From positions 1,907,501 to 1,971,500 of the forward strand of contig NZ_CP077426.1 of assembly GCF_019048845.1 (NCBI RefSeq): DNA of 64,000 nt, given 5' to 3'. The DNA comes from Vibrio mimicus. GTDB taxonomy: Bacteria > Pseudomonadota > Gammaproteobacteria > Enterobacterales > Vibrionaceae. This document shows positions 1 to 64,000 of the stretch, piece by piece. The stretch's first letter is position 1. Every line of letters begins with the position of its first letter. The notes under the pieces were generated by a model. The model was not told where the DNA came from and ran no database searches. It saw only the letters and a program-made list of their open reading frames with translations. Made by a program: the position numbers and the translations under genes.

Positions 1-368
1 CGGTATTTTGTTGCCGCCATAGCAAGGAAAAAACCGCCTAAAAACAGCATGATAATAGGATTAGCAAAGGTCGCCATGATTTCGGTTGATTTAAGCAATT
101 CTCCAAACTCTGCATGCCCCTCACCTAACCTAAACAGAATGAAACCTTTATCCGACAACATCAGCACTTCTAGCACAATGATCACAACCGAAGTCGAGTA
201 GATGGGAATCGGTTCAAAAACCCATAGCAAAGCAGCCAGCAGGAAAATGGCGATCACCCGTTGCTGAATCACGGTCAGCCCATCAAATGGAAATGCAGTC
301 GTTGGCAGCATCAATACCAATAGTGGGATCAGCAATGGAATAATATATTTTAGATAAGGGCGCATCAT
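1..368 (-). CDS. DASS-family anion/dicarboxylate transporter, N-terminal part
   Basis: Reading frame open from an ATG at 368 to the window edge, so only about 122 N-terminal residues are visible. They form hydrophobic segments typical of the SLC13/DASS sodium-coupled anion symporters (sulfate, succinate or citrate): a first helix near residues 8-27, then a segment with FEPIPIYSTSVV, which resembles the DASS re-entrant region, then another helix ending LGGFFLAMAA. An AGGAAG Shine-Dalgarno lies about 9 nt before the ATG; a second ATG follows directly at 365. Inner-membrane protein; substrate cannot be told. Family assignment is from recognition of the N-terminal pattern; the rest of the gene lies outside the window. 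Confidence 0.75.
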   Translation of the reverse strand, partial: MMRPYLKYIIPLLIPLLVLMLPTTAFPFDGLTVIQQRVIAIFLLAALLWVFEPIPIYSTSVVIIVLEVLMLSDKGFILFRLGEGHAEFGELLKSTEIMATFANPIIMLFLGGFFLAMAATKY

Positions 369-759
369 GTTCACTCTTCCTGAGAATTGATTTTGTGTTT
401 GGCGAGGAGAATGCACGCTATCAGAGCGGCAATAGGTATTATTGATGCGTAAAAAAGAAATGTTTGGTGTTAGATCAATGATTAAAGTTTATTAGCTGAG
501 TAATACACAAAAGTGAGTCACAGTTAACAAATCGTTGATGGTTCAATAAGCTAGCCGGGACCATTAAAACCCCAAAAATAAATTTTTCTGCGATTTCTAC
601 AGTCTTTGCTAACTTTATCTATAAGAGTCGTCAACTGACAATTGAAATGATAGTATGCCGGCGATTTTGAGACACACTTAACCTTATTTAACGTTATCGC
701 AGATAAGGATGTTGTTATTCACGCGACTTCGAATGACATCAACCAAGGGTAAAACATTC
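369..759. other. Intergenic region between divergent transporter and chemoreceptor genes
   Basis: About 390 bases without a convincing gene. AT-rich; must contain the promoters of the divergently transcribed transporter (-) and chemoreceptor (+). I see no clear operator palindrome or RNA structure. Confidence 0.5.
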
Positions 760-2391
760 ATGTTTCTAAAAAACTTGTCAATAGGTAAAAAAATTGCAGT
801 TTCTTTCTCCGTGATTGCAGTCATTAGCCTAGGGTTCGCCATCTATCTGATCGCGGAATTGAATCGAATCCAATCTGAATTACTGAATTACACCGATGAC
901 ACTCTACCAGCAATGGAAAATGTCGATGCTATAAAAGACAAAATGTCCTACTGGCGTCGTACTCAATTTGCGGTTCTCCCCATTAAAGACAGCGAGCAAA
1001 TCAAGCAGACCATTGAGCGCAATAACCGTGTGCAATCGGAAATCGACAGTTCTCTCATTGCTTACGGAAAAACCGTTTGGCCAGGAGAAGAGGAGCAAAC
1101 GTTCAAACGCTTGATGGGAAACTGGAGTAAATACACTGCGGTCACTGAACAATTTAACCAAACCCTTTTGACTCAAGGTGCTGATGCCGCTTACCCCATC
1201 TTGTTTAATTCGCTCTCAACTTTTGAAGCACTGGAAAGTGATTTCACTATTTTGATCGGCATTCTGCATCAAGCGATGGATAGCAATCGGTCACAAATCT
1301 TAAACTCGGTGCAAACGTTAAACTCCACCTCGATTGCTAGCAATTTAGCAATTTTGTTCATTATGGTGATCATGACCTTGGTGCTGACACGGCTGATCTG
1401 TGGTCCTCTCATGATTGTGATGAAACAGTCAAATGCCATTGCCAAAGGTGACCTGTCACAAAAAATGGATCGAAAGGCGATCGGAAATGATGAGCTCGGC
1501 AACCTTGCCGATGCTTCAGAGCAGATGCAGCAAAATTTACGTCAATTGATTGATGAAATCATCGCTGCAGTGACTCAGCTCAGCAGCGCAGTTGAAGAGA
1601 TGACGCAGATTTCTAACCAATCTGCCGATGGCATGAAAGAACAGCAATACCAAATTACCCAAGTGGCAACCGCTATGGCAGAAATGAAAGCGGTTGTTGC
1701 GGATGTTGCACGCAATACTGAAGATTCGGCAAGTCAAACCTTAGCGGTCAATCAGAAATCACAAGAAGGTGCGCGTGAAAACTCCGCTATGGTTCGCTCA
1801 ATCCAGCAAGTGGCTAACATTATCGGTGAAGCGGGTGAAACGGTGAGTGAACTTGAACATCAGTCGAGCCAAATTAACGTTGTTGTCGATGTGATCCGCA
1901 GTATTGCAGATCAAACCAACCTTCTCGCCCTTAACGCCGCTATTGAAGCCGCTCGCGCTGGCGAATCCGGACGCGGCTTTGCCGTTGTCGCCGATGAAGT
2001 GAGAACCTTAGCGGGTCGAACTCAAGACTCTACTGGTGAAATCGTAGCCATCATTGAAAAGCTACAAGCAATGGCGAAACAAGCCAAAGACGCGACCGAG
2101 CGTTCACATAGCAGTATCGAGAAATGTGTAGAGCAAGGTAATCATTCGCAATCACTGATGGTTTCAATTGAAGAGTCAATTGCCAGTATTGCAGATGTCG
2201 GTACCCAAATCGCTAGCGCTTGTAGTGAGCAAGACTCTGTTGCCGATGAATTGAGCCGTAATGTTGAGAACATTCATCTGACATCACAAGAAGTGGCTAA
2301 TGGTTCACAACAAACAGCGCAGGCTTGCCATGAATTAAGCCAACTCGCCGTCACGCTACAAGACACTCTACGTCGATTCAAAATTCATTAA
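760..2391 (+). CDS. Methyl-accepting chemotaxis protein, four-helix-bundle sensor type
   Basis: Transmembrane chemoreceptor passing ligand information to CheA/CheW. Numbering from the ATG at 760: TM1 near residues 9-30, a periplasmic all-helical sensor of about 160 residues (4HB_MCP type), TM2 near 195-215, a HAMP linker, then the long cytoplasmic coiled coil with the conserved tip [18 protein letters not shown] and FAVVADEVR. An upstream in-frame ATG at 709 adds 17 residues, but its only SD-like sequence abuts the codon; the ATG at 760 has AGGGT at a usable distance and starts [11 protein letters not shown], typical of the family. No C-terminal CheR-docking pentapeptide is visible. A terminator at 2397-2425 separates it from the racemase gene 64 nt downstream. 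Ligand unknown. Confidence 0.9.
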
Positions 2392-2396
2392 TCCCC

Positions 2397-2425
2397 AAAC
2401 GCCTCCGATTTCGGGGGCGTTTTTT
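2397..2425 (+). terminator. Rho-independent terminator of the chemoreceptor gene
   Basis: Inverted repeat ACGCC-TCCGA / CGGGGGCGT with a TTT loop, followed by six T residues. Confidence 0.85.
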
Positions 2426-2455
2426 ACACCATGAATGATAACAACAGGAGATACT

Positions 2456-3679
2456 ATGTATTTTAAAGCTACGCTGCTTTCTCTCTCTATCGCAGCCACT
2501 TTGCCTTCTTTCTCTCTCTCCGCTGCACCTTTGCAAATCGATACTGTTTTACCGGATGCTGCGCAAATTCAGCAAAGTAACTCATGGTTGGAGATTAGCT
2601 TAGGCCAGTTCCAAAGTAATATTGAGCAATTCAAATCGCACATGAATAGCGACACCAAAATCTGCGCCATCATGAAGGCCGATGCTTACGGCAACGGCAT
2701 TCGTGGTTTAATGCCAACCATTATTGCACAAGGTATTCCTTGTGTTGGTGTGGCAAGTAATGCAGAAGCCCGCGCAGTACGCGAAAGTGGCTTTAAAGGT
2801 GAACTCATCCGCGTTCGCTCAGCAAGTCTAAGTGAAATGTCAGCGGTTTTAGATCTGAACATCGAAGAGCTGATTGGCACTCACCAACAAGCTATGGAGC
2901 TGGCAGAGCTTGCGAAAAAAAGCGGTAAAACTGTCAAGGTTCACATGGCACTGAATGACGGTGGGATGGGACGCAACGGTATCGATATGACTACTGAAGC
3001 AGGCAAAAAAGAAGCCGTCTCTATTGCGACTCAGCCCTCACTGAATATCGTGGGCATCATGACTCACTTCCCGAACTACAATGCTGACGAAGTGCGCGCT
3101 AAATTGGCCAAGTTCAAAGAGAGTTCAGCTTGGTTAATGGAACAAGCCAACCTGAAACGTGAGGATATCACGCTGCACGTGGCTAACTCTTATACTGCGT
3201 TAAATGTCCCAGAAGCTCAATTAGACATGGTACGCCCAGGTGGAGTGCTGTATGGAGATCTGCCAACTAACCCTGAATATCCATCCATTGTTTCTTTCAA
3301 AACCCGTGTCGCTTCACTGCACCATGTACCAAAAGGTACAACGGTAGGTTATGACAGTACCTTCACCACTAGCCGTGATAGTGTACTGGCAAACCTACCC
3401 GTAGGGTATTCTGATGGTTACCCACGTAAAATGGGCAATAAAGCTGAAGTGCTCATCAACGGACAGCGTGCCAAAGTGATTGGCGTTACATCAATGAACA
3501 CCACCATGGTGGATGTCACCGACATTAAAGGCGTGTTACCAAGCCAAGAAGTAGCGCTATTTGGTCAACAGCAGAAACAAAGCATCGCAGTCAGCGAAAT
3601 GGAAAATAACGCCGAACTGATTTTCCCGGAACTGTATACTTTATGGGGAACGAGCAACCCGCGCTTTTACGTTAAGTAA
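2456..3679 (+). CDS. bsrV: Periplasmic broad-specificity amino-acid racemase (Bsr/BsrV type)
   Basis: PLP-dependent fold-type III racemase that makes several D-amino acids (D-Met, D-Leu and others in V. cholerae) which are released and modify peptidoglycan. The ATG at 2456 has a strong AACAGGAG site; an upstream ATG at 2435 lacks one. With this start there is a Sec signal peptide ending near SFSLSAAP, the PLP lysine of MKADAYGNG is K74, and the second catalytic base lies in VGYDSTF. K74 agrees with the published BsrV numbering as I remember it, supporting the start. 407 residues; longer than housekeeping Alr because of the signal peptide. The export signal argues against a purely biosynthetic Alr. 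Possibly monocistronic: the chemoreceptor terminator lies upstream. Confidence 0.92.
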
Positions 3680-3762
3680 GCCGCACTGCCCAACCCAAAG
3701 AAAATCAAGCAGTAGGCAACAAGACTTCTTTTCATAGTGGATAGGTTTAAGAACTTAAATTC

Positions 3763-3784
3763 AGGTGGACATTCATGTCCACCT
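3763..3784 (+). terminator. Hairpin after the racemase gene
   Basis: Perfect 9-bp stem AGGTGGACA / TGTCCACCT with a 4-nt loop between bsrV and the next gene. No clean T-tract follows, so terminator function is only probable. Confidence 0.45.
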
Positions 3785-3846
3785 ATCTCCTTCATCGTTT
3801 TTACGGCATAATCGAGCAGCATTTTCTGCTGTAAATTTAGGTATTT

Positions 3847-4725
3847 ATGCCAATTATAAAATCTCCATTACTCATTGCTATTCTTAGCTTACTTGCGGCT
3901 ATGGTCACCATTCAATCCGGTGCTTCGATCGCTAAACAGTTGTTTCCCTTAGTGGGTCCTGGTGGCACAGTAGGGCTACGGATCAGCTTGTCCGCCATCA
4001 TTCTTGCACTCATTTTTCGCCCATGGCGGGCACGCTTAAGCTGGCCCCAATGGCGTTCGATGATCATTTATGGAGCGAGCTTAGGTGGCATGCAGCTCAG
4101 TTTTTACTTCGCGATTGAACGTATTCCTCTGGGAATTGGTGTCGCGCTAGAGTTTTCAGGTCCGCTGCTACTGGCGTTACTGTCATCAAAACGCAAAAAG
4201 GATTTGATCTGGGTGGCGCTAGCCATTCTGGGCATCGTGTTCTTGCTGCCAGATATGAATGGGGTCGATGCTCTAGATCCGATTGGTGTCGCTTTAGCAT
4301 TAATTGCGGGTGGATTCTGGGCTGGCTACATCTGGTTTGGACAGCGCGCAGGCAGCGTGGGCTCTGGTGGCATCACGGTCTCGATTGGCATGCTTGTCGC
4401 CGCGGTTATCTACTTCCCGATTGCGACTCAATTGGCTGAGGCATCCATTTTCAGTTGGTCAATTCTGCCGATGGCGCTACTGGTTGCAGTAATGTCGAGC
4501 GCCCTACCCTATAGCTTAGAAATGGCAGCACTAAGCCGACTTTCAACACAACATTTCAGTGTTTTGATGAGTTTGGAACCGGCAATTGCAGCAATGGCGG
4601 GGCTCGCAATTTTGGGTGAAACACTGCAGTGGTCACAATGGCTAGCGATTTTCATGATCATCACCGCATCCATGGGGTCGACGCTTTCTGCAGCGAAAAC
4701 ACCAACCAAAGTCACTCAAGAGTAA
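3847..4725 (+). CDS. EamA/DMT-family exporter, RhtA-like
   Basis: Inner-membrane protein of 292 residues with ten predicted hydrophobic helices arranged as two EamA repeats; length and features (IQSGASIAKQLF near the start, LEPAIAAMAGLAILGE in the second repeat) match the RhtA threonine/homoserine exporter group (E. coli 295 aa). The LEPxxAAL-type motif before TM9 is the usual EamA hallmark. ATG at 3847 follows a weak TTAGG site. Single gene, closed by the hairpin at 4745-4772. The exported substrate is inferred only from similarity; other amino acids or drugs are possible. Confidence 0.8.
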   Translation: MPIIKSPLLIAILSLLAAMVTIQSGASIAKQLFPLVGPGGTVGLRISLSAIILALIFRPWRARLSWPQWRSMIIYGASLGGMQLSFYFAIERIPLGIGVALEFSGPLLLALLSSKRKKDLIWVALAILGIVFLLPDMNGVDALDPIGVALALIAGGFWAGYIWFGQRAGSVGSGGITVSIGMLVAAVIYFPIATQLAEASIFSWSILPMALLVAVMSSALPYSLEMAALSRLSTQHFSVLMSLEPAIAAMAGLAILGETLQWSQWLAIFMIITASMGSTLSAAKTPTKVTQE

Positions 4726-4744
4726 AATCACAACGTTATGTGTC

Positions 4745-4772
4745 AAAAAATCCGGCCTAAGCCGGATTTTTT
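4745..4772. terminator. Bidirectional terminator between convergent genes
   Basis: AAAAAATCCGGC / GCCGGATTTTTT with a CTAA loop, A-tract on one side and T-tract on the other; serves both the EamA gene (+) and the DUF2947 gene (-). Confidence 0.9.
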
Positions 4773-5244
4773 ATGGGCGCTGCCCGAGTTTCACTTTACC
4801 TTCACTACTAAACCAGAGCGCCTCTTTGCGGCGGCGGCCAAGCAAGAATGGACCATCATCGTAAAACAGGAAATTTTTCCAATGACGTTTAAAGATTGAC
4901 CATTTGGTTTCCAGTACGTTGTATTTCTCGTAACAGAAATACACCGTCACATCATCTTGCCATGGCAGATGGGCCGACAACGCTTCAGGCAGTTCTGGCT
5001 CATCACTTTCCCATTCTGCCATCCAGCTCGTTTCATCTGACCAGTTATTGGCTTTACGTGGCCAGTCTTGTGAGCTCAAGCGCTCAGCGTCAGGACTTGT
5101 CGCACTGATGTTCTCTTTCCAAAACTGTGCTGCGCGTAGTGGCTCCATCGGTTTTATCTGAGCCAGATCGGCTTCAGGAACCGGCATTGAGGCATGGGTA
5201 AAAATCCATTTTCTTTGGTATTGATCCAAAGGCAAATAAGACAT
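4771..5244 (-). CDS. Conserved small protein, DUF2947-like
   Basis: Soluble acidic protein of 157 residues, rich in Trp (about ten) and aromatics, with no signal peptide or membrane segment. I recognise it tentatively as the DUF2947 family of Vibrio and related gammaproteobacteria; no function is known. It ends with a basic GRRRKEALWFSSEGKVKLG stretch. It lies 9 nt downstream of the HD-hydrolase gene with AAGGAAACTC before its ATG, so it is probably the last gene of the tyrR-acetyltransferase-HD transcript, closed by the hairpin at 4745-4772. Confidence 0.7.
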   Translation of the reverse strand: MSYLPLDQYQRKWIFTHASMPVPEADLAQIKPMEPLRAAQFWKENISATSPDAERLSSQDWPRKANNWSDETSWMAEWESDEPELPEALSAHLPWQDDVTVYFCYEKYNVLETKWSIFKRHWKNFLFYDDGPFLLGRRRKEALWFSSEGKVKLGQRP

Positions 5245-5253
5245 TGAGTTTCC

Positions 5254-5844
5254 TTAAACTTTCAGCCAGCCGTTTTGGCTCGCTTGTTCAATAATGTGTT
5301 TTGCGTACTCCCAAAGAGTTTGAGAGCCATCTTCAATTTTGCGATTCACCGTCAGCGCTTGCTCACGAGTGACGCCATGTTCTTGCCAACTTTGGCCTTG
5401 ATTGTGATAGTTCAACAGCATAGGAATTAAGCGATCCAACGCTTTAGCAAAGCGAGCTTCGGCACTCTGTGCCGCTTCAAATTCTTGCCAAATCGCCAAT
5501 AAGGCTTCGCCTTGCTCTTTCGGGAGGAGACCAAACAATCTCAGCGCAGCTTGCCACTCTTTTGCTTCCTGCTCAGTTGAAGCGGCAGAATCGTACACGA
5601 AGGTATCGCCGGCATCAATTTCCACCACATCATGCAGCAAAAGCATTGTCAGCACTTTTTGCATATCAACGGCTTCATTCGCGTGCTCTTGCAGCAAAAT
5701 CGCCATGAGTGCGACATGCCAGCTATGTTCTGCACTGTTTTCTAAACGCCCTTCAGCACTTTTCACGCGGGTTCGGCGCAACACAGATTTAAGGCGATCA
5801 AGCTCCATCAACAGCGTCATCTGTTGGGCTAAGCGTTCCGACAT
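5254..5844 (-). CDS. HD-domain hydrolase (HDDC2/YfbR-like nucleotidase)
   Basis: HD-superfamily metal-dependent phosphohydrolase, 196 residues. The metal ligands are visible as RLENSAEHSWHV (first His), LLLHDVVEIDAGD (HD pair) and the late FAKALDRLIPML (Asp). The set resembles COG1896 deoxynucleoside 5'-monophosphatases (human HDDC2, E. coli YfbR), so a nucleotide-pool cleaning role is likely. The start at 5844 (MSERLAQQ) has GGAA 7 nt upstream; the upstream GTG-type extension to 5859 overlaps the preceding gene. The stop of the acetyltransferase gene lies 2 nt before this ATG, indicating translational coupling. Confidence 0.8.
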   Translation of the reverse strand: MSERLAQQMTLLMELDRLKSVLRRTRVKSAEGRLENSAEHSWHVALMAILLQEHANEAVDMQKVLTMLLLHDVVEIDAGDTFVYDSAASTEQEAKEWQAALRLFGLLPKEQGEALLAIWQEFEAAQSAEARFAKALDRLIPMLLNYHNQGQSWQEHGVTREQALTVNRKIEDGSQTLWEYAKHIIEQASQNGWLKV

Positions 5845-5846
5845 TT

Positions 5847-6422
5847 CTATTCCTTCCAATTGGGATTGATAAGTGCAGTGAGATTATGATCTTCCCACTT
5901 ACCGTTAATCAGAAGATAGTCTTTGGCATGCCCCTCAAGCACAAAACCCACACGCTTGAGTACATTTTCGCTACGCTTATTGTGCGGCATGTACGAGGCC
6001 ATAATGCGGTGCAAATTGTGCTCACTGAACATGTACTGGCAAGCCATCTTCAAAGCACGAGTCATCACGCCTCGCCCTTGCACATCATAGGCCAACGAGT
6101 AACCCACATTACACGCATGAAATGGGAAGCGGATAATATTGCTAAACGAGATGGTTCCTAGCATGGTTTCATTTTGCGCATCCAAAATCAGCAAATAGTA
6201 ACCAAGCTTCATCTTATGCAGTTCATTGAGCTTGATCAGCCTTTGTAGCCAACCAGACTCAGTAAAAAACTCCGCTTCACGCTTCGGCTCCCACTCTATC
6301 AAGTGATTTCGATTACCCACAAAATACTGACTCAAACGTTCGGCATCGGTCATTTGTGCGCAGCGCACAACAATTTCACCATCGGTTTGATAGAAATGAC
6401 ATTCGCTGTATATTCCATTCAT
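5847..6422 (-). CDS. RimJ-like GNAT N-acetyltransferase
   Basis: GNAT-family acetyltransferase of 191 residues (E. coli RimJ 194). Diagnostic are GTISFSNIIR, the acetyl-CoA loop YDVQGRGVMTRAL (Q/RxxGxG/A variant), and NKRSENVLKRVGF with the final GKWEDH. RimJ acetylates the N-terminal alanine of ribosomal protein S5; a substrate here is inferred only from similarity. The ATG overlaps the tyrR stop by one base (TGATG), so it is cotranscribed and coupled to tyrR, an arrangement different from the E. coli rimJ locus. Confidence 0.83.
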   Translation of the reverse strand: MNGIYSECHFYQTDGEIVVRCAQMTDAERLSQYFVGNRNHLIEWEPKREAEFFTESGWLQRLIKLNELHKMKLGYYLLILDAQNETMLGTISFSNIIRFPFHACNVGYSLAYDVQGRGVMTRALKMACQYMFSEHNLHRIMASYMPHNKRSENVLKRVGFVLEGHAKDYLLINGKWEDHNLTALINPNWKE

Positions 6423-7963
6423 CAGCGTTTCCTTATTCCATAATCCCTCAACTTATTCGCAATCGAAGTGTGAGAAACATTCAGTCTTTTCGCTAACTTA
6501 CGACTGGAAGGAAAGGATTGGAATAGACGATCCAACACCTGCGATTCGTACTCCTTCATGATGTCGTCGAGCGAACCATCAAGGTTTATGCTGGGCGCGG
6601 AACTGACACTGTCGACTTGCGGCAAATGGAATGGCTCAATGCCCAACACATCCCCATCAATTTCAGTTAAGGCGCGCAACACCATATTGTCCAGTTGGCG
6701 CATGTTGCCAGGCCACTGATACTGGCTCAGTTTGTCCAACACATCATCCATGACCTTAGGTTTGATCATGGCAAGTTTATTACAGTGCTTGGTGATGAAG
6801 AGTTCGAGCAACGGCTGAACATCACTTGGGCGCTCACGCAATGGAGGAATGCGCAAAGTGAGCACATTAAGCCGATAAAATAGGTCTTCACGGAAACGAT
6901 GTGATTCTGCTAAATCCGCAAGGTTATGACGAGTTGAGGCGATCACTCGCACATCCACATGAATTTCATGCTCTTCCCCTACTCGACGGAAGGTGCCATC
7001 TTGCAAAAAGCGCAGCAACTTAATCTGCAAATGTGGACTCATTTCACCAATTTCATCAAGAAATACGGTGCCACCATTGGCTTGCTCAAAAATCCCTTTA
7101 TGGCCTTGCTGATGGTTAAAGGACCCCGGAGCGTGGCCAAACAGCTCAGTCTCAGCCACATCATCCGGCATCGAAGCACAGCTCAAAACCAAAAATGGCG
7201 CAGAAGAACGATCCGAACGGTTATGGCATGCCTTGGCGAGCATCTCTTTGCCCGTACCCGTCTCCCCTTCAATCAGCAATGGCTGATCAAGCATGGCCAG
7301 TTTTTTCGCTTGGCTGATTAGACTTTTGTGTCGATTCGAGACACCGACAAAATGCTCAAAGCCTAAGTTACTTTGTAGCGGAATTTGAGTAGTGGAGCTG
7401 ACTCCAACCGCCGCAGCGCGTAATATCATCATTGCACTGGCTAAGGTCGATTGCTTGGAGTCGCCCGAAATATAAACCGGCATAATCTCCATAACGTAAT
7501 CCAAGCCGTCCAACACGACGTCTTCACGTAGGCGTGATTTGCTGCCTTCCATCCAACGCGAGAAGTTAAATGCCGGCATCAATGCCGAGATGTGATGACC
7601 GATCATGCTAGGCTCTTCAAGATTAAATAGAGCCTCCGCCGCATGGTTAGCCATATCTACCGCACCTTTGAGGTTGATAGCCAGAACGGCATCAGGCAAG
7701 TTATTGAGCAGTGAGATCAACTCGGTGTTATGCCGCTCAATCGGCATAAACTGAATTTTCCGCACATCTTTTACCCCTGGAATGCGGCGAATTTCCGCCA
7801 TCAACTCACTGAAGGTTTCAAAATCGAGATCGGGGCAGTTGAGATAAATAATGCCGATCACATCGATTTCAATCCCTCGTAAATCGATGCTTTTAGAGGC
7901 GAGAATATCCAGTAACTCGCGGGTCAGACCGAGACGGTCTTCACAGAGGACTTCAAGACGCAC
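6422..7963 (-). CDS. tyrR: TyrR, aromatic amino-acid regulator
   Basis: 513 residues, identical in length to E. coli TyrR. Order: ACT domain (about 1-75) for aromatic amino acids, PAS domain (about 80-185), AAA+ central domain with Walker A GETGTGKE at 233-240 and Walker B TVFLDEIGE near 299-307, and a C-terminal helix-turn-helix SRKLAKRLNVSHTSIANKL. The loop that in sigma-54 activators is GAFTGA reads GSFNHQQ (280-286), so, as in E. coli TyrR, it should regulate sigma-70 promoters of aromatic biosynthesis and transport rather than activate sigma-54. First gene of an operon with the acetyltransferase, HD hydrolase and DUF2947 genes. Confidence 0.95.
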   Translation of the reverse strand: MRLEVLCEDRLGLTRELLDILASKSIDLRGIEIDVIGIIYLNCPDLDFETFSELMAEIRRIPGVKDVRKIQFMPIERHNTELISLLNNLPDAVLAINLKGAVDMANHAAEALFNLEEPSMIGHHISALMPAFNFSRWMEGSKSRLREDVVLDGLDYVMEIMPVYISGDSKQSTLASAMMILRAAAVGVSSTTQIPLQSNLGFEHFVGVSNRHKSLISQAKKLAMLDQPLLIEGETGTGKEMLAKACHNRSDRSSAPFLVLSCASMPDDVAETELFGHAPGSFNHQQGHKGIFEQANGGTVFLDEIGEMSPHLQIKLLRFLQDGTFRRVGEEHEIHVDVRVIASTRHNLADLAESHRFREDLFYRLNVLTLRIPPLRERPSDVQPLLELFITKHCNKLAMIKPKVMDDVLDKLSQYQWPGNMRQLDNMVLRALTEIDGDVLGIEPFHLPQVDSVSSAPSINLDGSLDDIMKEYESQVLDRLFQSFPSSRKLAKRLNVSHTSIANKLRDYGIRKR

Positions 7964-8076
7964 TTTGATGGGATCCTGTTTGAAAGTGTCACGAAAAGTT
8001 GACAGTAGTTTCTACCAAGCCCAGATCGGCGTCAAGCGATCCGTGATAGCGGATCGCTGTTTCTGAGGATTAAAGG

Positions 8077-9093
8077 TTATTTCGCAAGCAAACCCGCGAC
8101 TTTGCTGACCACTTGCTTGCGTACCGCACTCAGTTTGAGTTGTCGATCGGGATGCCATGGCAGTGGACGCAACAAACCCACTGCTTTAATGCCTAAACGC
8201 GCGGTCAGAATGCCTACCCCAACACCTTGCCCTGCTCGAGCAGAAACACGTCCTGCTATATCCATCGAAAACAGATCAACGCTGGCATCCACGGCCAATT
8301 CGCTCGCTCCCGCTAACGCCATATTCAGCAGCACCGCTTTAAACAGCTTCACGCGTGACCAGTAGCCCAATTCAACGCCATACACTTTTGCCAGTTGATC
8401 CACCATGGAAAAATTACGCCAAGCCACCAATAACATATCGGCTATCGCTAGCGGGCTAATCGCCACTAATGCCGCGGCTTCTGTGGCATAACGGGTTACG
8501 ATTTGGCTGGCTTGTTTGTCTTGTTCGGCCACCACCAACGCATCGTATAAATCGATGATTTCTGCATCACTGTGACTGCTATTGAGCGCAGATTGCCAAC
8601 GCTGGTAACCCTGTTTATCAACTTTACCTTCTTTGGCGATCTGCTGACAAAAGGCTTGGCCTTGTCCTACCGCGTCTTTCTCCATCAGGGCTTGAGCTTG
8701 CTCTTGCACGCTAAAATGTTGGCGTAAGCGACGCAGTTTCCACAACTCTTTGCCGATGGCACCTAAGCCTAATGTCGCCAAAGCACTCACAAAGCCGGCC
8801 CAACCAAGGCTGAGCCAGTCTGCGCTTTGAATGGCTTGTACTACGCTATCGACAGCCTGCCATGCCACCAAACCACTGAATGCAGCAAACAAACCGCCCG
8901 CAAACCACTTGCGCCCTTTACTAGGTCGAATAATGGTATCAATCTGTGCTTCCAGCTCTTCTGCCGGTTCTTCAACACTCATTGGCACAAACTTTTCTTG
9001 TGCGCTGAATTGCTGCTGAGCCGTGAAAGTCGGCGTTTCTATACTGCCTTGCAGCGGCTCATTAAAAATCTGTTTGGTTTTGAGATCGCTCAT
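8077..9093 (-). CDS. ycjF: YcjF-like inner-membrane protein (UPF0283/DUF697)
   Basis: 338 residues, with a soluble N-terminal region and two membrane segments near residues 63-82 and 95-115, followed by a helical DUF697-like region with another hydrophobic stretch ([20 protein letters not shown]). Function unknown; in E. coli ycjX-ycjF is a heat-shock and phage-shock-associated pair. Its ATG overlaps the stop of the P-loop gene by four bases (ATGA), so the two are coupled and probably act together at the membrane. Confidence 0.88.
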
Positions 9094-10463
9094 CGCAGTT
9101 TATCTCCAATCAGAATGTCGAGGGCTTTATCAACCCGAATGTGCTGACATGGTTCATCACTAGCCGTTGGCAGTGGTCGAAACGCCGTGAAATCAAACGG
9201 CTGTCGCTGCCAATAATCAGGTTCTGGCAATTTGCGCGGTACTTCACCGGGGAATAACGTGATCGACTCTCCTTCCATCGTCACACCTTGAATCGCCGCA
9301 ACCTTATTGTCTCCCTGCATGATGTAGCCCGATTGCGTGGCACGCACCGAGGCCATACTGATGCAGTTCATTTCAATATTTTCATACGCAGCATGTTGCC
9401 ACGCCGGATGAATCATCTGCTGCAATAGAGAAACCATGTTGACATGCTGCTCTGGTGTCACGTGATCAGCTTTGGTTGCGGCAAACAAAACTTTATCGAT
9501 TTTCGGCGCAAACAGACGACTGAGTAACCCGCTGCGACCATAACGGAAACTTTGCATGATCTGTTCAAGGGCGCTGCGCATATCCAGAAACGATTCATGC
9601 CCCACATTGAGTGGCGATAGGCAATCCACCAACACGATTTGGCGATCAAACGTCGCAAAGTAGTGCTTATAAAAAGCTTTCACCACCTTGTTTTGATATT
9701 CCTGATAGCGCGCTTGCAGCAAGGCGTAATAGCTCTGTTTGCTCACAGAATCTTGCGGCGCATGACATGGGAAGAATTGCAGCACAGGCGCACCTTCCAG
9801 CTCTCCGGGCAGTACAAATCTCCCCGGTTGCACCCAATGTAGGCCATTGGTTTTGCATTGATGCAGATAGTCGGTGTAGCGTGCAGCAATTTCCGCCAAG
9901 GTTTGTTCATTGGCTTCTTGACTAATATCGAGCTGCTCAACGGCCGCACACCATTCTGTTGCAAGTTCTTTGCGCAAGCCATGCAGGGCATTGAATTGCT
10001 GTACTGACCAGGTTGCGTAATCCATCTCTAATAGCGGTAAATCGAGCAACCATTCTCCGGGATAGTCGATGATGTCGAGATACAGAGTCGCGCTGCTTGT
10101 TAATAATTTTTTGCTGCGCTTTTTCGGCTTGTATTTGATCGCCAAGCGAATCTCGCTCACATCTCGTGTTGGCACTGGCCATTGTGCAGGACTGCTTTGC
10201 AGTTGCGCCAGCGCTTCATCATAAGCAAAGCGTGGCACCATCATGTTGGTTTGTGGCACACGTTTAGCACCGATAAAACGCTGTTCACGCCCCGCTGCCA
10301 ATAGCGGCAAATTCTGATGGGTGGAGGTGTGCAAAAGCTGATTAACCAGCGAGGTGATGAAGGCGGTTTTGCCCGCTCGAGAAAGCCCCGTCACGGCCAA
10401 ACGCACATGAGAATCCATACCGCGATGGATAAAATCGCTCATTTCTTGACGAATTCGCTGCAT
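9090..10463 (-). CDS. ycjX: YcjX-like P-loop NTPase (DUF463)
   Basis: 457 residues (E. coli YcjX 465). Walker A GLSRAGKT at residues 26-33; further conserved segments are [19 protein letters not shown], a G3-like DxxG/DYPGE motif, and [11 protein letters not shown] and FAATKADHV (NKxD-like specificity motif TKAD). Predicted GTPase/ATPase of unknown role, paired with YcjF. No signal peptide. The upstream region 10464-10686 holds a hairpin repeat and presumably the promoter. Confidence 0.9.
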
Positions 10464-10530
10464 TCTTTACTCCAAATTAGGATTTGGCACAGCTTAATAA
10501 ACTCAAGCTTAATGTGAGATGAATAGCCTT

Positions 10531-10584
10531 TCCGACTTGAATCCGCAGCGGTATAAGCTGCGGCTTCAAGTTGTCTGGGTAAAT
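10531..10584. repeat. Short dispersed hairpin repeat, copy 1
   Basis: Imperfect palindrome with stem GACTTGAA-t-CCGCAGC / GCTGCGG-c-TTCAAGT-t-GTC and a 7-nt loop, followed by TGGGTA. A related palindrome with the same outer sequences (TTCCGACTTGAA ... TGGGTA) occurs at 63448-63505. Resembles the small intergenic palindromic elements common in Vibrio genomes; no name assigned. Confidence 0.7.
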
Positions 10585-10686
10585 GCTCCCGCCATTTCCA
10601 GCGTAGGAATCTAGTGGAATATTGGTAGATAACTCACCTCTACCGTGTTTAAGGATCACTCAGATTATAGAGGTGATGAGAAGAAA

Positions 10687-10872
10687 TTAGTCTTCTTCAA
10701 TCAGTTTATAGGTCACAAACAGAGCGACTTCGAGCAGCACAAACAGGACGCAGGTAATGGTGACGTATTTCTCATTGAAAATACTGATGCCATGCAGAAT
10801 GAGGTCATAACCGACCACTGCACCAATCACCACCGCAATAATAATTTGTAGAATTTGAATAAAACGAGGCAT
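10687..10872 (-). CDS. Small two-helix membrane protein
   Basis: 61 residues with two hydrophobic helices (about 6-28 and 36-56) and an acidic tail KLIEED; inner-membrane protein of unknown function. An excellent AGGAG site lies 7 nt before the ATG, and the protein fits no frame shadow of a neighbouring gene. It sits alone between the fumarase gene and ycjX, same strand as both. In some annotations such genes are called hypothetical membrane or phosphate-starvation-like proteins; I do not recognise a family. Confidence 0.75.
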   Translation of the reverse strand: MPRFIQILQIIIAVVIGAVVGYDLILHGISIFNEKYVTITCVLFVLLEVALFVTYKLIEED

Positions 10873-10917
10873 GCATAACTCCTGACGTATCGATAACGGG
10901 ATGAATTGTAATATTAA

Positions 10918-10942
10918 AAAGGTGCAACTTGCGCTGCACCTT
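10918..10942 (-). terminator. Terminator downstream of fumarase
   Basis: Stem AAAGGTGCA / TGCACCTTT around an 8-nt loop; on the minus strand it is followed by TTTAATATT, fitting termination of the fumarase transcript. Confidence 0.7.
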
Positions 10943-10990
10943 TGTCATTTTTTTGCCAAGTGTCTCGATTAAAGAACGAGATGAAACCCT

Positions 10991-12508
10991 TCACTTGGCT
11001 GCTTCAGCGATTTTTACTCGCCAAGTATCTGGGCCAATTTGGTGCGCATTCGCGCCAGTTGAATCCACGGCAACAGTGACTGGCATATCTTCGACCTCAA
11101 ATTCGTAGATCGCTTCCATACCCAGATCTTCAAACGCGACCACGCGAGCTTTCTTGATGGCTTTCGCCACTAGGTAAGCCGCACCACCAACCGCCATCAA
11201 ATAAACGGCTTTGTGTTTCTTGATCGATTCAACGGTTGCTGGGCCACGCTCTGCTTTACCAATCATGCCCATGACGCCCACTTCTTCCAGCATCATGTCG
11301 GTAAACTTGTCCATACGCGTTGAGGTTGTTGGGCCTGCGGGGCCAACCACTTCATCGCCTACCGCATCCACAGGGCCAACGTAGTAAATAAACTTGCCTT
11401 TCAAATCCACACCTTCAGGCAGCTTCTCGCCTTTTTGCAGCATGGTTTGAATGCGTTTATGTGCTGCGTCACGACCAGTTAGGATCTTGCCAGACAGCAA
11501 TACAGTTTCACCCGTTTTCCAAGTTTGGATCTCTTCACGGGTGATGTTATCAAGGTTCACACGGCGCGTGTTCGCTCCTGCTTCCCACGTAATTTGTGGC
11601 CAATCTTCTAACTTAGGCGGTGTTAGCTGCGCAGGGCCACTGCCATCAAGAGTGAAATGCACATGGCGTGTCGCCGCACAGTTCGGAATTAAGCACACTG
11701 GTTTTGAAGCGGCATGAGTTGGCGCAGATTTGATTTTTACATCCACCACAGTGGTCAAACCACCAAGGCCTTGTGCACCGATACCAAGCTTATTCACACG
11801 GTTGAAAATGTCTAAACGCAGCTCTTCTTCAGCATTTTGTGGGCCACGTTCGATCAGCTCATGAATATCAATGTGTTCCATCAAGGCTTCTTTCGCCAGC
11901 ACCGCTGCTTTCTCGGCAGTACCGCCAATACCAATACCGAGCATGCCCGGTGGGCACCAGCCCGCGCCCATCAGCGGCACGGTTTTCTCTACCCATTCCG
12001 CAATATCATCGGACGGGTTGAGCATCACCATCTTGGTTTTGTTTTCACTGCCGCCACCTTTGGCCGCAATTTGAATATCCACTTTATCGCCTGGCACCAT
12101 GTTGATGTGTACCACAGCTGGGGTGTTATCTTTGGTATTGATGCGTTTGCCCGCCGGATCCATCAATACCGAGGCACGCAGTGGATTATCTGGGTTGGTG
12201 TACGCTTGGCGCACTCCCTCATCCACCATCTGCTGCACTGTCATATCGGTAGAATCCCATTGCACACCCATACCGATGTTCACGAAGCAAGTAACGATAC
12301 CTGTGTCCTGACAAATTGGGCGGTGTCCTTCCGCTGACATACGAGAGTTGATCAGGATCTGGGCTATCGAGTCTTTAGCCGCTTGGCTTTCTTCACGTTG
12401 GTAGGCTTTTTCTAGGGCTTTTACAAAGTCTAATGGGTGGTAGTAGGAGATGTACTGCAGCGCATCAGCAACACTGCTGATCACATCTTGCTTGCGTATT
12501 ACCGTCAT
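10991..12508 (-). CDS. fumA: Class I fumarate hydratase (iron-sulfur type)
   Basis: Interconverts fumarate and malate in the TCA cycle using a [4Fe-4S] cluster. 505 residues, the single-chain class I form (E. coli FumA 548). The three cluster cysteines are visible: C66 in RPICQDTG, C185 in GWCPPGMLGIG and C277 in IPNCAATRH. The C-terminal beta domain contains GPTTSTRMDKF and GPATVESIKKHKAVYLM, as expected. Monocistronic, with a downstream hairpin at 10918-10942 and a divergent pabB upstream. As an Fe-S enzyme it is oxygen sensitive. fumA versus fumB cannot be separated by sequence alone. Confidence 0.95.
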   Translation of the reverse strand: MTVIRKQDVISSVADALQYISYYHPLDFVKALEKAYQREESQAAKDSIAQILINSRMSAEGHRPICQDTGIVTCFVNIGMGVQWDSTDMTVQQMVDEGVRQAYTNPDNPLRASVLMDPAGKRINTKDNTPAVVHINMVPGDKVDIQIAAKGGGSENKTKMVMLNPSDDIAEWVEKTVPLMGAGWCPPGMLGIGIGGTAEKAAVLAKEALMEHIDIHELIERGPQNAEEELRLDIFNRVNKLGIGAQGLGGLTTVVDVKIKSAPTHAASKPVCLIPNCAATRHVHFTLDGSGPAQLTPPKLEDWPQITWEAGANTRRVNLDNITREEIQTWKTGETVLLSGKILTGRDAAHKRIQTMLQKGEKLPEGVDLKGKFIYYVGPVDAVGDEVVGPAGPTTSTRMDKFTDMMLEEVGVMGMIGKAERGPATVESIKKHKAVYLMAVGGAAYLVAKAIKKARVVAFEDLGMEAIYEFEVEDMPVTVAVDSTGANAHQIGPDTWRVKIAEAAK

Positions 12509-12686
12509 TGCTTGCCTCGTTATTGTTATGCTTCCGTGTACTGCCGCTATTTACGTGGACAACTGCTTTCCAAATGGAAGAAAGCTCTCACTCTTTAAGT
12601 AGCAGCTTTGTATGAGGTTTTTATGATACTCTTGCTTTCCTCACGATGCTACGCAATGAACGGTTTCTCTGTCACAAATTACACAA

Positions 12687-14063
12687 ATGAATAACAACCA
12701 AATTTTGTCAATTGAACACAAACAGTTAACTTATCATCCTGATATTGCTAAACAATTTTTCATACATATTGAACAGCAACCTTGGGCGATGCTGCTGCGC
12801 TCCGCTTCTACCACTCATATGGATAGCCGCTTTGATATTCTGGTCGCCAATCCTTTAGCCACTCTAGTGACTTTTGGTGATGAAACGGAAATCAGCACTC
12901 AAAATGGCGTGACATTGTCACGAAAAGATCCCTTTACATTACTGGCACAAGCTCAGCAACACTACTTGCCAGAACGTTCTTGTGCACATGAATTGCCTTT
13001 TATCGGCGGTGCACTTGGCTACTTCGCTTATGATTTGGGACGATGTGTTGAAACCATTCCGACCTTAGCAGAACAAGACATTGCCATGCCAGAGATGGCG
13101 GTGGGAATTTACTCTTGGGCGCTGGTCGTTGATCATCAAAAACAGACTGCGCAGTTAGTCGGTGAAGGCGTTGAGAATGCTTGGGCTTGGTTAAGCCAAC
13201 AACAAGTGGAGAACCAAGCAGATACTGCGGATTTTGCGCTGACTTCACCTTGGCGCTCCAATATGAGTTATGCCGCCTATCAAGATAAATTTACCCGAGT
13301 ACAGCAGTATTTGCGTTCCGGAGACTGTTACCAAATCAACCTCGCGCAGCGCTTTCAGGCTCATTACACCGGCAGTGAATGGCAAGCGTATTTGAAATTG
13401 GAAGCTGGTAATCAAGCGCCCTTCTCCGCCTTTTTGCGTCTACCGCAAGGGGCTATTTTGAGCGTTTCTCCAGAACGTTTTCTGCAAGTGGCAGATCGGG
13501 TGATTGAAACCAAACCGATCAAAGGCACCCGCCCTCGTAGTGCTGACAGCCAGCAAGATAAAGCGTTAATGCAAGATTTGGCTACCGCGGAAAAGGATCA
13601 AGCGGAAAACTTGATGATTGTCGACCTGCTGCGTAATGACATTGGCCGCGTGGCTACACCGGGCAGTGTTCATGTACCGAAACTGTTTGATGTGGAGAGC
13701 TTTCCTGCTGTGCACCATCTGGTAAGCACGATTCGCGCAACCCTCGATGAACGCTATGAATTGGCCGATCTGCTCCGTGCTTGTTTCCCCGGTGGCTCCA
13801 TTACTGGCGCGCCCAAAGTTCGAGCGATGGAAATTATTGAGGAGCTTGAGCCGCATCGACGTAGCGCTTATTGCGGATCCATCGGTTACCTCAGTCGCCA
13901 TGGAAAAATGGACACCAGCATCACCATTCGCACTCTAGTGGCTTATCAGCAACAGCTCTATGCTTGGGCGGGCGGCGGTTTAGTGGCGGATAGCGAGTGC
14001 GCCTCTGAATATCAAGAAACGCTCGATAAACTAAGCCGAATCCTTCCGACTTTGGAGAGTTAG
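12687..14063 (+). CDS. pabB: Aminodeoxychorismate synthase component I
   Basis: Chorismate-binding enzyme that with PabA makes 4-amino-4-deoxychorismate for folate synthesis. 458 residues. Conserved chorismate-domain motifs: SPERFLQ, the PabB-type PIKGTRPR (the lysine of PIKGT separates PabB from anthranilate synthase PIAGT), LMIVDLLRNDIGR, FPGGSITGAPKVRAMEII and YCGSIGYL. ATG at 12687 directly follows a weak SD. Divergent from fumarase across a 178-bp gap. Terminator at 14094-14117. Confidence 0.95.
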   Translation: MNNNQILSIEHKQLTYHPDIAKQFFIHIEQQPWAMLLRSASTTHMDSRFDILVANPLATLVTFGDETEISTQNGVTLSRKDPFTLLAQAQQHYLPERSCAHELPFIGGALGYFAYDLGRCVETIPTLAEQDIAMPEMAVGIYSWALVVDHQKQTAQLVGEGVENAWAWLSQQQVENQADTADFALTSPWRSNMSYAAYQDKFTRVQQYLRSGDCYQINLAQRFQAHYTGSEWQAYLKLEAGNQAPFSAFLRLPQGAILSVSPERFLQVADRVIETKPIKGTRPRSADSQQDKALMQDLATAEKDQAENLMIVDLLRNDIGRVATPGSVHVPKLFDVESFPAVHHLVSTIRATLDERYELADLLRACFPGGSITGAPKVRAMEIIEELEPHRRSAYCGSIGYLSRHGKMDTSITIRTLVAYQQQLYAWAGGGLVADSECASEYQETLDKLSRILPTLES

Positions 14064-14093
14064 TTTTTCCCCATCCACTCATATAATGGCAGC

Positions 14094-14117
14094 GAGCAAA
14101 ACCTACGCTGCCATTTT
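14094..14117 (+). terminator. Terminator after pabB
   Basis: AATGGCAGCG / CGCTGCCATT stem followed by TTT; position just downstream of the pabB stop. Confidence 0.8.
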
Positions 14118-14225
14118 TAGCGACACTCGGTTCACAATCGGTCAAATGTGCTTCACTCGGCAGCATGATTCTTCAAAACACGCTATAACATGTGTTGTAC
14201 ATTAATCACGGTATAGAGGCCATCT

Positions 14226-14840
14226 TTGCGAAATATCAGCCGTAACGAATTTATCCAGCAGTTTCAGCTCAATTTACCTGTAGCCTATCATCAGGAAAGC
14301 TTGCTGAGAGTCGCTCATTTGGCTCCCGATTCACTGCGTAAGGCTTCAGTATTGATTGGTGTGGTTGAGCGGCAACAAGGATTGCAGGTGATTTTGACAA
14401 AACGAGCAGCGCATTTAAGGCACCATCCTGGGCAAATCAGTTTTCCCGGCGGCAAATATGAAGAAAGCGATCACTCGTTGCAGCAAACCGCCAAGCGTGA
14501 AGCGCGTGAAGAGATAGGCATCAATGAAGAGAAGATCCACATTGTCGGCCAATTACCCGAGTTAGTGACTGTGAGTCAATTTGCGGTGACGCCTATTTTG
14601 GCGTTTGTGGAATCGGACTACCAAATTCAGCTCGATCACAACGAAGTCGATGAAGTTTTCGAAGTGCCGATCAGTTTTTTGCTCGATCGAAAAAAGATCT
14701 ACACAGGAACGTTTCAGCTAAAAAACCACCGCCATCGAGTGTTCGCCATCCCCTATAAACAACATTTTATATGGGGTATGACTGCACAAATCATCCAATC
14801 CCTCCAAAAACAACTGTTTAATTACAATGAGTTAGTTTAA
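14226..14840 (+). CDS. nudL: Nudix CoA pyrophosphatase, NudL-like
   Basis: 204-residue Nudix hydrolase. The NuCoA signature LTKRAAHLRHHPGQISFPGG precedes the Nudix box GGKYEESDHSLQQTAKREAR followed by EEIGI, giving the GX5EX7REUXEEXGU pattern. This combination defines CoA/acyl-CoA pyrophosphatases (E. coli NudL/YeaB). The start is a TTG at 14226, with AGAGG six bases upstream and no better in-frame start nearby; the residues RNISRNEFIQQF immediately following look native. In E. coli the order pabB-nudL-sdaA is the same, supporting orthology. Confidence 0.9.
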   Translation: MRNISRNEFIQQFQLNLPVAYHQESLLRVAHLAPDSLRKASVLIGVVERQQGLQVILTKRAAHLRHHPGQISFPGGKYEESDHSLQQTAKREAREEIGINEEKIHIVGQLPELVTVSQFAVTPILAFVESDYQIQLDHNEVDEVFEVPISFLLDRKKIYTGTFQLKNHRHRVFAIPYKQHFIWGMTAQIIQSLQKQLFNYNELV

Positions 14841-15138
14841 CTTTTCTTTTTATTTATTATTGTTAACAGCCATGTTTTGATTAGGAAATCTAATAACGAA
14901 TCAAGGCAAACGTTTGCCAACTCATCCACTGAGAATTATTTACTCACAGATAACTTTATCTAATCCAAGCCATTAACAATTCTCACATGTGGCACGCCAA
15001 TTTCGTGATCAAAAATAGGTTTTTGATAGAAGTTTCAATAAGCACGGTCAATCATGATTTAGATCTAGTTTTATTCTGTGAAAAATGTGCAAAAATGCAC
15101 GCCGACTTATTTCCTGTTCCCCAAATGAGTAAAAACAC
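14841..15138. promoter_or_regulatory. sdaC upstream region
   Basis: 298 bp of AT-rich DNA ahead of the serine transporter gene; must carry its promoter. I see no operator I can name with confidence; an Lrp or CRP site would be expected from other species but is not demonstrated here. Confidence 0.4.
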
Positions 15139-16392
15139 ATGAATACTACAACAGCGGCTACTTCTACAGCACGTTCTGCTAGCAAGTGGACCTACAAAGA
15201 TTTCACATGGGCTCTATCCCTTTTCGGTACAGCAGTCGGTGCAGGTGTTCTATTCCTGCCTATTAAAGCCGGTGCTGGTGGTTTCTGGCCATTAGTAATT
15301 CTCGCTTTAATTGCAGCACCAATGACTTGGTTCGCTCACAAATCCCTCGCTCGTTTTGTTCTTTCTGCTAAAAACCCTGATGCGGACATCACCGATACTG
15401 TTGAAGAACATTTCGGTAAAGCGGGTGCAAACCTCATCACCTTCGCCTACTTCTTTGCCATTTACCCTATCGTTTTGATTTATGGCGTTGGTATCACAAA
15501 CACCGTTGACTCTTTCCTAGTAAACCAAATGGGTATGGAATCCATCCCTCGCTGGCTACTGTCTGGTGCGCTGATTATTGCTATGACTGCGGGCGTTGTG
15601 TTTGGTAAAGAACTGATGCTGAAAGCCACTTCTGCTATGGTTTACCCACTGGTATTCATTCTGCTGGCTCTCTCTTTCTATCTGATCCCAGATTGGAACA
15701 CTTCTATGATGGAAGTCGCGCCTGACTGGTCTGCAATGCCAGCTATCGTATGGCTTGCCATTCCAATCATCGTGTTCTCTTTCAACCACAGCCCAATCAT
15801 TTCTCAATTCTCTAAAGAGCAACGCCAACAGTTTGGTGACGATGCGGTGAAGAAAACCGACATGATCACTGGCGGTGCAGCCATGATGCTGATGGGCTTT
15901 GTTATGTTCTTCGTATTCTCTGTGGTTCTGTCACTGTCTCCTGAAGAACTGGCTATGGCGAAAGAACAAAACATCTCTGTTCTGTCTTACCTAGCGAACG
16001 AACACGCTTCACCAATCATCTCTTACTTAGGCCCAATCGTGGCATTCGCAGCAATCACTTCAAGCTACTTTGGTCACTTCCTAGGTGCTCATGAAGGTCT
16101 GGTTGGCCTAGTGAAATCTCGCAGCGATATGCAAATCAGCAAGATTGAAAAAATCTCTCTGGGCTTCATCGTCATCACCACTTGGATTGTTGCGATTATC
16201 AACCCAAGCATCCTTGGCATGATCGAAACCATGGGCGCACCAATGATTGCTGCTATCTTGTTCCTGCTACCTGTATTTGCAATGCACAAGGTACCTGCGA
16301 TGGCGAAGTTCAAGACTTCAGCACCTGTACAGATTTTTACAGTTATTTGTGGCTTGGCTGCGATTAGTTCTGTAATCTACGGCGCTCTTTAA
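15139..16392 (+). CDS. sdaC: Serine transporter SdaC (HAAAP family)
   Basis: 417-residue inner-membrane serine/proton symporter of the hydroxy/aromatic amino acid permease family, with about eleven hydrophobic helices beginning at FTWALSLFGTAVGAGVLFLP, the family signature at TM1. Contains VFSFNHSPIISQFSKEQR typical of SdaC. It supplies serine to the deaminase encoded 92 nt downstream. A leaky hairpin at 16441-16467 separates the two, suggesting that sdaA is partly expressed from readthrough or from its own promoter. Confidence 0.95.
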   Translation: MNTTTAATSTARSASKWTYKDFTWALSLFGTAVGAGVLFLPIKAGAGGFWPLVILALIAAPMTWFAHKSLARFVLSAKNPDADITDTVEEHFGKAGANLITFAYFFAIYPIVLIYGVGITNTVDSFLVNQMGMESIPRWLLSGALIIAMTAGVVFGKELMLKATSAMVYPLVFILLALSFYLIPDWNTSMMEVAPDWSAMPAIVWLAIPIIVFSFNHSPIISQFSKEQRQQFGDDAVKKTDMITGGAAMMLMGFVMFFVFSVVLSLSPEELAMAKEQNISVLSYLANEHASPIISYLGPIVAFAAITSSYFGHFLGAHEGLVGLVKSRSDMQISKIEKISLGFIVITTWIVAIINPSILGMIETMGAPMIAAILFLLPVFAMHKVPAMAKFKTSAPVQIFTVICGLAAISSVIYGAL

Positions 16393-16440
16393 TCTCTACC
16401 TCTGCGTATGAGCTTAAAACACAAAACATAACTATACCAA

Positions 16441-16467
16441 AAGCCTCCCTAACCTTAGGGGGGCTTA
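16441..16467 (+). terminator. Intercistronic hairpin between sdaC and sdaA
   Basis: Stem AAGCCTCCCTAA / TTAGGGGGGCTT with a CC loop, followed by AGTTTTGA. Strong stem but poor T-tract; likely a partial terminator or an RNA-stability element. Confidence 0.6.
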
Positions 16468-16484
16468 GTTTTGAGGCATTCAAA

Positions 16485-17846
16485 ATGATTAGTGTATTTG
16501 ACATCTATAAAATCGGTGTTGGTCCTTCGAGCTCACACACGGTTGGACCGATGAAAGCGGGTAAAGAGTTTATTGATGAACTTCGCTCAATGGGAAAATT
16601 GCGCGACATCACTAAAATCACCGTGGACGTTTATGGATCGCTATCACTGACAGGGAAAGGTCACCACACGGATATCGCTATCATCATGGGTCTGGCAGGC
16701 AATACGCCAGAGAAAGTGGATATCGACTCAATTCCGGGCTTTATTGCTCGTGTAGAAGAAACTGAACGTCTTCCTGTTGGTATGCACTGTCATACCGTCT
16801 CTTTCCCTCGTGAAGGTGGCATGAATTTCCACCGCACTAATCTGGCATTGCACGAAAACGGCATGCAGATTCACGCGTGGATCAATGACGAGAAAATCTT
16901 CAGCAAAACTTACTACTCTATCGGTGGTGGTTTCATCGTTGATGAAGAACACTTCGGTAAAGAGAGTGAATCTCTCATTCAAGTTCCTTATGTTTTCCGC
17001 TCTGCTGAAGAGCTGCTGAACCAGTGTAAAGAGAGTGGCCTCTCGATCAGCACGCTAGTAATGGCGAACGAAAAAGCCATGCACTCAGACGAAGAAGTGC
17101 GCACTTATTTCGCGAACATTTGGCGTACGATGCGTGAGTGCATGGAACGCGGCATGAACACCGAAGGCATCCTACCTGGGCCTTTGCGTGTACCACGCCG
17201 TGCAGCAGCGCTGCGTCAACAACTGCTCACATCAGAAAAAACCACCAACGATCCAATGGCGGTAGTTGACTGGGTAAACATGTATGCGTTTGCGGTTAAC
17301 GAAGAGAACGCAGCTGGTGGCCGTGTAGTCACTGCACCAACCAACGGTGCGTGCGGCATTATCCCTGCAGTACTCGCCTACTACGACAAATTCATCCAAA
17401 CCGTGACTGAGAAAGACTACATCCGTTACTTCGCAGCTTCTGGTGCGATTGGTGGTTTGTACAAGCGTAATGCCTCTATCTCAGGTGCGGAAGTAGGCTG
17501 TCAAGGTGAAGTGGGTGTGGCTTGTTCTATGGCCGCTGCGGGCCTAGCTGAGCTTTTAGGCGGTAGCCCAGAGCAAGTGTGTATGGCGGCTGAAATCGCA
17601 ATGGAACACAACCTCGGTTTGACTTGTGACCCAGTGGCAGGACAAGTACAGGTTCCGTGTATCGAGCGTAACGGTATTGCAGCGGTAAAAGCGATCAACT
17701 CAACTCGTATGGCGCTGCGTCGTTCTTCTGCCCCACGTGTTTCACTGGATAAAGTGATTGAAACTATGCTGGAAACCGGCAAGGACATGAATGCTAAGTA
17801 CCGTGAAACTTCACAAGGTGGCTTGGCAATCAAAGTGATCTGCTAA
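16485..17846 (+). CDS. sdaA: L-serine ammonia-lyase (serine deaminase)
   Basis: Iron-sulfur enzyme converting L-serine to pyruvate and ammonia; 453 residues (E. coli SdaA 454). N-terminal beta domain starts [19 protein letters not shown]; the alpha domain has [15 protein letters not shown] and [20 protein letters not shown], which carry the cluster cysteines. GAGGC lies upstream of the ATG. Follows its transporter gene, so serine uptake and degradation are organised together. Ended by a strong terminator at 17869-17898. Confidence 0.96.
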
Positions 17847-17868
17847 TCGCAGCACTTTTTACTATTAC

Positions 17869-17898
17869 AAAAACGCCCGGATAGCCGGGCGTTTTTTT
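17869..17898. terminator. Strong terminator after sdaA
   Basis: AAAAACGCCCGG / CCGGGCGTTTTTTT stem with ATAG loop, usable from both sides (sdaA + and the hydrolase gene -). It marks the left border of the accessory block. Confidence 0.92.
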
Positions 17899-17911
17899 AA
17901 GCGCAAGTCTG

Positions 17912-19237
17912 TCAATCCAACGAAATGGCCAAACGACCGTCTATAAAGGCTTGCCATTTCTCTATCCGTTCAGGAGTTACATGAACATAAGGATGGTCTA
18001 AGTTGGGGTTAGCTACTTGACCTAAAGAGTTTCTTGCGAGTATCCAATGATGTAAGTTAATCCAACCCTTCATTACGTAAGGGGTATACGGTTCTACCTT
18101 ATCTTGAGCTTGAGGAACGGTTTGCTGCGCTTTCAAAAATGCCGATAGCACTTCTCGATCACCATATCGACTACCAACACGATACGATGAAGCATCTTTC
18201 CAATCCGTTGCATTACGGTACTCTTCGGTAATGTCATTAAAATCTTCTAGCATCTGATCATACAAGAACAAACATTCTGCATTATTCAGCATATCTACTG
18301 CTTTCAAAGTCGCACCAAAATAGCACAAGAATCTATACGCCAAGCTCAAAGTATTCTTATAACTTTTCGATGTATATGTACCTGCGATATTTTCACCAAG
18401 ATAGCGTAACCAAGACTTAGTATCATTGTTTGGTCTAACCACATCAGAATGATTGCCAGGCATTGGTAAGAATTCGATCCAAGCATTGGAAGATTGGTCA
18501 ACTATCAATTCAGGTCCGATGGTTCTGAAGTTCATACGATGTTCATTTAATGCAACTACGGCCCAATAAGTATCAATATTCGGTGTCAACGTGCGCGTAT
18601 CAACCTCATGCTTCACGAGATCCATTCCGGGAACAGGATCAAGTGCAAGGATATTAACTTTCAATTGAGGTAATACTTCATTAAGTAAATAAGCTTGCTT
18701 CAAACAAGTTACTGCACCACGGCTCCAACCAATGATATTTACCGTCCTAATATTTTGAGGATTATCACCGAATAGTAGATGCGTTAGCATCCATACTGCC
18801 TTATACACGTTATCGTTCCAACCGGCTCCCGTAGTTCTACCAGAGAGTTTCCATGGTCTAGGAGTATCACCATAAAAAGACTTTTGAAAGTCACTATAGC
18901 CCCCCCCTTTATACCAAGGCTTCTTGATCAGGTTATCTTGCTGACGGATTAAGCCATCTTTGGCTTGCTCACGAGTAATCGGATTGTCATTCCCTGGCCA
19001 TGTATGGCCGACAGAGGAGTGTGCACTTCCCTCCTCGACCGTATCAGAGCCACACCCTTCACAGATCATATAAGTTGGATTAGCGTGCTGAAGGGAAAAA
19101 CCTAGTGGCGCACTATCATCTTTGATAATAAGGGCTTCTTCACCACGCATAGCCTCACTCAGGATGCTAATGATTTCTGAACTCTGCTTGTTTCGGTGAA
19201 AATCCGTACCATGATTAAATATTGTAAAGACAGACAT
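17912..19237 (-). CDS. Putative serine alpha/beta-hydrolase (lipase/phospholipase-like)
   Basis: 441-residue protein without signal peptide or membrane helix. It begins VFTIFNHGTDFHR, an HGT-type oxyanion-hole start; the nucleophile elbow is GWSRG at 170-174 (Ser172), followed by LALDPVPG (Asp200 candidate) and PMPGNHSDV (His263 candidate). This spacing resembles the DUF2235/Tle-type lipases used as antibacterial phospholipases, but I cannot assign a subfamily. GGAA lies six bases before the ATG. Codons 111-113 are written by eight consecutive G residues, a slippage-prone tract upstream of the catalytic serine. It is divergent from the DUF2589-type operon across 241 bp; visibly AT-rich compared with sdaA. 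Could be a defence or antagonism effector, or a plain cytosolic lipase. Confidence 0.7.
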   Translation of the reverse strand: MSVFTIFNHGTDFHRNKQSSEIISILSEAMRGEEALIIKDDSAPLGFSLQHANPTYMICEGCGSDTVEEGSAHSSVGHTWPGNDNPITREQAKDGLIRQQDNLIKKPWYKGGGYSDFQKSFYGDTPRPWKLSGRTTGAGWNDNVYKAVWMLTHLLFGDNPQNIRTVNIIGWSRGAVTCLKQAYLLNEVLPQLKVNILALDPVPGMDLVKHEVDTRTLTPNIDTYWAVVALNEHRMNFRTIGPELIVDQSSNAWIEFLPMPGNHSDVVRPNNDTKSWLRYLGENIAGTYTSKSYKNTLSLAYRFLCYFGATLKAVDMLNNAECLFLYDQMLEDFNDITEEYRNATDWKDASSYRVGSRYGDREVLSAFLKAQQTVPQAQDKVEPYTPYVMKGWINLHHWILARNSLGQVANPNLDHPYVHVTPERIEKWQAFIDGRLAISLD

Positions 19238-19478
19238 ATATTATTCCACATTAGTTAAAAAGGAAAAAATACAATATCGTATTTATAAGCCCAGCATAAC
19301 CTGTAAATATTTCCCATCAATTCATGTAGTTTTAGAAAAACATCAACCCTCAATATCTATTTGGGGTTTATAACGAATAAATAGACATACAGTTAACTCA
19401 TTAGGAATTTCTTCCTTATTATTTCAATTATTCTAAATTGCTATATTTACTTCAACGAGAGAAAAGAAGGATTTAATC
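19238..19478. promoter_or_regulatory. Divergent promoter region of the accessory block
   Basis: 241 bp, very AT-rich, between the hydrolase gene (-) and the first DUF2589-type gene (+); should contain both promoters. An AT-rich -10-like GCTATATT occurs near 19440. No clear dyad operator was recognised. Confidence 0.5.
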
Positions 19479-20027
19479 ATGGCTTTATTTAGAAATAGAA
19501 AAACACTACCTGCCTCACCACAATATTTAGATGCGATTGTGAGAGGATTAAGTTACGTTGCAAACTGCGCTAGTGAATTGAGTTTGACTCACTACAAAGG
19601 ACTTATTGAGCAATTTTTTGATTACGACGAAAAAGAACAAACTTTTACACCTAAAACTGTCGATTTACGTCTCGATGACAATCATATTATTACAATGCCA
19701 TTAGTGGCAGTAACGGACGCAAAAGGTCTGTATCTTGATGAATTAGACGTTGCATTTTCTGTCAAAGTGACAGGAATTGATATCGGTGAGCTCACGGACA
19801 CGCTGAACAAAAACCATCCCCACTTCATTGTCGATCTAGCACCTAGCACGGCCAATAGAAACAGCTCAAGTAAAGACATTATTGATTTTAAAGCCAAATT
19901 CAAAGCGAATGAGGCACCAGAATGTGTGATGAAAATAATTGACAAATACAACAGTCAAATTCATCCACGTAAAACACAACTTCCGGAAGAAAGTACATCG
20001 CATGATGCGGTAAACCCAATGGCATAA
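19479..20027 (+). CDS. DUF2589-related protein A
   Basis: 182-residue soluble protein, no signal peptide. Its central segment MPLVAVTDAKGLYLDELDVAF-SVKV parallels the segment of the next gene product (VPILAIVNIPSLMIDEVDITF-DMEV), so the two are related by the beta-strand pattern PLxAIxxxxxLxIDExDVxFxxxV. That pattern is what I associate with the DUF2589 family (function unknown). An excellent AAGAAGGA site precedes the ATG. First gene of a three-gene operon (28 nt to the next). The C-terminus is polar and probably disordered. No catalytic residues are evident. Confidence 0.6.
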   Translation: MALFRNRKTLPASPQYLDAIVRGLSYVANCASELSLTHYKGLIEQFFDYDEKEQTFTPKTVDLRLDDNHIITMPLVAVTDAKGLYLDELDVAFSVKVTGIDIGELTDTLNKNHPHFIVDLAPSTANRNSSSKDIIDFKAKFKANEAPECVMKIIDKYNSQIHPRKTQLPEESTSHDAVNPMA

Positions 20028-20055
20028 TGCCAAATTAATCAATGAGGAATACACC

Positions 20056-20895
20056 ATGGCTTTAGAAAGCATGCAAAATCATTTTACCGGCTTACCAATG
20101 GAAAGCCTAATTGGATCACCTTTAAAAGCAGCTTGTGACTCACAAATAATGCTCGCTCGTTCCACCGTTGACTTTATTCGTGATGTTGGCTTTGAAGGAG
20201 ATAAAACTCGAACTGCTGACTTTTCATTTCTACAAAATGTCGTTACAGGAAAAGATGCTGCTGGAAATGACATTATTGAACAGAACAAAGTCAGTATGGA
20301 AGTACCAATCCTAGCGATTGTAAATATTCCCAGCTTAATGATTGATGAAGTTGATATTACTTTTGATATGGAAGTGAAGTCATCGGAAAGATCAGTGGAA
20401 ACTGAAGACAAAAGTGGCAAATTCTCAGCAAAGACAAAAATCGGTTGGGGACCAATCAGTGTATCGGCGAATATTTCAGGCAGTGTTGCATCCCACAAAG
20501 AGAATACACGTTCGAGCGATAATTCAGCGAAATACCATGTTCAGGTCCATGCAGCTCAGGCGGGTACTCCTGAAGGCCTATCACGTGTCCTTGATATTAT
20601 CGGTGAAGCGGTAGCACCAAAAGCAATATCCAATGAAACGGCAAAACCAGATAGTGACCTTGAAAAAGCAATGAAATATGTTATCGAGAAAGGGAAAGAA
20701 GTGGATTTAGCGGAAGTTAAATTACAAACCGCGCAGATGGCTCTCGCTAAAGATCCAAGTAAGCAAGCAGATGTAGATAATGCTCAAGCAGGCTTAACTG
20801 ATGCACAAGATGCACTAACCAAAGCAAATATGGCCATGCAGCTAGTGCGCAAAGGCCAAACTTATACGGATGCTCAAACAGCAGCGGGAATCTGA
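20056..20895 (+). CDS. DUF2589-type protein B with coiled-coil tail
   Basis: 279 residues, no signal peptide. N-terminal helical part (LIGSPLKAACDSQIMLARST), then the family core VPILAIVNIPSLMIDEVDITF followed by a polar linker and KIGWGPISVSANISGSVASH then SAKYHVQVHAAQAGTPEGLS, a beta-rich region typical of DUF2589 as I recall it. Residues about 195-270 are Ala/Gln/Asp-rich heptads (EVKLQTAQMALAKD, DNAQAGLTDAQDALTKANMA), a predicted coiled coil suited to oligomerisation. GAGGA lies 8 nt before the ATG. Second gene of the operon; 12 nt before the 91-residue gene. Biological role unknown; likely structural or carrier protein for the neighbouring enzymes (inference). Confidence 0.68.
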   Translation: MALESMQNHFTGLPMESLIGSPLKAACDSQIMLARSTVDFIRDVGFEGDKTRTADFSFLQNVVTGKDAAGNDIIEQNKVSMEVPILAIVNIPSLMIDEVDITFDMEVKSSERSVETEDKSGKFSAKTKIGWGPISVSANISGSVASHKENTRSSDNSAKYHVQVHAAQAGTPEGLSRVLDIIGEAVAPKAISNETAKPDSDLEKAMKYVIEKGKEVDLAEVKLQTAQMALAKDPSKQADVDNAQAGLTDAQDALTKANMAMQLVRKGQTYTDAQTAAGI

Positions 20896-20907
20896 TAGGG
20901 TCAATAT

Positions 20908-21183
20908 ATGGGTCCAGCACAGAACGTGCCAGCGTTAGACCTTTCTGAAGTACGTCATATCGAGCGTATTGTGGTTGGAAGGTATAACCCTAATGGCAAC
21001 GAAGATGATGCACACATGCAACGCCAAATTGAAAAATTAAACCGGTGTCTCAACGCCAGCCCCAAAGGGGTATTAATCGCCAAAGATACAGGTTTCAAAA
21101 TATTCAAAATGGGGGAAAACACGGTTGTTGCCCAGCAAGTTGCCTATCACATAGGGTTTAAGCGCAAGCCAAACTTTCTTTAA
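20908..21183 (+). CDS. Small protein of the DUF2589-type operon, unknown function
   Basis: 91 residues, basic C-terminus (GFKRKPNFL), no membrane segment. A central HMQRQIEKLNRCLNASPKGV helix is followed by a beta-rich region KGVLIAKDTGFKIFKMGENTVVAQQ. I do not recognise a family. AGGG about 7 nt before the ATG; 12 nt after the previous stop, so cotranscribed. A terminator follows immediately at 21187-21211, ending this transcript before the lysozyme gene. Possibly an immunity or adaptor protein; nothing in the sequence proves it. Confidence 0.6.
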   Translation: MGPAQNVPALDLSEVRHIERIVVGRYNPNGNEDDAHMQRQIEKLNRCLNASPKGVLIAKDTGFKIFKMGENTVVAQQVAYHIGFKRKPNFL

Positions 21184-21186
21184 TAA

Positions 21187-21211
21187 AATTGGGCTCTTTC
21201 GAGCCCAATTT
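21187..21211 (+). terminator. Terminator of the DUF2589-type operon
   Basis: AAATTGGGCTC / GAGCCCAATTT stem with TTTC loop, directly after the 91-residue gene. It means the lysozyme gene needs its own promoter. Confidence 0.85.
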
Positions 21212-21256
21212 AATAATCCTTCATACAACTAACATACTGTGTATTTAATAAAAAAT

Positions 21257-21303
21257 TTGACCACTACAAACCAAACCAAACCAAACCAAACCAAACAGAT
21301 AAT
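21257..21303 (+). promoter_or_regulatory. Candidate repeat-containing promoter of the lysozyme-like gene
   Basis: A -35-like TTGACC at 21257-21262 and a -10-like GATAAT at 21298-21303 flank the CAAAC array. Present spacing is 35 nt; loss of three or four 5-nt units would give 20 or 15 nt, bracketing the normal 17. Purely a pattern-based proposal. Confidence 0.3.
21267..21296. repeat. CAAAC pentanucleotide tandem repeat, six units
   Basis: Six perfect, uninterrupted 5-bp units between the operon terminator and the lysozyme-like gene, 19-49 nt before its ATG. A typical simple-sequence contingency locus by form. Confidence 0.95.
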
Positions 21304-21315
21304 ATAAGGAAAATC

Positions 21316-21945
21316 ATGACCAAACTAGACTCAATTTTTCTACCTAGTAAGGGGCTTTTTACATTTGAATCGGAAGGGCAAGAAGGTGGACGCTATCACA
21401 GTCGAATATTACAGGTTCCATCATTGCAATCAGGGCTGACTATTGGTCGTGGTTACGACTGTAAGGATAAATCAAGTTTAAAAATTGAAAATGACCTTTT
21501 GGCGGCAGGAATAAGTCATCAATATTCAAAAACAATAGCGCTTTCGTCAGGGTTAGCCGGAGAAAAAGTAAAGTCTTTTATCACTCAATATAATTTAAGT
21601 AACTTCGAAATCACGCCAGAACAACAATTAAAATTATTTGAATTAATTTACAATGAGATGGAAAATGATGTAATCAGAATATGTAATAAAGAGGACTGCA
21701 TCATAAAATATGGCAGTGTCATTTGGAACACACTGCCTCCACCGATGAAAGATATAACTGTAGACCTTAGATTTAGAGGTGACTACACCCCTATTTCTCG
21801 TCAAATAATTCAACCAAGCTTGGCTGAAAATGATCATTATGCCTTTATGGCCGCATTGTCAGATCAATCAAAATGGTCGAATGTTCCAATGGATAGATTT
21901 CAACGTCGAAGAACATATTTGATGGAAAGCCTTAAACTAAACTAA
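21316..21945 (+). CDS. Pesticin/GH24-like muramidase
   Basis: 209-residue protein resembling the catalytic domain of pesticin and T4-type lysozymes, which cleave the glycan strands of peptidoglycan. The triad pattern is visible: Glu18 or Glu20 in FTFESEGQ, Thr42 and Asp48 in GLTIGRGYD (pesticin-type E-T-D arrangement, known for that family). The remainder is helical, as in GH24 enzymes, and ends DRFQRRRTYLMESLKL. No signal peptide, no holin next to it, and no receptor-binding or translocation domain, so it cannot reach the periplasm alone. AAGGA lies six bases before the ATG. Expression may depend on the CAAAC array. Strongly AT-rich, suggesting horizontal acquisition. Confidence 0.68.
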   Translation: MTKLDSIFLPSKGLFTFESEGQEGGRYHSRILQVPSLQSGLTIGRGYDCKDKSSLKIENDLLAAGISHQYSKTIALSSGLAGEKVKSFITQYNLSNFEITPEQQLKLFELIYNEMENDVIRICNKEDCIIKYGSVIWNTLPPPMKDITVDLRFRGDYTPISRQIIQPSLAENDHYAFMAALSDQSKWSNVPMDRFQRRRTYLMESLKLN

Positions 21946-21957
21946 ATTAATAAAAAT

Positions 21958-21980
21958 AAAAGCGCTAAAGATGCGCTTTT
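21958..21980. terminator. Bidirectional terminator between lysozyme-like gene and Mor-family gene
   Basis: AAAAGCGC / GCGCTTTT stem with a 7-nt loop, located between two convergent genes. Confidence 0.8.
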
Positions 21981-22001
21981 ACAACATAAGGATTCTTATC
22001 T

Positions 22002-22364
22002 TCAAAACCTATTTTTTATATTAGCCACTTGTCTGACACCCAAACCAAACATTTTTGCAACTTCAACTCTCGACTTTCCTGATTCCAAATGCTTTAGTAT
22101 TTCTTTATCTCTGATCTGGTTAGCAATCCGTGAAGTTGTTGGAAGAGTAAGATACATCCCTCCATACTCTTCACTTAATATATCAAGTGACCTTAGTGGT
22201 AATAAGTTATTCAACTTGCTTCTTTTAGGATTTTTCGGTATGTAGACATCCTGCCCTCCATAATTACTTATAAGAATATACATATCCTCATAGCCAATTA
22301 ATTTTATTAGCTCCTGCATTAATATTGGTAACATGTTTTGGTTGATACTTTCGTTCCTAGCCAT
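22002..22364 (-). CDS. Mor-family transcriptional activator
   Basis: 120 residues counted from the ATG at 22364, which has AAGGCG at the right distance; the TTG-initiated extension to 22382 runs through that ribosome site and is unlikely. Family hallmarks: GGQDVYIPK at residues 36-44 (the beta-strand GG..YIPK signature of Mu Mor/C proteins) and a C-terminal helix-turn-helix SGKSRVEVAKMFGLGVRQVANI. Mor proteins activate phage middle transcription as dimers. Here the gene is convergent with the lysozyme-like gene and the only regulator in the block, so it is the likely activator of the block's promoters (inference). Confidence 0.8.
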   Translation of the reverse strand: MARNESINQNMLPILMQELIKLIGYEDMYILISNYGGQDVYIPKNPKRSKLNNLLPLRSLDILSEEYGGMYLTLPTTSRIANQIRDKEILKHLESGKSRVEVAKMFGLGVRQVANIKNRF

Positions 22365-22836
22365 TTTATCGCCTTTTATCAATCGTTATTGTGAGACAGA
22401 GAGATAATCTAAGCGTAAATATGCATATCAACATAGCATGTAAAATTTCCCCTATACCTGTACAGCTTTGCTGAGGTTTCTTTCAATCGTCAGTACAATA
22501 TGAGTTTAATTTTGAGAAGATAAGAACGAGCATCTTGATGCGCAGTTATTAGGATTCAAAATAAGCGAAAAAAAACCATTCAGAAGATGAATAAGAATGC
22601 AAACATGTACAGATAATTCTTTCGGATTGTTAGTCTTTCAATTATGTAGTGATGGCAATGTTATAAAAACTTAATTCGGATGACTAGGTATTATCCGCAG
22701 TAAAACCAATTTATGAGCATAAATACCAGCTTTGCCCTAAATCAGGCCACATATATATGTAGCCTAACCCATTAGTTTCATTATCTCTGCTACCGCCTAC
22801 TGTAAACATATGTCTTGGTAATGTGAGCTGCCAGAT
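22365..22836. other. Gene-free AT-rich segment between accessory block and queD
   Basis: About 470 bp with no ORF having a believable start, no tRNA and no clear direct repeat matching the left border at 17.9 kb. Contains the upstream side of the Mor gene; otherwise I see nothing definite in it. Probably the right border of the accessory insertion. Confidence 0.5.
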
Positions 22837-23205
22837 CTACTCACCGCGATAAATACAACCCGCCGTACAGGTTTCTTTAATCTCAACTTTGCTCAGCAAC
22901 GGTAAGCTTGGCTTGAGCTGTTGCCAAATCCATTTTGCCAACACTTCACTGGTCGGGTTCTCTAACCCTTCGATATCGTTCAGGTAATAGTGATCGAGAC
23001 GATCATAAATCGGTTTGAATGCCGCTTTAATTTCAGCAAAATCCACAACCCAACCTGTATGAGGATCCACCTCACCTTCAACATACAAGCGAACTAAGAA
23101 AGAGTGTCCATGCAGGCGGCCGCATTTATGACCAGCTGGCACATGCGGCAGGTGGTGGGCAGCCTCAAACATAAACTCTTTGTATAATTCTGTTTTCATC
23201 ATCAT
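22837..23205 (-). CDS. queD: 6-carboxytetrahydropterin synthase QueD
   Basis: Makes 6-carboxy-5,6,7,8-tetrahydropterin from dihydroneopterin triphosphate in queuosine/preQ0 synthesis. 122 residues (E. coli 121). Zinc ligands are visible in FEAAHHLP and CGRLHGHSF; the catalytic cysteine is in KCGRLHGH, and the C-terminal [12 protein letters not shown] is a family feature. The ATG is tripled (23205, 23202, 23199), with only a weak GAG upstream, so the exact start is uncertain by two codons. Single gene. Confidence 0.93.
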
Positions 23206-23431
23206 TCTCGGGGCATAAAAAGAGGCGTCATACTATGAAATCTCGTAGTGTGATACAAGCTGATTTCCCTTTTCGCTCATAGGAGCGATGCCTTCTTTTC
23301 GGATGCTCGCCCCATCCACTCGCATAACCATACTTTGGGTATGGTCACAGTAACCAGATTAATACTTTTGTGGTACGAAAAGTTAACGCTATATTTACAT
23401 TAATCAGGTTGCTTATAATTACAAAACTATC

Positions 23432-25063
23432 ATGAGCTCATCCATTCTTAATAAATTGCTGCTGACATTAATCACTGTTTTTGCCTTGGTATTGGCTGGT
23501 TCAACGACTTATCAATATTGGCAACAACGCGATCTTATCCACTCCGTTTTGAGCGAACAGCTCCACGACAAGGCCAGCAACTACTTTGACAGCCTCAATA
23601 TGATGATGCTGACTGGCACTATGGCGCAAAAAGAGACGCTACGCCAAAAGGCCTTAGCACAGGATGGAATCGAACAAGTCCGCGTGATTCGCTCGGAAAC
23701 CGTGAATAAACTTTATGGCCCAGGAATGCCGGAGCAAAAGCCACAAGATTCCATAGATCAACGTGCCCTCGCTGGTGAAACCGTAATCGAACCTTATTCT
23801 GGCGATTGGGGTAAAGGGATTGTGATTGCCCTACCGATGAAATCGAGTGAAAACTACCGTGGTACTAACTGTGTGGCTTGCCATATGGCACCGGAAGGGG
23901 AAGTGCTCGGTGTCATTCGTCTTGAGTTTAACCTTAACCATTTAACGCAAATGGTGAACCATCGGACTCTAATTGGCGTTGGCATTATGTCGGTAATTGC
24001 CCTGTTCGGCTTTATGGTCACTCTGTTTTTCATGCGCCAAATTATTGTTCTACCACTTCAAAAAACGTCCTCTTTTATGTGTGATGTCAGTAAAAGTAAA
24101 GACCTCTCTCATCGTCTGGCAACCAACAAAAAAGACGAGTTAGGTCAGCTCGCTGTCTCCATTAACTCTTTAATGGACACTGTCTCAGACAGCTTGCAGC
24201 AAGTACAAGAAACCTCTCATTCACTTGCCGACTCGGCGAAAAAACTCACAGATGTAGCTCAAGTCACCGATCAAGCAGCCAATAATCAGCAAAAAGAAAC
24301 CGCTGAAGTACAGATCAACATTACCGATATGCAAAACAAGCAACAGCAAGTGGAATTTGCCACCGAAGAAGCGTCGAAACTGGTTAATCACACCACCAAA
24401 GTTGTTCAGCAAAGTGCCCAACAAGCACATGTCGCCAGTGAGGATATTAAAAATCTGGTGGGCGATATTGAATCGGTTAAACAACGTATTGTGGAATTAA
24501 ATAATCAAACAACCCAAGTTTCCTCCATCCTTGGTGTAATTAAAGGCATTGCCGAACAAACTAACCTACTGGCTCTGAATGCCGCCATTGAAGCTGCACG
24601 AGCTGGCGAGCAAGGCCGAGGCTTTGCCGTCGTTGCTGATGAAGTACGCCATTTGGCATCACGTACTGCTGAGGCAACAGGCAATATCGAAAACATCATT
24701 GCGGGCTTCCAACGAGATAGCCAAGCCTCCCTCACTTCCGTTGATACTGTGTGTTCTCAGGCTCACCAACGTTCAACCGAAATTGAAGAACTCTCTAAAG
24801 TCATGACCAATGTGGTCGCTGAAATGCAGCAAGTGCTCAATCACGCGATGGGGATTCAAGAACAGACCAAGCGCACTACGCAAGTCAGCCATGAGATCCA
24901 AAGTAAAGTGGACGTGATCACTCATCATGCCGATGACACTTCGCATTCAGCGAGCGAAACGCGTGAAATCAGTGTCGATCTTGCACACTTATCGCAACAA
25001 TTAGAGTCCCTGCTCAATCAATTTACCCTGATTGAGAAGAATTCTGCGCGGAAACCACATTAA
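23432..25063 (+). CDS. Methyl-accepting chemotaxis protein with periplasmic c-type heme motif
   Basis: 543-residue chemoreceptor. TM1 about 7-27, periplasmic domain about 28-178, TM2 about 180-202, HAMP, then the signalling coiled coil with [18 protein letters not shown]. The periplasmic domain contains C147-V-A-C150-H151, a CXXCH site for covalent heme, within [19 protein letters not shown], so this is likely a heme-PAS-type sensor of redox state, oxygen or NO, as known for Geobacter chemoreceptors with similar motifs. Attachment would need the Ccm system in the periplasm, consistent with topology. SD is weak. No terminator was recognised before asnS. Confidence 0.9.
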
Positions 25064-25208
25064 AGGTTGAAGCTAGCAAATTGACAGGTAATATGTTCCG
25101 TTGAATCTGTAAAACTCTCTACAACCCAATGTTTCGTCTATTTTTTGCGCAACGATTGCTGCAAATGGCATTGGGGTATTTTTTATCTCAACGGAGACTG
25201 TAATTAAC

Positions 25209-26609
25209 ATGACTTACGCGCCTGTAAATGACGTACTAAGCGGCAAGCTCGCAGTAGACAGTGAAGTCACTGTTCGCGGCTGGGTTCGCACACGTCGTGA
25301 TTCCAAAGCTGGAATTTCGTTTCTTGCCATCTATGACGGCTCTTGTTTCAACCCGATTCAGGCCGTGGTTCCTAATAATCTGAATAATTACGACAATGAA
25401 GTCCTGAAGCTAACGACAGGTTGCTCTGTTGAAGTAACGGGTACCATTGTTGAGTCTCCAGCTTCTGGCCAAGCGTTTGAACTGGCTGCGACTGCGGTAA
25501 AAGTAGTTGGTTGGGTTGAAGATGCCGACACTTACCCAATGGCGAAAACTCGTCACTCTATTGAATATCTGCGTGAAGTGGCTCACTTGCGTCCACGTAC
25601 TAACGTGATCGGTGCCGTAGCACGCGTTCGTAACTGTTTGGCACAAGCCATTCACCGCTTCTACCACGAACAAGGTTACTTCTGGGTTTCTGCGCCACTG
25701 ATCACCGCTTCTGATGCAGAAGGTGCGGGTGAAATGTTCCGCGTTTCAACGCTGGATATGGAAAACCTGCCACGCACTGAGGCAGGCAAAGTGGATTACA
25801 ACCAAGACTTCTTTGGTAAAGAAACTTTCCTGACCGTATCAGGCCAGCTCAACGCGGAAGCGTACGCTTGTGCAATCAGCAAAGTGTACACTTTCGGCCC
25901 AACGTTCCGTGCTGAGAACTCAAACACTAGCCGTCATTTGGCGGAGTTCTGGATGGTTGAACCTGAAGTCGCGTTCGCGGATCTAAACACCGTAGCAAAA
26001 CTGGCTGAAGACATGCTGAAGTACGTGTTCAAAGCTGTACTGGCTGAGCGTCGTGACGATCTTGAGTTCTTTAATGACCGCATCAACAACGAAGTGATTG
26101 CCCGTCTTGAGCAGTTTGTCGATTCAGATTTTGCACAAGTGGATTACACCGATGCGATCGAAATTCTGAAAAACTGTGGCAAAACGTTTGAGTTCCCAGT
26201 TGAGTGGGGTATTGACTTGGCTTCTGAGCACGAGCGCTTCCTCGCAGAAGAACACTTCAAAGCGCCAGTGATCGTAAAGAACTATCCAAAAGACATCAAA
26301 GCGTTCTATATGCGTATGAATGAAGATGGCAAAACCGTTGCGGCGATGGACGTATTAGCTCCGGGCATTGGTGAAATTATCGGTGGTTCACAACGTGAAG
26401 AGCGTTTGGATGTTCTGGATGCACGTATGCGTGAATTTGGTATCGATCCTGAGCACATGGATTGGTATCGCGACTTACGCCGTTACGGCACAGTACCGCA
26501 CGCCGGTTTTGGTTTGGGCTTCGAGCGTCTCGTGTCTTACGTCACTGGTATGGGCAACGTGCGTGATGTGATTCCATTCCCACGTACGCCACGCAGCGCA
26601 AGCTTCTAA
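25209..26609 (+). CDS. asnS: Asparaginyl-tRNA synthetase
   Basis: Class IIb aminoacyl-tRNA synthetase, 466 residues as in E. coli. N-terminal OB-fold anticodon-binding domain ([20 protein letters not shown]), then the catalytic core with class II motifs: motif 2 [20 protein letters not shown] and motif 3 [18 protein letters not shown] lies upstream of the ATG at 25209. No T-box was seen. Ends with the [10 protein letters not shown] tail typical of AsnRS, followed by a strong terminator. Confidence 0.98.
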
Positions 26610-26627
26610 TTGCACTCTGTTGAATGC

Positions 26628-26657
26628 AAAAACCGTCTCTAACGAGACGGTTTTTTT
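26628..26657. terminator. Terminator between asnS and thiD
   Basis: AAAAACCGTCTC / GAGACGGTTTTTTT stem with TAAC loop, between convergent genes. Confidence 0.92.
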
Positions 26658-26671
26658 ATACCCAAAACTCA

Positions 26672-27511
26672 CTATTCTTCACGTTTATCCGTTTGTAACG
26701 AATAAAAATGGTGTACTGGCCCATAACCCTGACCGATTTTCAGTTGATCTGCATGCAAGATCGCCTGATGGATATATCGTTTAGCGTTATCCACGGCATT
26801 CACTAACTCATCACCTTGTGCCAAGTAAGAAGCAATCGCCGATGAAAGTGAACACCCTGTACCATGCGTGTTTTGGGTTGCAATACGTGGCGCATAGAAA
26901 TGGTAAATATCGTCCGCGTCGATCAACAAATCATCACTATCCGCTCGCTGATGATTGTGCCCCCCTTTAAGCAAAACCGCTTTTGTCTCCAATTGACGTA
27001 GTGCTGCAATGCCCAGCTGTGGATTGTGCTGCCATTCTTGCTCTGTCATTCCCACTAAAACCGCTGCTTCCGGCAGATTAGGGGTAATGATGCTCGCTAG
27101 CGGCAGCAGCTCACGTTTTAACGTCTCTACAGCCTCCTCAGCCAATAAATGATGTCCACTGGTCGAGATCATCACCGGATCGAGCACAATCCATTTAGGT
27201 TGATATTGACGCAATTTCTTGGCAACCAGAGCGATGATTTGGGCATCCGCCAACATGCCAATTTTTACCGCCAATACCGGAATATCACAGAAAATCGCAT
27301 CCAATTGCTGTTCAAGAATGTCTAAAGGCAGAGGATAAACGGCAGAAACACCCAGCGTATTTTGCGCGGTAATGGCGGTAATGGCAGAACAAGCATAGCC
27401 GCCGGTTGCAGATATGGCTTTGATATCGGCTTGAATCCCCGCACCGCCACCACTGTCTGATCCAGCAATGGTAAGCACTATAGGGGTAGGATTTGAAGAG
27501 ATTAGTGGCAT
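26672..27511 (-). CDS. thiD: Hydroxymethylpyrimidine (phosphate) kinase
   Basis: Ribokinase-fold kinase phosphorylating HMP and HMP-P for thiamin synthesis; 279 residues from the ATG at 27511, which has AGGAGCC just upstream. Motifs: PIVLTIAGSDSGGGAGIQAD at the N-terminus and NTHGTGCSLSSAIAS, with the catalytic Asp-equivalent loop HGTGC. The extended frame up to 27568 has no ribosome site and runs into the riboswitch platform. A TPP riboswitch lies upstream, and the ribosome site sits inside a short hairpin (27518-27534). The gene is away from any thiC operon. Confidence 0.95.
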   Translation of the reverse strand: MPLISSNPTPIVLTIAGSDSGGGAGIQADIKAISATGGYACSAITAITAQNTLGVSAVYPLPLDILEQQLDAIFCDIPVLAVKIGMLADAQIIALVAKKLRQYQPKWIVLDPVMISTSGHHLLAEEAVETLKRELLPLASIITPNLPEAAVLVGMTEQEWQHNPQLGIAALRQLETKAVLLKGGHNHQRADSDDLLIDADDIYHFYAPRIATQNTHGTGCSLSSAIASYLAQGDELVNAVDNAKRYIHQAILHADQLKIGQGYGPVHHFYSLQTDKREE

Positions 27512-27517
27512 AAAGGC

Positions 27518-27534
27518 TCCTGTGAAAAACAGGA
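27518..27534 (-). promoter_or_regulatory. Hairpin sequestering the thiD ribosome-binding site
   Basis: TCCTGT (27518-27523) pairs with ACAGGA (27529-27534) around a 5-nt loop; the minus-strand ACAGGAG is the thiD Shine-Dalgarno. Likely the expression platform of the riboswitch. Confidence 0.6.
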
Positions 27535-27586
27535 ACTGATCCCAAACCGCAGATGAATGGCAAAACAATACGCGCTGTTGAGGATA

Positions 27587-27692
27587 GTTCCCTACGTCAG
27601 TCCTAACTGAATCAGGTTCAACGGGTCTCGCTACGCGATCTCAGCCTTCAATTCGCACTCTTTCATGCGCTCTCAGGCCCCCCGACTACGAG
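27587..27692 (-). ncRNA. TPP riboswitch (THI element)
   Basis: On the minus strand the conserved elements appear in order: CGGGGGGCCTGAGA, then GGCTGAGATCGC, ACCCGTTGAACCTGATTC, and TAGGGAAC closing the P1 helix. These match the THI-box core (CUGAGA, ACCUGA, GGGA). It sits in the leader of thiD and should shut off expression when thiamin pyrophosphate binds. Confidence 0.93.
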
Positions 27693-27728
27693 CGGCATCT
27701 TAACAGCATTTAATGCGGTGGACAGCGA

Positions 27729-28346
27729 TTATTTCTCACTTTCAATAAAGTCGAGATCACGCCACATTTCATCTAATTCCGCTTCAGACGGCATTGCACT
27801 GTGCTCAATTTGGCGAATCACTCGACATGGATTCCCCACGGCAACGCAATCAGGCGGAATATCTCTTGTTACCACGCTTCCAGCACCAATGACACTGCGA
27901 GCACCAACGGTAACGCCATCAAGCACAATCGCGCCCGCGCCAAGCCACACGTTATCTTCAATCACAATCGGGTTGCCAGCCGCAATCGGTAACACACGCT
28001 GTGCAAGATCAAGTGGATGCCCAACGGTACTGATCACCACATTCGGCCCCATCTGCACATATTCACCAATCGTCACTGGGGCAATATCCAAAATGGTGAC
28101 GTTGGTGTTTAAGAAACCACCACATTTGAAATGGATGTTATGGCCTAAATCGCAGAAAAACGGAGGCACAATCGTCACACCGTTTGTCATCCCCAAGAGC
28201 GAATTTAATATCGCTTGCCGTTCAGCATGCTGGGCTGGACGTGTATGGTTGAAGTCATACAGTTTCTCTTTGACCTCCGTTTGATAGGTAATCAAATCTC
28301 GGTTTATGGGTAACTGAACTGAAAAATCTTTCAAATCACGGCTCAT
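27729..28346 (-). CDS. Hexapeptide-repeat sugar O-acetyltransferase
   Basis: 205 residues from the ATG at 28346, with AAGGA upstream. Left-handed beta-helix acetyltransferase of the maltose/galactoside (Maa/LacA) group: an N-terminal helical Mac domain, then VTIGEYVQMGPNVVIST, VWLGAGAIVLDGVTVGAR and VIGAGSVVTRDIPPDCVAVG. The catalytic His is in TVGHPLD. It acetylates a sugar or sugar-like acceptor with acetyl-CoA; the acceptor is unknown. It lies upstream of the riboswitch on the same strand, but is probably not under its control. Confidence 0.88.
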   Translation of the reverse strand: MSRDLKDFSVQLPINRDLITYQTEVKEKLYDFNHTRPAQHAERQAILNSLLGMTNGVTIVPPFFCDLGHNIHFKCGGFLNTNVTILDIAPVTIGEYVQMGPNVVISTVGHPLDLAQRVLPIAAGNPIVIEDNVWLGAGAIVLDGVTVGARSVIGAGSVVTRDIPPDCVAVGNPCRVIRQIEHSAMPSEAELDEMWRDLDFIESEK

Positions 28347-28629
28347 GTGCTTCCTTATTTTCTGTTTACCTCTGACCATAAGCACTCAAATCGAATAGAA
28401 AACCTCGTTGCATAAAGGTTGAGAGCCAAATAACACAGTACATCAGTTAGTTAGCATTAAGGAGTGATACGACCACTCAAAAAATCATCTTTCAAAGGTG
28501 GTGATTGCTTAATGATGCCTATAAGATTCGCAACTTTCATTCAAAATGATAATAAATCGCACTTGCTTTAATTAAGCAGTTTATACTTGAGTTGCTGTAA
28601 CTTATTGACCTTTGGTACTACCGCTTGCT
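28347..28629. other. Divergent intergenic region
   Basis: 283 bp between the acetyltransferase and HD-GYP genes; holds their promoters. No specific operator was recognised. Confidence 0.4.
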
Positions 28630-30084
28630 ATGAAAAATACTATCCACAATATCAAACTCACATTTGGGCTTTATGCGCTCGCAGGAGCACTGTTTGCTCT
28701 ATACACGAGCCGTGTCTGCCCTTTTCTTGCCACTCTAACCACTCGTGAAATTGCCACCCAAGTTAGCGTGGTATTTTTCCTCGCTTGGTTAGTCCGCCAT
28801 ACACTGCTTCGTAATCACTCATGGGCCAAAAAGCAACAATTCACTCAATTAGATACCTGCCTGCTGTTTTGTATCAGTATCCCCTTCGCAGCCTATTACA
28901 ACTTTCATTACCAATTCACGCTCGATAGTAATTTGAAAGTGTTGTTTGGCATGACCTTATTTGGTTTTTTTACGGGAGCCTTACTGCAACTGAGTGCCAA
29001 ATTACGCACATTACGCCAAACACCACAGTCCATGACAGTAGCGCTCTTTGCCCATGAGCGGCGCTCTTTAGTGAATCAATTGATCGGTCTGATTTTTATT
29101 TTGGTTTGTACCTTGACCATAGTGCTCAGTATGGTGGCATTGAAAGATATTTACTGGCTAGAGAATCATCCCACCCACTTACTTGATGGCAGTGGAAAAA
29201 TCAGCATTCTGAAAGAGTTTGTCTTCCTTTCTTTGGTTCTTGGTGGCTATGTTACCGCTATTTTGATGCTGTGGAGTCGAGTGATGAAAGAGATCCTTGC
29301 TCATCAAGAACACTCTTTACAAGCGGTCACTGAAGGCAACCTCCAAGTTCGTGTACCCATTTATTCTAACGATGAGTTAGGCAACGTAGCCATGTTGACT
29401 AACCAGATGCTAGACAGCTTAGAAACCACGCAAAATGAAGTGAAGACGACAAGAGATGTCGCGATCGTCAGCCTCTCAGCTCTCGCTGAATCGCGAGATA
29501 ATGAAACAGGTGCTCATATTCTTCGCACTCAGGAATACGTTAAGGCACTGGCAGAGCACATGGCACAGTCTTCGAAATACAAACCGTTGCTGACTCCCAA
29601 TTACATTGAACTGCTTTATAAATCCGCGCCCTTACATGACGTCGGTAAAGTCGGCATCCCCGATTCGGTTCTACTCAAACCAGGAAAACTCACCGATGAA
29701 GAGTTCACGGTCATGAAAGATCATCCACGTATCGGTGCGCAAGCGCTTGCGATCGCCGAAAAACATTTAGGCACCAGTTCATTCTTAGCTATTGCCAAAG
29801 AAATCGCCCTAACCCATCACGAAAAGTGGAATGGCACAGGTTACCCCTCTCAATTGCAAGGTGAGGATATTCCGCTCTCGGGTCGTTTGATGGCATTAGC
29901 CGATGTTTACGATGCCTTAATTTCCGCTCGTGTCTACAAACCTGCGTTTAGCCATGAGAAAGCTAAATCCATTCTTATCGAAGGCTCAGGAAGTCATTTT
30001 GATCCTGCCGTGGTTGATGCCTTCCTTGCTGTTGAAGGCAAATTCATCGCGATTGCGGCACATTTTAAAGACGCTGAAACATAA
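28630..30084 (+). CDS. Membrane HD-GYP domain phosphodiesterase
   Basis: 484 residues from the ATG at 28630 (a TTG 18 nt upstream is possible; both have weak ribosome sites). Five or six hydrophobic helices in the first 230 residues, a HAMP linker (about 222-275), and a C-terminal HD-GYP domain with APLHDVGKVGIPD, LTHHEKWNGTGYP and GRLMALADVYDAL. All metal-binding and GYP residues look intact, so it should hydrolyse cyclic di-GMP, lowering biofilm and raising motility output. The corresponding V. cholerae gene (VC1295, from memory) is reported as active. Terminator at 30181-30207. Confidence 0.9.
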   Translation: MKNTIHNIKLTFGLYALAGALFALYTSRVCPFLATLTTREIATQVSVVFFLAWLVRHTLLRNHSWAKKQQFTQLDTCLLFCISIPFAAYYNFHYQFTLDSNLKVLFGMTLFGFFTGALLQLSAKLRTLRQTPQSMTVALFAHERRSLVNQLIGLIFILVCTLTIVLSMVALKDIYWLENHPTHLLDGSGKISILKEFVFLSLVLGGYVTAILMLWSRVMKEILAHQEHSLQAVTEGNLQVRVPIYSNDELGNVAMLTNQMLDSLETTQNEVKTTRDVAIVSLSALAESRDNETGAHILRTQEYVKALAEHMAQSSKYKPLLTPNYIELLYKSAPLHDVGKVGIPDSVLLKPGKLTDEEFTVMKDHPRIGAQALAIAEKHLGTSSFLAIAKEIALTHHEKWNGTGYPSQLQGEDIPLSGRLMALADVYDALISARVYKPAFSHEKAKSILIEGSGSHFDPAVVDAFLAVEGKFIAIAAHFKDAET

Positions 30085-30180
30085 GACTTGCTGAAAATTT
30101 AATACGTAATAATCCCAAAATACGTGGAAATGGTTCGATAACAATCCATGCAATCAGCACTATCTTATTAATAAAGCCCA

Positions 30181-30207
30181 GCCCTAAGCTGAAAAGCTTA
30201 GGGCTTT
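30181..30207 (+). terminator. Terminator after the HD-GYP gene
   Basis: GCCCTAAGCT / AGCTTAGGGC with GAAA loop, then TTTT. Confidence 0.88.
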
Positions 30208-30372
30208 TACATCACAAAATGACCTGCTATTCCCAATTTCTCAGCCAAGTAAAAATTTTTCGATATTTTCTTTCAGGTACTGTTGTCACAAGAATTCGAG
30301 GAAGGTATAAATACGATAAATTTGATGAGTTCAATCATTCCTTCCCACCCTAACTTGACATGGATGTGCATT

Positions 30373-31563
30373 ATGTTCGAAAAAGTCGTTGCCGCCCCCG
30401 CAGACCCAATTCTTGGTTTAACTGAAGAGTTCAAAAAAGATCCTCGTACCGACAAAATTAACCTCGGTGTGGGTATTTATAAGAATGAAGCCGGCGAAAC
30501 CCCAGTTCTTGCTACCGTAAAAAAAGCAGAGGCAGCACTGCTTGAATCAGAGAAAACCAAATCTTATTTGACGATTGAAGGGACTGCTGAATACGGTTTA
30601 GCCGTACAAAAACTGCTGTTTGGTGCAGATTCGAACATAGTAACCCAAAAACTAGCAAAAACTGCGCAAGCTCCTGGTGGTACTGGCGCTTTGCGTGTCG
30701 CAGGTGAATTTATTAAACGTCAATTGGGTGATGTGAAGGTATGGATTAGCAACCCAACATGGGCGAATCACCACGGTGTGTTCAATGCAGCGGGTTTAGA
30801 AACCACACAATACGCATACTATGATGCCGAAGCTAAAGACAAAAACTTTGCTGCTATGCTGGCTGATTTAGAACAAGCGGCGAAAGGCGATGTGGTACTG
30901 CTCCACGGATGCTGTCACAACCCAACTGGCATCGACCCAACTGAACAAGAATGGGAAGTTCTGGCGAAATTGGTGGCCGATAAAGGTCTACTACCTTTGT
31001 TTGACTTTGCTTACCAAGGTTTTGCGACTGGTGTGGAAGAAGATGCAGCAGGTCTGCGTACTTTTGCCAAATACAATTCAGAAATTCTTGTCGCAAGTTC
31101 ATTTTCAAAAAACTTTGGTCTATACAACGAGCGCGTTGGTGCATTCACTCTCGTAGCGCCATCCGCAGCAGTGGCTGAAACTGCATTTTCACAAGTGAAA
31201 GCGATTATTCGTTCAATCTACTCAAACCCGCCAGCTCACGGTGCAGCTGTGGTCACTTACATTCTGAACAACCCAACCTTACGTGCGGAGTGGGAAGCTG
31301 AAGTGGCTGAAATGCGTGAACGCATTCAAGAAATGCGCGTGCTATTCGTCAACACATTGAGAGAAGTGGGCGTAAACGCTGACTTTAGCTTTATCGAACG
31401 CCAAAACGGTATGTTCTCTTTCTCTGGTCTAAATAAAGAACAAGTCGCACGTCTGAAATCGGAACTGGGTATCTACATTGTTGGGTCAGGTCGTATCAGT
31501 GTTGCTGGCATGACAAAATCTAACATGCTGCCATTGTGCAAAGGCATCGCTGCGGTCATGTAA
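30373..31563 (+). CDS. aspC: Aromatic/aspartate aminotransferase
   Basis: PLP enzyme of aminotransferase class I, 396 residues as in E. coli AspC/TyrB. Starts [16 protein letters not shown]; the frame extends 90 nt further upstream, but the ATG at 30373 matches the family start. PLP lysine in [15 protein letters not shown]; substrate carboxylate arginine in GSGRISVAG. Transfers amino groups between aspartate, glutamate and aromatic amino acids. Single gene, with a terminator at 31587-31613. aspC versus tyrB is not decided by sequence. Confidence 0.93.
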
Positions 31564-31586
31564 GTTCGCAGCAACCATGCTTTCTC

Positions 31587-31613
31587 AAAACCGGCTCCAA
31601 TAGCCGGTTTTTT
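31587..31613 (+). terminator. Terminator after the aminotransferase gene
   Basis: AAAACCGGCT / AGCCGGTTTTTT stem with a 5-nt loop and T-tract. Confidence 0.9.
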
Positions 31614-31766
31614 GTTTTTTCAGGATTGATTTTAACGTTACTTTCCCTAGCTCTCACCCTATGCCCTCCCCGCAGATTAGGCCTAACGTGGCAATATGAT
31701 GTAGTATGATTGCCCCAAACCGCCAAAAACATCATAAAACAGATGTTTGTAACGAGAGGAGCCTTC

Positions 31767-33656
31767 ATGGACGCCGAGTTAATCGAGATTCAGCAGTTTC
31801 TGCAACAGCATCCCCCTTTTGATGCCCTACCATCTGACCTGTTATCCGAAGTCACCCAACAGATTGAAATTGCCTATTTTCGCAAAGGCACGCCGATCAT
31901 TAATCACAAACAGGCCATCAATGACCTGTATCTGATCCGCAGCGGAGCCGTCGAAGTCTATCGCCGTCATGGTGAATTGTATAACCGACTCACCGAAGGC
32001 AGCCTTTTTGGACAGATGGGGTTGTTGACGCGTAACCAAGTCTCTTTCGCGGTCACCGCGATTGAAGATACGCTGCTGTACTGCATCCCAGAAGTCCTCT
32101 TTCATCGCCTCCATCAAGAATTTGATAGCTTCGCCGATTTCGTGGAGGTCGAACAGTCAGCACGTTTACGCCAAACGGTTAAGAAACAAAAAGAGCAAAA
32201 TGATCTGATCACCAGTAAAGTGAAGCAGTTGTTAACTCGCCCAGCGCCAACCATTGATAAACAGACCACCATCCAACAGGCCGCACTACGCATGGCGGAC
32301 GAGAATCTCTCTGCACTGCTTATCCTAGATGATCACATTCTGCACGATGCCGAAGATGATTCTACGCCTGTGGTCGGTATTATTACCGAGCGAGATCTCT
32401 GCCGCCGAGTTCTTGCGCATGGTATTGATACCCAGCAAGCCGTGAGCCAAGTGATGACCCATGAGGTAATTTCTCTTGATCACAATGCCTACGTTTATGA
32501 AGCCATGCTTGCGATGCTGCGCCATAATGTCCACCATCTTCCGGTGCTGAGAGAAAAGCTGCCAATTGGTATCATAGATATGACAGATATCGTGCGCCAT
32601 GAATCGCAAAACTCTTTGCTCTTGGTGAGCCGTATCTATCAACAGACCAGCATCGATGAATTAGCGCAACTCGCGAGTGAAGTGCAAGCGAGCTTCGTAC
32701 GGCTCGTCAATGAAGATGCCAACTCACACATGATTGGCACTGCGATGTCCACCATTGGCCGAGCCTTTACACAACGGATTATTGAGTTGGTAGAAGCAGA
32801 ATTAGGCGAAGCCCCTGTGCCTTACTGTTTTGTTGCGTTTGGGTCCATGGGGCGAGATGAGCAGCTGATTGTGACTGATCAGGATAATGCCTTGATTTTG
32901 GATGATCGTTATGACACACAACAACATGGTGCATATTTTACGCAATTTGCCCAATCGGTTTGTCATGGCTTAGACCGCTGTGGTTACCCACTTTGTGATG
33001 GCGAGATCATGGCTAGTAACCCCAAGTGGCGTATGACTCGCAAAGATTGGGAGAACTGTTTTGCTGATTGGATTGACAACCCAAACCCACAAGCATTACT
33101 TAATGCTTCTATCTTTTTCGATCTGGATGGCGTTTACGGGAGAACCAAGTGGGCAGAACAGCTTTCAGGTTTTATCGTACGCCGCGCAAAACGCAACCAA
33201 CGCTTTTTAGCCTGCTTAGCGCGTAATGCTCTCAATCGCACCCCACCGCTCGGTTTTTTCAAAAACTTCGTGATGGAAAAAGATGGACGTCACAATAATT
33301 CGATTAATTTGAAACGCCGAGGTACAGCACCGTTGGCGGATTTGATTCGCGTTCATGCACTCGCCGCAGGATCTCGAGCAAAAAACTCGTTTGAACGTTT
33401 GGATGATGTCATTGAAGCTGGCTTACTTCCGCAAGGGAAAGGTAAAGATCTGCGTGATGCGCTCGAGTTTATTGCCATGGTGCGTATTCGCCATCAAGCC
33501 ATCGATGTGGAACAAAAGAGAGAGGCAGATAACAGTATCGAGCCCGAAAATCTCTCGGACTTTGAACGACGCAACTTGAAGGATGCATTCCAAATTCTCA
33601 GCAATGGGCAGAATTTTCTCAAATACCGCTATCAGGCGAATCAACACTTTAAGTGA
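31767..33656 (+). CDS. cNMP-binding, CBS-pair and DUF294 nucleotidyltransferase-like signalling protein
   Basis: 629 residues from the ATG at 31767, preceded by AGAGGAGC; upstream in-frame starts lack a site. Domains: cyclic-nucleotide-binding-like (about 20-130), CBS pair (about 150-285), DUF294 putative nucleotidyltransferase with CFVAFGSMGRDEQLIVTDQD (GSxxR...DxD type, about 340-450) and a DUF294 C-terminal helical domain. Cytosolic. It resembles GlnD-like and acetate-transporter-associated regulators (often encoded beside actP), but actP is not adjacent. Overlaps the exonuclease gene by four bases, so the two are cotranslated. Confidence 0.9.
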   Translation: MDAELIEIQQFLQQHPPFDALPSDLLSEVTQQIEIAYFRKGTPIINHKQAINDLYLIRSGAVEVYRRHGELYNRLTEGSLFGQMGLLTRNQVSFAVTAIEDTLLYCIPEVLFHRLHQEFDSFADFVEVEQSARLRQTVKKQKEQNDLITSKVKQLLTRPAPTIDKQTTIQQAALRMADENLSALLILDDHILHDAEDDSTPVVGIITERDLCRRVLAHGIDTQQAVSQVMTHEVISLDHNAYVYEAMLAMLRHNVHHLPVLREKLPIGIIDMTDIVRHESQNSLLLVSRIYQQTSIDELAQLASEVQASFVRLVNEDANSHMIGTAMSTIGRAFTQRIIELVEAELGEAPVPYCFVAFGSMGRDEQLIVTDQDNALILDDRYDTQQHGAYFTQFAQSVCHGLDRCGYPLCDGEIMASNPKWRMTRKDWENCFADWIDNPNPQALLNASIFFDLDGVYGRTKWAEQLSGFIVRRAKRNQRFLACLARNALNRTPPLGFFKNFVMEKDGRHNNSINLKRRGTAPLADLIRVHALAAGSRAKNSFERLDDVIEAGLLPQGKGKDLRDALEFIAMVRIRHQAIDVEQKREADNSIEPENLSDFERRNLKDAFQILSNGQNFLKYRYQANQHFK

Positions 33657-34363
33657 GTCTTATGTTTCAGTCCGCCATTTATTGGCCTTCGCGATTCGCA
33701 CATTTGGCCCAGCAAGCCCAACAAACTGTATTGCAAAACTATTATGCTCACCCCGTAGTGGATGGTTCAGTCCCAATTTGTGAATGCCCTCTCGTGGCAC
33801 TTGATTTTGAAACAACAGGACTGAATGCGCAGCAAGATGCCATCCTAAGCATTGGCTTAGTTCCATTCAACACCCAGCGTATCGCCCTAAAACAAGCGCG
33901 GTATTGGTTGGTGAAACCCAGTCGACCTTTGGACAAAGATTCTGTCGTCATTCACGGCATCACGCACACAGAACTGAAACATGCCCAAGAACCTGAAGTG
34001 GTGCTTACTGAATTATTCGATGCCCTTCGTGGAAAAATCGTTGTTGCGCATTTTCGCCACATTGAGCGTGAATTTCTGCGCCAAACGACCCTGAAACTTT
34101 GGGAGGAAGCGGTAGAGTTTCCTATCATTGATACCTTAGAAATCGAGCTCTCAGTACAAAAAACACAACGCTCACTCTGGCAACGCCTGTTACGTAGCCC
34201 AATTCCTTTAGTGCGGCTTGGGCAATCACGCTTACGTTATGGCCTTCCTGCGTATTCCCCCCATCAAGCACTGACCGATGCGATTGCGACCGCTGAGCTT
34301 TTTCAAGCGCAATATGCACACCATTTGCGGCCAGAGACACCCATACAATCTCTTTGGTTGTAA
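33653..34363 (+). CDS. DnaQ-like 3'-5' exonuclease
   Basis: 236 residues. DEDDh exonuclease motifs: ExoI LVALDFETTGLN, ExoII with VVIHGITH and IVVAHFRHIEREFL, ExoIII with YSPHQALTDAIATAEL (His-Asp). Resembles the epsilon subunit of DNA polymerase III but lacks the C-terminal alpha-binding extension. Start overlaps the preceding stop (ATGA). Commonly paired with DUF294/CBS proteins; function of the pair is not known. Confidence 0.88.
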   Translation: MSLMFQSAIYWPSRFAHLAQQAQQTVLQNYYAHPVVDGSVPICECPLVALDFETTGLNAQQDAILSIGLVPFNTQRIALKQARYWLVKPSRPLDKDSVVIHGITHTELKHAQEPEVVLTELFDALRGKIVVAHFRHIEREFLRQTTLKLWEEAVEFPIIDTLEIELSVQKTQRSLWQRLLRSPIPLVRLGQSRLRYGLPAYSPHQALTDAIATAELFQAQYAHHLRPETPIQSLWL

Positions 34364-34380
34364 TTTATTGTGAAACAATC

Positions 34381-34404
34381 ACCACCTCTAAAAGAGGTGG
34401 TTTA
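34381..34404 (+). terminator. Hairpin after the exonuclease gene
   Basis: ACCACCTCT / AGAGGTGGT stem with AAA loop followed by TTAA; weak T-tract, backed up by the stronger hairpin at 34418. Confidence 0.6.
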
Positions 34405-34417
34405 AGGATGGCAAAAC

Positions 34418-34444
34418 AAAATGGAGCGCAATGCGCTCCATTTT
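34418..34444. terminator. Bidirectional terminator between convergent genes
   Basis: AAAATGGAGCGC / GCGCTCCATTTT, three-base loop; lies between the exonuclease (+) and chemoreceptor (-) genes. Confidence 0.9.
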
Positions 34445-34460
34445 CGGTTAAAGACCCGAC

Positions 34461-36344
34461 TTAGAGTTTGAAACGTCGGATTTCTTGCTCCAACTCATGA
34501 GAAAGATCAGAAAGTTCCGCCGCCTGTTCTGCCGCTGAATGCGCTTCATGCGCCAAATCATTTGAAACATCACGGATACCTACGGTATTGCGTGTAATCT
34601 CTGAAGTGACCGAAGCTTGCTCTTCTGCCGCCGAGGCAATTTGAGTTGCCATGTCACTGATGCGCTCAACCGTTTTGTGAATCTGCTCTAAGCTCACCGA
34701 AGCCGCATTCGCATCATCAACGCTGGTATCCGCCAAACGACGGCTGTCATCCATAATGCCAACCGCTTTACCCGTAGTGGCTTGCAATGTCTCAATCATT
34801 TGCTGGATTTCTTTGGTCGAAGCATGAGTACGCTGGCTAAGTACGCGCACCTCATCCGCAACCACTGCAAAACCACGGCCTTGCTCGCCAGCGCGCGCAG
34901 CTTCAATTGCCGCGTTAAGTGCTAACAAATTGGTCTGTTCAGCAATATTTTGAATAGTCGAGAGAATGGTACTGATCTGGTGCCCGTGAGCTTCTAACTC
35001 CTGAATAACCTCTGTGGCCACTTGCACTTCTTCTGCCAGTGACTGGATCGAACGCTGAGTCTGAGTAACTTGGGTGCTACCGTGAACACAAGCCGTTACT
35101 GCTTCACCGGAATTTTGAGCAGTATGATCGGCGTTACCAGCAATCTCCTGAGTTGCTGCCGCCATCTCATTAATCGCAGTAGCCACCATATTAATTTCAT
35201 CTTGTTGCAAACGAATTCGGTTACTACGTTCTTCCGCTTGTGCCGCAGTTACGTTCGCCTGCTGTGATAGTGCCTTTGAAACATGACTCAGTTTCAACAC
35301 CATGTTATGCATGTTGCTAACAAAAGTATTGAAGTTGCTCGCTAACTGTCCGACTTCATCATCGCTCCGTGGCTCAAGGCGTTGGGTAAGATCAGCATCG
35401 CCTGAGGCAATTTCTTCCAACGCTTTAGACACTCGACTTAAATCACGGAATAAGAAACTGACCAACCAAGAAACAATCCCCACAACAACTAAAGTGATTA
35501 ACAGAGCGGTAATCATCAAATCAGTAAGCAGTTCAGAATGAGCGGCATACTCAGTATTACTGTCCATCTGAACTGCAAAGTACCAAGGAGTATCTGGAAC
35601 CGCAGCAAAGAAGAAGTATTTTTTTATCCCCTTCAGCTCTAGCGCAATCAGTTCACCTTGATTTGCTGCTTTTTCTATCGTGCGAATATCCAGATCAGAG
35701 GAAAGTGTAGTAACAGATTTGAGTAACAGAGATTTATCGGGATGTGCAAGGAAAGCGCCATCTTGCCCATCAATCAACATAGCATGGGCGTTTTTACCTA
35801 CATCCATACTGATCACATCAGCAATCAACTGATCAATCAATACATCTGCACCAACAACACCATTCATGCTCCCTTGTATGCGGATAGGCTCCGCGATAGT
35901 GACCAAAAGTGCCCCTGTAATCGCATCACTATAAGCGGTGGTAATGATCTGCTTACCCGCACTTGCTGCATCTTTATACCAAGGGCGTGTACGAGGGTCA
36001 TAGTCAGCACGGTTGCGTTCAGGGTGCGAACGATACATCGCCCCTTCTGTCGTACCATAGAAGATATCATCGAAGCCACCCGCATTTCGTGCCTGCTGTA
36101 AATAAGGGACTACATCTTGTGCGGTGACATAGTCGTTGAATGCAGAGCTAATGGATTTACGAATTGAAATCCAGTCAGAAATACCTTGGGCAGCCGTCGA
36201 AGAGATCGCGTCAGCACGAGTATAAACAGCATTGCTGGTTTGCTGTTGCAATTGACTAGCGGAAAGCCAAGTCAATGCCGTTGCCATCACCACCACTGCC
36301 GATAAACTTGCGCCAATCAGTTTGTGTTTTAGTGTTAATTTCAT
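34461..36344 (-). CDS. Methyl-accepting chemotaxis protein with dCache sensor
   Basis: 627-residue chemoreceptor: TM1 about 9-29, large periplasmic double-Cache domain (about 35-275) with [12 protein letters not shown] and [17 protein letters not shown], both typical of amino-acid-sensing dCache_1 domains, TM2 about 280-303, HAMP, and a cytoplasmic domain with [18 protein letters not shown]. No C-terminal pentapeptide. The YxxxRxWY region (YDPRTRPWY plus Y of TTAYSD) partly matches the amino-acid-binding motif known for dCache, so amino acids are plausible ligands (inference). Monocistronic. Confidence 0.92.
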
Positions 36345-36759
36345 TTTTCAAACAAGGGGTTGGAACAAAGGGATGGCGATAGTAAACACTATTTGCATAC
36401 TACGCACTCGTTTTGTCATTTTTTCTCACAACCTGTCACAGACCAGGATTAACCAGATGTGATATAAGGTTTTCTGTTAACGAAGTTTTGACCGCTGACA
36501 AAAAATCAACGCGACAGGAAGTATGACTTAAGCGTGATTTGCATTCCAAGTTTACATATAACAAAAGGATATAAGCATATGAATAGAAAATATCTGATAA
36601 AGACAGTTATCAACAACATATGTTGTGCATTTTTTCCCAATTCTGATATCTTTCGCGCTGAATGAGACCTGTGTTTCCCTGCGATACCGTCCGGTAAGCA
36701 AGATTACAGCCAACTCTTAAGCTTTCGTCGTATTTCACTTTTTTATCGGTTCATTTCAT
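36345..36759. other. Intergenic region upstream of opgG
   Basis: About 415 bp between the divergent chemoreceptor and opgG genes. AT-rich; promoters for both expected. No named operator or RNA structure recognised. Confidence 0.45.
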
Positions 36760-38397
36760 ATGATTCGTGTGTCTAATGCCGTGCAACGTCACGCGCAAAA
36801 AATGGTTTTACTTATCTCCCTGTTGTTTGGAGCTGCACTACTGATGTCTGATGAAGGCTTTGCTACAGATATCAAAAACGCTGAACCTTCTGCACCAGTG
36901 AATCCCGAACCCACTAAGCCAACCAAAAATGGCGAGGCTAAAAATGTGGTTCGTTTTGCCAAAACTGGTGCTTTCGATAATGACACCGTGGTCCGTCTCG
37001 CTCGCCAATTAGCGAAAAAGCCTTATGTTGCCTTGAAAGATCCACTCCCAGAAAGTTTGGCCAATATCAGTTATGATGAGTACCGTGATATTCGTTTTAA
37101 ACCGGATAGTGCGGTATGGAAAGCTGATGGATTGCCTTACCAAATGCAGCTATTCCATCGTGGTTTCTTCTTCCAAGACCTAATTGAAATTGCCTTAGTA
37201 GAAGGCAACAAATCAACGCATTTAAGCTATGACCCAAGCATGTTCAGTGCAGGTGAAGTGCTGCAGCAAAAACTGCCTACCGAAGATATCGGTTACAGCG
37301 GTTTACGCGTGCACTACCCACTAAACAATGCTTCTTACTTCGATGAGCTATTCGTTTTCCAAGGGGCAAGTTATTTCCGCGCACTTGGTAAAGGTAATGC
37401 TTATGGTCTTTCAGCTCGTGGCTTGGCAATCAAAACGGCTGATCCAGCTGGTGAAGAGTTCCCTATTTTCCGTGCATTTTGGGTTGAAAAACCGAACTAC
37501 GATACTAACTTGATCGTGGTTCATGCTTTGCTAGATAGCCCAAGTGTATCGGGAGCTTATCGTTTCTCAATCCGTCCGGGAGAAAACACTCGTATGGACG
37601 TCGAAGCAGTACTTTTCCCACGCGTAGAGTTAAGCAAAGTCGGTTTAGCCCCTGCGACTAGTATGTTCATGCATTCGCCTAATGGCCGTGAGAAAACCGA
37701 TGATTTCCGTCCATCTGTACATGACTCGGATGGTTTGTTGATGATCAATGGTCGCGGAGAGCGTTTGTGGCGTCCATTGGCCAACCCTAGCACTCTGCAA
37801 GTCAGCGCCTTTATGGACAACTCGCCACAAGGTTTTGGTTTGATGCAGCGTGAACGTGATTACGCCAATTACCAAGACTTGGAAGCTCACTACGAAAAAC
37901 GTCCAAGCCTATGGGTTGAACCTGTAGGAAATTGGGGGGCTGGCGCAGTGGTATTAACAGAGATCCCGACCCAGTCAGAAATTCACGACAACATTGTCGC
38001 TTTCTGGAAACCGGCACAACCTCTTGCTGCGGGCAGTGAATATCGCTTCTCTTATCACCTCAATTGGGGCGCACAACCAGAAGAGAATCCACAAGCGATC
38101 ATTGTTAGTCGAACTGCAAGTGGACGTGCTGATATTGCCAAGCCAACGCCAAAACGCTTGTTTGTCGTTGATTACCAAGTACAAGGTGCCAAACCTGCAC
38201 AAATGCCGGAACCTAAAGTACGCAGCAATGCAGGGATAATCAGTAACGTTGTACTACGTGATAATCCTGCCAATAATGGCTATCGCCTATCATTTGAGTT
38301 TGATCCAGGCGAAGTTACGCTGGCCGAACTGCGTGCAGAGCTGACATTGCAAGAAGCGCGTCCAGTGGAAACTTGGTTGTATCGTTGGACCCTGTAG
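36760..38397 (+). CDS. opgG: Periplasmic glucan biosynthesis protein OpgG (MdoG)
   Basis: 545 residues (E. coli 511), periplasmic. N-terminal signal peptide with hydrophobic core [15 protein letters not shown] and cleavage near DEGFA-TD, followed by a Pro/Lys-rich linker absent from E. coli. Family motifs: [47 protein letters not shown], and [16 protein letters not shown] [14 protein letters not shown]. Works with OpgH to branch or release osmoregulated periplasmic glucans. Ribosome site is weak. 18 nt before opgH. Confidence 0.93.
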
Positions 38398-38415
38398 CTA
38401 ATACTCGGATTTTTT

Positions 38416-40578
38416 ATGACAAACCCTATGGTTGAACAAGGTGCCTCCCAGTTAATGGGGGGCACTGCCATGCCACCAGAACAACACGGCGATATGCCTG
38501 AGCAAAACCTGAAACAGCTCAGTGAAGGTTTTCCTCGCACAGCAATTCAATCGGGGGGAGTGAAGTCTAACCCTCTGCGCCGTGTGTTTGTTGTTGGCTT
38601 TGCTCTACTCCTCTCTGCTTTCGCGATTAATGAAATGCGCGGTGTCTTTTTAGTCGGTGGATTAACTCCCGTTGAATACGCCGTATTAGTGCTGTTTGCA
38701 ATCAACTTCTGTTGGATCGCTTTAGCTTTCTCTGGCTCTATTGCGGGCTTTTGGGTCTTAACTAGCCGAAAAAAAACAGTGGTGATAGAACAACCACTCA
38801 CAACCCGTACGGCAATCCTCATGCCAACTTACAATGAGGCACCCGATCGCGTTTTTGCCGCCGTTGAAACCATGGCCTTAGCGCTTGCCCAGAGTGAACA
38901 TGGGCATGCTTTCGACTGGTTCATTCTCAGTGATACCACCGACCCTGAAGTCGCTTTGGCTGAAGAGCAAGCTTTCTGGTTACTGCGTCAACAAACAACA
39001 GGTCAAGCCAACGTTTACTACCGTCGCCGCCGTAAAAACATTGCACGTAAAGCGGGTAACATTGCTGATTTCTGCCGCCGTTGGGGTTCAGCCTATGAAC
39101 ACTTACTGGTACTCGATGCAGACAGTGTAATGCAACCTAGCACGATGATTTCACTTGCTCAGCGCATGCAAAGTGACCCTGACGCAGGCTTAATTCAAAC
39201 AATTCCTGCTCTGATCAATGGCACGACGCTCATGGCTCGTGTGCAGCAATTTGCCGCACGCATCTATGGACCAATCGTAGGAACAGGCCTTGCGTGGTGG
39301 GTTCAAAAAGAAGGTAACTTCTGGGGGCATAATGCGATTATTCGTACCGAAGCCTTTATGAGTGCAGCTGGACTACCCCATTTGTCTGGCAGTCCTCCGT
39401 TTGGCGGGCATATTCTGAGCCACGATTTCGTAGAGGCGGCTTTAATCCGCCGTGCGGGTTGGAGCGTGACTATCGCAGCAGATTTGAGTGGTTCATTTGA
39501 AGAATGCCCCCCCTCAATCATTGACCTAGCCGTACGCGATCGCCGTTGGTGTCAAGGTAACCTGCAACACAGTCGGATCATAGGTACAAAAGGTCTACAC
39601 TGGATTAGTCGTCTACACTTGACCACGGGCATCATGTCTTACCTATCATCACCATTTTGGTTATTGCTGATCCTGTCCGGTATGTTACTGGCTCTACAAG
39701 CACACTATATTCGCCCTGAATATTTTACTGAGCAGTTTTCGCTCTTCCCAACATGGCCAGTGATGGACTCTGCTCGGGCGTTACAACTGTTTTACATCAC
39801 TATGGGTATTCTATTCAGCCCGAAAATTTTCGGATTACTGCTTCTGATGTTTGATGGCGCAATGTGCCGAACCTTAGGTGGACGCTTTAGGGTCATGCTC
39901 AGTGCGATTACTGAGATCTTACTCTCTGCGTTAGTTGCACCTATCATGATGCTAATCCATTGTGGGGCTGTTGTTTCTATTCTGTTTGGTCGAGACAGTG
40001 GGTGGGCCCCACAACGCCGTGATGATGGCAGCTTGCCTGTCATCGATTTACTGTATCGACACCGCTGGCATATGACAGCCGGTGTGTTACTAGGTTATGC
40101 AGCCATGCTTGACTCGTGGACGCTGCTCGCGTGGATGTCACCAGCTTTAATTGGATTATGGCTTTCTGTCCCACTTTCTGGGATGACGGCTTCACACTCA
40201 ATCGGTGCTTGGTTTAAGAAAAAGCGTATTCTTGCCACACCTGAAGAAATTGAAACTCCGGCAATTGTGCTTGCGGCACAAGCTCGTCGTGAAGAGTATG
40301 TTATTGATCTTCAAGAGGTGTGGAGCGCACGCATGGTTCTTGCCGACAACAACTTGATTGCTCTGCATATTGCCATGATGGATAAACTCCCCTCACGTCA
40401 ACCAGGTTCTGCGATTGAACCTTTAGACGCGGTTGCTCGAATTAAAGTGCAAGAAGCAGAAAGCCAAGAAAGTCTACTCGCCCTCTTAACCAAAGTGGAG
40501 CTGAGCTATGTTTTAGGTAATCCACTTCTAATACAACAAGTCGCGAAACTTCCGCCAACATTGTGTCATAACGGCTAA
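38416..40578 (+). CDS. opgH: Glucan glucosyltransferase OpgH (MdoH)
   Basis: Inner-membrane family-2 glycosyltransferase of 720 residues, shorter than E. coli OpgH (847), mainly at the N-terminus. N-terminal region about 1-55 is soluble, then two helices (about 56-76 and 86-110), the cytosolic catalytic domain with [26 protein letters not shown] (DxD) and [12 protein letters not shown] (Q/RxxRW), and five or six further helices. Uses UDP-glucose to make the beta-1,2 glucan backbone. Cotranscribed with opgG; terminator at 40584-40616. Confidence 0.94.
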
Positions 40579-40583
40579 AATCT

Positions 40584-40616
40584 GTGGCCTATCGTCTTTT
40601 TTGCGATAGGCCACTT
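40584..40616. terminator. Terminator between opgH and the LacI-type gene
   Basis: GTGGCCTATCG / CGATAGGCCAC stem with a T-rich loop, followed by TTTAT. Confidence 0.82.
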
Positions 40617-40624
40617 TATCTCTG

Positions 40625-41644
40625 CTATTTTTCACTTTCCAATGCCGAGAGCATGAGTTGATCAGCTTTACGCTTTTTCAAAATCGGGCTAAAACTCTGT
40701 GCCCCTGTGGTAGGTTGCTGCTTTAGCATTTCGATTAATGACTGAACTGCCGCTCGCGCCATTTCACTAATCGGGAAATGTACAGCTGTCACTGTTGGGT
40801 AAAGACTCTCGCACAAATCGACACTATCAAAACTGACTAAAGAGATCCGCTCAGGTACACTGATTCTTTGCTCGTGCAAGTATTGTAATGCCCCAGTCGT
40901 CATCTCTTCACTACAAGAAAAAACAGCGGTGATCTCTGGATGACGAGCCAAAAGTTGCTGCATCGCCAAATAGCCACTCTTGCGACCATAGTTTCCTTCT
41001 TCACACAGCGACTCACACGGAATAATGCCAACATGAGCTAATGCATCCAAGTAACCTTGCTTACGTAAACAACTATTGTGTCTGTGTAGTGGTCCCGTAA
41101 TACAAGCGATCTTTCTATGCCCTTGTTGCACAAGATGATTTACTACCAGCTCGCTTGCTCCACGATGATCAAAAGTGATACAGCGATCTTCCAAACCTTC
41201 AACATGGCGATCTAGCAAAACAAAGGGTGTAGCTTGCTGCGCTAAAGAGCGCAAATCATCATCCGATAAGTATCGGCTATGTAAAACGTAACCATCACAG
41301 CGCAAATCGTGGAAACGCTGTATCGCGTCTCTCTCTCCTTGTGCAGAGTGATGTCCTTGTGCGGTGATCAAAAATTTATGGTGCAGATCTAATTCGGTCT
41401 GCACTTGCTCCATCATTTCACCAAAAAATCCCCCAGTATAATAAGTAACCAGAAGGCCCATCATGTTGGATGAAGAAGTGGCTAAGGATCGCGCTATCAC
41501 ACTCGGCCGATAATTAAGTTGAGACATGGCTTGCTCAACTTTACGTCGAGTCTCTTCTTTAAATTTCCCTTCGCCATTGATGATTCTAGATACGGTGGAG
41601 CGGTTTACACCTGCTAATTCAGCAACATCTTTAATTCTTGCCAT
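40625..41644 (-). CDS. LacI-family repressor of the chb/cel PTS operon
   Basis: 339 residues. N-terminal helix-turn-helix MARIKDVAELAGVNRSTVSR with the LacI hinge KFKEETRRKVEQAMSQLNYRPS, then a periplasmic-binding-protein-like effector domain (VLLDRHVEG, ITFDHRGASELVVNHL). Last gene of the operon, 100 nt after chbG. An ideal LacI operator lies upstream of chbB. From memory this gene acts in V. cholerae as the repressor (CelR type) of the adjoining operon, differing from the AraC-type ChbR of E. coli. Confidence 0.9.
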   Translation of the reverse strand: MARIKDVAELAGVNRSTVSRIINGEGKFKEETRRKVEQAMSQLNYRPSVIARSLATSSSNMMGLLVTYYTGGFFGEMMEQVQTELDLHHKFLITAQGHHSAQGERDAIQRFHDLRCDGYVLHSRYLSDDDLRSLAQQATPFVLLDRHVEGLEDRCITFDHRGASELVVNHLVQQGHRKIACITGPLHRHNSCLRKQGYLDALAHVGIIPCESLCEEGNYGRKSGYLAMQQLLARHPEITAVFSCSEEMTTGALQYLHEQRISVPERISLVSFDSVDLCESLYPTVTAVHFPISEMARAAVQSLIEMLKQQPTTGAQSFSPILKKRKADQLMLSALESEK

Positions 41645-41744
41645 ATTTGGAGCCTATAGGAAGTCAAAAACTTCAGAAAAACAAGGAACTGCCCGCTTTC
41701 ACCAAAATTAATTACACAAGGTTCAACTCGGCTAGACATCCCCA

Positions 41745-42503
41745 TCATACACAGGTGTGGATAGGAGCAAAATTCAATGCCGAGTAATCCGTGACTTCGA
41801 TATCATGCTCTACCAACAATTGTATTAATTGTGAGCTGGTTAGAATACGCAGCTCTTCTTCTCTTTGTTTGGCATAGCCACTACACTTTTCCAATAATGA
41901 ATCAACCATAGCTGGGTGACACATAACTTCAACTAGATCAAAGCTTTCTTTTAGCTCAAGCAAATGTGCTATCAAGGGTTCTATGCCCAAACGTTGATCA
42001 TAAAAAAAATCAGTAAAGTGGTAGCGGCATCCAAACTCTTCCTCCCCTGCCATTCCGATTGCTCGGAGCGGCACGTGATACTTCTTAGCAACCTCATAAA
42101 TGATAGGGGCAAATTGTGGATGCGTATGGGCGTGATGATGGCTATCCATATGACTGAGAGTGAGTCCCAATTGGAGAAAGTGCTCAACTTGGGCAATCGC
42201 CTCATGGTAGATCGCATGCGGTTGGTAATCTCTGCGCTTCCAGAAGTTTCGGTAAGTGGTAAAGACACCATTTTCATCGGTTAAATTTCTTTCACCCGTT
42301 AAAGGACATCCTGCCGTAAATCTCAGATGAAGGCCAATTTTTAGCTGCGGCAGTTGCTTCGCCAACTTAACAGCATGTTGCTCTGCCGGCATGCCCGCCA
42401 TCAAAGTAGTTGATTTAACTACCCCACCAAGATGTGCTTTTACAATGCCTTCGTTGACTCCAGGGGTTAAACCAAAGTCATCCGCGTTAAAAATCACCTT
42501 CAT
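41745..42503 (-). CDS. chbG: ChbG-type chitooligosaccharide deacetylase (YdjC family)
   Basis: 252 residues, YdjC/ChbG carbohydrate deacetylase. Metal-binding residues in FNADDFGLTPGVNEGIVK (Asp) and SHMDSHHHAHTHPQFAP (His cluster). Removes an acetyl group from chitobiose (or its 6-phosphate), letting ChbF act in E. coli. Cytosolic, no signal peptide. 22 nt from chbF; part of the operon. Confidence 0.92.
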   Translation of the reverse strand: MKVIFNADDFGLTPGVNEGIVKAHLGGVVKSTTLMAGMPAEQHAVKLAKQLPQLKIGLHLRFTAGCPLTGERNLTDENGVFTTYRNFWKRRDYQPHAIYHEAIAQVEHFLQLGLTLSHMDSHHHAHTHPQFAPIIYEVAKKYHVPLRAIGMAGEEEFGCRYHFTDFFYDQRLGIEPLIAHLLELKESFDLVEVMCHPAMVDSLLEKCSGYAKQREEELRILTSSQLIQLLVEHDIEVTDYSALNFAPIHTCV

Positions 42504-42525
42504 CTAGATATTCACCTTATTAGAG

Positions 42526-43848
42526 TTACCATGTAGTCAGTTTAAATTGAGGCAAATAAGCGGCATTTTCACGCAGAATATCATCCAAAATTGCTTTTGC
42601 TCGGCCAATATCCGGAACCAGCGGGTTATTGGTTAAAGCCATTAAAGCAAGGTGATAATCGCCATGTACAGCTGCTTCAATCGCCAGTTGCTCATACGCT
42701 TTCACTTGATGTAATAGCCCACTGACCTTTGGAGAAAGATCACCCACTGCAATAGGTTTTGCCCCCCAGCTTCCCACCACCGCACTACACTCAATAACAG
42801 CATCATTTGGCAATGAGCTGATCGCACCATTATTCGGCACATTAACCACGTGTATACCATTGCGGTTATTGTAAATGGCATCGACCAAATTTAGTGACGC
42901 ATCTGAATAATAAGCTCCTCCACGAGCTTCTAATTCTTTGGGTTTATGATCAAGATTTGGGTCTTGATAGAGCTCAAACAAGGCCTTTTCAGTGGCCATG
43001 ACTTGTTCAGCTCTCGTTCCTTTTTCTTTAGCACTCAGTTTCTCTTCTGCCAGCATCGCATCTGTTTGATAAAAATAGCGATGATATGGGCAAGGAATTG
43101 CCCCTAAGGCCTTTAAAAACTCAGGATCCCAAGGTTCCTCCCAAATATTTTTCATACTGAAATTGGCACCATCACCCACTTTTTCCAAGACAGTTTGGGT
43201 AATATTTTTACCATCTAGCCAAGCCTGATGCACCCAAACTAAATGGTTTAGTCCAGCAAACTCAAGCTGCAGTGCCTTGGGTTCACACTCCATCATCTCA
43301 GCAATCATCATCTGCATAGAAACGGGAACATTACACAAACCTATGCTTTTGACTTTCGAGTATTTACTGACGGCTTCAGAAACTAAACCAGCAGGATTGG
43401 TAAAATTCAGCATCCATGCATTGGGGGCTAACTCTTCTATATCCCGACAAATGTCTAATATCACTGGAATTGTTCTGAGTGCTTTGGCAAAACCACCAGG
43501 CCCTGTGGTTTCTTGCCCAATTACGTCATATTTCAGTGGAATTCGCTCATCATTTGCTCTTGCTGTAAGTCCTCCAACACGAAATTGAGTCATCACAAAA
43601 TCCGCACCAGTAATCGCTTCTCTCCGATCGAATCCCGCTTTGATTTCAATGTCCGCGCCAACCTTGTCAACCATCCGTTGAGCAAGGTCTCGAATGATAT
43701 GTAATTTTTCAGCACCCACTTCAATATCGACAAAGTGCAGTTGTTTTACGGGAAGAAAATCTAATCTTTTTAGAACTCCTTCCACTAATTCGGGTGTATA
43801 ACTACTACCACCACCGATGATCGCCAGCTTTAATGCATTTCGAGACAT
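42526..43848 (-). CDS. chbF: 6-phospho-beta-glucosidase, GH4 family
   Basis: 440 residues. GH4 enzyme using NAD and Mn. N-terminal Rossmann IIGGGSSYTPELVEG, VMTQFRVGGLTARANDER, LNFTNPAGLV, FAGLNHLVW with GLCNVPVS. These match ChbF/CelF, cleaving phosphorylated chitobiose or cellobiose. Follows chbA by 9 nt and is transcribed with it. Whether the physiological substrate is chitobiose or cellobiose is open in Vibrio; from memory, genetics in V. cholerae point to cellobiose. Confidence 0.93.
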   Translation of the reverse strand: MSRNALKLAIIGGGSSYTPELVEGVLKRLDFLPVKQLHFVDIEVGAEKLHIIRDLAQRMVDKVGADIEIKAGFDRREAITGADFVMTQFRVGGLTARANDERIPLKYDVIGQETTGPGGFAKALRTIPVILDICRDIEELAPNAWMLNFTNPAGLVSEAVSKYSKVKSIGLCNVPVSMQMMIAEMMECEPKALQLEFAGLNHLVWVHQAWLDGKNITQTVLEKVGDGANFSMKNIWEEPWDPEFLKALGAIPCPYHRYFYQTDAMLAEEKLSAKEKGTRAEQVMATEKALFELYQDPNLDHKPKELEARGGAYYSDASLNLVDAIYNNRNGIHVVNVPNNGAISSLPNDAVIECSAVVGSWGAKPIAVGDLSPKVSGLLHQVKAYEQLAIEAAVHGDYHLALMALTNNPLVPDIGRAKAILDDILRENAAYLPQFKLTTW

Positions 43849-43857
43849 GCTATTCCC

Positions 43858-44169
43858 TCACCCTGCTAACTGTTTATGTAATGCCACCATTTCAGTTGCC
43901 ATCTCTTGTGCGAGTATCGTGGTCATTAAATGATCTTGGGCATGTACCATGACCAAAGTCATCGGCACTTTTCCTTCACCTTGGTCTTCCTCAATCAATT
44001 GCGTTTGAATGAGATGGGCTCTGTTTAGACACTCTTTCGCTTGACGGAGTTTTTCTTCCGCCTGCTCGAATGATTTGGTTCGCGACAAACGTAATGCCTC
44101 ATAGCACAGGCTTCTCGCCTCACCGGCATTACAAATGATTTCCATCACGACGAGTTCTTGTTCCATCAT
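43858..44169 (-). CDS. chbA: PTS lactose/cellobiose-type EIIA component
   Basis: 103 residues, all-helical lactose-class IIA. The phosphorylated histidine lies in LVMVHAQDHLMTTI (the HxQxH-type motif, VHAQDHLM). Accepts phosphate from HPr and passes it to the IIB. Follows chbC after 45 nt that hold a hairpin; precedes chbF. Confidence 0.93.
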   Translation of the reverse strand: MMEQELVVMEIICNAGEARSLCYEALRLSRTKSFEQAEEKLRQAKECLNRAHLIQTQLIEEDQGEGKVPMTLVMVHAQDHLMTTILAQEMATEMVALHKQLAG

Positions 44170-44181
44170 TATCTCCTAAGC

Positions 44182-44206
44182 CAAGGCTGCCCAAACGGAC
44201 AGCCTT
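44182..44206 (-). other. Intercistronic hairpin chbC-chbA
   Basis: AAGGCTG / CAGCCTT inverted repeat with internal CC-GG pairs, in the 45-nt gap between chbC and chbA. No T-tract on the coding strand; may act in mRNA processing or stability. Confidence 0.5.
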
Positions 44207-44214
44207 ATGCCATG

Positions 44215-45555
44215 TTATGCTGTTACGCCTTGGCCCTTGGGCTCAGCCGTTTTCACTTTACTTTCTGTTGGTTGTTCTTGCTCAAGTACTTGTTTCTCAA
44301 ACATTTTGAAGAAGGGTAAATAAATGAACAGATCAAGGATCAGCAGACCTACGACGAGCAACACTGGAGTAAATGACCAGCCACTGCCCCATGACGCGCC
44401 GATAATGGCTGGAGTTGTCCAAGGCGTTGTTGCCACTCCCATCCCTACAAAACCTAACTGAATGGCAAAATAGGCAATCGTAGCATTGATGACTGGTGCG
44501 AAAACAAAGGGGAGAAACAGAATCGGGTTCATCACTACTGGACTACCAAAGATCACGGGTTCGTTAATTTGGAAGAATCCAGGAACTGCACTCATACGAC
44601 CGATGCTTTTTAGGTGTGCTGAACGACTGAATGACATTAGGATCACTAACGCTAGAGTTGCACCCGAACCGCCAATAAAGATGTAAAAATCCCAGAATGG
44701 TTGAGTGAAGATATTTGGTACTGGTTGACCTGAAACAAACGCATCAATATTCGCATCAATATTAGTCAAGAAGATAGGCGACAATAAGCCCACCACAATC
44801 GCGGCTCCATGAATCCCAGCAAACCAGAGTAGTTGGCACACTAACAACGCACCGATAATCGCTGGTAATGTGTTAGATGCGCTGATTAATGGTTTGAACA
44901 TTGCCATAACTGCATCAGGAATCAGCATGCCATATTCCACTTGAACAAAGAGGCTCAATGGATAAAGTGTCAGGAAAATCGCTAATACTGGTAACAGCAC
45001 TTCAAATGAACGAGCGATGGCAGGAGGCACTTGCTCTGGCATACGGATAGTGATGTTGTACTTTTTCATAAAGCGGTACAGCTCTACAGCAAAGAAAGCA
45101 CACATAACCGCGGTAAAGATTCCTGTGCCCCCCATGTGCGCCATAGATAAGCTATCTTCTTTCGCTGGCGCTGCAACCAATAAAAAGCTCATCAATGAAA
45201 GTACCGCACTCGTGATACCGTCCATTTTGTAAGCTTTCGCTAAGCTGTACGCGACACCCAGAGAAACGAATATGGTCATGATCCCCATCGACATGTTAAA
45301 GGGCATCATGATGGTATCGAAATGAGTGGTCGCAAAGTCTAGCCATACTCGACCAAAAGCATTAGTGGTATTTTCGGAAAAAGGAGGAAATGCAAAAATT
45401 AAAATAAAACTACCCACAATGATAAATGGCATCGCGACAATAAAACCATCACGCATCGCTCTCACATGGGGCTGGTTACCCACTTTGGCAGCTATGGGTG
45501 CTATATGTTTTTCTACGATTCCAATTATCGCATCATAAAGCTTCATAGGATTCAC
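44215..45555 (-). CDS. chbC: PTS lactose/cellobiose-type EIIC permease
   Basis: 446-residue membrane component with about ten helices, LacEF-type: MRDGFIVAMPFIIVGSFILI near the start, FQINEPVIFGSPVVMNP containing the GxPE-like signature NEP, and WTTPAIIGASWG. Imports chitobiose or cellobiose with phosphorylation by ChbA/ChbB. 82 nt downstream of chbB. Confidence 0.94.
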   Translation of the reverse strand: MNPMKLYDAIIGIVEKHIAPIAAKVGNQPHVRAMRDGFIVAMPFIIVGSFILIFAFPPFSENTTNAFGRVWLDFATTHFDTIMMPFNMSMGIMTIFVSLGVAYSLAKAYKMDGITSAVLSLMSFLLVAAPAKEDSLSMAHMGGTGIFTAVMCAFFAVELYRFMKKYNITIRMPEQVPPAIARSFEVLLPVLAIFLTLYPLSLFVQVEYGMLIPDAVMAMFKPLISASNTLPAIIGALLVCQLLWFAGIHGAAIVVGLLSPIFLTNIDANIDAFVSGQPVPNIFTQPFWDFYIFIGGSGATLALVILMSFSRSAHLKSIGRMSAVPGFFQINEPVIFGSPVVMNPILFLPFVFAPVINATIAYFAIQLGFVGMGVATTPWTTPAIIGASWGSGWSFTPVLLVVGLLILDLFIYLPFFKMFEKQVLEQEQPTESKVKTAEPKGQGVTA

Positions 45556-45637
45556 CTTATATTTTAGATAAAGACTATACAGACCCTCATTTAATTAATG
45601 AGGATGGAATTAAAATATACTCTGTAAAAAATTAGAT

Positions 45638-45943
45638 TTAATTAATTAAATCTAATGCTTGTTGAAGAACTTCATCCCCTTTCATCATGCCGTAAGCTTG
45701 TGGCGAGATCGCAGCAATATTTTTTCCGTATTCATTGGCTGTTTTACGCAGTTCTTCCAACTGAAAGCGCACTTGAGGACCCAATAAGCAGACATCGTAC
45801 TCTTGGATTACATCTTCAAACGCATTGACCGACAACGCATCAATCTTACACTCAATCCCTTTTATTTCAGCAGCTTGCTGCATTTTCTTAACTAACATAC
45901 TGGTAGACATCCCAGCACTACAGCAGAGTAGGATTTTTTTCAT
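45638..45943 (-). CDS. chbB: PTS lactose/cellobiose-type EIIB component
   Basis: 101 residues. Phosphorylated cysteine at residue 8 in LLCCSAGMSTSMLV (KILLCCSAGMST). Small cytosolic phosphocarrier to ChbC. First gene of the operon chbBCAFG-lacI; the operator/promoter lies upstream at about 46010. Confidence 0.94.
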   Translation of the reverse strand: MKKILLCCSAGMSTSMLVKKMQQAAEIKGIECKIDALSVNAFEDVIQEYDVCLLGPQVRFQLEELRKTANEYGKNIAAISPQAYGMMKGDEVLQQALDLIN

Positions 45944-46009
45944 GACCCAAACTTCCCTTGTTTAAATATCGACCTAAAAACTGTAGCAAATTAAAACAAC
46001 ATAAAAAAG

Positions 46010-46023
46010 CGCAACCGGTTGCG
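46010..46023. promoter_or_regulatory. LacI-type operator CGCAACCGGTTGCG
   Basis: A perfect 14-bp palindrome with the central CG pair typical of LacI/PurR/GalR operators, 66 bp before the chbB start codon (45943) and in the intergenic region shared with the divergent deacetylase gene. Likely bound by the LacI-family product of the operon. It may control both directions. Confidence 0.8.
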
Positions 46024-46184
46024 TTATTCGTGAACAAAATCCCATTTTAGATAGTTGGCACTATTTCTAGGGATAACTTTCTGGATAGGATAATTAGAGA
46101 AGTCAAATAAGCACCATGGGCTAATTTGTCATTTATATCAATAAAGGCACTAGCAACGTCACTCCAAAATATTTTATTTAAATA

Positions 46185-47480
46185 ATGGACTTTAAAATGA
46201 AATTAAAAAACTTGGCTCTATTAACTGCAATATCTCTAGCAATTACTGGCCCTTCACTTGCAAACAGCACTCCTAAAGGCACGATTTATTTGACATTTGA
46301 TGACGGTCCAATCAACGCGTCTATCGAAGTGATTAAGGTTTTAAACCAAGGTGGTGTAAAAGCTACATTTTATTTTAACGCTTGGCACTTGGATGGCATT
46401 GGTGATGAAAATGAAGATCGCTCTTTGGAGGCTTTAAAACTAGCACTAGATTCTGGTCATATTGTGGGCAACCACAGCTACGACCATATGATCCACAACT
46501 GTGTTGAAGAGTTTGGCCCAACAAGTGGAGCTGACTGTAATGCAACAGGCAACCACCAAATCAACTCTTATCAAGATCCCGTTCATGATGCAGCCACATT
46601 TGAACAAAACCTGATCACTCTTGAAAAGTACCTGCCCACCATTCGTAGTTACCCTAACTATAAGGGGAATGAACTTGCTCGTCTGCCATATACCAATGGC
46701 TGGCGGGTTACAAAACACTTTCAAGCGGATGGCTTATGTGCGACTTCAGACAACCTGAAACCTTGGGAACCAGGTTATGTCTGTGATCCAGCAAATCCTT
46801 CAAACAGTGTTAAAGCATCCATCCAAGTACAAAACATTCTTGCGAACCAAGGTTATCAAACTCATGGTTGGGATGTAGATTGGGCGCCAGAAAACTGGGG
46901 TATTCCTATGCCTGCCAATAGTTTAACTGAGGCTGTACCCTTTTTGAGTTATGTGGATAAAGCATTAAACAGCTGTTCACCGACAACGATTGAACCGATT
47001 AACTCGAAAGCACAAGAATTCCCCTGTGGTACACCACTGCATGCAGATAAAGTCATTGTTCTAACACACGAATTTTTATTTGAAGACGGTAAACGTGGTA
47101 TGGGGGCAACTCAGAACTTACCAAAACTGGCTGAATTTATCCGTCTTGCGAAAGAAGCAGGTTATGTATTTGATACGATTGATAATTACACTCCACGTTG
47201 GACAGTTGGTAAGAGTTATCAATCTGGAGAGTATGTGCTGCATCAGGGGGCTGTATACAAAGCAGTAACAGCGCACACGGCGCAAGAGGATTGGGCACCT
47301 TCATCAACGTCTAGTTTATGGACAAATGCTGACCCAGCGACAAATTGGACGCTCAATGTCGCCTATGATCAAGGTGATGTAGTGAATTATAAAGGCAAAC
47401 GCTATTTGGTTAATGTCCCTCATGTTTCTCAGCAAGACTGGACACCTGACACTCAGAACACCTTGTTCACAGCTTTGTAA
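46185..47480 (+). CDS. Secreted chitin-oligosaccharide deacetylase with two carbohydrate-binding modules
   Basis: 431 residues. Signal peptide ending near SLANSTP; NodB-type polysaccharide deacetylase domain (CE4) with TFDDGP (D39-D40) and GHIVGNHSYDHM (H97, H101), which are the catalytic/metal residues as I recall them for V. cholerae COD; a late HEFLF motif; then two C-terminal CBM5/12-type modules (WTVGKSYQSGEYVLHQGAVY and WTLNVAYDQGDVVNYKGKRY). Removes one acetyl group from chitin oligomers outside the cell. Start at 46185 or the in-frame ATG at 46197 (both lack a strong site; the former matches the remembered numbering). Divergent from chbB. Confidence 0.93.
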   Translation: MDFKMKLKNLALLTAISLAITGPSLANSTPKGTIYLTFDDGPINASIEVIKVLNQGGVKATFYFNAWHLDGIGDENEDRSLEALKLALDSGHIVGNHSYDHMIHNCVEEFGPTSGADCNATGNHQINSYQDPVHDAATFEQNLITLEKYLPTIRSYPNYKGNELARLPYTNGWRVTKHFQADGLCATSDNLKPWEPGYVCDPANPSNSVKASIQVQNILANQGYQTHGWDVDWAPENWGIPMPANSLTEAVPFLSYVDKALNSCSPTTIEPINSKAQEFPCGTPLHADKVIVLTHEFLFEDGKRGMGATQNLPKLAEFIRLAKEAGYVFDTIDNYTPRWTVGKSYQSGEYVLHQGAVYKAVTAHTAQEDWAPSSTSSLWTNADPATNWTLNVAYDQGDVVNYKGKRYLVNVPHVSQQDWTPDTQNTLFTAL

Positions 47481-47511
47481 AAAGCTGCTCCTATCTATCG
47501 TCAGATAGTTT

Positions 47512-47537
47512 GCGCGGGGAACTCTCCGCGCTTTTTT
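47512..47537 (+). terminator. Terminator after the deacetylase gene
   Basis: GCGCGG / CCGCGC stem in a G/C-rich hairpin, followed by TTTTTT. Confidence 0.85.
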
Positions 47538-47599
47538 ATGCATTCTCGAAGGGATAGGAAACTCATATCCCTTACCATTTTTGCCAAGCACCTCTCATA

Positions 47600-49204
47600 T
47601 CAATGCTGGCTAAGGCTTTTAGTTTGGGAAGAAAACTCAGGCTCTGTCTTTAGCCCTTTCCACAAACTGACACACATAAGCAGCAAAATGACGGTAAATG
47701 GCAGCGCCGTTGAAATTACCCCCGCTTGTAATGCTTGCACGGCTTCTGTACCACCAATCCATAACAAGGCAATTGCCACTGCCCCTTCCAACACAGCCCA
47801 AAATACGCGCTGCAATACAGGAGAATCTAATTTACCGCCTGACGTAATACTGTCGATCACCAGTGAACCGGAATCCGATGAGGTGATGAAAAACACTAAT
47901 ACCAGCACAACCGCAATCACCGAAAGTACTTTGCCGTAAACCAGTGAATCAAACAGTTGGAACATCGCGAGCGAAACATCGGTTAATCCATTTTGGCCAA
48001 GTGCACCGACATTATTCATTACTTCATCAACAGCGAGGCCACCAAATACCGACATCCATACCAAGGTCACTAAGGTCGGGATCAATAATACCGCCACAAT
48101 AAATTCACGGATTGTGCGTCCTTTAGAAACACGAGCGATGAACATACCAACAAAAGGTGACCATGAGATCCACCACGCCCAATAAAAGACTGTCCAACCT
48201 TGAAACCACACTTCATCTTCACGACCATGAGGATTACTCAGTGGGATGAGATTTTGCAGATAAGCCAATAACGTGGCCGGGATTGAGGTAAAAGTTACGC
48301 TATAACCAATCACTGCAACCAAGAACAGCAGTAAAAATGCCACGACCATATTGATGTTAGAGATCACTTTCACACCACCATCAATGCCACGAACAACAGA
48401 CAATGTGGCTAAACCGGTAACGACACAGATGACCGCAATTTGTAGGCCAATACCTGACTCAAAGCCAAATACATGGTGGATCCCTGAAGCCGCTTGCTGC
48501 GCACCAAGCCCCAGTGACGTTGCCAAACCAAACAGAGTGGCCAATACCGCAAGAATATCCACGATATGCCCAGCCCAGCCCCAAGCACGATCACCCAATA
48601 ACGGATAAAAGACTGAGCGCATTGAAAGTGGCAGCCCTTTGTTGTAGCAGAAAAAAGCCAGAGAAAGCGCAACGACACCATAAATCGCCCACGGGTGAAG
48701 CCCCCAGTGGAACATAGTTGCCCCCATCGCAAGTTGTGCTGCTTGCGGTGTATTAGCTTCAACACCCAGTGGGGTTTCATACCAGCCGGTGTAATAAGCG
48801 ACAGGCTCAGCAACACTCCAGAACATCAACCCGATACCCATTCCGGCTGCAAATAGCATGGCGAGCCAAGATAAAAAGGAGTGATCTGCTTTCGCCGACT
48901 GTCCACCCAAACGGATCTTGCCAAACGGAGAAATCACCAACCCAATACAAAACAGTAGGAACAAGTTGCCTGACCAAATAAATAGCCAGTCAAAGCTCGC
49001 AATGATGCTCTGTTTGAGATCATCTAGCCCAACTTTGGCTTCATGGGCATCCACCAGCACAGTCAGTAATAAAAATGCGGCGATCAAACCCGCACTAATC
49101 CCGAAAACAGGATTGTGCACATCAAACCCCCATTTTTGTACATTATCTTGGCCTACGGTGTAATCCGTATTATCGATACTGTACTTATCAATTTCTTTCG
49201 TCAT
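47600..49204 (-). CDS. opuD: BCCT-family compatible-solute transporter OpuD
   Basis: 534 residues from the ATG at 49204, which has AGAGAGGAT before it. Twelve hydrophobic helices; BCCT signature FYWAWWISWSPFVGMFIARVS and the preceding GMGIGLMFWSVAEPVAYY. Sodium-coupled importer of glycine betaine, choline or carnitine for osmoprotection. Divergently encoded next to the MarR-type regulator CosR, known in V. cholerae to control this transporter (from memory). Confidence 0.92.
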   Translation of the reverse strand: MTKEIDKYSIDNTDYTVGQDNVQKWGFDVHNPVFGISAGLIAAFLLLTVLVDAHEAKVGLDDLKQSIIASFDWLFIWSGNLFLLFCIGLVISPFGKIRLGGQSAKADHSFLSWLAMLFAAGMGIGLMFWSVAEPVAYYTGWYETPLGVEANTPQAAQLAMGATMFHWGLHPWAIYGVVALSLAFFCYNKGLPLSMRSVFYPLLGDRAWGWAGHIVDILAVLATLFGLATSLGLGAQQAASGIHHVFGFESGIGLQIAVICVVTGLATLSVVRGIDGGVKVISNINMVVAFLLLFLVAVIGYSVTFTSIPATLLAYLQNLIPLSNPHGREDEVWFQGWTVFYWAWWISWSPFVGMFIARVSKGRTIREFIVAVLLIPTLVTLVWMSVFGGLAVDEVMNNVGALGQNGLTDVSLAMFQLFDSLVYGKVLSVIAVVLVLVFFITSSDSGSLVIDSITSGGKLDSPVLQRVFWAVLEGAVAIALLWIGGTEAVQALQAGVISTALPFTVILLLMCVSLWKGLKTEPEFSSQTKSLSQH

Positions 49205-49580
49205 GTATCCTCTCTGAGTCATTTAAATCGAGCTCAATAACAATGACAACAAAGCATTTTCAAAGAAAAAATCACGAATTGCTTTGTACTCATTGTTAAT
49301 TCCATTCATGAAAATCACGATTATCTTACACAGATCACAGAAAAAATCCAGTTAACCCCTCTAATTTATTACTTTTCCGACTAAAAACCACGCAAAACCC
49401 CAAGACTTCAGTAAACCAAATAAAAATAAATTAATTTGCACTCAAAGCATTTTGGGGGAATTAAAAACATCAAATAAAACCAAAATAAGAGTGAAAGTTA
49501 CTCTTAGCTCAACGCTTTAAAAACCAAGGGAAGTAAGGTATGGTTCGCGCTTAATTCAGCACAAATTTGGTGGGCCCGCT
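49205..49580. promoter_or_regulatory. opuD-cosR divergent control region
   Basis: 376 bp, very AT-rich. Should contain promoters of both genes and CosR binding sites, but I cannot point to a dyad with confidence. Confidence 0.5.
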
Positions 49581-50060
49581 GTGGAAAAGCACGAAGAAGT
49601 ATTAGTCGCACTCCGTCAGATCATCCGCGCTATTGATCTGCACTCAAAAAAACTCAATAAAGATGCCGGGCTTACTGGACCACAATTGATCTTAATGCGC
49701 TCAATCCATAACTTAGGTGAAGAAGCCACAATTCGAGAACTGGCCGTGCACACCAATATGAGCCAAGGCACGGCAACCACTATTTTGGACAGATTGGAAC
49801 GTAATGGGTATGTGCAACGCGTGCGTAGTAACAGTGACAAACGCAAAGTACATGCTCATTTAACCGATGGCGGGCGTAAGCTGCTGGCTCAAGCACCACA
49901 GCCGTTGCAAGAAAGTTTTGTGGAACAGTTTCATCAATTACAAGATTGGGAACAAAGCTTGCTGCTTTCTTCAGTGCAACGTATTTCGGCCATGATGAAT
50001 GCGCAGGATATGGATGCCGCACCCGTGCTCACCATTGGCAGTATCACCCAACCTGAATAG
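49581..50060 (+). CDS. cosR: MarR-family regulator CosR
   Basis: 159 residues starting at a GTG (49581); weak GGG upstream. Winged helix-turn-helix with TIRELAVHTNMSQGTATTIL as recognition helix and LERNGYVQRVRSNSDKRKVH as wing, characteristic of MarR. In V. cholerae the protein CosR (compatible solute regulator) represses ectoine synthesis and the betaine transporter in response to ionic strength (recalled from the literature). The position divergent from opuD supports the identity. Confidence 0.88.
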   Translation: MEKHEEVLVALRQIIRAIDLHSKKLNKDAGLTGPQLILMRSIHNLGEEATIRELAVHTNMSQGTATTILDRLERNGYVQRVRSNSDKRKVHAHLTDGGRKLLAQAPQPLQESFVEQFHQLQDWEQSLLLSSVQRISAMMNAQDMDAAPVLTIGSITQPE

Positions 50061-50062
50061 GC

Positions 50063-50701
50063 TCACTCAAGCAAGCCGTGTTGTAACGCGTATTGAGCCA
50101 GCTCTGCTGTGGAGTGAATGTCGAGTTTATGCTTGATGTTTTGTCTGTGAGTTTCAACCGTGCGGTAGCTGATATTAAGTAAAGTGGCGATTTTTTTACT
50201 GCTACACCCTTGTGCAACCATACGCAAAATCGCTTCTTCGCGACGGCTAAGTGGGTTAGGTTTATTAGCCATAGGTAAAATTTCTTGGCTAAACAGTGTG
50301 GTGGTGGTCGATTCACAAAAGTAAGTCGCACCTTGATTAACCGTTTTGATCGCCTGCACCATTTTTAGCGCTGAGATCTCTTTGAGCATGTAACCCATCG
50401 CCCCCGCCTGCATCACTTGCATAATGTATTCGCGGTTATCATGCATGGTTAACATCAACACTTTGGTGTTGGGCACTTCTTCTTTGATTAGGCGTGTCGC
50501 TTCAATACCGTTCATGATCGGCATGCTGACATCCATCAGCACCACATCGGGCTGATGCAGTTTAACCAACTCTAGCGCTTCCAAGCCATTACTCGCTGTC
50601 GCAACCACTTCAATTTCTGACTCTTGCTCTAAGCGGGCAATAAAACCATCCAATACTACTTGATGGTCATCGACCATCACGACTCTGATTGGTTTATCCA
50701 T
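50063..50701 (-). CDS. NarL/LuxR-type response regulator
   Basis: 212 residues from the ATG at 50701 (GGAA seven nt upstream); a second ATG at 50713 lies inside the kinase gene. Receiver domain with VMVDDHQ (Asp pocket), phosphorylatable Asp in VVLMDVSMPIMNG, Thr/Ser and Lys in LMLTMHD and GYMLKE; GerE-type helix-turn-helix LSRREEAILRMVAQGCSSKK. DNA-binding output of the adjoining kinase; overlap with the kinase stop shows coupling. Targets unknown. Confidence 0.93.
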   Translation of the reverse strand: MDKPIRVVMVDDHQVVLDGFIARLEQESEIEVVATASNGLEALELVKLHQPDVVLMDVSMPIMNGIEATRLIKEEVPNTKVLMLTMHDNREYIMQVMQAGAMGYMLKEISALKMVQAIKTVNQGATYFCESTTTTLFSQEILPMANKPNPLSRREEAILRMVAQGCSSKKIATLLNISYRTVETHRQNIKHKLDIHSTAELAQYALQHGLLE

Positions 50702-52049
50702 AAACGTTTCCATCCAACTTCAACAAAACGGTAATTTCAGTGCCCAACTGAGGCTCGCTGCTTAATTCAAATTCACCGCCAATAAACTCCACACGTTCAC
50801 GCATGTTACGCAAACCAATACCACGTTTTTGCAGCGCTTCTTTACTGGAAAAGCCCACGCCATCATCTCGCACCATTAGTTGCAACATATCACCCATCTG
50901 CTGCAATAACACGGTAACCTTACGCGCTTTAGCATGTTTTTCGATATTATTGAGCGATTCTTGCACCACTCGATACAGTGTGGTTGCCACTTCCGATTTT
51001 AGCTTACCCGGTTGGGTGTCAAACAACATTTCAATCTCCATTTGCGAGTGCAACTTAAAGTCCTCTAACAAAGTAGTTAATGCAGCTTGCAAGCCCAAAT
51101 CATCCAACGCACTCGGGCGCAAATGATGCGAAATTCGCCGAACTTCATTGATTGCCGTCATTAGGGAAAATTGGGATTTTTCTAAGTGCATCAACTGTTT
51201 CGGATCCTGCAATTGGCTTCCTAGCAACTCAAGATGGCATTTGCTGGAGACGAGAAGTTGATTGATCCCATCATGCAATTCACGCGCGAGATGTTTCTTT
51301 TCATCCTCTTGAAAAAGAACGGTTTTATGCACCAAATCTTTTAAATTCTTATCTGCTAAACGATGCTCATGAAGGTTAATTGCTAATGTCAGCACCACGA
51401 TAACCGCAACTGTAACGATCACAATCACCACCACAGAGAAGAAGGTGGTATCGATGTTGGCATTGATCGCCGCTTGCATTTTTTCCACTTCATGGCTGAC
51501 ATCTTCAATGTATAGACCCGTACCAATCATCCATTGCCAATCATCAAGCCAAGCAGAATAACTGAGTTTAGGGACCGTTTCCCCTGTCGATGGCTTGCGC
51601 CATAAATACTGATGGTAGCCACCGCCAGATTGAGCTTGGAACAGCAGAGCTTGAATCAGGTAATCTCCCCGTTCATCTTGCAGCTCCCACAAGTTTTGCC
51701 CCACGAGTTCTGGCTGAGTGGGATGAACTAAATTCGTACCTAAAGCATCATAAGCAAAAAAATAGCCATCCGATCCATAACGGATGTTGGTGAGCACTGC
51801 TTTAACCTGCTGCTGCGCTTCTGCTTGCGTTAGATTGGGATTGTTGGCAATTAATCGCACCGCATCGAAAGCCACATCAACGCTGTCTTTTAAAGAGGTT
51901 TCGCGCTCCTCAATTAACTTAGCGCGGAAAATCTCGACCTCACGTTGACCTAAGGTTTTGGCTTGATGAATCGAGATCCAACTGATACTTGCCGTGGCAA
52001 GCAATAACGGCAGTAAAGCCAGCAAAATCAATTTGGCTTTGAGAGGCAT
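50694..52049 (-). CDS. Sensor histidine kinase with sCache_2 sensor
   Basis: 451 residues. TM1 (about 4-24), periplasmic Cache domain with WQWMIGTGLYIEDVSHEVEK and YGSDGYFFAYD, TM2 (about 200-225), HisKA_3 dimerisation domain with LARELHDGINQLL (His phosphosite H in ELHDG), and an ATPase domain with LYRVVQESLNNIEKHAKA and DDGVGF, GIGLRNMRER. The sCache domain suggests sensing of a small carboxylate or related ligand. Good AGGAGAAGGA upstream of the ATG. Encoded directly after the TRAP transporter terminator. Confidence 0.93.
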   Translation of the reverse strand: MPLKAKLILLALLPLLLATASISWISIHQAKTLGQREVEIFRAKLIEERETSLKDSVDVAFDAVRLIANNPNLTQAEAQQQVKAVLTNIRYGSDGYFFAYDALGTNLVHPTQPELVGQNLWELQDERGDYLIQALLFQAQSGGGYHQYLWRKPSTGETVPKLSYSAWLDDWQWMIGTGLYIEDVSHEVEKMQAAINANIDTTFFSVVVIVIVTVAVIVVLTLAINLHEHRLADKNLKDLVHKTVLFQEDEKKHLARELHDGINQLLVSSKCHLELLGSQLQDPKQLMHLEKSQFSLMTAINEVRRISHHLRPSALDDLGLQAALTTLLEDFKLHSQMEIEMLFDTQPGKLKSEVATTLYRVVQESLNNIEKHAKARKVTVLLQQMGDMLQLMVRDDGVGFSSKEALQKRGIGLRNMRERVEFIGGEFELSSEPQLGTEITVLLKLDGNVYG

Positions 52050-52066
52050 TCCTTCTCCTCATACAA

Positions 52067-52098
52067 AAACTGCTTTTCGACCCTTCGAAAAGCAGTTT
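52067..52098 (-). terminator. Terminator after the TRAP operon
   Basis: AAACTGCTTTTCGA / TCGAAAAGCAGTTT stem, 4-nt loop; on the minus strand TTT follows. Located between dctM and the kinase gene. Confidence 0.85.
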
Positions 52099-52155
52099 CA
52101 CTCTAACAACTTGTTCTGAGCGATTGAATTTCGATACGCTCAGTCTTGAGTCGGA

Positions 52156-53439
52156 TCACATTCCATAAAAGCCAGGGAATACCAGAATCGAAACCAACAC
52201 CAAGATTTGAATGAGGATAAAAGGCACGACTCCGCGATAAATATCCATAGTTGTGACCGATTTAGGCGCCACCCCTTTGAGATAGAACAAGCTAAACCCA
52301 AACGGTGGTGTTAAGAAGGATGTTTGCAGGTTCATCGCAATCAAAATCGCGAACCAAGTCATATCGACATCGAGCAAAACCGCCACTGGAGCGAGAATCG
52401 GTACGATAATGAAACAAATTTCCACGAAATCAATGAAGAAACCCAACACCAAAATCACCAACATAGTGACAATCAGGAAACCCCATTTATCTCCCGGCAG
52501 ATTCATCATCCACTCTTCGACTAACTCATCCCCCCCCGTGTAGGTAAACGCCATTGAGAATGCGGTTGCTCCTAGCAAAATCGCGAACACCATAGCCGTC
52601 ACTTTCACGGTCTCTTTTGAGGCGTCATACACCATTTTCCAACTGAACTGGCCATAAGCCAGTGCCAGTAAAATTGCCCCAGCGCCACCGAGTGCAGCGG
52701 ATTCTGTTGGTGTCGCGACACCGGCGAAGATCGAACCGAGCACCACCACAATCAAAGCAAGAGGTGGAATTACCGCTTTCAGTGCTTTAATCACTTCTTG
52801 GCGGCGAGATAATTCAGCATCCGATTCAATCGGCATCGCCGCTTGTGGATTGAGTTTAGCGTAAATCAGGATGTAGATGATGTATGCCAACACCAACATC
52901 AACCCAGGCCAAACAGCGGCCTGAAACAGATCGCCGACTGGCACACCAAGAACATCACCCAATAGAATAAGCACAATTGAAGGCGGAATGATCTGCCCTA
53001 ACGTTCCTGACGCACAGATGGTGCCACACGCTAACCCTTTGTCGTAATTGTATTTGAGCATAACAGGCAAAGAGATCAGTCCCATCGCTACGACTGAAGC
53101 ACCCACAACTCCCGTAGAAGCGGCCAATAAGGTTCCTACCAATACGGTAGATATCGCCACCCCACCATGAATGCCACCAAACAAACGCCCCATGGATTCG
53201 AGCAACTGCTCCGCCAGTTTGGTTTTTTGCAGCACCAGCCCCATAAATACGAACAGCGGCACTGCCATCAATACGGTATTTTCCATAATCGATTGAATAC
53301 GGTAAGGCATAAACGCGAACATCTCTATGCCTTCTGCCCACACTCCAAAAATCAGTGCAATACCACCAAAGGTAAACGCCACTGGAAAACCGATTAAAAG
53401 CGCAAACAGGGCAACGAAAAACATAATAATACCAATCAT
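52156..53439 (-). CDS. TRAP transporter large membrane subunit (DctM)
   Basis: 427-residue membrane protein with about twelve helices; DctM hallmark segments AVPLFVFMGLVLQKTKLAEQ and GTLGQIIPPSIVLILLGDVL and the final ILIAMNLQTSFLTPPFGFSLFY. Sodium-coupled permease for organic acids with DctP/DctQ. Contains a run of eight G residues on the coding strand (52530-52537) in a Thr-Gly-Gly-Asp stretch. 9 nt from dctQ. Confidence 0.94.
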   Translation of the reverse strand: MIGIIMFFVALFALLIGFPVAFTFGGIALIFGVWAEGIEMFAFMPYRIQSIMENTVLMAVPLFVFMGLVLQKTKLAEQLLESMGRLFGGIHGGVAISTVLVGTLLAASTGVVGASVVAMGLISLPVMLKYNYDKGLACGTICASGTLGQIIPPSIVLILLGDVLGVPVGDLFQAAVWPGLMLVLAYIIYILIYAKLNPQAAMPIESDAELSRRQEVIKALKAVIPPLALIVVVLGSIFAGVATPTESAALGGAGAILLALAYGQFSWKMVYDASKETVKVTAMVFAILLGATAFSMAFTYTGGDELVEEWMMNLPGDKWGFLIVTMLVILVLGFFIDFVEICFIIVPILAPVAVLLDVDMTWFAILIAMNLQTSFLTPPFGFSLFYLKGVAPKSVTTMDIYRGVVPFILIQILVLVSILVFPGFYGM

Positions 53440-53448
53440 ACGTTTCCC

Positions 53449-53994
53449 TTACTTCGTTGAGTGAAGATCTGCATGGATCAAACGGGGGTTAAACACTTTA
53501 TTGAGCGAATGAATCACCAGACCGACACCACTTACAGCCATAAATGCAAAAGCAACCGGTATCATCGCTTTGATAATCCAACGGTAAGGCAGGCCCCCCG
53601 GATCGCCAGACGTTTCACCAAGCTCATAACTTTCCTTGGCGAAATCAATCCCGAAATAAACTACTAAAAGACAAAATGGCAGGAGGAAAAACACTGTCCC
53701 TAGCACATCGATAATAGCCTGTGCCTTCATGGATAAACGTTCATAAAAGATATCGACTCGTACATGTCCACCCGCTTTAATTGCGTAAGGAATACCGAGC
53801 AAAAACACCGCGGAAAACAGGTGCCACTCTAACTCTTGAAATGCGATCGAAACATCATTGAAGGCGTAACGCATCACAACGTCATACACCACATTTGCCA
53901 CTAATAAAATGAACAGAACACTGGAGAGCCACCCCAGTAGATCGCTAAGACGGTTAAATAACCGCTCAACATAAATCAGACTTCTCATTCTCAA
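53449..53994 (-). CDS. TRAP transporter small membrane subunit (DctQ)
   Basis: 181 residues, four helices. DctQ pattern FQELEWHLFSAVFLLGIPYA and HVRVDIFYERL. Partner of DctM and DctP. 94 nt after dctP, 9 nt before dctM. Confidence 0.93.
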   Translation of the reverse strand: MRMRSLIYVERLFNRLSDLLGWLSSVLFILLVANVVYDVVMRYAFNDVSIAFQELEWHLFSAVFLLGIPYAIKAGGHVRVDIFYERLSMKAQAIIDVLGTVFFLLPFCLLVVYFGIDFAKESYELGETSGDPGGLPYRWIIKAMIPVAFAFMAVSGVGLVIHSLNKVFNPRLIHADLHSTK

Positions 53995-54088
53995 CTCCCT
54001 GTCGAATTAAATTGCTCCGTGTCACCCATGTGCACGGAGCTTTATTGTTATGTACTTTTCTTGGGCTTCCTAGACAGCATTTGACATA

Positions 54089-55183
54089 TTACTGCGATTC
54101 ACTGTTGAGATAAGCGCGTAATGAGATGTCTGTCCAACTACGAGTTTGCTTCAAATAATTGGCTTGTGATTCTTGAATCTCTTTCGCAAGAGGATCTTCC
54201 TCGGCGTGTTTCGCGAGCAAGCGGTCATTCGCTTCACGCAACGCCTTAATCACGGGTGCTGGGAAGGTTTTGACTTTGATATCTGGAAACTCTTGTGTAA
54301 TCGAAACCCAGTTTTTGCCACTTTCGTGTACTGATTGAACATACATGTCATAAGCGGCAGTACGCATCGCAACACGTAAAATCTCACGCAAATCTTCAGG
54401 CAATTTCTCCCAAGTACGCTTGTTGACTAAGAATTGCAGCTCAGTCGCAGGCTCATGCCAACCCGTGTAGTAATAAGGGGCAATCTTGTGAAAACCCATA
54501 CGAAGGTCGAGTGATGGACCCACCCATTCCAACGCATCAATCGTGCGGCGTTCTAATGAGGTGTACAGTTCTCCCGGAGCAATGTTGGTTGGCTTAGCAC
54601 CGAGTTCCGCTAATATTTCTCCGGCAAAACCGGGAATACGCATTTTCAGGCCTTGCAGGTCTTCAACAGTATTGATCTCTTTTTGAAACCAACCGCCCAT
54701 CTGCACATCGGTATTACCGCCAGGGAAAGAGAGCATGTTGTGTGGCGAGTAAACTTTATCCATTAGCTCCATACCACCGCCATGATAGAACCACGCATAT
54801 TGCTCTGCAGTCGTCATACCAAAAGGCATTGAAGTAAAGTACAGCGTGTTCGGCACTTTGCCTTTCCAGTAATAAGAAGCAGAGTGTCCCATATCGTACT
54901 GGCCGGATTTCACCATATCAAACACACCCAACGGCGCTTTATGTTTGTTGGCAGAATCAATGCGGATCTGTAGACGGCCATTGGACATTTTCTCGGCCAT
55001 GGCTGCCATATTCTTCGTGGTGTCACCAAAAATCGGGAAGTTAGGTCCCCACGTTTCTGCCAGCGTTAAGCGGTACACTTTCTCTTCTGCAAACGCAGAA
55101 GTGGTGAGCAATGCTATACCTGCCGCAATCAGCAGCGCACTTCGTTTAATGACTCGTGATACGGATTGATGGATAAGACTCAT
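54089..55183 (-). CDS. TRAP transporter substrate-binding protein (DctP7 / keto-acid type)
   Basis: 364 residues from the ATG at 55183, with AAGGA upstream; the longer frame to 55294 has no site and lacks a leader. Signal peptide SALLIAAGIALLTTSAFAEE, then the binding protein: LAETWGPNFPIFGDTTKNMA, GHSASYYWKGKVPN, VEDLQGLKMRIPG (conserved Arg binding the substrate carboxylate) and ALEWVGPSLDLRMG. Sequence resembles DctP7/TakP-type proteins that bind keto acids or related carboxylates; substrate not fixed by sequence. First gene of the operon. Confidence 0.92.
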   Translation of the reverse strand: MSLIHQSVSRVIKRSALLIAAGIALLTTSAFAEEKVYRLTLAETWGPNFPIFGDTTKNMAAMAEKMSNGRLQIRIDSANKHKAPLGVFDMVKSGQYDMGHSASYYWKGKVPNTLYFTSMPFGMTTAEQYAWFYHGGGMELMDKVYSPHNMLSFPGGNTDVQMGGWFQKEINTVEDLQGLKMRIPGFAGEILAELGAKPTNIAPGELYTSLERRTIDALEWVGPSLDLRMGFHKIAPYYYTGWHEPATELQFLVNKRTWEKLPEDLREILRVAMRTAAYDMYVQSVHESGKNWVSITQEFPDIKVKTFPAPVIKALREANDRLLAKHAEEDPLAKEIQESQANYLKQTRSWTDISLRAYLNSESQ

Positions 55184-55534
55184 TGTTTGACGTCCTTGGT
55201 TATCAATACCTGCGCACCCTGCGACAGGCTCATCACCAATGTGGTCGATTTTCATCACAGAAAAAATCGGCGAGACCACGCAGGCACTTAACAAATCACG
55301 CTAACGAATTCGCTATTAGTCGTAAGTAATAGCACGTAGGAAAAATTTAAAAATAATTTTAAAACAATGAGTTAGATACAAATAAAGTATGATCTAATTA
55401 GAAGAATACGTAGTAATTTTTTCGGGAGAGAGTTTTAAAGAAAAGAGTAAAAAATGTGACAAAGATACAGCTAAACGTTGGCAACTATTAATAGCAGAAA
55501 AGCAAAGCTCCAAAAACGGAGCTTTGCAAACAGC
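55184..55534. other. Gene-free region upstream of the TRAP operon
   Basis: About 350 bp, AT-rich, containing the promoter of the TRAP operon and the terminator of the next gene (55502-55527). No operator recognised. Confidence 0.5.
55502..55527 (-). terminator. Terminator of the small wHTH-like gene
   Basis: GCAAAGCTCC / GGAGCTTTGC stem, six-base loop; on the minus strand followed by TTTT. Confidence 0.85.
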
Positions 55535-55948
55535 TTACACCGCTAACGTATAAGTGACTTTATTACCCGCTTGGCTTTTCTCAACCAGCTTTTCATCAAG
55601 CAGCTTTTTCAATGCGCCCGCTGCCCATGCAGAGGCTTTCGCTTCATCTTGACCTGCAATCAAACCAATCGCTTTAGGGTTAATGCCTTCAGCCGCATCA
55701 CGCACAATTTCAAGCACTTGTTGTTGTTTTGGAGTCAGTTGGCTAATCACAGTGGGGGCTACCGCTTGCTCTACTTTGTGTGCCGAAGGGGCCTTTGAGT
55801 GCACATTCTGAGCTTTTTGTTGCACAGATGTGTTCGGTTTCATCGTTGCTTTTACCGTAGCAAGGTTTGCAACGATCGCTTTAATGCGCTTTTGCAGCTT
55901 GGCCTGCACTTTACGCTTATGAGCTAATCTCATCGGGTCGGTCTCCAT
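55535..55948 (-). CDS. Small basic protein with winged-helix-like C-terminus
   Basis: 137 residues. The N-terminal half is Lys/Ala/Gln-rich and probably extended (HKRKVQAKLQKRIKAIVANL). Residues about 75-137 read as a small winged helix: LTPKQQQVLEIVRDAAEGI, PKAIGLIAGQDEAKASAWAA, LKKLLDEKLVEKSQAGN. A nucleic-acid-binding role is possible, but I know no family name. Starts at 55948 or 55933 (MRLAHK); both have partial ribosome sites. Confidence 0.7.
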   Translation of the reverse strand: METDPMRLAHKRKVQAKLQKRIKAIVANLATVKATMKPNTSVQQKAQNVHSKAPSAHKVEQAVAPTVISQLTPKQQQVLEIVRDAAEGINPKAIGLIAGQDEAKASAWAAGALKKLLDEKLVEKSQAGNKVTYTLAV

Positions 55949-56105
55949 TTCACTGCCTAAAAGCAGTCATAAAATTTTGAAGCGCGCTTTATAACAAATT
56001 ACTCCGATTGTTTGTAGGGATGAGGTCAAGTTCTCAACGACAATTGAACTTCTTATCGTTCACATGGCTATAATTTGTGCGAAGCAATGAAAAAGCGAGG
56101 ATGGT

Positions 56106-56780
56106 ATGCCCACTTTGCAGCTATACAATCACCAACTTCATTTCACATCCAAAGTCATCATAGGCTTAGCTCTGCTAGGCCTAATTCTCATGGTTGGAAT
56201 AGCTTGGCTTGCACAAACCACACTGCAAGCACTGATCGGCCTATTGGCACTTTTCACATGGGGAGGATTGGCTTATTGGTTAATGCTCAAAGGGCAAGTC
56301 GCCTATACCTTGACCTCCACGCATTTTCAACAACATTTCTATCAAGGTGGATGGGTAGTGAAATGGAATAACGTTAGCCAATTCGGCGTATGCAGTTATG
56401 AGAGCGAAGGTTGGCATCAACCTTTGCCTTGGGTGGGGATCCGTTTGAAAGAGTACGCCCCTTACCTCAAGAGCATATGCCCACGCCTTTCCACTCAAGT
56501 GCTACTCAGTCAACGTGCGCTGCTTTACTTAGGGGCACAACAGCAGTCTAAACATCATCAATTTGACGATCTGGTTTTAGATTCAAGCCCATACCTCGAT
56601 AGTCAAGGTAACCAGTTTACTGGCCTGCAAGCCATGTTAGCTAATCGAATGCGGTATCAACGGGAATTCTTTGGATATGACCTGTTTATTGCAGAGCAGG
56701 ATTTGGATCGCAGCGCGGAAGAGTTTGTCGGATTGGCTCGGCGCTATCTTGCCGCCGCCGAGCCAGAACATAATCCGTAG
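56106..56780 (+). CDS. DUF2982-like membrane-associated protein
   Basis: 224 residues with two adjacent hydrophobic helices (about 15-35 and 40-58) and a soluble C-terminal domain with several Tyr/Trp residues and LAARRYLAAAEPEH-type tail. I recall it tentatively as DUF2982 of Vibrionaceae; function unknown. GAGGATGGT precedes the ATG. Convergent with the metallo-beta-lactamase-fold gene, only 8 nt apart. Confidence 0.65.
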   Translation: MPTLQLYNHQLHFTSKVIIGLALLGLILMVGIAWLAQTTLQALIGLLALFTWGGLAYWLMLKGQVAYTLTSTHFQQHFYQGGWVVKWNNVSQFGVCSYESEGWHQPLPWVGIRLKEYAPYLKSICPRLSTQVLLSQRALLYLGAQQQSKHHQFDDLVLDSSPYLDSQGNQFTGLQAMLANRMRYQREFFGYDLFIAEQDLDRSAEEFVGLARRYLAAAEPEHNP

Positions 56781-56788
56781 AAAGGAAT

Positions 56789-57445
56789 TTAATAAAGAGG
56801 CATTTCGTCCGCTACGTACGGGTTATTGGCACGTTCACGGCCAAATGTGGATTGAGGCCCATGGCCGGGAATAAAAGTTACATCATTACCCAATGGCCAC
56901 AGCTTATTCTTAATCGAAGCGATGAGAGTATTGAAATCCCCTTGTGGAAAATCAGTACGGCCAATGCTGCCGTTGAACAACACATCACCCACAAAAGCGA
57001 GTCGAGCTGAATCACTAAACAACACGATATGACCCGGTGTATGACCCGGAGTATGCAGAACTTGCAGGGCTTGATTACCAAACGTGACCACGTCACCATC
57101 ATTCAGCCATTGATCCGGTTCAAATGCTTCAGTAAGAGGGAAACCAAACATTTTGCTTTGCCCTTCCAAGCCTTGCAGCCAGAAGTTATCTGCTTTGTGT
57201 GGACCAACAATGCGAGTACCACCAAGAGCCTCAGCCAGTGGCTCAGTGCCACCAACATGATCCAGATGACCATGAGTCAGTACCAGTTGGGTCACTTTCA
57301 CACCGAGCTCTGCGATCAACATCGCCAGTTGTTTCACATCACCGCCCGGATCCACCACGACCCCTTCCATGGTTTCATCGCACCACACGATCGAACAGTT
57401 CTGAGAAAAAGCCGTAACGGGCACCACCTGATATTGTAAAGACAT
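56789..57445 (-). CDS. YcbL-like metallo-beta-lactamase-fold hydrolase
   Basis: 218 residues. Zinc-binding motif THGHLDHVGG (HxHxDH), then GHTPGH, the Asp of FVGDVLFNGSIGRTDFP and the final GHGP. Fits the glyoxalase II-like YcbL group (type I); E. coli YcbL removes lactoylglutathione weakly. The neighbouring ycbK-like and ycbB-like genes follow the same order as in E. coli (ycbB-ycbK-ycbL). Confidence 0.9.
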   Translation of the reverse strand: MSLQYQVVPVTAFSQNCSIVWCDETMEGVVVDPGGDVKQLAMLIAELGVKVTQLVLTHGHLDHVGGTEPLAEALGGTRIVGPHKADNFWLQGLEGQSKMFGFPLTEAFEPDQWLNDGDVVTFGNQALQVLHTPGHTPGHIVLFSDSARLAFVGDVLFNGSIGRTDFPQGDFNTLIASIKNKLWPLGNDVTFIPGHGPQSTFGRERANNPYVADEMPLY

Positions 57446-57508
57446 AAACCTATCCTGTCTGATTCTTAACTGGCGGGCACTATGTCACTAACGCCAGCCT
57501 TTGACAAG

Positions 57509-58057
57509 TTAGGCTCCAACCCACTGACGAACAGGCCCCGTATCAATATGGATAAATTGACTTTTCGGATAGTAACCTACGCCACCCACCTGCAAACTAA
57601 TCGCGGCTTCACGGATTTTCTTGAGTGACACGCCGTCCAAACGAAAATCGATAGCCTGCCCCGACATGTGGTAGCTCTTCTTCGCCACTCCTTTCGATTT
57701 TTTACGTAACTGTTTGTTGGTTGCTGGAGAGCGGTAACCCGAAACAATATGCACTTCCGCTTGAGTACCTAATAGCTGTTGAATCTGGCATAACTGATCA
57801 AACAGCACTTTGTCCATGGCATGAACTTCGTCACGACGAAAATCACGACACAAGTAATTCAAACGCTTCAATTCTGAGCGAACATAGTTTTTACCATTGA
57901 AATAACGCGTTTCAATGCTTTCGCCTGTGTGCAAATTACTCAACGCCAATTCCCTTGGTTTAGCGGCATAACTCGCGAGCGCAATGCTGGGGGTGCAAGC
58001 GGCTAAAATTATTCCGCCTGCGGTCAGTTTTAGAAAATCTCGTCGTGTTGTTTGCAC
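57509..58057 (-). CDS. MepK (YcbK)-like murein endopeptidase, Tat exported
   Basis: 182 residues with a Tat signal peptide TTRRDFLKLTAGGIILAACTP, then the DUF882/M15-type domain: VHIVSGYRSPATNKQLRKKS and SYHMSGQAIDFRLDGVSL and the final GVGYYPKSQFIHIDTGPVRQW, giving His-Asp-His zinc ligands. E. coli MepK cleaves mDAP-mDAP (3-3) peptide crosslinks. Next to the YcbB-like L,D-transpeptidase that makes 3-3 crosslinks, so making and cutting functions are linked. Confidence 0.92.
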   Translation of the reverse strand: MQTTRRDFLKLTAGGIILAACTPSIALASYAAKPRELALSNLHTGESIETRYFNGKNYVRSELKRLNYLCRDFRRDEVHAMDKVLFDQLCQIQQLLGTQAEVHIVSGYRSPATNKQLRKKSKGVAKKSYHMSGQAIDFRLDGVSLKKIREAAISLQVGGVGYYPKSQFIHIDTGPVRQWVGA

Positions 58058-58201
58058 TTTATTACCTACCGAACTTAGCTTTATTGATACGGAAAGTACC
58101 GAACTCTGGGTCCGATATCAAATGCATAAAACGTGCTAGCTATCACTAATTCAAGTCGATACTTAGCTTATTCCTTGAGCAATAAAGGAAATTTTCTGCT
58201 G

Positions 58202-59773
58202 TCAAATTTTAGTCAAATTTGGATACGTGTCACCATTGCTCAATGCCGAGGTGTCGTAACGGTAAATATCGTCACGATACTGCAATTTCCCGCCTTCATA
58301 CCAAACGGTTTGATAGATGATGTGCACAGGGATCCGCTTCTTCAGCGCGATGGTTTTGGTTTTCTCTGGAAGTTCATTGAGCACAATGCCTTGCTGTTCT
58401 AACAAAGTCTGTGCGAATTTCTGTGCATTCTCGACACGAATACACCCAGAACTAAAGGCACGTGCAGCATTATTAAACAAATGCTTACTTGGCGTGTCGT
58501 GCAGATAAATCGCACGTGAATTAGGGGTATTGAATTTGTACATGCCGAGCGCATTCTGCACTCCAGCCTGCTGACGCATCCGATATGGGAAAGTTTCAGG
58601 GTCAACACTGGCCCAATCAATGAGCTGCGGATCCACCACTTCGGGGTCATTCCAACCACGAATGATCTCCATTTGATGCTTCGCTAAGTATTCATGGTCA
58701 CGTTTCACCATCGGCAGGATATCTTCCACCATGATTTTACGTGGCACATTCCAAGTCGGGTTGATGATGAGCGAATCCAGTTTGGTATTCATAACAGGAG
58801 TGGGCCGTGTAACACGCCCTACCACCACTTTAGCTTCAAACACTTCCTGTCCCGCATCCCAATATTTCATCGCAAAACCCGGTACATTCACCACAATCGC
58901 GGTATCTTGCGGTGCTGGCCACAAACGTAAGCGTTCAGCATTAAGCGCCAACAATGAGACTCTCTCCGCCATGGATTTGTTCAGCCATTTCATGGTTTCC
59001 GGCCCTACAACGCCATCCGGTTTTAAACCATGCATACTCTGGAACTGCTTGATCGGATTCACTAGAGCCTGATCATAAAACGTAATATCGTCACGAACCT
59101 CGGTGATATCGATATTCACTAAAGATAAACGACGCACTAACGCATCACGATGCGTTAAGGGATCACCCAGACGCTTTAATCCAGTCTGCTCATAAAGAGG
59201 AATATCCTGAGATTCGGTTGCCAATAAAGATTGATAGGTGTGAAGCAATTGCTGATAGGTAGGATCTCTCGGTGTGTATTCATCAATCAACTGATCTAGC
59301 GTTTGATTACCGATAGCCATATGCAAGGCAAGCTGTGCCTCTTCACTTGGCGCAGCAAGCGGTTTGTCGAGCTGCCCTTCAAAGAACCATGAAATGCCAA
59401 TTTGCGGAGCAAGTTCTGCATAGCTGAGATACTGTAATAAGGTATCCGTTGCCAACAGGTCATACTCATGCCACTTGTCTTGCTGACGGTATATTTTTAA
59501 CTCTAAAAGTTGTTGTTTAAAGAATGGGCTAAAGCCCGCACGATGAATAACTTCTAATTGAGTTTCAAAATGCTTTGCCGTTGTTAAATCACTCCACAAC
59601 AGTTGGTCATTGTTATTTTGATAAATCTCTTCAACCAATGCAGGATTGACCATTTGTTCATAGACGGGAGCGTTAGATTCAAGCCAACCCAACTCGACAA
59701 AGCGCTGAGCTGCTGAACATGGAATAACAAACAATAACAACGCGATAGCAACAACAACTCTGCTTTTCATCAA
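58202..59773 (-). CDS. L,D-transpeptidase, YcbB/LdtD-like
   Basis: 523 residues (E. coli LdtD 615). Sec signal peptide (SRVVVAIALLLFVIPCSA), N-terminal scaffold region, peptidoglycan-binding PG_binding_1 (FQSMHGLKPDGVVGPETMKW), and the YkuD catalytic domain with LHDTPSKHLF and SSGCIRVENAQKFAQ, the catalytic cysteine motif SxGCIR. Makes meso-DAP to meso-DAP 3-3 crosslinks. Followed by the MepK-like gene after 144 nt. Confidence 0.93.
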   Translation of the reverse strand: MMKSRVVVAIALLLFVIPCSAAQRFVELGWLESNAPVYEQMVNPALVEEIYQNNNDQLLWSDLTTAKHFETQLEVIHRAGFSPFFKQQLLELKIYRQQDKWHEYDLLATDTLLQYLSYAELAPQIGISWFFEGQLDKPLAAPSEEAQLALHMAIGNQTLDQLIDEYTPRDPTYQQLLHTYQSLLATESQDIPLYEQTGLKRLGDPLTHRDALVRRLSLVNIDITEVRDDITFYDQALVNPIKQFQSMHGLKPDGVVGPETMKWLNKSMAERVSLLALNAERLRLWPAPQDTAIVVNVPGFAMKYWDAGQEVFEAKVVVGRVTRPTPVMNTKLDSLIINPTWNVPRKIMVEDILPMVKRDHEYLAKHQMEIIRGWNDPEVVDPQLIDWASVDPETFPYRMRQQAGVQNALGMYKFNTPNSRAIYLHDTPSKHLFNNAARAFSSGCIRVENAQKFAQTLLEQQGIVLNELPEKTKTIALKKRIPVHIIYQTVWYEGGKLQYRDDIYRYDTSALSNGDTYPNLTKI

Positions 59774-59936
59774 AACGCCCTTTTGGCCAAAGATGCATCA
59801 AGTATGGCAAAGGTCAGTCGCAAATTTAAGCTGTTGATAGATATATTTTCACCGATGTCTCGTTTTATCGTCAGTCGTTCTACATTTTCTCATTCCTTGG
59901 TTATAAAACGCGCTTTTGATACGCAAGCATGCTCAT

Positions 59937-61022
59937 TCATCCAATCGCTGACCAATGGTTATCCCACATCACTTGACTCATGTAGGCTTGAGCGTGCTCT
60001 GGTGCCGATTGCAGAATAATTTTCCCTGAGCCCGAACTCACCTGAAAGGCACCATGGCGAACCACGACGCCAGAAGCATCTGACAAAGCGGCAAGTTCCA
60101 CCAGTTCGCCTGTGGCTTTAGACCAAATTCCATAGCAATTTCCTGGTGGTGAAGTCGCAAGAATCCACTCCTCCGTCGCAGCAATACTCGCGATATAGTG
60201 ATTGAAACGCGCCCACTGCTCGGGCTCTGCTTGCAATGGAATGAGCGGCCCTGAGCCTTTGTGCATGGCGACTAGCGGTGGGTAGTCATCCGGCTGGCCA
60301 CGATATTGCTGACCACACAAAACGGTTTGCGCCCCATCATGCGCTAGATGGCGAATGCTCAGATGACGATCGGCAAGTGTGATTTGATCTAATACCTCAC
60401 CTTGTGCAGAGAGGTAAGTCAAACTCGGCTGCATGGTGTCCAGATTCAGTGGCTCACGGCCAAAGGTATGCACACCACCAACCCCCACCACCAAACGACC
60501 ATCTGCCATTAAAATCACTTCGTGAGGGCCAACACCAAAGCCGCTAAATTCAGCGACTTTCTGATAGCGTTCGGAAACGTCATACACGCCGATCACGCCA
60601 CGGCTGGTTTTTTGCTCCCCCTCCGTGGCATACAAAAAGCGGCCATCTGCTGAAAACACACCATGCCCATAGTAGTAACGCTGTGCATCGGCAGAACGCA
60701 GCACAATTTGTTGCGCTGTTTGGTAATCAAACACCGACATAAACTGCCCCGGTCGCCGCGCAAACGCAACGGCCTGTGGCAAATGAGGGTGAATGGCAAT
60801 CCCATGCCCTCTGGCTGGCAGAGGCAATTGGCCGATTTTTTGCCCTGCGCTATCGGCCATTACCACACTGAAACGCTCTCGCCCCTCAATCGCGCAGCCA
60901 ATTAAGGCACACGCGGATGATGGTGTGGAGCTACAAGCGTTGACCAGCCAAGGCGTACAACCACCAAACAGTGCCGCTTTCAGCAAATTGCGGCGAGTTG
61001 CATTAGTCACCATCGGTTGCAT
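59937..61022 (-). CDS. DUF1513 protein of the iron cluster, Tat exported
   Basis: 361 residues from the ATG at 61022 (the ATG at 61013 is an alternative). Tat leader RRNLLKAALFGGCTPWLVNAC, so possibly a lipoprotein. Body is a beta-propeller-like protein: GHGIAIHPHLPQAVAFARRPG, GHGVFSADGRFLYATEGEQK, VGPHEVILMADGRLVVGVGG. DUF1513 family, typically encoded with imelysins and di-haem proteins. Its start lies inside the stop region of the imelysin lipoprotein gene, indicating coupling. Biological role unknown. Confidence 0.88.
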   Translation of the reverse strand: MQPMVTNATRRNLLKAALFGGCTPWLVNACSSTPSSACALIGCAIEGRERFSVVMADSAGQKIGQLPLPARGHGIAIHPHLPQAVAFARRPGQFMSVFDYQTAQQIVLRSADAQRYYYGHGVFSADGRFLYATEGEQKTSRGVIGVYDVSERYQKVAEFSGFGVGPHEVILMADGRLVVGVGGVHTFGREPLNLDTMQPSLTYLSAQGEVLDQITLADRHLSIRHLAHDGAQTVLCGQQYRGQPDDYPPLVAMHKGSGPLIPLQAEPEQWARFNHYIASIAATEEWILATSPPGNCYGIWSKATGELVELAALSDASGVVVRHGAFQVSSGSGKIILQSAPEHAQAYMSQVMWDNHWSAIG

Positions 61023-62010
61023 TAAACCCAATCACCACGCCAAGCCCCACTGCCACTTCATCGTGCAGCAAATAGTTCAGTTGCTCGAACTTATCACGCA
61101 GCACTAACACCTCTCGATACCCTGCTTTCGTATGCAACATGTCAAACAGGCTGGCTTGTTGCGGCCATGTTTCGATAATCCCCGCCAACTGTTCGGAGAC
61201 GCGATCTGCCGTCGTCACCATACCTTGTTCGCGCAGCATGGCATCCAGCCCTTGTCCATCGGCATGATAGAGCGCCTGAATCGCTAGCAAGTTATAACGC
61301 ATATTACTGAGCGAGGTTTTAGAACGCCATGATTCGGAAAAATACGGCCGTGGCTGACCAATGTTCGCCAGTGGTCGATTAAGTTTAGAGAGAGCAAATT
61401 CAAGTTGATTAGAAAGCAGAGCGATGTACTCGGCTCGCCACGCTTGTTCATCCAGCGTTTGCCACGGATTTTCTTGCCAAGCCTGAGCAATGTTTTGCGC
61501 ATTGCGCTGCACATGGTGGCTAATCGCAACCGCCGCGGGACAAGCTTGCTGTGGCTCAGTCAATAAAGCCGATTTGCTATCGAAGATCAGCCATTCCAAT
61601 GCACCAAGACCTTGTACCGCGACACTCTGTTTCGCAATGTCATCCGCCGTCCATGTTTGAGGCTTAGCCAGTAACTGCTTCATCTTATGCCCAGTGGTGT
61701 CCTTTTTATCTGGCCAAAACTGCATATTCCAACTCAGATCCAGCGCCGCACTCGGGCCACGCTGCTGGCCTTGCAAACGCATCCACGCTTGCATACTGGC
61801 TTGCCACTGCTGTTTAAGTGGTGTGATGTCTCCATTCGGCGCTTGGCAATATTGAGTCACTCTCTGCTGCAACTGTCCGGTCTGCTCAGCGAGAGTTTCT
61901 GCATATTCACGTTCTAACTCGAACACCGCTTGGCTGGAATGGTCAGGATTTGAAGCACTCTGACACGCGGTCAGTAACGACAGAGCCAAAAGAGTCAGCG
62001 TTTTTTTCAT
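61003..62010 (-). CDS. Imelysin-family lipoprotein
   Basis: 335 residues. Lipoprotein signal with lipobox LLTAC at the cysteine near residue 17. The start at 62010 has AGGAG with a six-base spacer; the upstream ATG at 62016 abuts that site and is rejected. Imelysin/IrpA-like fold (M75 group) with GLGALEWLIFDSKSAL and helical repeats. Family members take part in iron acquisition in bacteria; no peptidase activity need be assumed. 9 nt before it ends the di-haem gene. Confidence 0.88.
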   Translation of the reverse strand: MKKTLTLLALSLLTACQSASNPDHSSQAVFELEREYAETLAEQTGQLQQRVTQYCQAPNGDITPLKQQWQASMQAWMRLQGQQRGPSAALDLSWNMQFWPDKKDTTGHKMKQLLAKPQTWTADDIAKQSVAVQGLGALEWLIFDSKSALLTEPQQACPAAVAISHHVQRNAQNIAQAWQENPWQTLDEQAWRAEYIALLSNQLEFALSKLNRPLANIGQPRPYFSESWRSKTSLSNMRYNLLAIQALYHADGQGLDAMLREQGMVTTADRVSEQLAGIIETWPQQASLFDMLHTKAGYREVLVLRDKFEQLNYLLHDEVAVGLGVVIGFNATDGD

Positions 62011-62019
62011 CCTCATCTC

Positions 62020-63405
62020 CTAAAGCGAATTCAAAAAGGCAATCAGCGCTTCACGCTGTGCTTTATCAAATTGCAGTACTTTGTCGCGACTCGCTTGCGC
62101 TTCACCACCGTGCCACAGTACCGCTTCCATCACGTTGCGTGCTCGACCATCATGCAAGAAATAAGTGTGTCCATTCACCTCTTGGGTATAACCAATTCCC
62201 CACAAAGGTGCAGTACGCCACTCACGTGCGGATGCTAACGCTTCCGGGCGACCATCACTCAAGCCTTCGCCCATATCGTGCAACAGCAGATCCGTGTAAG
62301 GCTGGATACGCTGCTTGGAAAGTGCAGGGCGATCGGCATTTTCCTGAGTTACGACTTCTGTTTTATGGCAAGACTGGCAGCCCGCTTGGGCAAACAGTTT
62401 TTCACCCAATTGCACCTGAGGATCTTGCACGTTGCGACGCACGGGAACCGCTAAGTGCTGAGCATAGAACTCGACAAAATCCAAAATATTGTCGCTGACC
62501 TCTGGTGAACCACCACTCGGTAGCTCGCGGCATAGCGTCTGTTTTTCCGTGCAGTTTTCTTGTGGAAACAGGTGGCTGGTTAAACCCAGATCGCCATTAA
62601 AGGCGGCCGCATTTTGCTGCATGATGTTGGGCTGCCCGGCTTTCCAACCAAAGCGGCCAATCGCAGTTTCACCGGTTCGTACATCACGGACTTGGTTGAC
62701 TCGTCCAGAAATGCCATCACCATCGCGATCTTCTGGATCTGCCCACTCCAGTAAGGTTTGGTCTGCAATCCCTTCCAAAAGTCCAAGTCCAATCATTGGT
62801 GGTGCGACCCGTGCCGACATTTGTACATCCGGATGCATGTCGCCATAAGCGAGATCCAAGATTTTCAAATTCGGTTTACGTAAGGCGACTGGCGTACCGT
62901 CAGCGAAAGTGACCACCACTTCATCATAAGTGATGTGAATGCGCCCTTCGGGCTTTTGATCTGGCAGCGCAAAATCTTGTAGCTGACCACCATAAGTGGG
63001 TTCAGGCACAACGCCATTGAGGGCATAAGTCGCTTTCTGCTGTTCAGTCACGGCCGGAATGCTCAAGCGCACTAACATGGACACCGCATGGGTATCATTA
63101 GGCTCTGGCGGATGACCGCGCCCATCTTTGATGTGGCAATTTTGACAGCCGTTGGTGTTAAACAAAGGCCCTAAACCATCACGAGCATCCGTTGAAGCGG
63201 GTGCGGGTACCCAAGGGTTACGGAAAAAACTGTTCCCCACACTAAAATCAAGGCGCTTGGTAATCGGTAAATTGGTCGCTGGCATAGAAAAGGCGTTCGC
63301 CCCTTCCTTGGTGGTACTGGTATCACCACCCGATTTAATCTCCGCAGCCGAGGCAGAACTGCTCAATACGGCACCCAACAACAGCAGAGATAAAGAGGAC
63401 TTCAT
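62020..63405 (-). CDS. Periplasmic di-haem oxidoreductase (DUF1111)
   Basis: 461 residues from the ATG at 63405, which has CAGGA upstream. Signal peptide (SLSLLLLGAVLSSSASAAEI), then two c-type haem sites NGCQNCHIKDG and AGCQSCHKTEV, plus a CTEKQTLCRELP cysteine pair. DUF1111 thiol-oxidoreductase-like proteins are typical companions of imelysins. Likely electron transfer linked to iron (inference). The gene lies between two imelysin genes. Confidence 0.88.
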   Translation of the reverse strand: MKSSLSLLLLGAVLSSSASAAEIKSGGDTSTTKEGANAFSMPATNLPITKRLDFSVGNSFFRNPWVPAPASTDARDGLGPLFNTNGCQNCHIKDGRGHPPEPNDTHAVSMLVRLSIPAVTEQQKATYALNGVVPEPTYGGQLQDFALPDQKPEGRIHITYDEVVVTFADGTPVALRKPNLKILDLAYGDMHPDVQMSARVAPPMIGLGLLEGIADQTLLEWADPEDRDGDGISGRVNQVRDVRTGETAIGRFGWKAGQPNIMQQNAAAFNGDLGLTSHLFPQENCTEKQTLCRELPSGGSPEVSDNILDFVEFYAQHLAVPVRRNVQDPQVQLGEKLFAQAGCQSCHKTEVVTQENADRPALSKQRIQPYTDLLLHDMGEGLSDGRPEALASAREWRTAPLWGIGYTQEVNGHTYFLHDGRARNVMEAVLWHGGEAQASRDKVLQFDKAQREALIAFLNSL

Positions 63406-63447
63406 GACATTGTTCCTGTAAAAACAACCCAATCCCTTTTTATCCCC

Positions 63448-63505
63448 TTCCGACTTGAAGCTGCAGCGGTGTTGGCCACCTGCAACGCCAAGTCGTTTGG
63501 GTATA
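63448..63505. repeat. Short dispersed hairpin repeat, copy 2
   Basis: TTCCGACTTGAAGCTGCAG ... CTGCAACGCCAAGTCGTTTGGGTA: outer CGACTTG/CAAGTCG and inner TGCAG/CTGCA arms. Same outer sequence as the element at 10531-10584. Sits between the di-haem and irpA genes. Confidence 0.7.
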
Positions 63506-63601
63506 GTAATTCGCGCAAAGCGGGATTGGGTTTTATTGCAAAATCGATCAACCCCTTTCCTACTCTGTGTTACAGAGGGAAAGGATAACGAGAGTGACAG
63601 A

Positions 63602-64000
63602 TTAAAACTCGTGATCCGCCGTATCTGGGTTTAGGTTATCAATGCCAATAATGCCTGCTGCACGCTCAATAGAGCCTGTTTGAACCACAAGTGCCATGAT
63701 GGCTTGATTGATGATTGCGTGACCGGCAGTGTTATCGGCTGCGATGAGCTGATCGAAATGTTGATTATTCTTCTCTGCTGACGTGACTAACTCACCGACT
63801 TGGGTTCTGGCAGTTTCAAACTGTTGCAGGATCTCTTTTGCCGCACTGGCATCTTTTTCTGCGACTAACTCATACAGACTTGGGCCTTTCAGCTCAGAAC
63901 CATCCGCACGAATGTAGGTGCCAGTAAAGATATTGTAGATGCCTTGCTCGTTGTAGTAGTGCGAGTTATGGGTGTTGTCCGAGAAACAGTCGTGCTCATC
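63602..64000 (-). CDS. irpA: Imelysin-family iron-regulated protein IrpA, C-terminal part
   Basis: Open frame running out of the window; only the last 132 residues are seen, ending DPNADHEF-like DTADHEF. Contains HDCFSDNTHNSHYYNE and IYNIFTGTYIRADGSELKGP, and the C-terminal helical LVVQTGSIERAAGIIGID; these match the imelysin core of IrpA. In V. cholerae irpA is iron-regulated (from memory). The upstream promoter and likely Fur box lie outside the window. Confidence 0.85.
   Translation of the reverse strand, partial: DEHDCFSDNTHNSHYYNEQGIYNIFTGTYIRADGSELKGPSLYELVAEKDASAAKEILQQFETARTQVGELVTSAEKNNQHFDQLIAADNTAGHAIINQAIMALVVQTGSIERAAGIIGIDNLNPDTADHEF

Follow-up and report, generated by a model that had tools for sequence, protein, structure and literature searches.

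The AT-rich block between sdaA and queD in Vibrio mimicus combines two enzymes, two DUF2589-type proteins, a small protein without a family match and a phage-style activator, which raises the question of what such a set of genes does for the cell. We examined it within a window of 64,000 nucleotides, the whole stretch of DNA analysed here, and found all six open reading frames of a preliminary description of this DNA intact (Table 1). We propose that the block is a regulated, switchable lysis and toxin-release cassette, a tentative reading to which we assign a probability of about 0.46. Three of its genes are unstudied; they encode the short (DS) and long (DL) DUF2589 proteins and the partner P91, and together may constitute a previously undescribed device for releasing enzymes or toxins by opening the cell from within. 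In the literature library searched, no paper on a DS-DL-P91 system was found, and a single paper names DUF2589, in passing.

Table 1. Features of the sdaA-queD block, in window coordinates.
Feature	Position	Strand	Basis
Serine hydrolase, lipase/phospholipase-like, leaderless, 441 aa	17912..19237	-	ORF; S172, D200, H263; PDB 4m0m match
Candidate operator of hydrolase gene, one mismatch to GGAA-N4-TTCC	19303..19314	.	at -77
Candidate operator GGAATTTCTTCC of DUF2589 operon	19404..19415	.	at -75; related cassettes with similar spacing
DS, short DUF2589 protein, 182 aa	19479..20027	+	PF11655, 74 bits (cut-off 23)
DL, long DUF2589 protein, 279 aa, candidate pore-former	20056..20895	+	PF11655, 161.6 bits (cut-off 23); AlphaFold2
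DL predicted long beta-hairpin, residues 98-167; amphipathic tip ~121-144	20347..20556	+	pLDDT <50 at residues 112-153
DL predicted C-terminal helical tail, residues 201-276	20656..20883	+	AlphaFold2, block means of pLDDT >90
P91, small partner protein, 91 aa	20908..21183	+	no family match in libraries searched
Tandem repeat (CAAAC)6, directly 5' of muramidase gene	21267..21296	+	
Pesticin-C-terminal-like muramidase, leaderless, 209 aa, exchangeable enzyme slot	21316..21945	+	homologues with PF16754
Mor/C-type activator, candidate dedicated regulator	22002..22364	-	PF08765, 33.8 bits (cut-off 24.9); phrog_836

The block is an insertion, since sdaA and queD lie 4,990 bp apart in the window, versus 72, 81, 249 and 666 bp between the tblastn match ends in four relatives. 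Its G+C content of 0.34-0.42 over 18.0-22.5 kb agrees with the AT-richness noted in the preliminary description; the remainder of the 12-30 kb region ranges from 0.36, immediately right of the block, to 0.51 (all in 1-kb windows). No perfect direct repeats of at least 8 bases occur between 17700-18000 and 22300-22900. The assignment of two proteins to DUF2589 and of one to the Mor activators also stands, all three scoring above their Pfam cut-offs.

DS, DL and P91 are a unit conserved across phyla. Of 80 loci drawn from Proteobacteria, Bacillota and Bacteroidota, 78 contain the triplet; these are the best 80 of 266, with many close relatives among them and with ORFs called mechanically. Genus-like labels given to 48 of these best 80 of 266 loci comprise 45 different ones, and for 29 of the 45 one locus or more includes a hydrolase. 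Within the window's family, taken as Vibrionaceae, DUF2589 is sporadic (27 of 296 genomes), as it is among genomes drawn from the class (3 of 369). P91 is conserved across 51 aligned sequences and has no Pfam or NCBIfam match, two of its relatives likewise lacking an NCBIfam match, and the helical tail of DL is shorter or missing in several distant relatives. Transcriptional regulators adjoin the loci, Mor-like here, with one of AraC type and one of LuxR type elsewhere.

The enzyme next to the triplet changes from locus to locus. A peptidoglycan hydrolase lies within 4 kb in 60 of the 80 loci (best 80 of 266), the types being GH19, GH108, CHAP, amidases, muramidase and lytic transglycosylase, with the pesticin-like form in the window; in the 55 loci assigned by profile, Pfam was run on 3 of 28 GH19, 1 of 14 GH108, 1 of 6 CHAP, 1 of 4 PGB and 0 of 3 MltF-type cases. 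The PGB protein scanned carries a peptidoglycan-binding domain alone, and an MltF-type protein of plasmid L002 was confirmed. Profile hits number 56 near DL (bins -3 to +4 kb) versus 8 far; because the profiles were built from clusters recurring within 6 kb of DL, this comparison favours the near bins out to 6 kb. The hydrolases near the triplet are mostly leaderless according to an N-terminus survey (n=56) that took in all profile hits of the fetched loci, among them some distant from DL, one that comes from a viral contig and perhaps a few spurious ones (L131, L068). In 14 of the 80 loci (best 80 of 266) no lytic or toxin enzyme was recognised nearby, with Pfam run on one ORF each in eight of them and six unscanned. 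Of 18 stretches fetched at DUF2589 genes in the window's family, no more than three showed a recognisable hydrolase (L118 by profile, L131 by a weak profile match, L128 by Pfam), and L129 and L135 have proteins that look hydrolase-like by eye. A few loci carry nucleases or other toxin-type enzymes, including a colicin-type DNase and a glycosyltransferase toxin domain; such neighbours also suit delivery rather than lysis.

The window's two enzymes are accordingly not fixed parts of the unit. Of the 296 genomes of the window's family, 16 have muramidase relatives, which lie within ~1.5 kb of DUF2589 only in the window's own genome, and hydrolase relatives were seen beside DUF2589 in none of the fetched loci with a single-sequence profile. 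A fixed six-gene system was rejected on these grounds, other enzymes standing in the muramidase's place; in the search of the gene set across genomes, DS, DL and P91 travel together and the six-gene set is not constant. The idea of one functional module with envelope-directed enzymes finds support in conserved linkage and a shared candidate operator, but not in a fixed membership of the two enzymes.

Both enzymes could be placed in part. The muramidase is a leaderless peptidoglycan hydrolase as judged from sequence, with no hydrophobic N-terminus, as had been described, and its family is assigned via homologues: relatives with 48-56% identity carry PF16754, but the window protein itself has no PF16754 match at E<=0.1, and a comparison with the PDB returned nothing credible. 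Residues E20, T42 and D48, which may correspond to the catalytic Glu, Thr and Asp of the pesticin active site, are invariant in 20 of 20 aligned proteins, as is E23. It resembles the pesticin/VgrG muramidase domains in having an invariant E, T, D set and in its homologues; unlike them it stands alone, without a receptor-binding or VgrG part. The proposed lipase-like nature of the serine hydrolase is consistent with S172 (in GWSRGA), D200 and H263, invariant in 13 aligned proteins, but its score against the Tle1-like family PF09994 (16.3 bits) falls under the Pfam cut-off of 27. Its relatives are named DUF5621, and phmmer matched residues 129-267 to PDB 4m0m (E 4.7e-13), presumably a Legionella protein. 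The likeness to Tle1-like/DUF5621 hydrolases lies in the motif, the three residues and the PDB match, whereas the block has no T6SS adaptor.

A shared upstream element may link the genes in regulation. Mor activators have a C-terminal helix-turn-helix and bind a dyad upstream of their target promoter. The Mor-like protein of the block matches the late transcriptional activator phrog_836 (E 9.3e-22) and is the single Mor match in its genome. A GGAA-N4-TTCC palindrome, initially noticed by visual inspection of upstream sequences and afterwards tested on loci that in part were those already inspected, is conserved together with the Mor-like gene: it lies 5' of the DUF2589 operon in seven of seven Mor-bearing cassettes, five times exact at -75 to -78 and twice with one mismatch, and also 5' of many transglycosylase, lipase-like, MscS and Mor genes in these cassettes. 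Placed 60 to 92 bp upstream, it marks the DUF2589 operon in Vibrio-type cassettes as a candidate operator. Exact copies at 16 gene starts correspond to 11 distinct sites, because divergent gene pairs share sites. In the window the palindrome is exact before the DUF2589 operon and has one mismatch before the hydrolase gene; upstream of the muramidase and Mor genes none was found, even allowing one mismatch. In seven of eight loci the control starts were those of mechanically called ORFs no shorter than 150 aa, examined at -100 to -52 only, the cassette sites lying at -92 to -60. A genome-wide regulon was rejected, with 57 occurrences in the genome versus 62 for the reversed control; since the count is no higher than in the control, only the palindrome's place matters.

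The AlphaFold2 model of DL is of modest quality (mean pLDDT 68.9, pTM 0.42, hairpin tip <50), an earlier run on 25 sequences having been poor (mean pLDDT 62.6). It predicts a long beta-hairpin with a polar stem and an amphipathic tip. The model aligns weakly to pore stems, and unrelated proteins score equally; any long hairpin could give such structural matches, a point against the pore. A structural search with the model gave no PDB match at E<=0.001, and a DL profile found nothing in the PDB at E<=5; that no fold was listed does not argue for a new one. The predicted hairpin, stem and tip resemble those of beta-barrel pore-forming toxins such as lysenin, aerolysin, epsilon and iota toxins; in contrast to these, DL has no PDB relative at E<=5 by profile and no hydrophobic N-terminus, and would be expected to act from inside. 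We infer from the model that DL may be an intracellular protein that opens the inner membrane for leaderless hydrolases.

In the cassette as we picture it, the Mor-like activator would bind the palindrome and turn on the gene set, probably in a small number of cells. With help from DS and P91, DL would assemble at the cytoplasmic side of the inner membrane, where its beta-hairpins would insert as a barrel-shaped pore. The muramidase could then pass to the wall and the phospholipase-like hydrolase attack membranes, so that the cell would leak or lyse and release enzymes, toxins or particles. A bolder version, which we find somewhat doubtful, makes DL the founding member of a new class of proteins that form beta-barrel pores from within the cell in the holin role, and which with DS and P91 would open the producer's cytoplasmic membrane and let leaderless wall hydrolases or toxins exit in monoderms and diderms, the enzyme being swapped per lineage. 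Among the readings of the preliminary description, a lysis or antagonism module fares better than the others.

Lysis of a diderm needs rupture of the outer membrane. Spanins are poorly covered by profile models such as those of Pfam and PHROGs, and scans of the block with these models named none; the six proteins include no PHROG holin, and the five hydrophobic small ORFs of the block all run across coding genes, in a different frame or on the opposite strand. The lack of a holin and of a named spanin counts against the lysis reading, as do the loci with no recognised enzyme, the few hydrolases in the 18 stretches, and the window's muramidase and Mor genes having no palindrome. So does the hydrophobic N-terminus of 9 of 13 MltF-type proteins, which would not need the pore. 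The closest known arrangement is the holin-endolysin or type 10 secretion system of Yersinia entomophaga, of Salmonella and, with TcdE, of C. difficile (PMC10847048, PMC10109510, PMC12150058). The likeness lies in a leaderless peptidoglycan hydrolase beside a proposed membrane opener, a local regulator and, in some loci, toxin-type neighbours, whereas no holin was found in the cassette and its proposed pore would be a beta-barrel of a cytosolic protein. By analogy the cassette would work like such a system with DL as holin, without being classed as a member.

How leaderless toxins, R-bodies and injection particles leave bacteria is still to be explained for many species. Three genes that stay linked across phyla while the wall-cutting enzyme is swapped are a strong lead towards a general means of exit or lysis, one with few parts and a candidate operator, and they offer a first functional context for DUF2589.

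DS, DL and P91 might instead form a particle or channel that takes an antibacterial enzyme into neighbours or to the outside, leaving the producer unlysed, which we consider unlikely. The cargo is like that of T6SS, CDI and bacteriocin toxins (nucleases, phospholipases, peptidoglycan hydrolases), and one relative of the muramidase forms the C-terminal portion of a VgrG-like protein. In one genome, two copies of the DS-DL-P91 triplet neighbour tube, sheath and spike-tip-like genes. Downstream of P91, small proteins whose N-terminus is signal-like turn up repeatedly (28 loci, one profile) and could be immunity proteins, but none was seen in the block studied here. Some DUF2589 loci in the window's family have RebB, eCIS_core, tube and sheath genes nearby, a likeness to R-body (reb) and extracellular contractile injection loci; injection genes were, however, recognised beside one fetched locus only (L123), such genes are absent from the window block, the sheath family PF04984 has no match in the window's genome, and Pfam and PHROG scans found no tube, spike or adaptor domain in the cassette proteins. 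A general R-body link was rejected, being real beside a few loci only.

Non-lethal remodelling of peptidoglycan and membrane under stress is improbable. It would suit the Vibrio relatives in which MltF-like transglycosylases and an MscS-type channel stand under the common palindrome. The enzymes elsewhere are leaderless endolysin types, however, nucleases and a glycosyltransferase toxin domain would be out of place in it, and DUF2589 is sporadic.

That same sporadic distribution, insertion at a variable site and lethal effector types would accord with anti-phage abortive infection, in which DS, DL and P91 sense infection and free a lethal enzyme. We hold this to be quite improbable: PADLOC gave one match only (E 0.028, not credible), which leaves the suggested defence (suicide) system without support, Pfam and NCBIfam revealed no sensor-like domain, and the neighbouring regulators suggest programmed use rather than triggering by infection.

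A phage origin, as a leftover or captured module acting in the virion or as late genes, is very improbable. The Mor-like regulator does match phage late activators, and two viral contigs carry DS and DL in a region with a tail-fibre-like gene (L087), a weak holin-like match (E 0.002) and a weak head-tail-adaptor match (L086), but the genes remain intact and are conserved across genomes from several phyla, Mor is the sole PHROG match in the block, and a DL relative occurs in just 1 of 50,697 phage records. A domesticated phage-derived delivery system is weakened by the same scarcity, and the reported absence of holin, integrase and capsid genes agrees with the PHROG scan; DS, DL and P91 have no PHROG match at E<=0.1. 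A prophage remnant was rejected, with no integrase, capsid or tail gene in the block and no PF04984 match in the genome. A tblastn search of phage records with a viral DL gave none, and scans of viral contigs yielded 0 matches with a single DL, 3 with the DL alignment, 1 with P91 and 0 with the muramidase. Foldseek against viral models gave one good match (A0A516MP19, E 2.8e-9), and viral contig L085 has the same gene map as bacterial locus L064.

Conservation of the DUF2589 gene group, and replacement of the enzyme beside it, emerge as the main features of the block inserted between sdaA and queD. As the preliminary description had it in substance, the block is AT-rich, judged by the G+C content of the window region, and consists of six intact open reading frames, which encode two enzymes, a DUF2589 pair, a Mor-type regulator and a 91-residue protein (P91) for which Pfam and NCBIfam returned no family match. 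Both DUF2589 proteins, the short DS and the long DL, score above the Pfam cut-off, the muramidase and the serine hydrolase are both leaderless, as had been noted, and PADLOC reported nothing credible on the block.

Features of the block and of the loci compared with it
Sequence	Feature	Position	Strand
Window	sdaA, end	17846	
Window	Serine hydrolase gene	17912-19237	-
Window	Exact palindrome before DS	19404-19415	
Window	DS (DUF2589, short)	19479-20027	+
Window	DL (DUF2589, long)	20056-20895	+
Window	P91	20908-21183	+
Window	(CAAAC)6 tract	21267-21296	
Window	Muramidase gene	21316-21945	+
Window	Mor-like regulator gene	22002-22364	-
Window	queD, 3' end	22837	
L034	Small protein downstream of P91	11531-11920	
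L044	Recurrent membrane protein	12397-13395	
L050	Recurrent membrane protein	13982-14767	
L065	Tyrosine-recombinase-like protein	12217-13113	
L071	Protein with a TcdA/TcdB-type glycosyltransferase domain	4973-6496	
L123	Injection-system locus	3557-14500	
L178	VgrG-like protein	1-2118	

The block is an insertion at sdaA-queD. A comparison of this site for empty junctions and variant cargo had been proposed for other V. cholerae strains; the comparison here used the sdaA-side stretches of queD from ten relatives, eight of which carry both genes. The sdaA and queD matches end 72, 81, 249 and 666 bp apart in four relatives, the other four hold 1.7-8.7 kb with different open reading frames, and the stretches of all ten lack cassette-protein matches at E ≤ 1e-3; the site is thus a variable junction. 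By eye, permease-like and efflux-like genes are among the other open reading frames at this junction in relatives (L154-L157). Proteins named as V. cholerae are 97% like the hydrolase and DL of the window, which indicates that the block is present in further strains.

The first lead to a wider distribution came from two Vibrio plasmids on which DS and DL are accompanied by a relative of P91 and a Mor-like gene, with an MltF-like lytic transglycosylase present and the window-type muramidase absent. An alignment of 25 DL sequences was then scanned over 84,980 genomes, giving 266 stretches with a relative. Of the best 80 of these 266, 78 have both DS and P91 no more than 4 kb from DL, the exceptions being L009, a contig of 4.9 kb, and L055. 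Record titles name, among other hosts, Vibrio, Pseudomonas, Xanthomonas, Massilia relatives, sphingomonads, deltaproteobacteria, Lachnospiraceae and flavobacteria. A P91 search of the window's family (presumably Vibrionaceae), covering 296 genomes, found 11 places in 10 genomes, all 11 adjoining a DUF2589 match. DUF2589 itself is sporadic (27 of the 296 family genomes, and 3 in a sample of 369 from the class), part of these genomes having a divergent form without P91 nearby. Regarding the earlier question of whether the gene set is conserved, the DS-DL-P91 linkage held in these 78 loci, while the window-type muramidase is replaced by other enzymes elsewhere. A triplet with exchangeable neighbouring enzymes is well supported.

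Using profiles built in this analysis, a peptidoglycan hydrolase was found within 4 kb of DL in 55 of the 80 loci, divided into GH19-type (28), GH108-type (14), CHAP-type (6), peptidoglycan-binding type (4) and MltF-type (3). Pfam added Amidase_2 in three loci, Amidase_3 in one and a PF11860 muramidase in one, raising the total to 60 of 80. Six more loci hold another toxin-type or hydrolytic enzyme: Colicin-DNase/WHH (L013, L021), Exo_endo_phos (L062), EndoU (L047) and two matches that score less than the curated cut-off, to an alpha/beta hydrolase in L010 and to a YopT-type protease in L050. No enzyme was recognised in the last 14, where Pfam covered one open reading frame each in eight loci and none in six. 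Both kinds of enzyme occur together in some loci, as with Amidase_3 and a Tle1-like phospholipase in L069, or patatin and Amidase_2 in L031; in the Lachnoclostridium cassette L071, DL is followed by a protein with a TcdA/TcdB-type glycosyltransferase domain, then by P91, and an amidase comes after P91. A deltaproteobacterial plasmid carries the triplet and, 1.6 kb after P91, a gene whose annotation is peptidoglycan-binding protein. Counted in bins of distance from DL, hydrolase-profile matches total 56 between -3 and +4 kb versus 8 in the other bins to 10 kb, although the profiles derive from clusters within 6 kb of DL, which favours the near bins. In contrast, among 18 DUF2589 stretches of the window's family, of which a minority of open reading frames was scanned with Pfam, a hydrolase was seen in three only (L118 by profile, L131 weakly by profile, L128 by Pfam); the likeness of L129 and L135 to hydrolase-bearing stretches is by eye only. 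A hydrophobic N-terminus occurs in none of the 56 GH19-, GH108-, CHAP- and PGB-profile matches and in 9 of 13 MltF-type matches.

Both enzymes of the window retain conserved residues. Muramidase residues E20, T42 and D48, which may correspond to the active site of pesticin, are unchanged across 20 aligned relatives, and one relative forms the C-terminal part of the VgrG-like protein of L178, with Gp5, PG_binding and Pesticin domains. In the hydrolase, S172, D200 and H263 are unchanged across 13 relatives, and residues 129-267 match PDB 4m0m. The (CAAAC)6 tract ends 20 bp 5' of the muramidase start; it is a repeat of a kind known for phase variation, and possibly a phase-variation element here.

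Of the seven cassettes with a Mor gene, five (the window, L003 counted from the ATG at 10004, L006, L007 and L008) have an exact palindrome, GGAA-N4-TTCC, at -75 to -78 relative to the start of DS, and the other two have it with one mismatch, at -81 in L002 and -60 in L010. In L005, where a Mor gene was not seen, it is exact at -78; this is one of two exact cases near 97 DS-like open reading frames in loci without a detected Mor. Other cassette genes are also preceded by the palindrome: the lytic transglycosylase (L002; also L003, L006, L007 and L008, where DS uses the same site), the alpha/beta hydrolase (L007 and L010, no palindrome in L008), MscS (L003 and L007, one mismatch in L006), Mor (exact in L008, one mismatch in L002, L003, L006 and L007, none in L010) and the window's hydrolase (one mismatch, at -77). 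Even with one mismatch allowed, no palindrome precedes the muramidase or Mor gene of the window. Altogether, an exact copy precedes 16 of the 31 gene starts examined, at 11 distinct sites, and a copy with at most one mismatch precedes 24, versus 0 and 3 of 74 control starts. Counted over the entire genome of the window, the palindrome (57 occurrences) is about as frequent as its reversed control (62), and this genome has one Mor match. On this positional evidence, we take the palindrome as a candidate operator of a dedicated local regulon, which would tie the hydrolase gene to the DUF2589 operon.

In the proposed mechanism, the Mor-like regulator would act at the palindrome, given its conserved position, and DS, DL and P91 would be produced together, as gene order and spacing suggest. 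DL may then open a pore from the cell interior, a step drawn from a structure model and alternation, and its depiction as a beta-barrel pore is a bold guess from that model. The muramidase, having no leader, could pass this pore to the wall, and the outcome would be lysis or release, in keeping with the enzyme types and with neighbours needing an exit, such as the leaderless toxin domains and the R-body and contractile-injection genes found near some DUF2589 loci. We regard lysis or release as the most probable function. The cassette would work by analogy with type 10 and holin-endolysin systems, for which the accessible text of PMC10847048, PMC10109510 and PMC12150058 gives a role in toxin release; however, we keep it apart from them because their holin was not found in the block. 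No literature on PF11655, or on DUF2589 with contractile injection, was found in a search that left most subscription papers and bioRxiv outside, so that a prior account is possible; a single paper in that search, PMC3949148, names DUF2589, in passing, for the Archaeoglobus genes AF0414-AF0417. The window's block belongs to a broader system that is apparently undescribed.

Several further genes recur near DUF2589 loci. A small protein downstream of P91 in 28 loci, often with a signal-like N-terminus, is a candidate immunity or inhibitor protein; Pfam gave no match for three members. A membrane protein family, with hosts ranging from Xanthomonas to flavobacteria, occurs in 18 loci, with no match in Pfam (one member) or NCBIfam (two members). 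A tyrosine-recombinase-like cluster lies near the cassette in L065 and nine other loci, one member being confirmed by Pfam, and could represent an invertible switch. RebB-like (R-body) genes lie near DUF2589 genes in L121, L122 and L127, L121 also encoding an eCIS_core protein and L122 one that looks similar by eye; PMC8322103 describes Reb clusters. In the viral contigs L086 and L087, the region around DS and DL has a tail-fibre-like gene and weak holin-like and head-tail adaptor matches. L123 is an injection-system locus with two DS-DL-P91 copies. A sheath gene, short at the second copy, and a spike-tip-like gene that scores under Pfam's cut-off adjoin each copy, and the first also has a gp19 tube gene.
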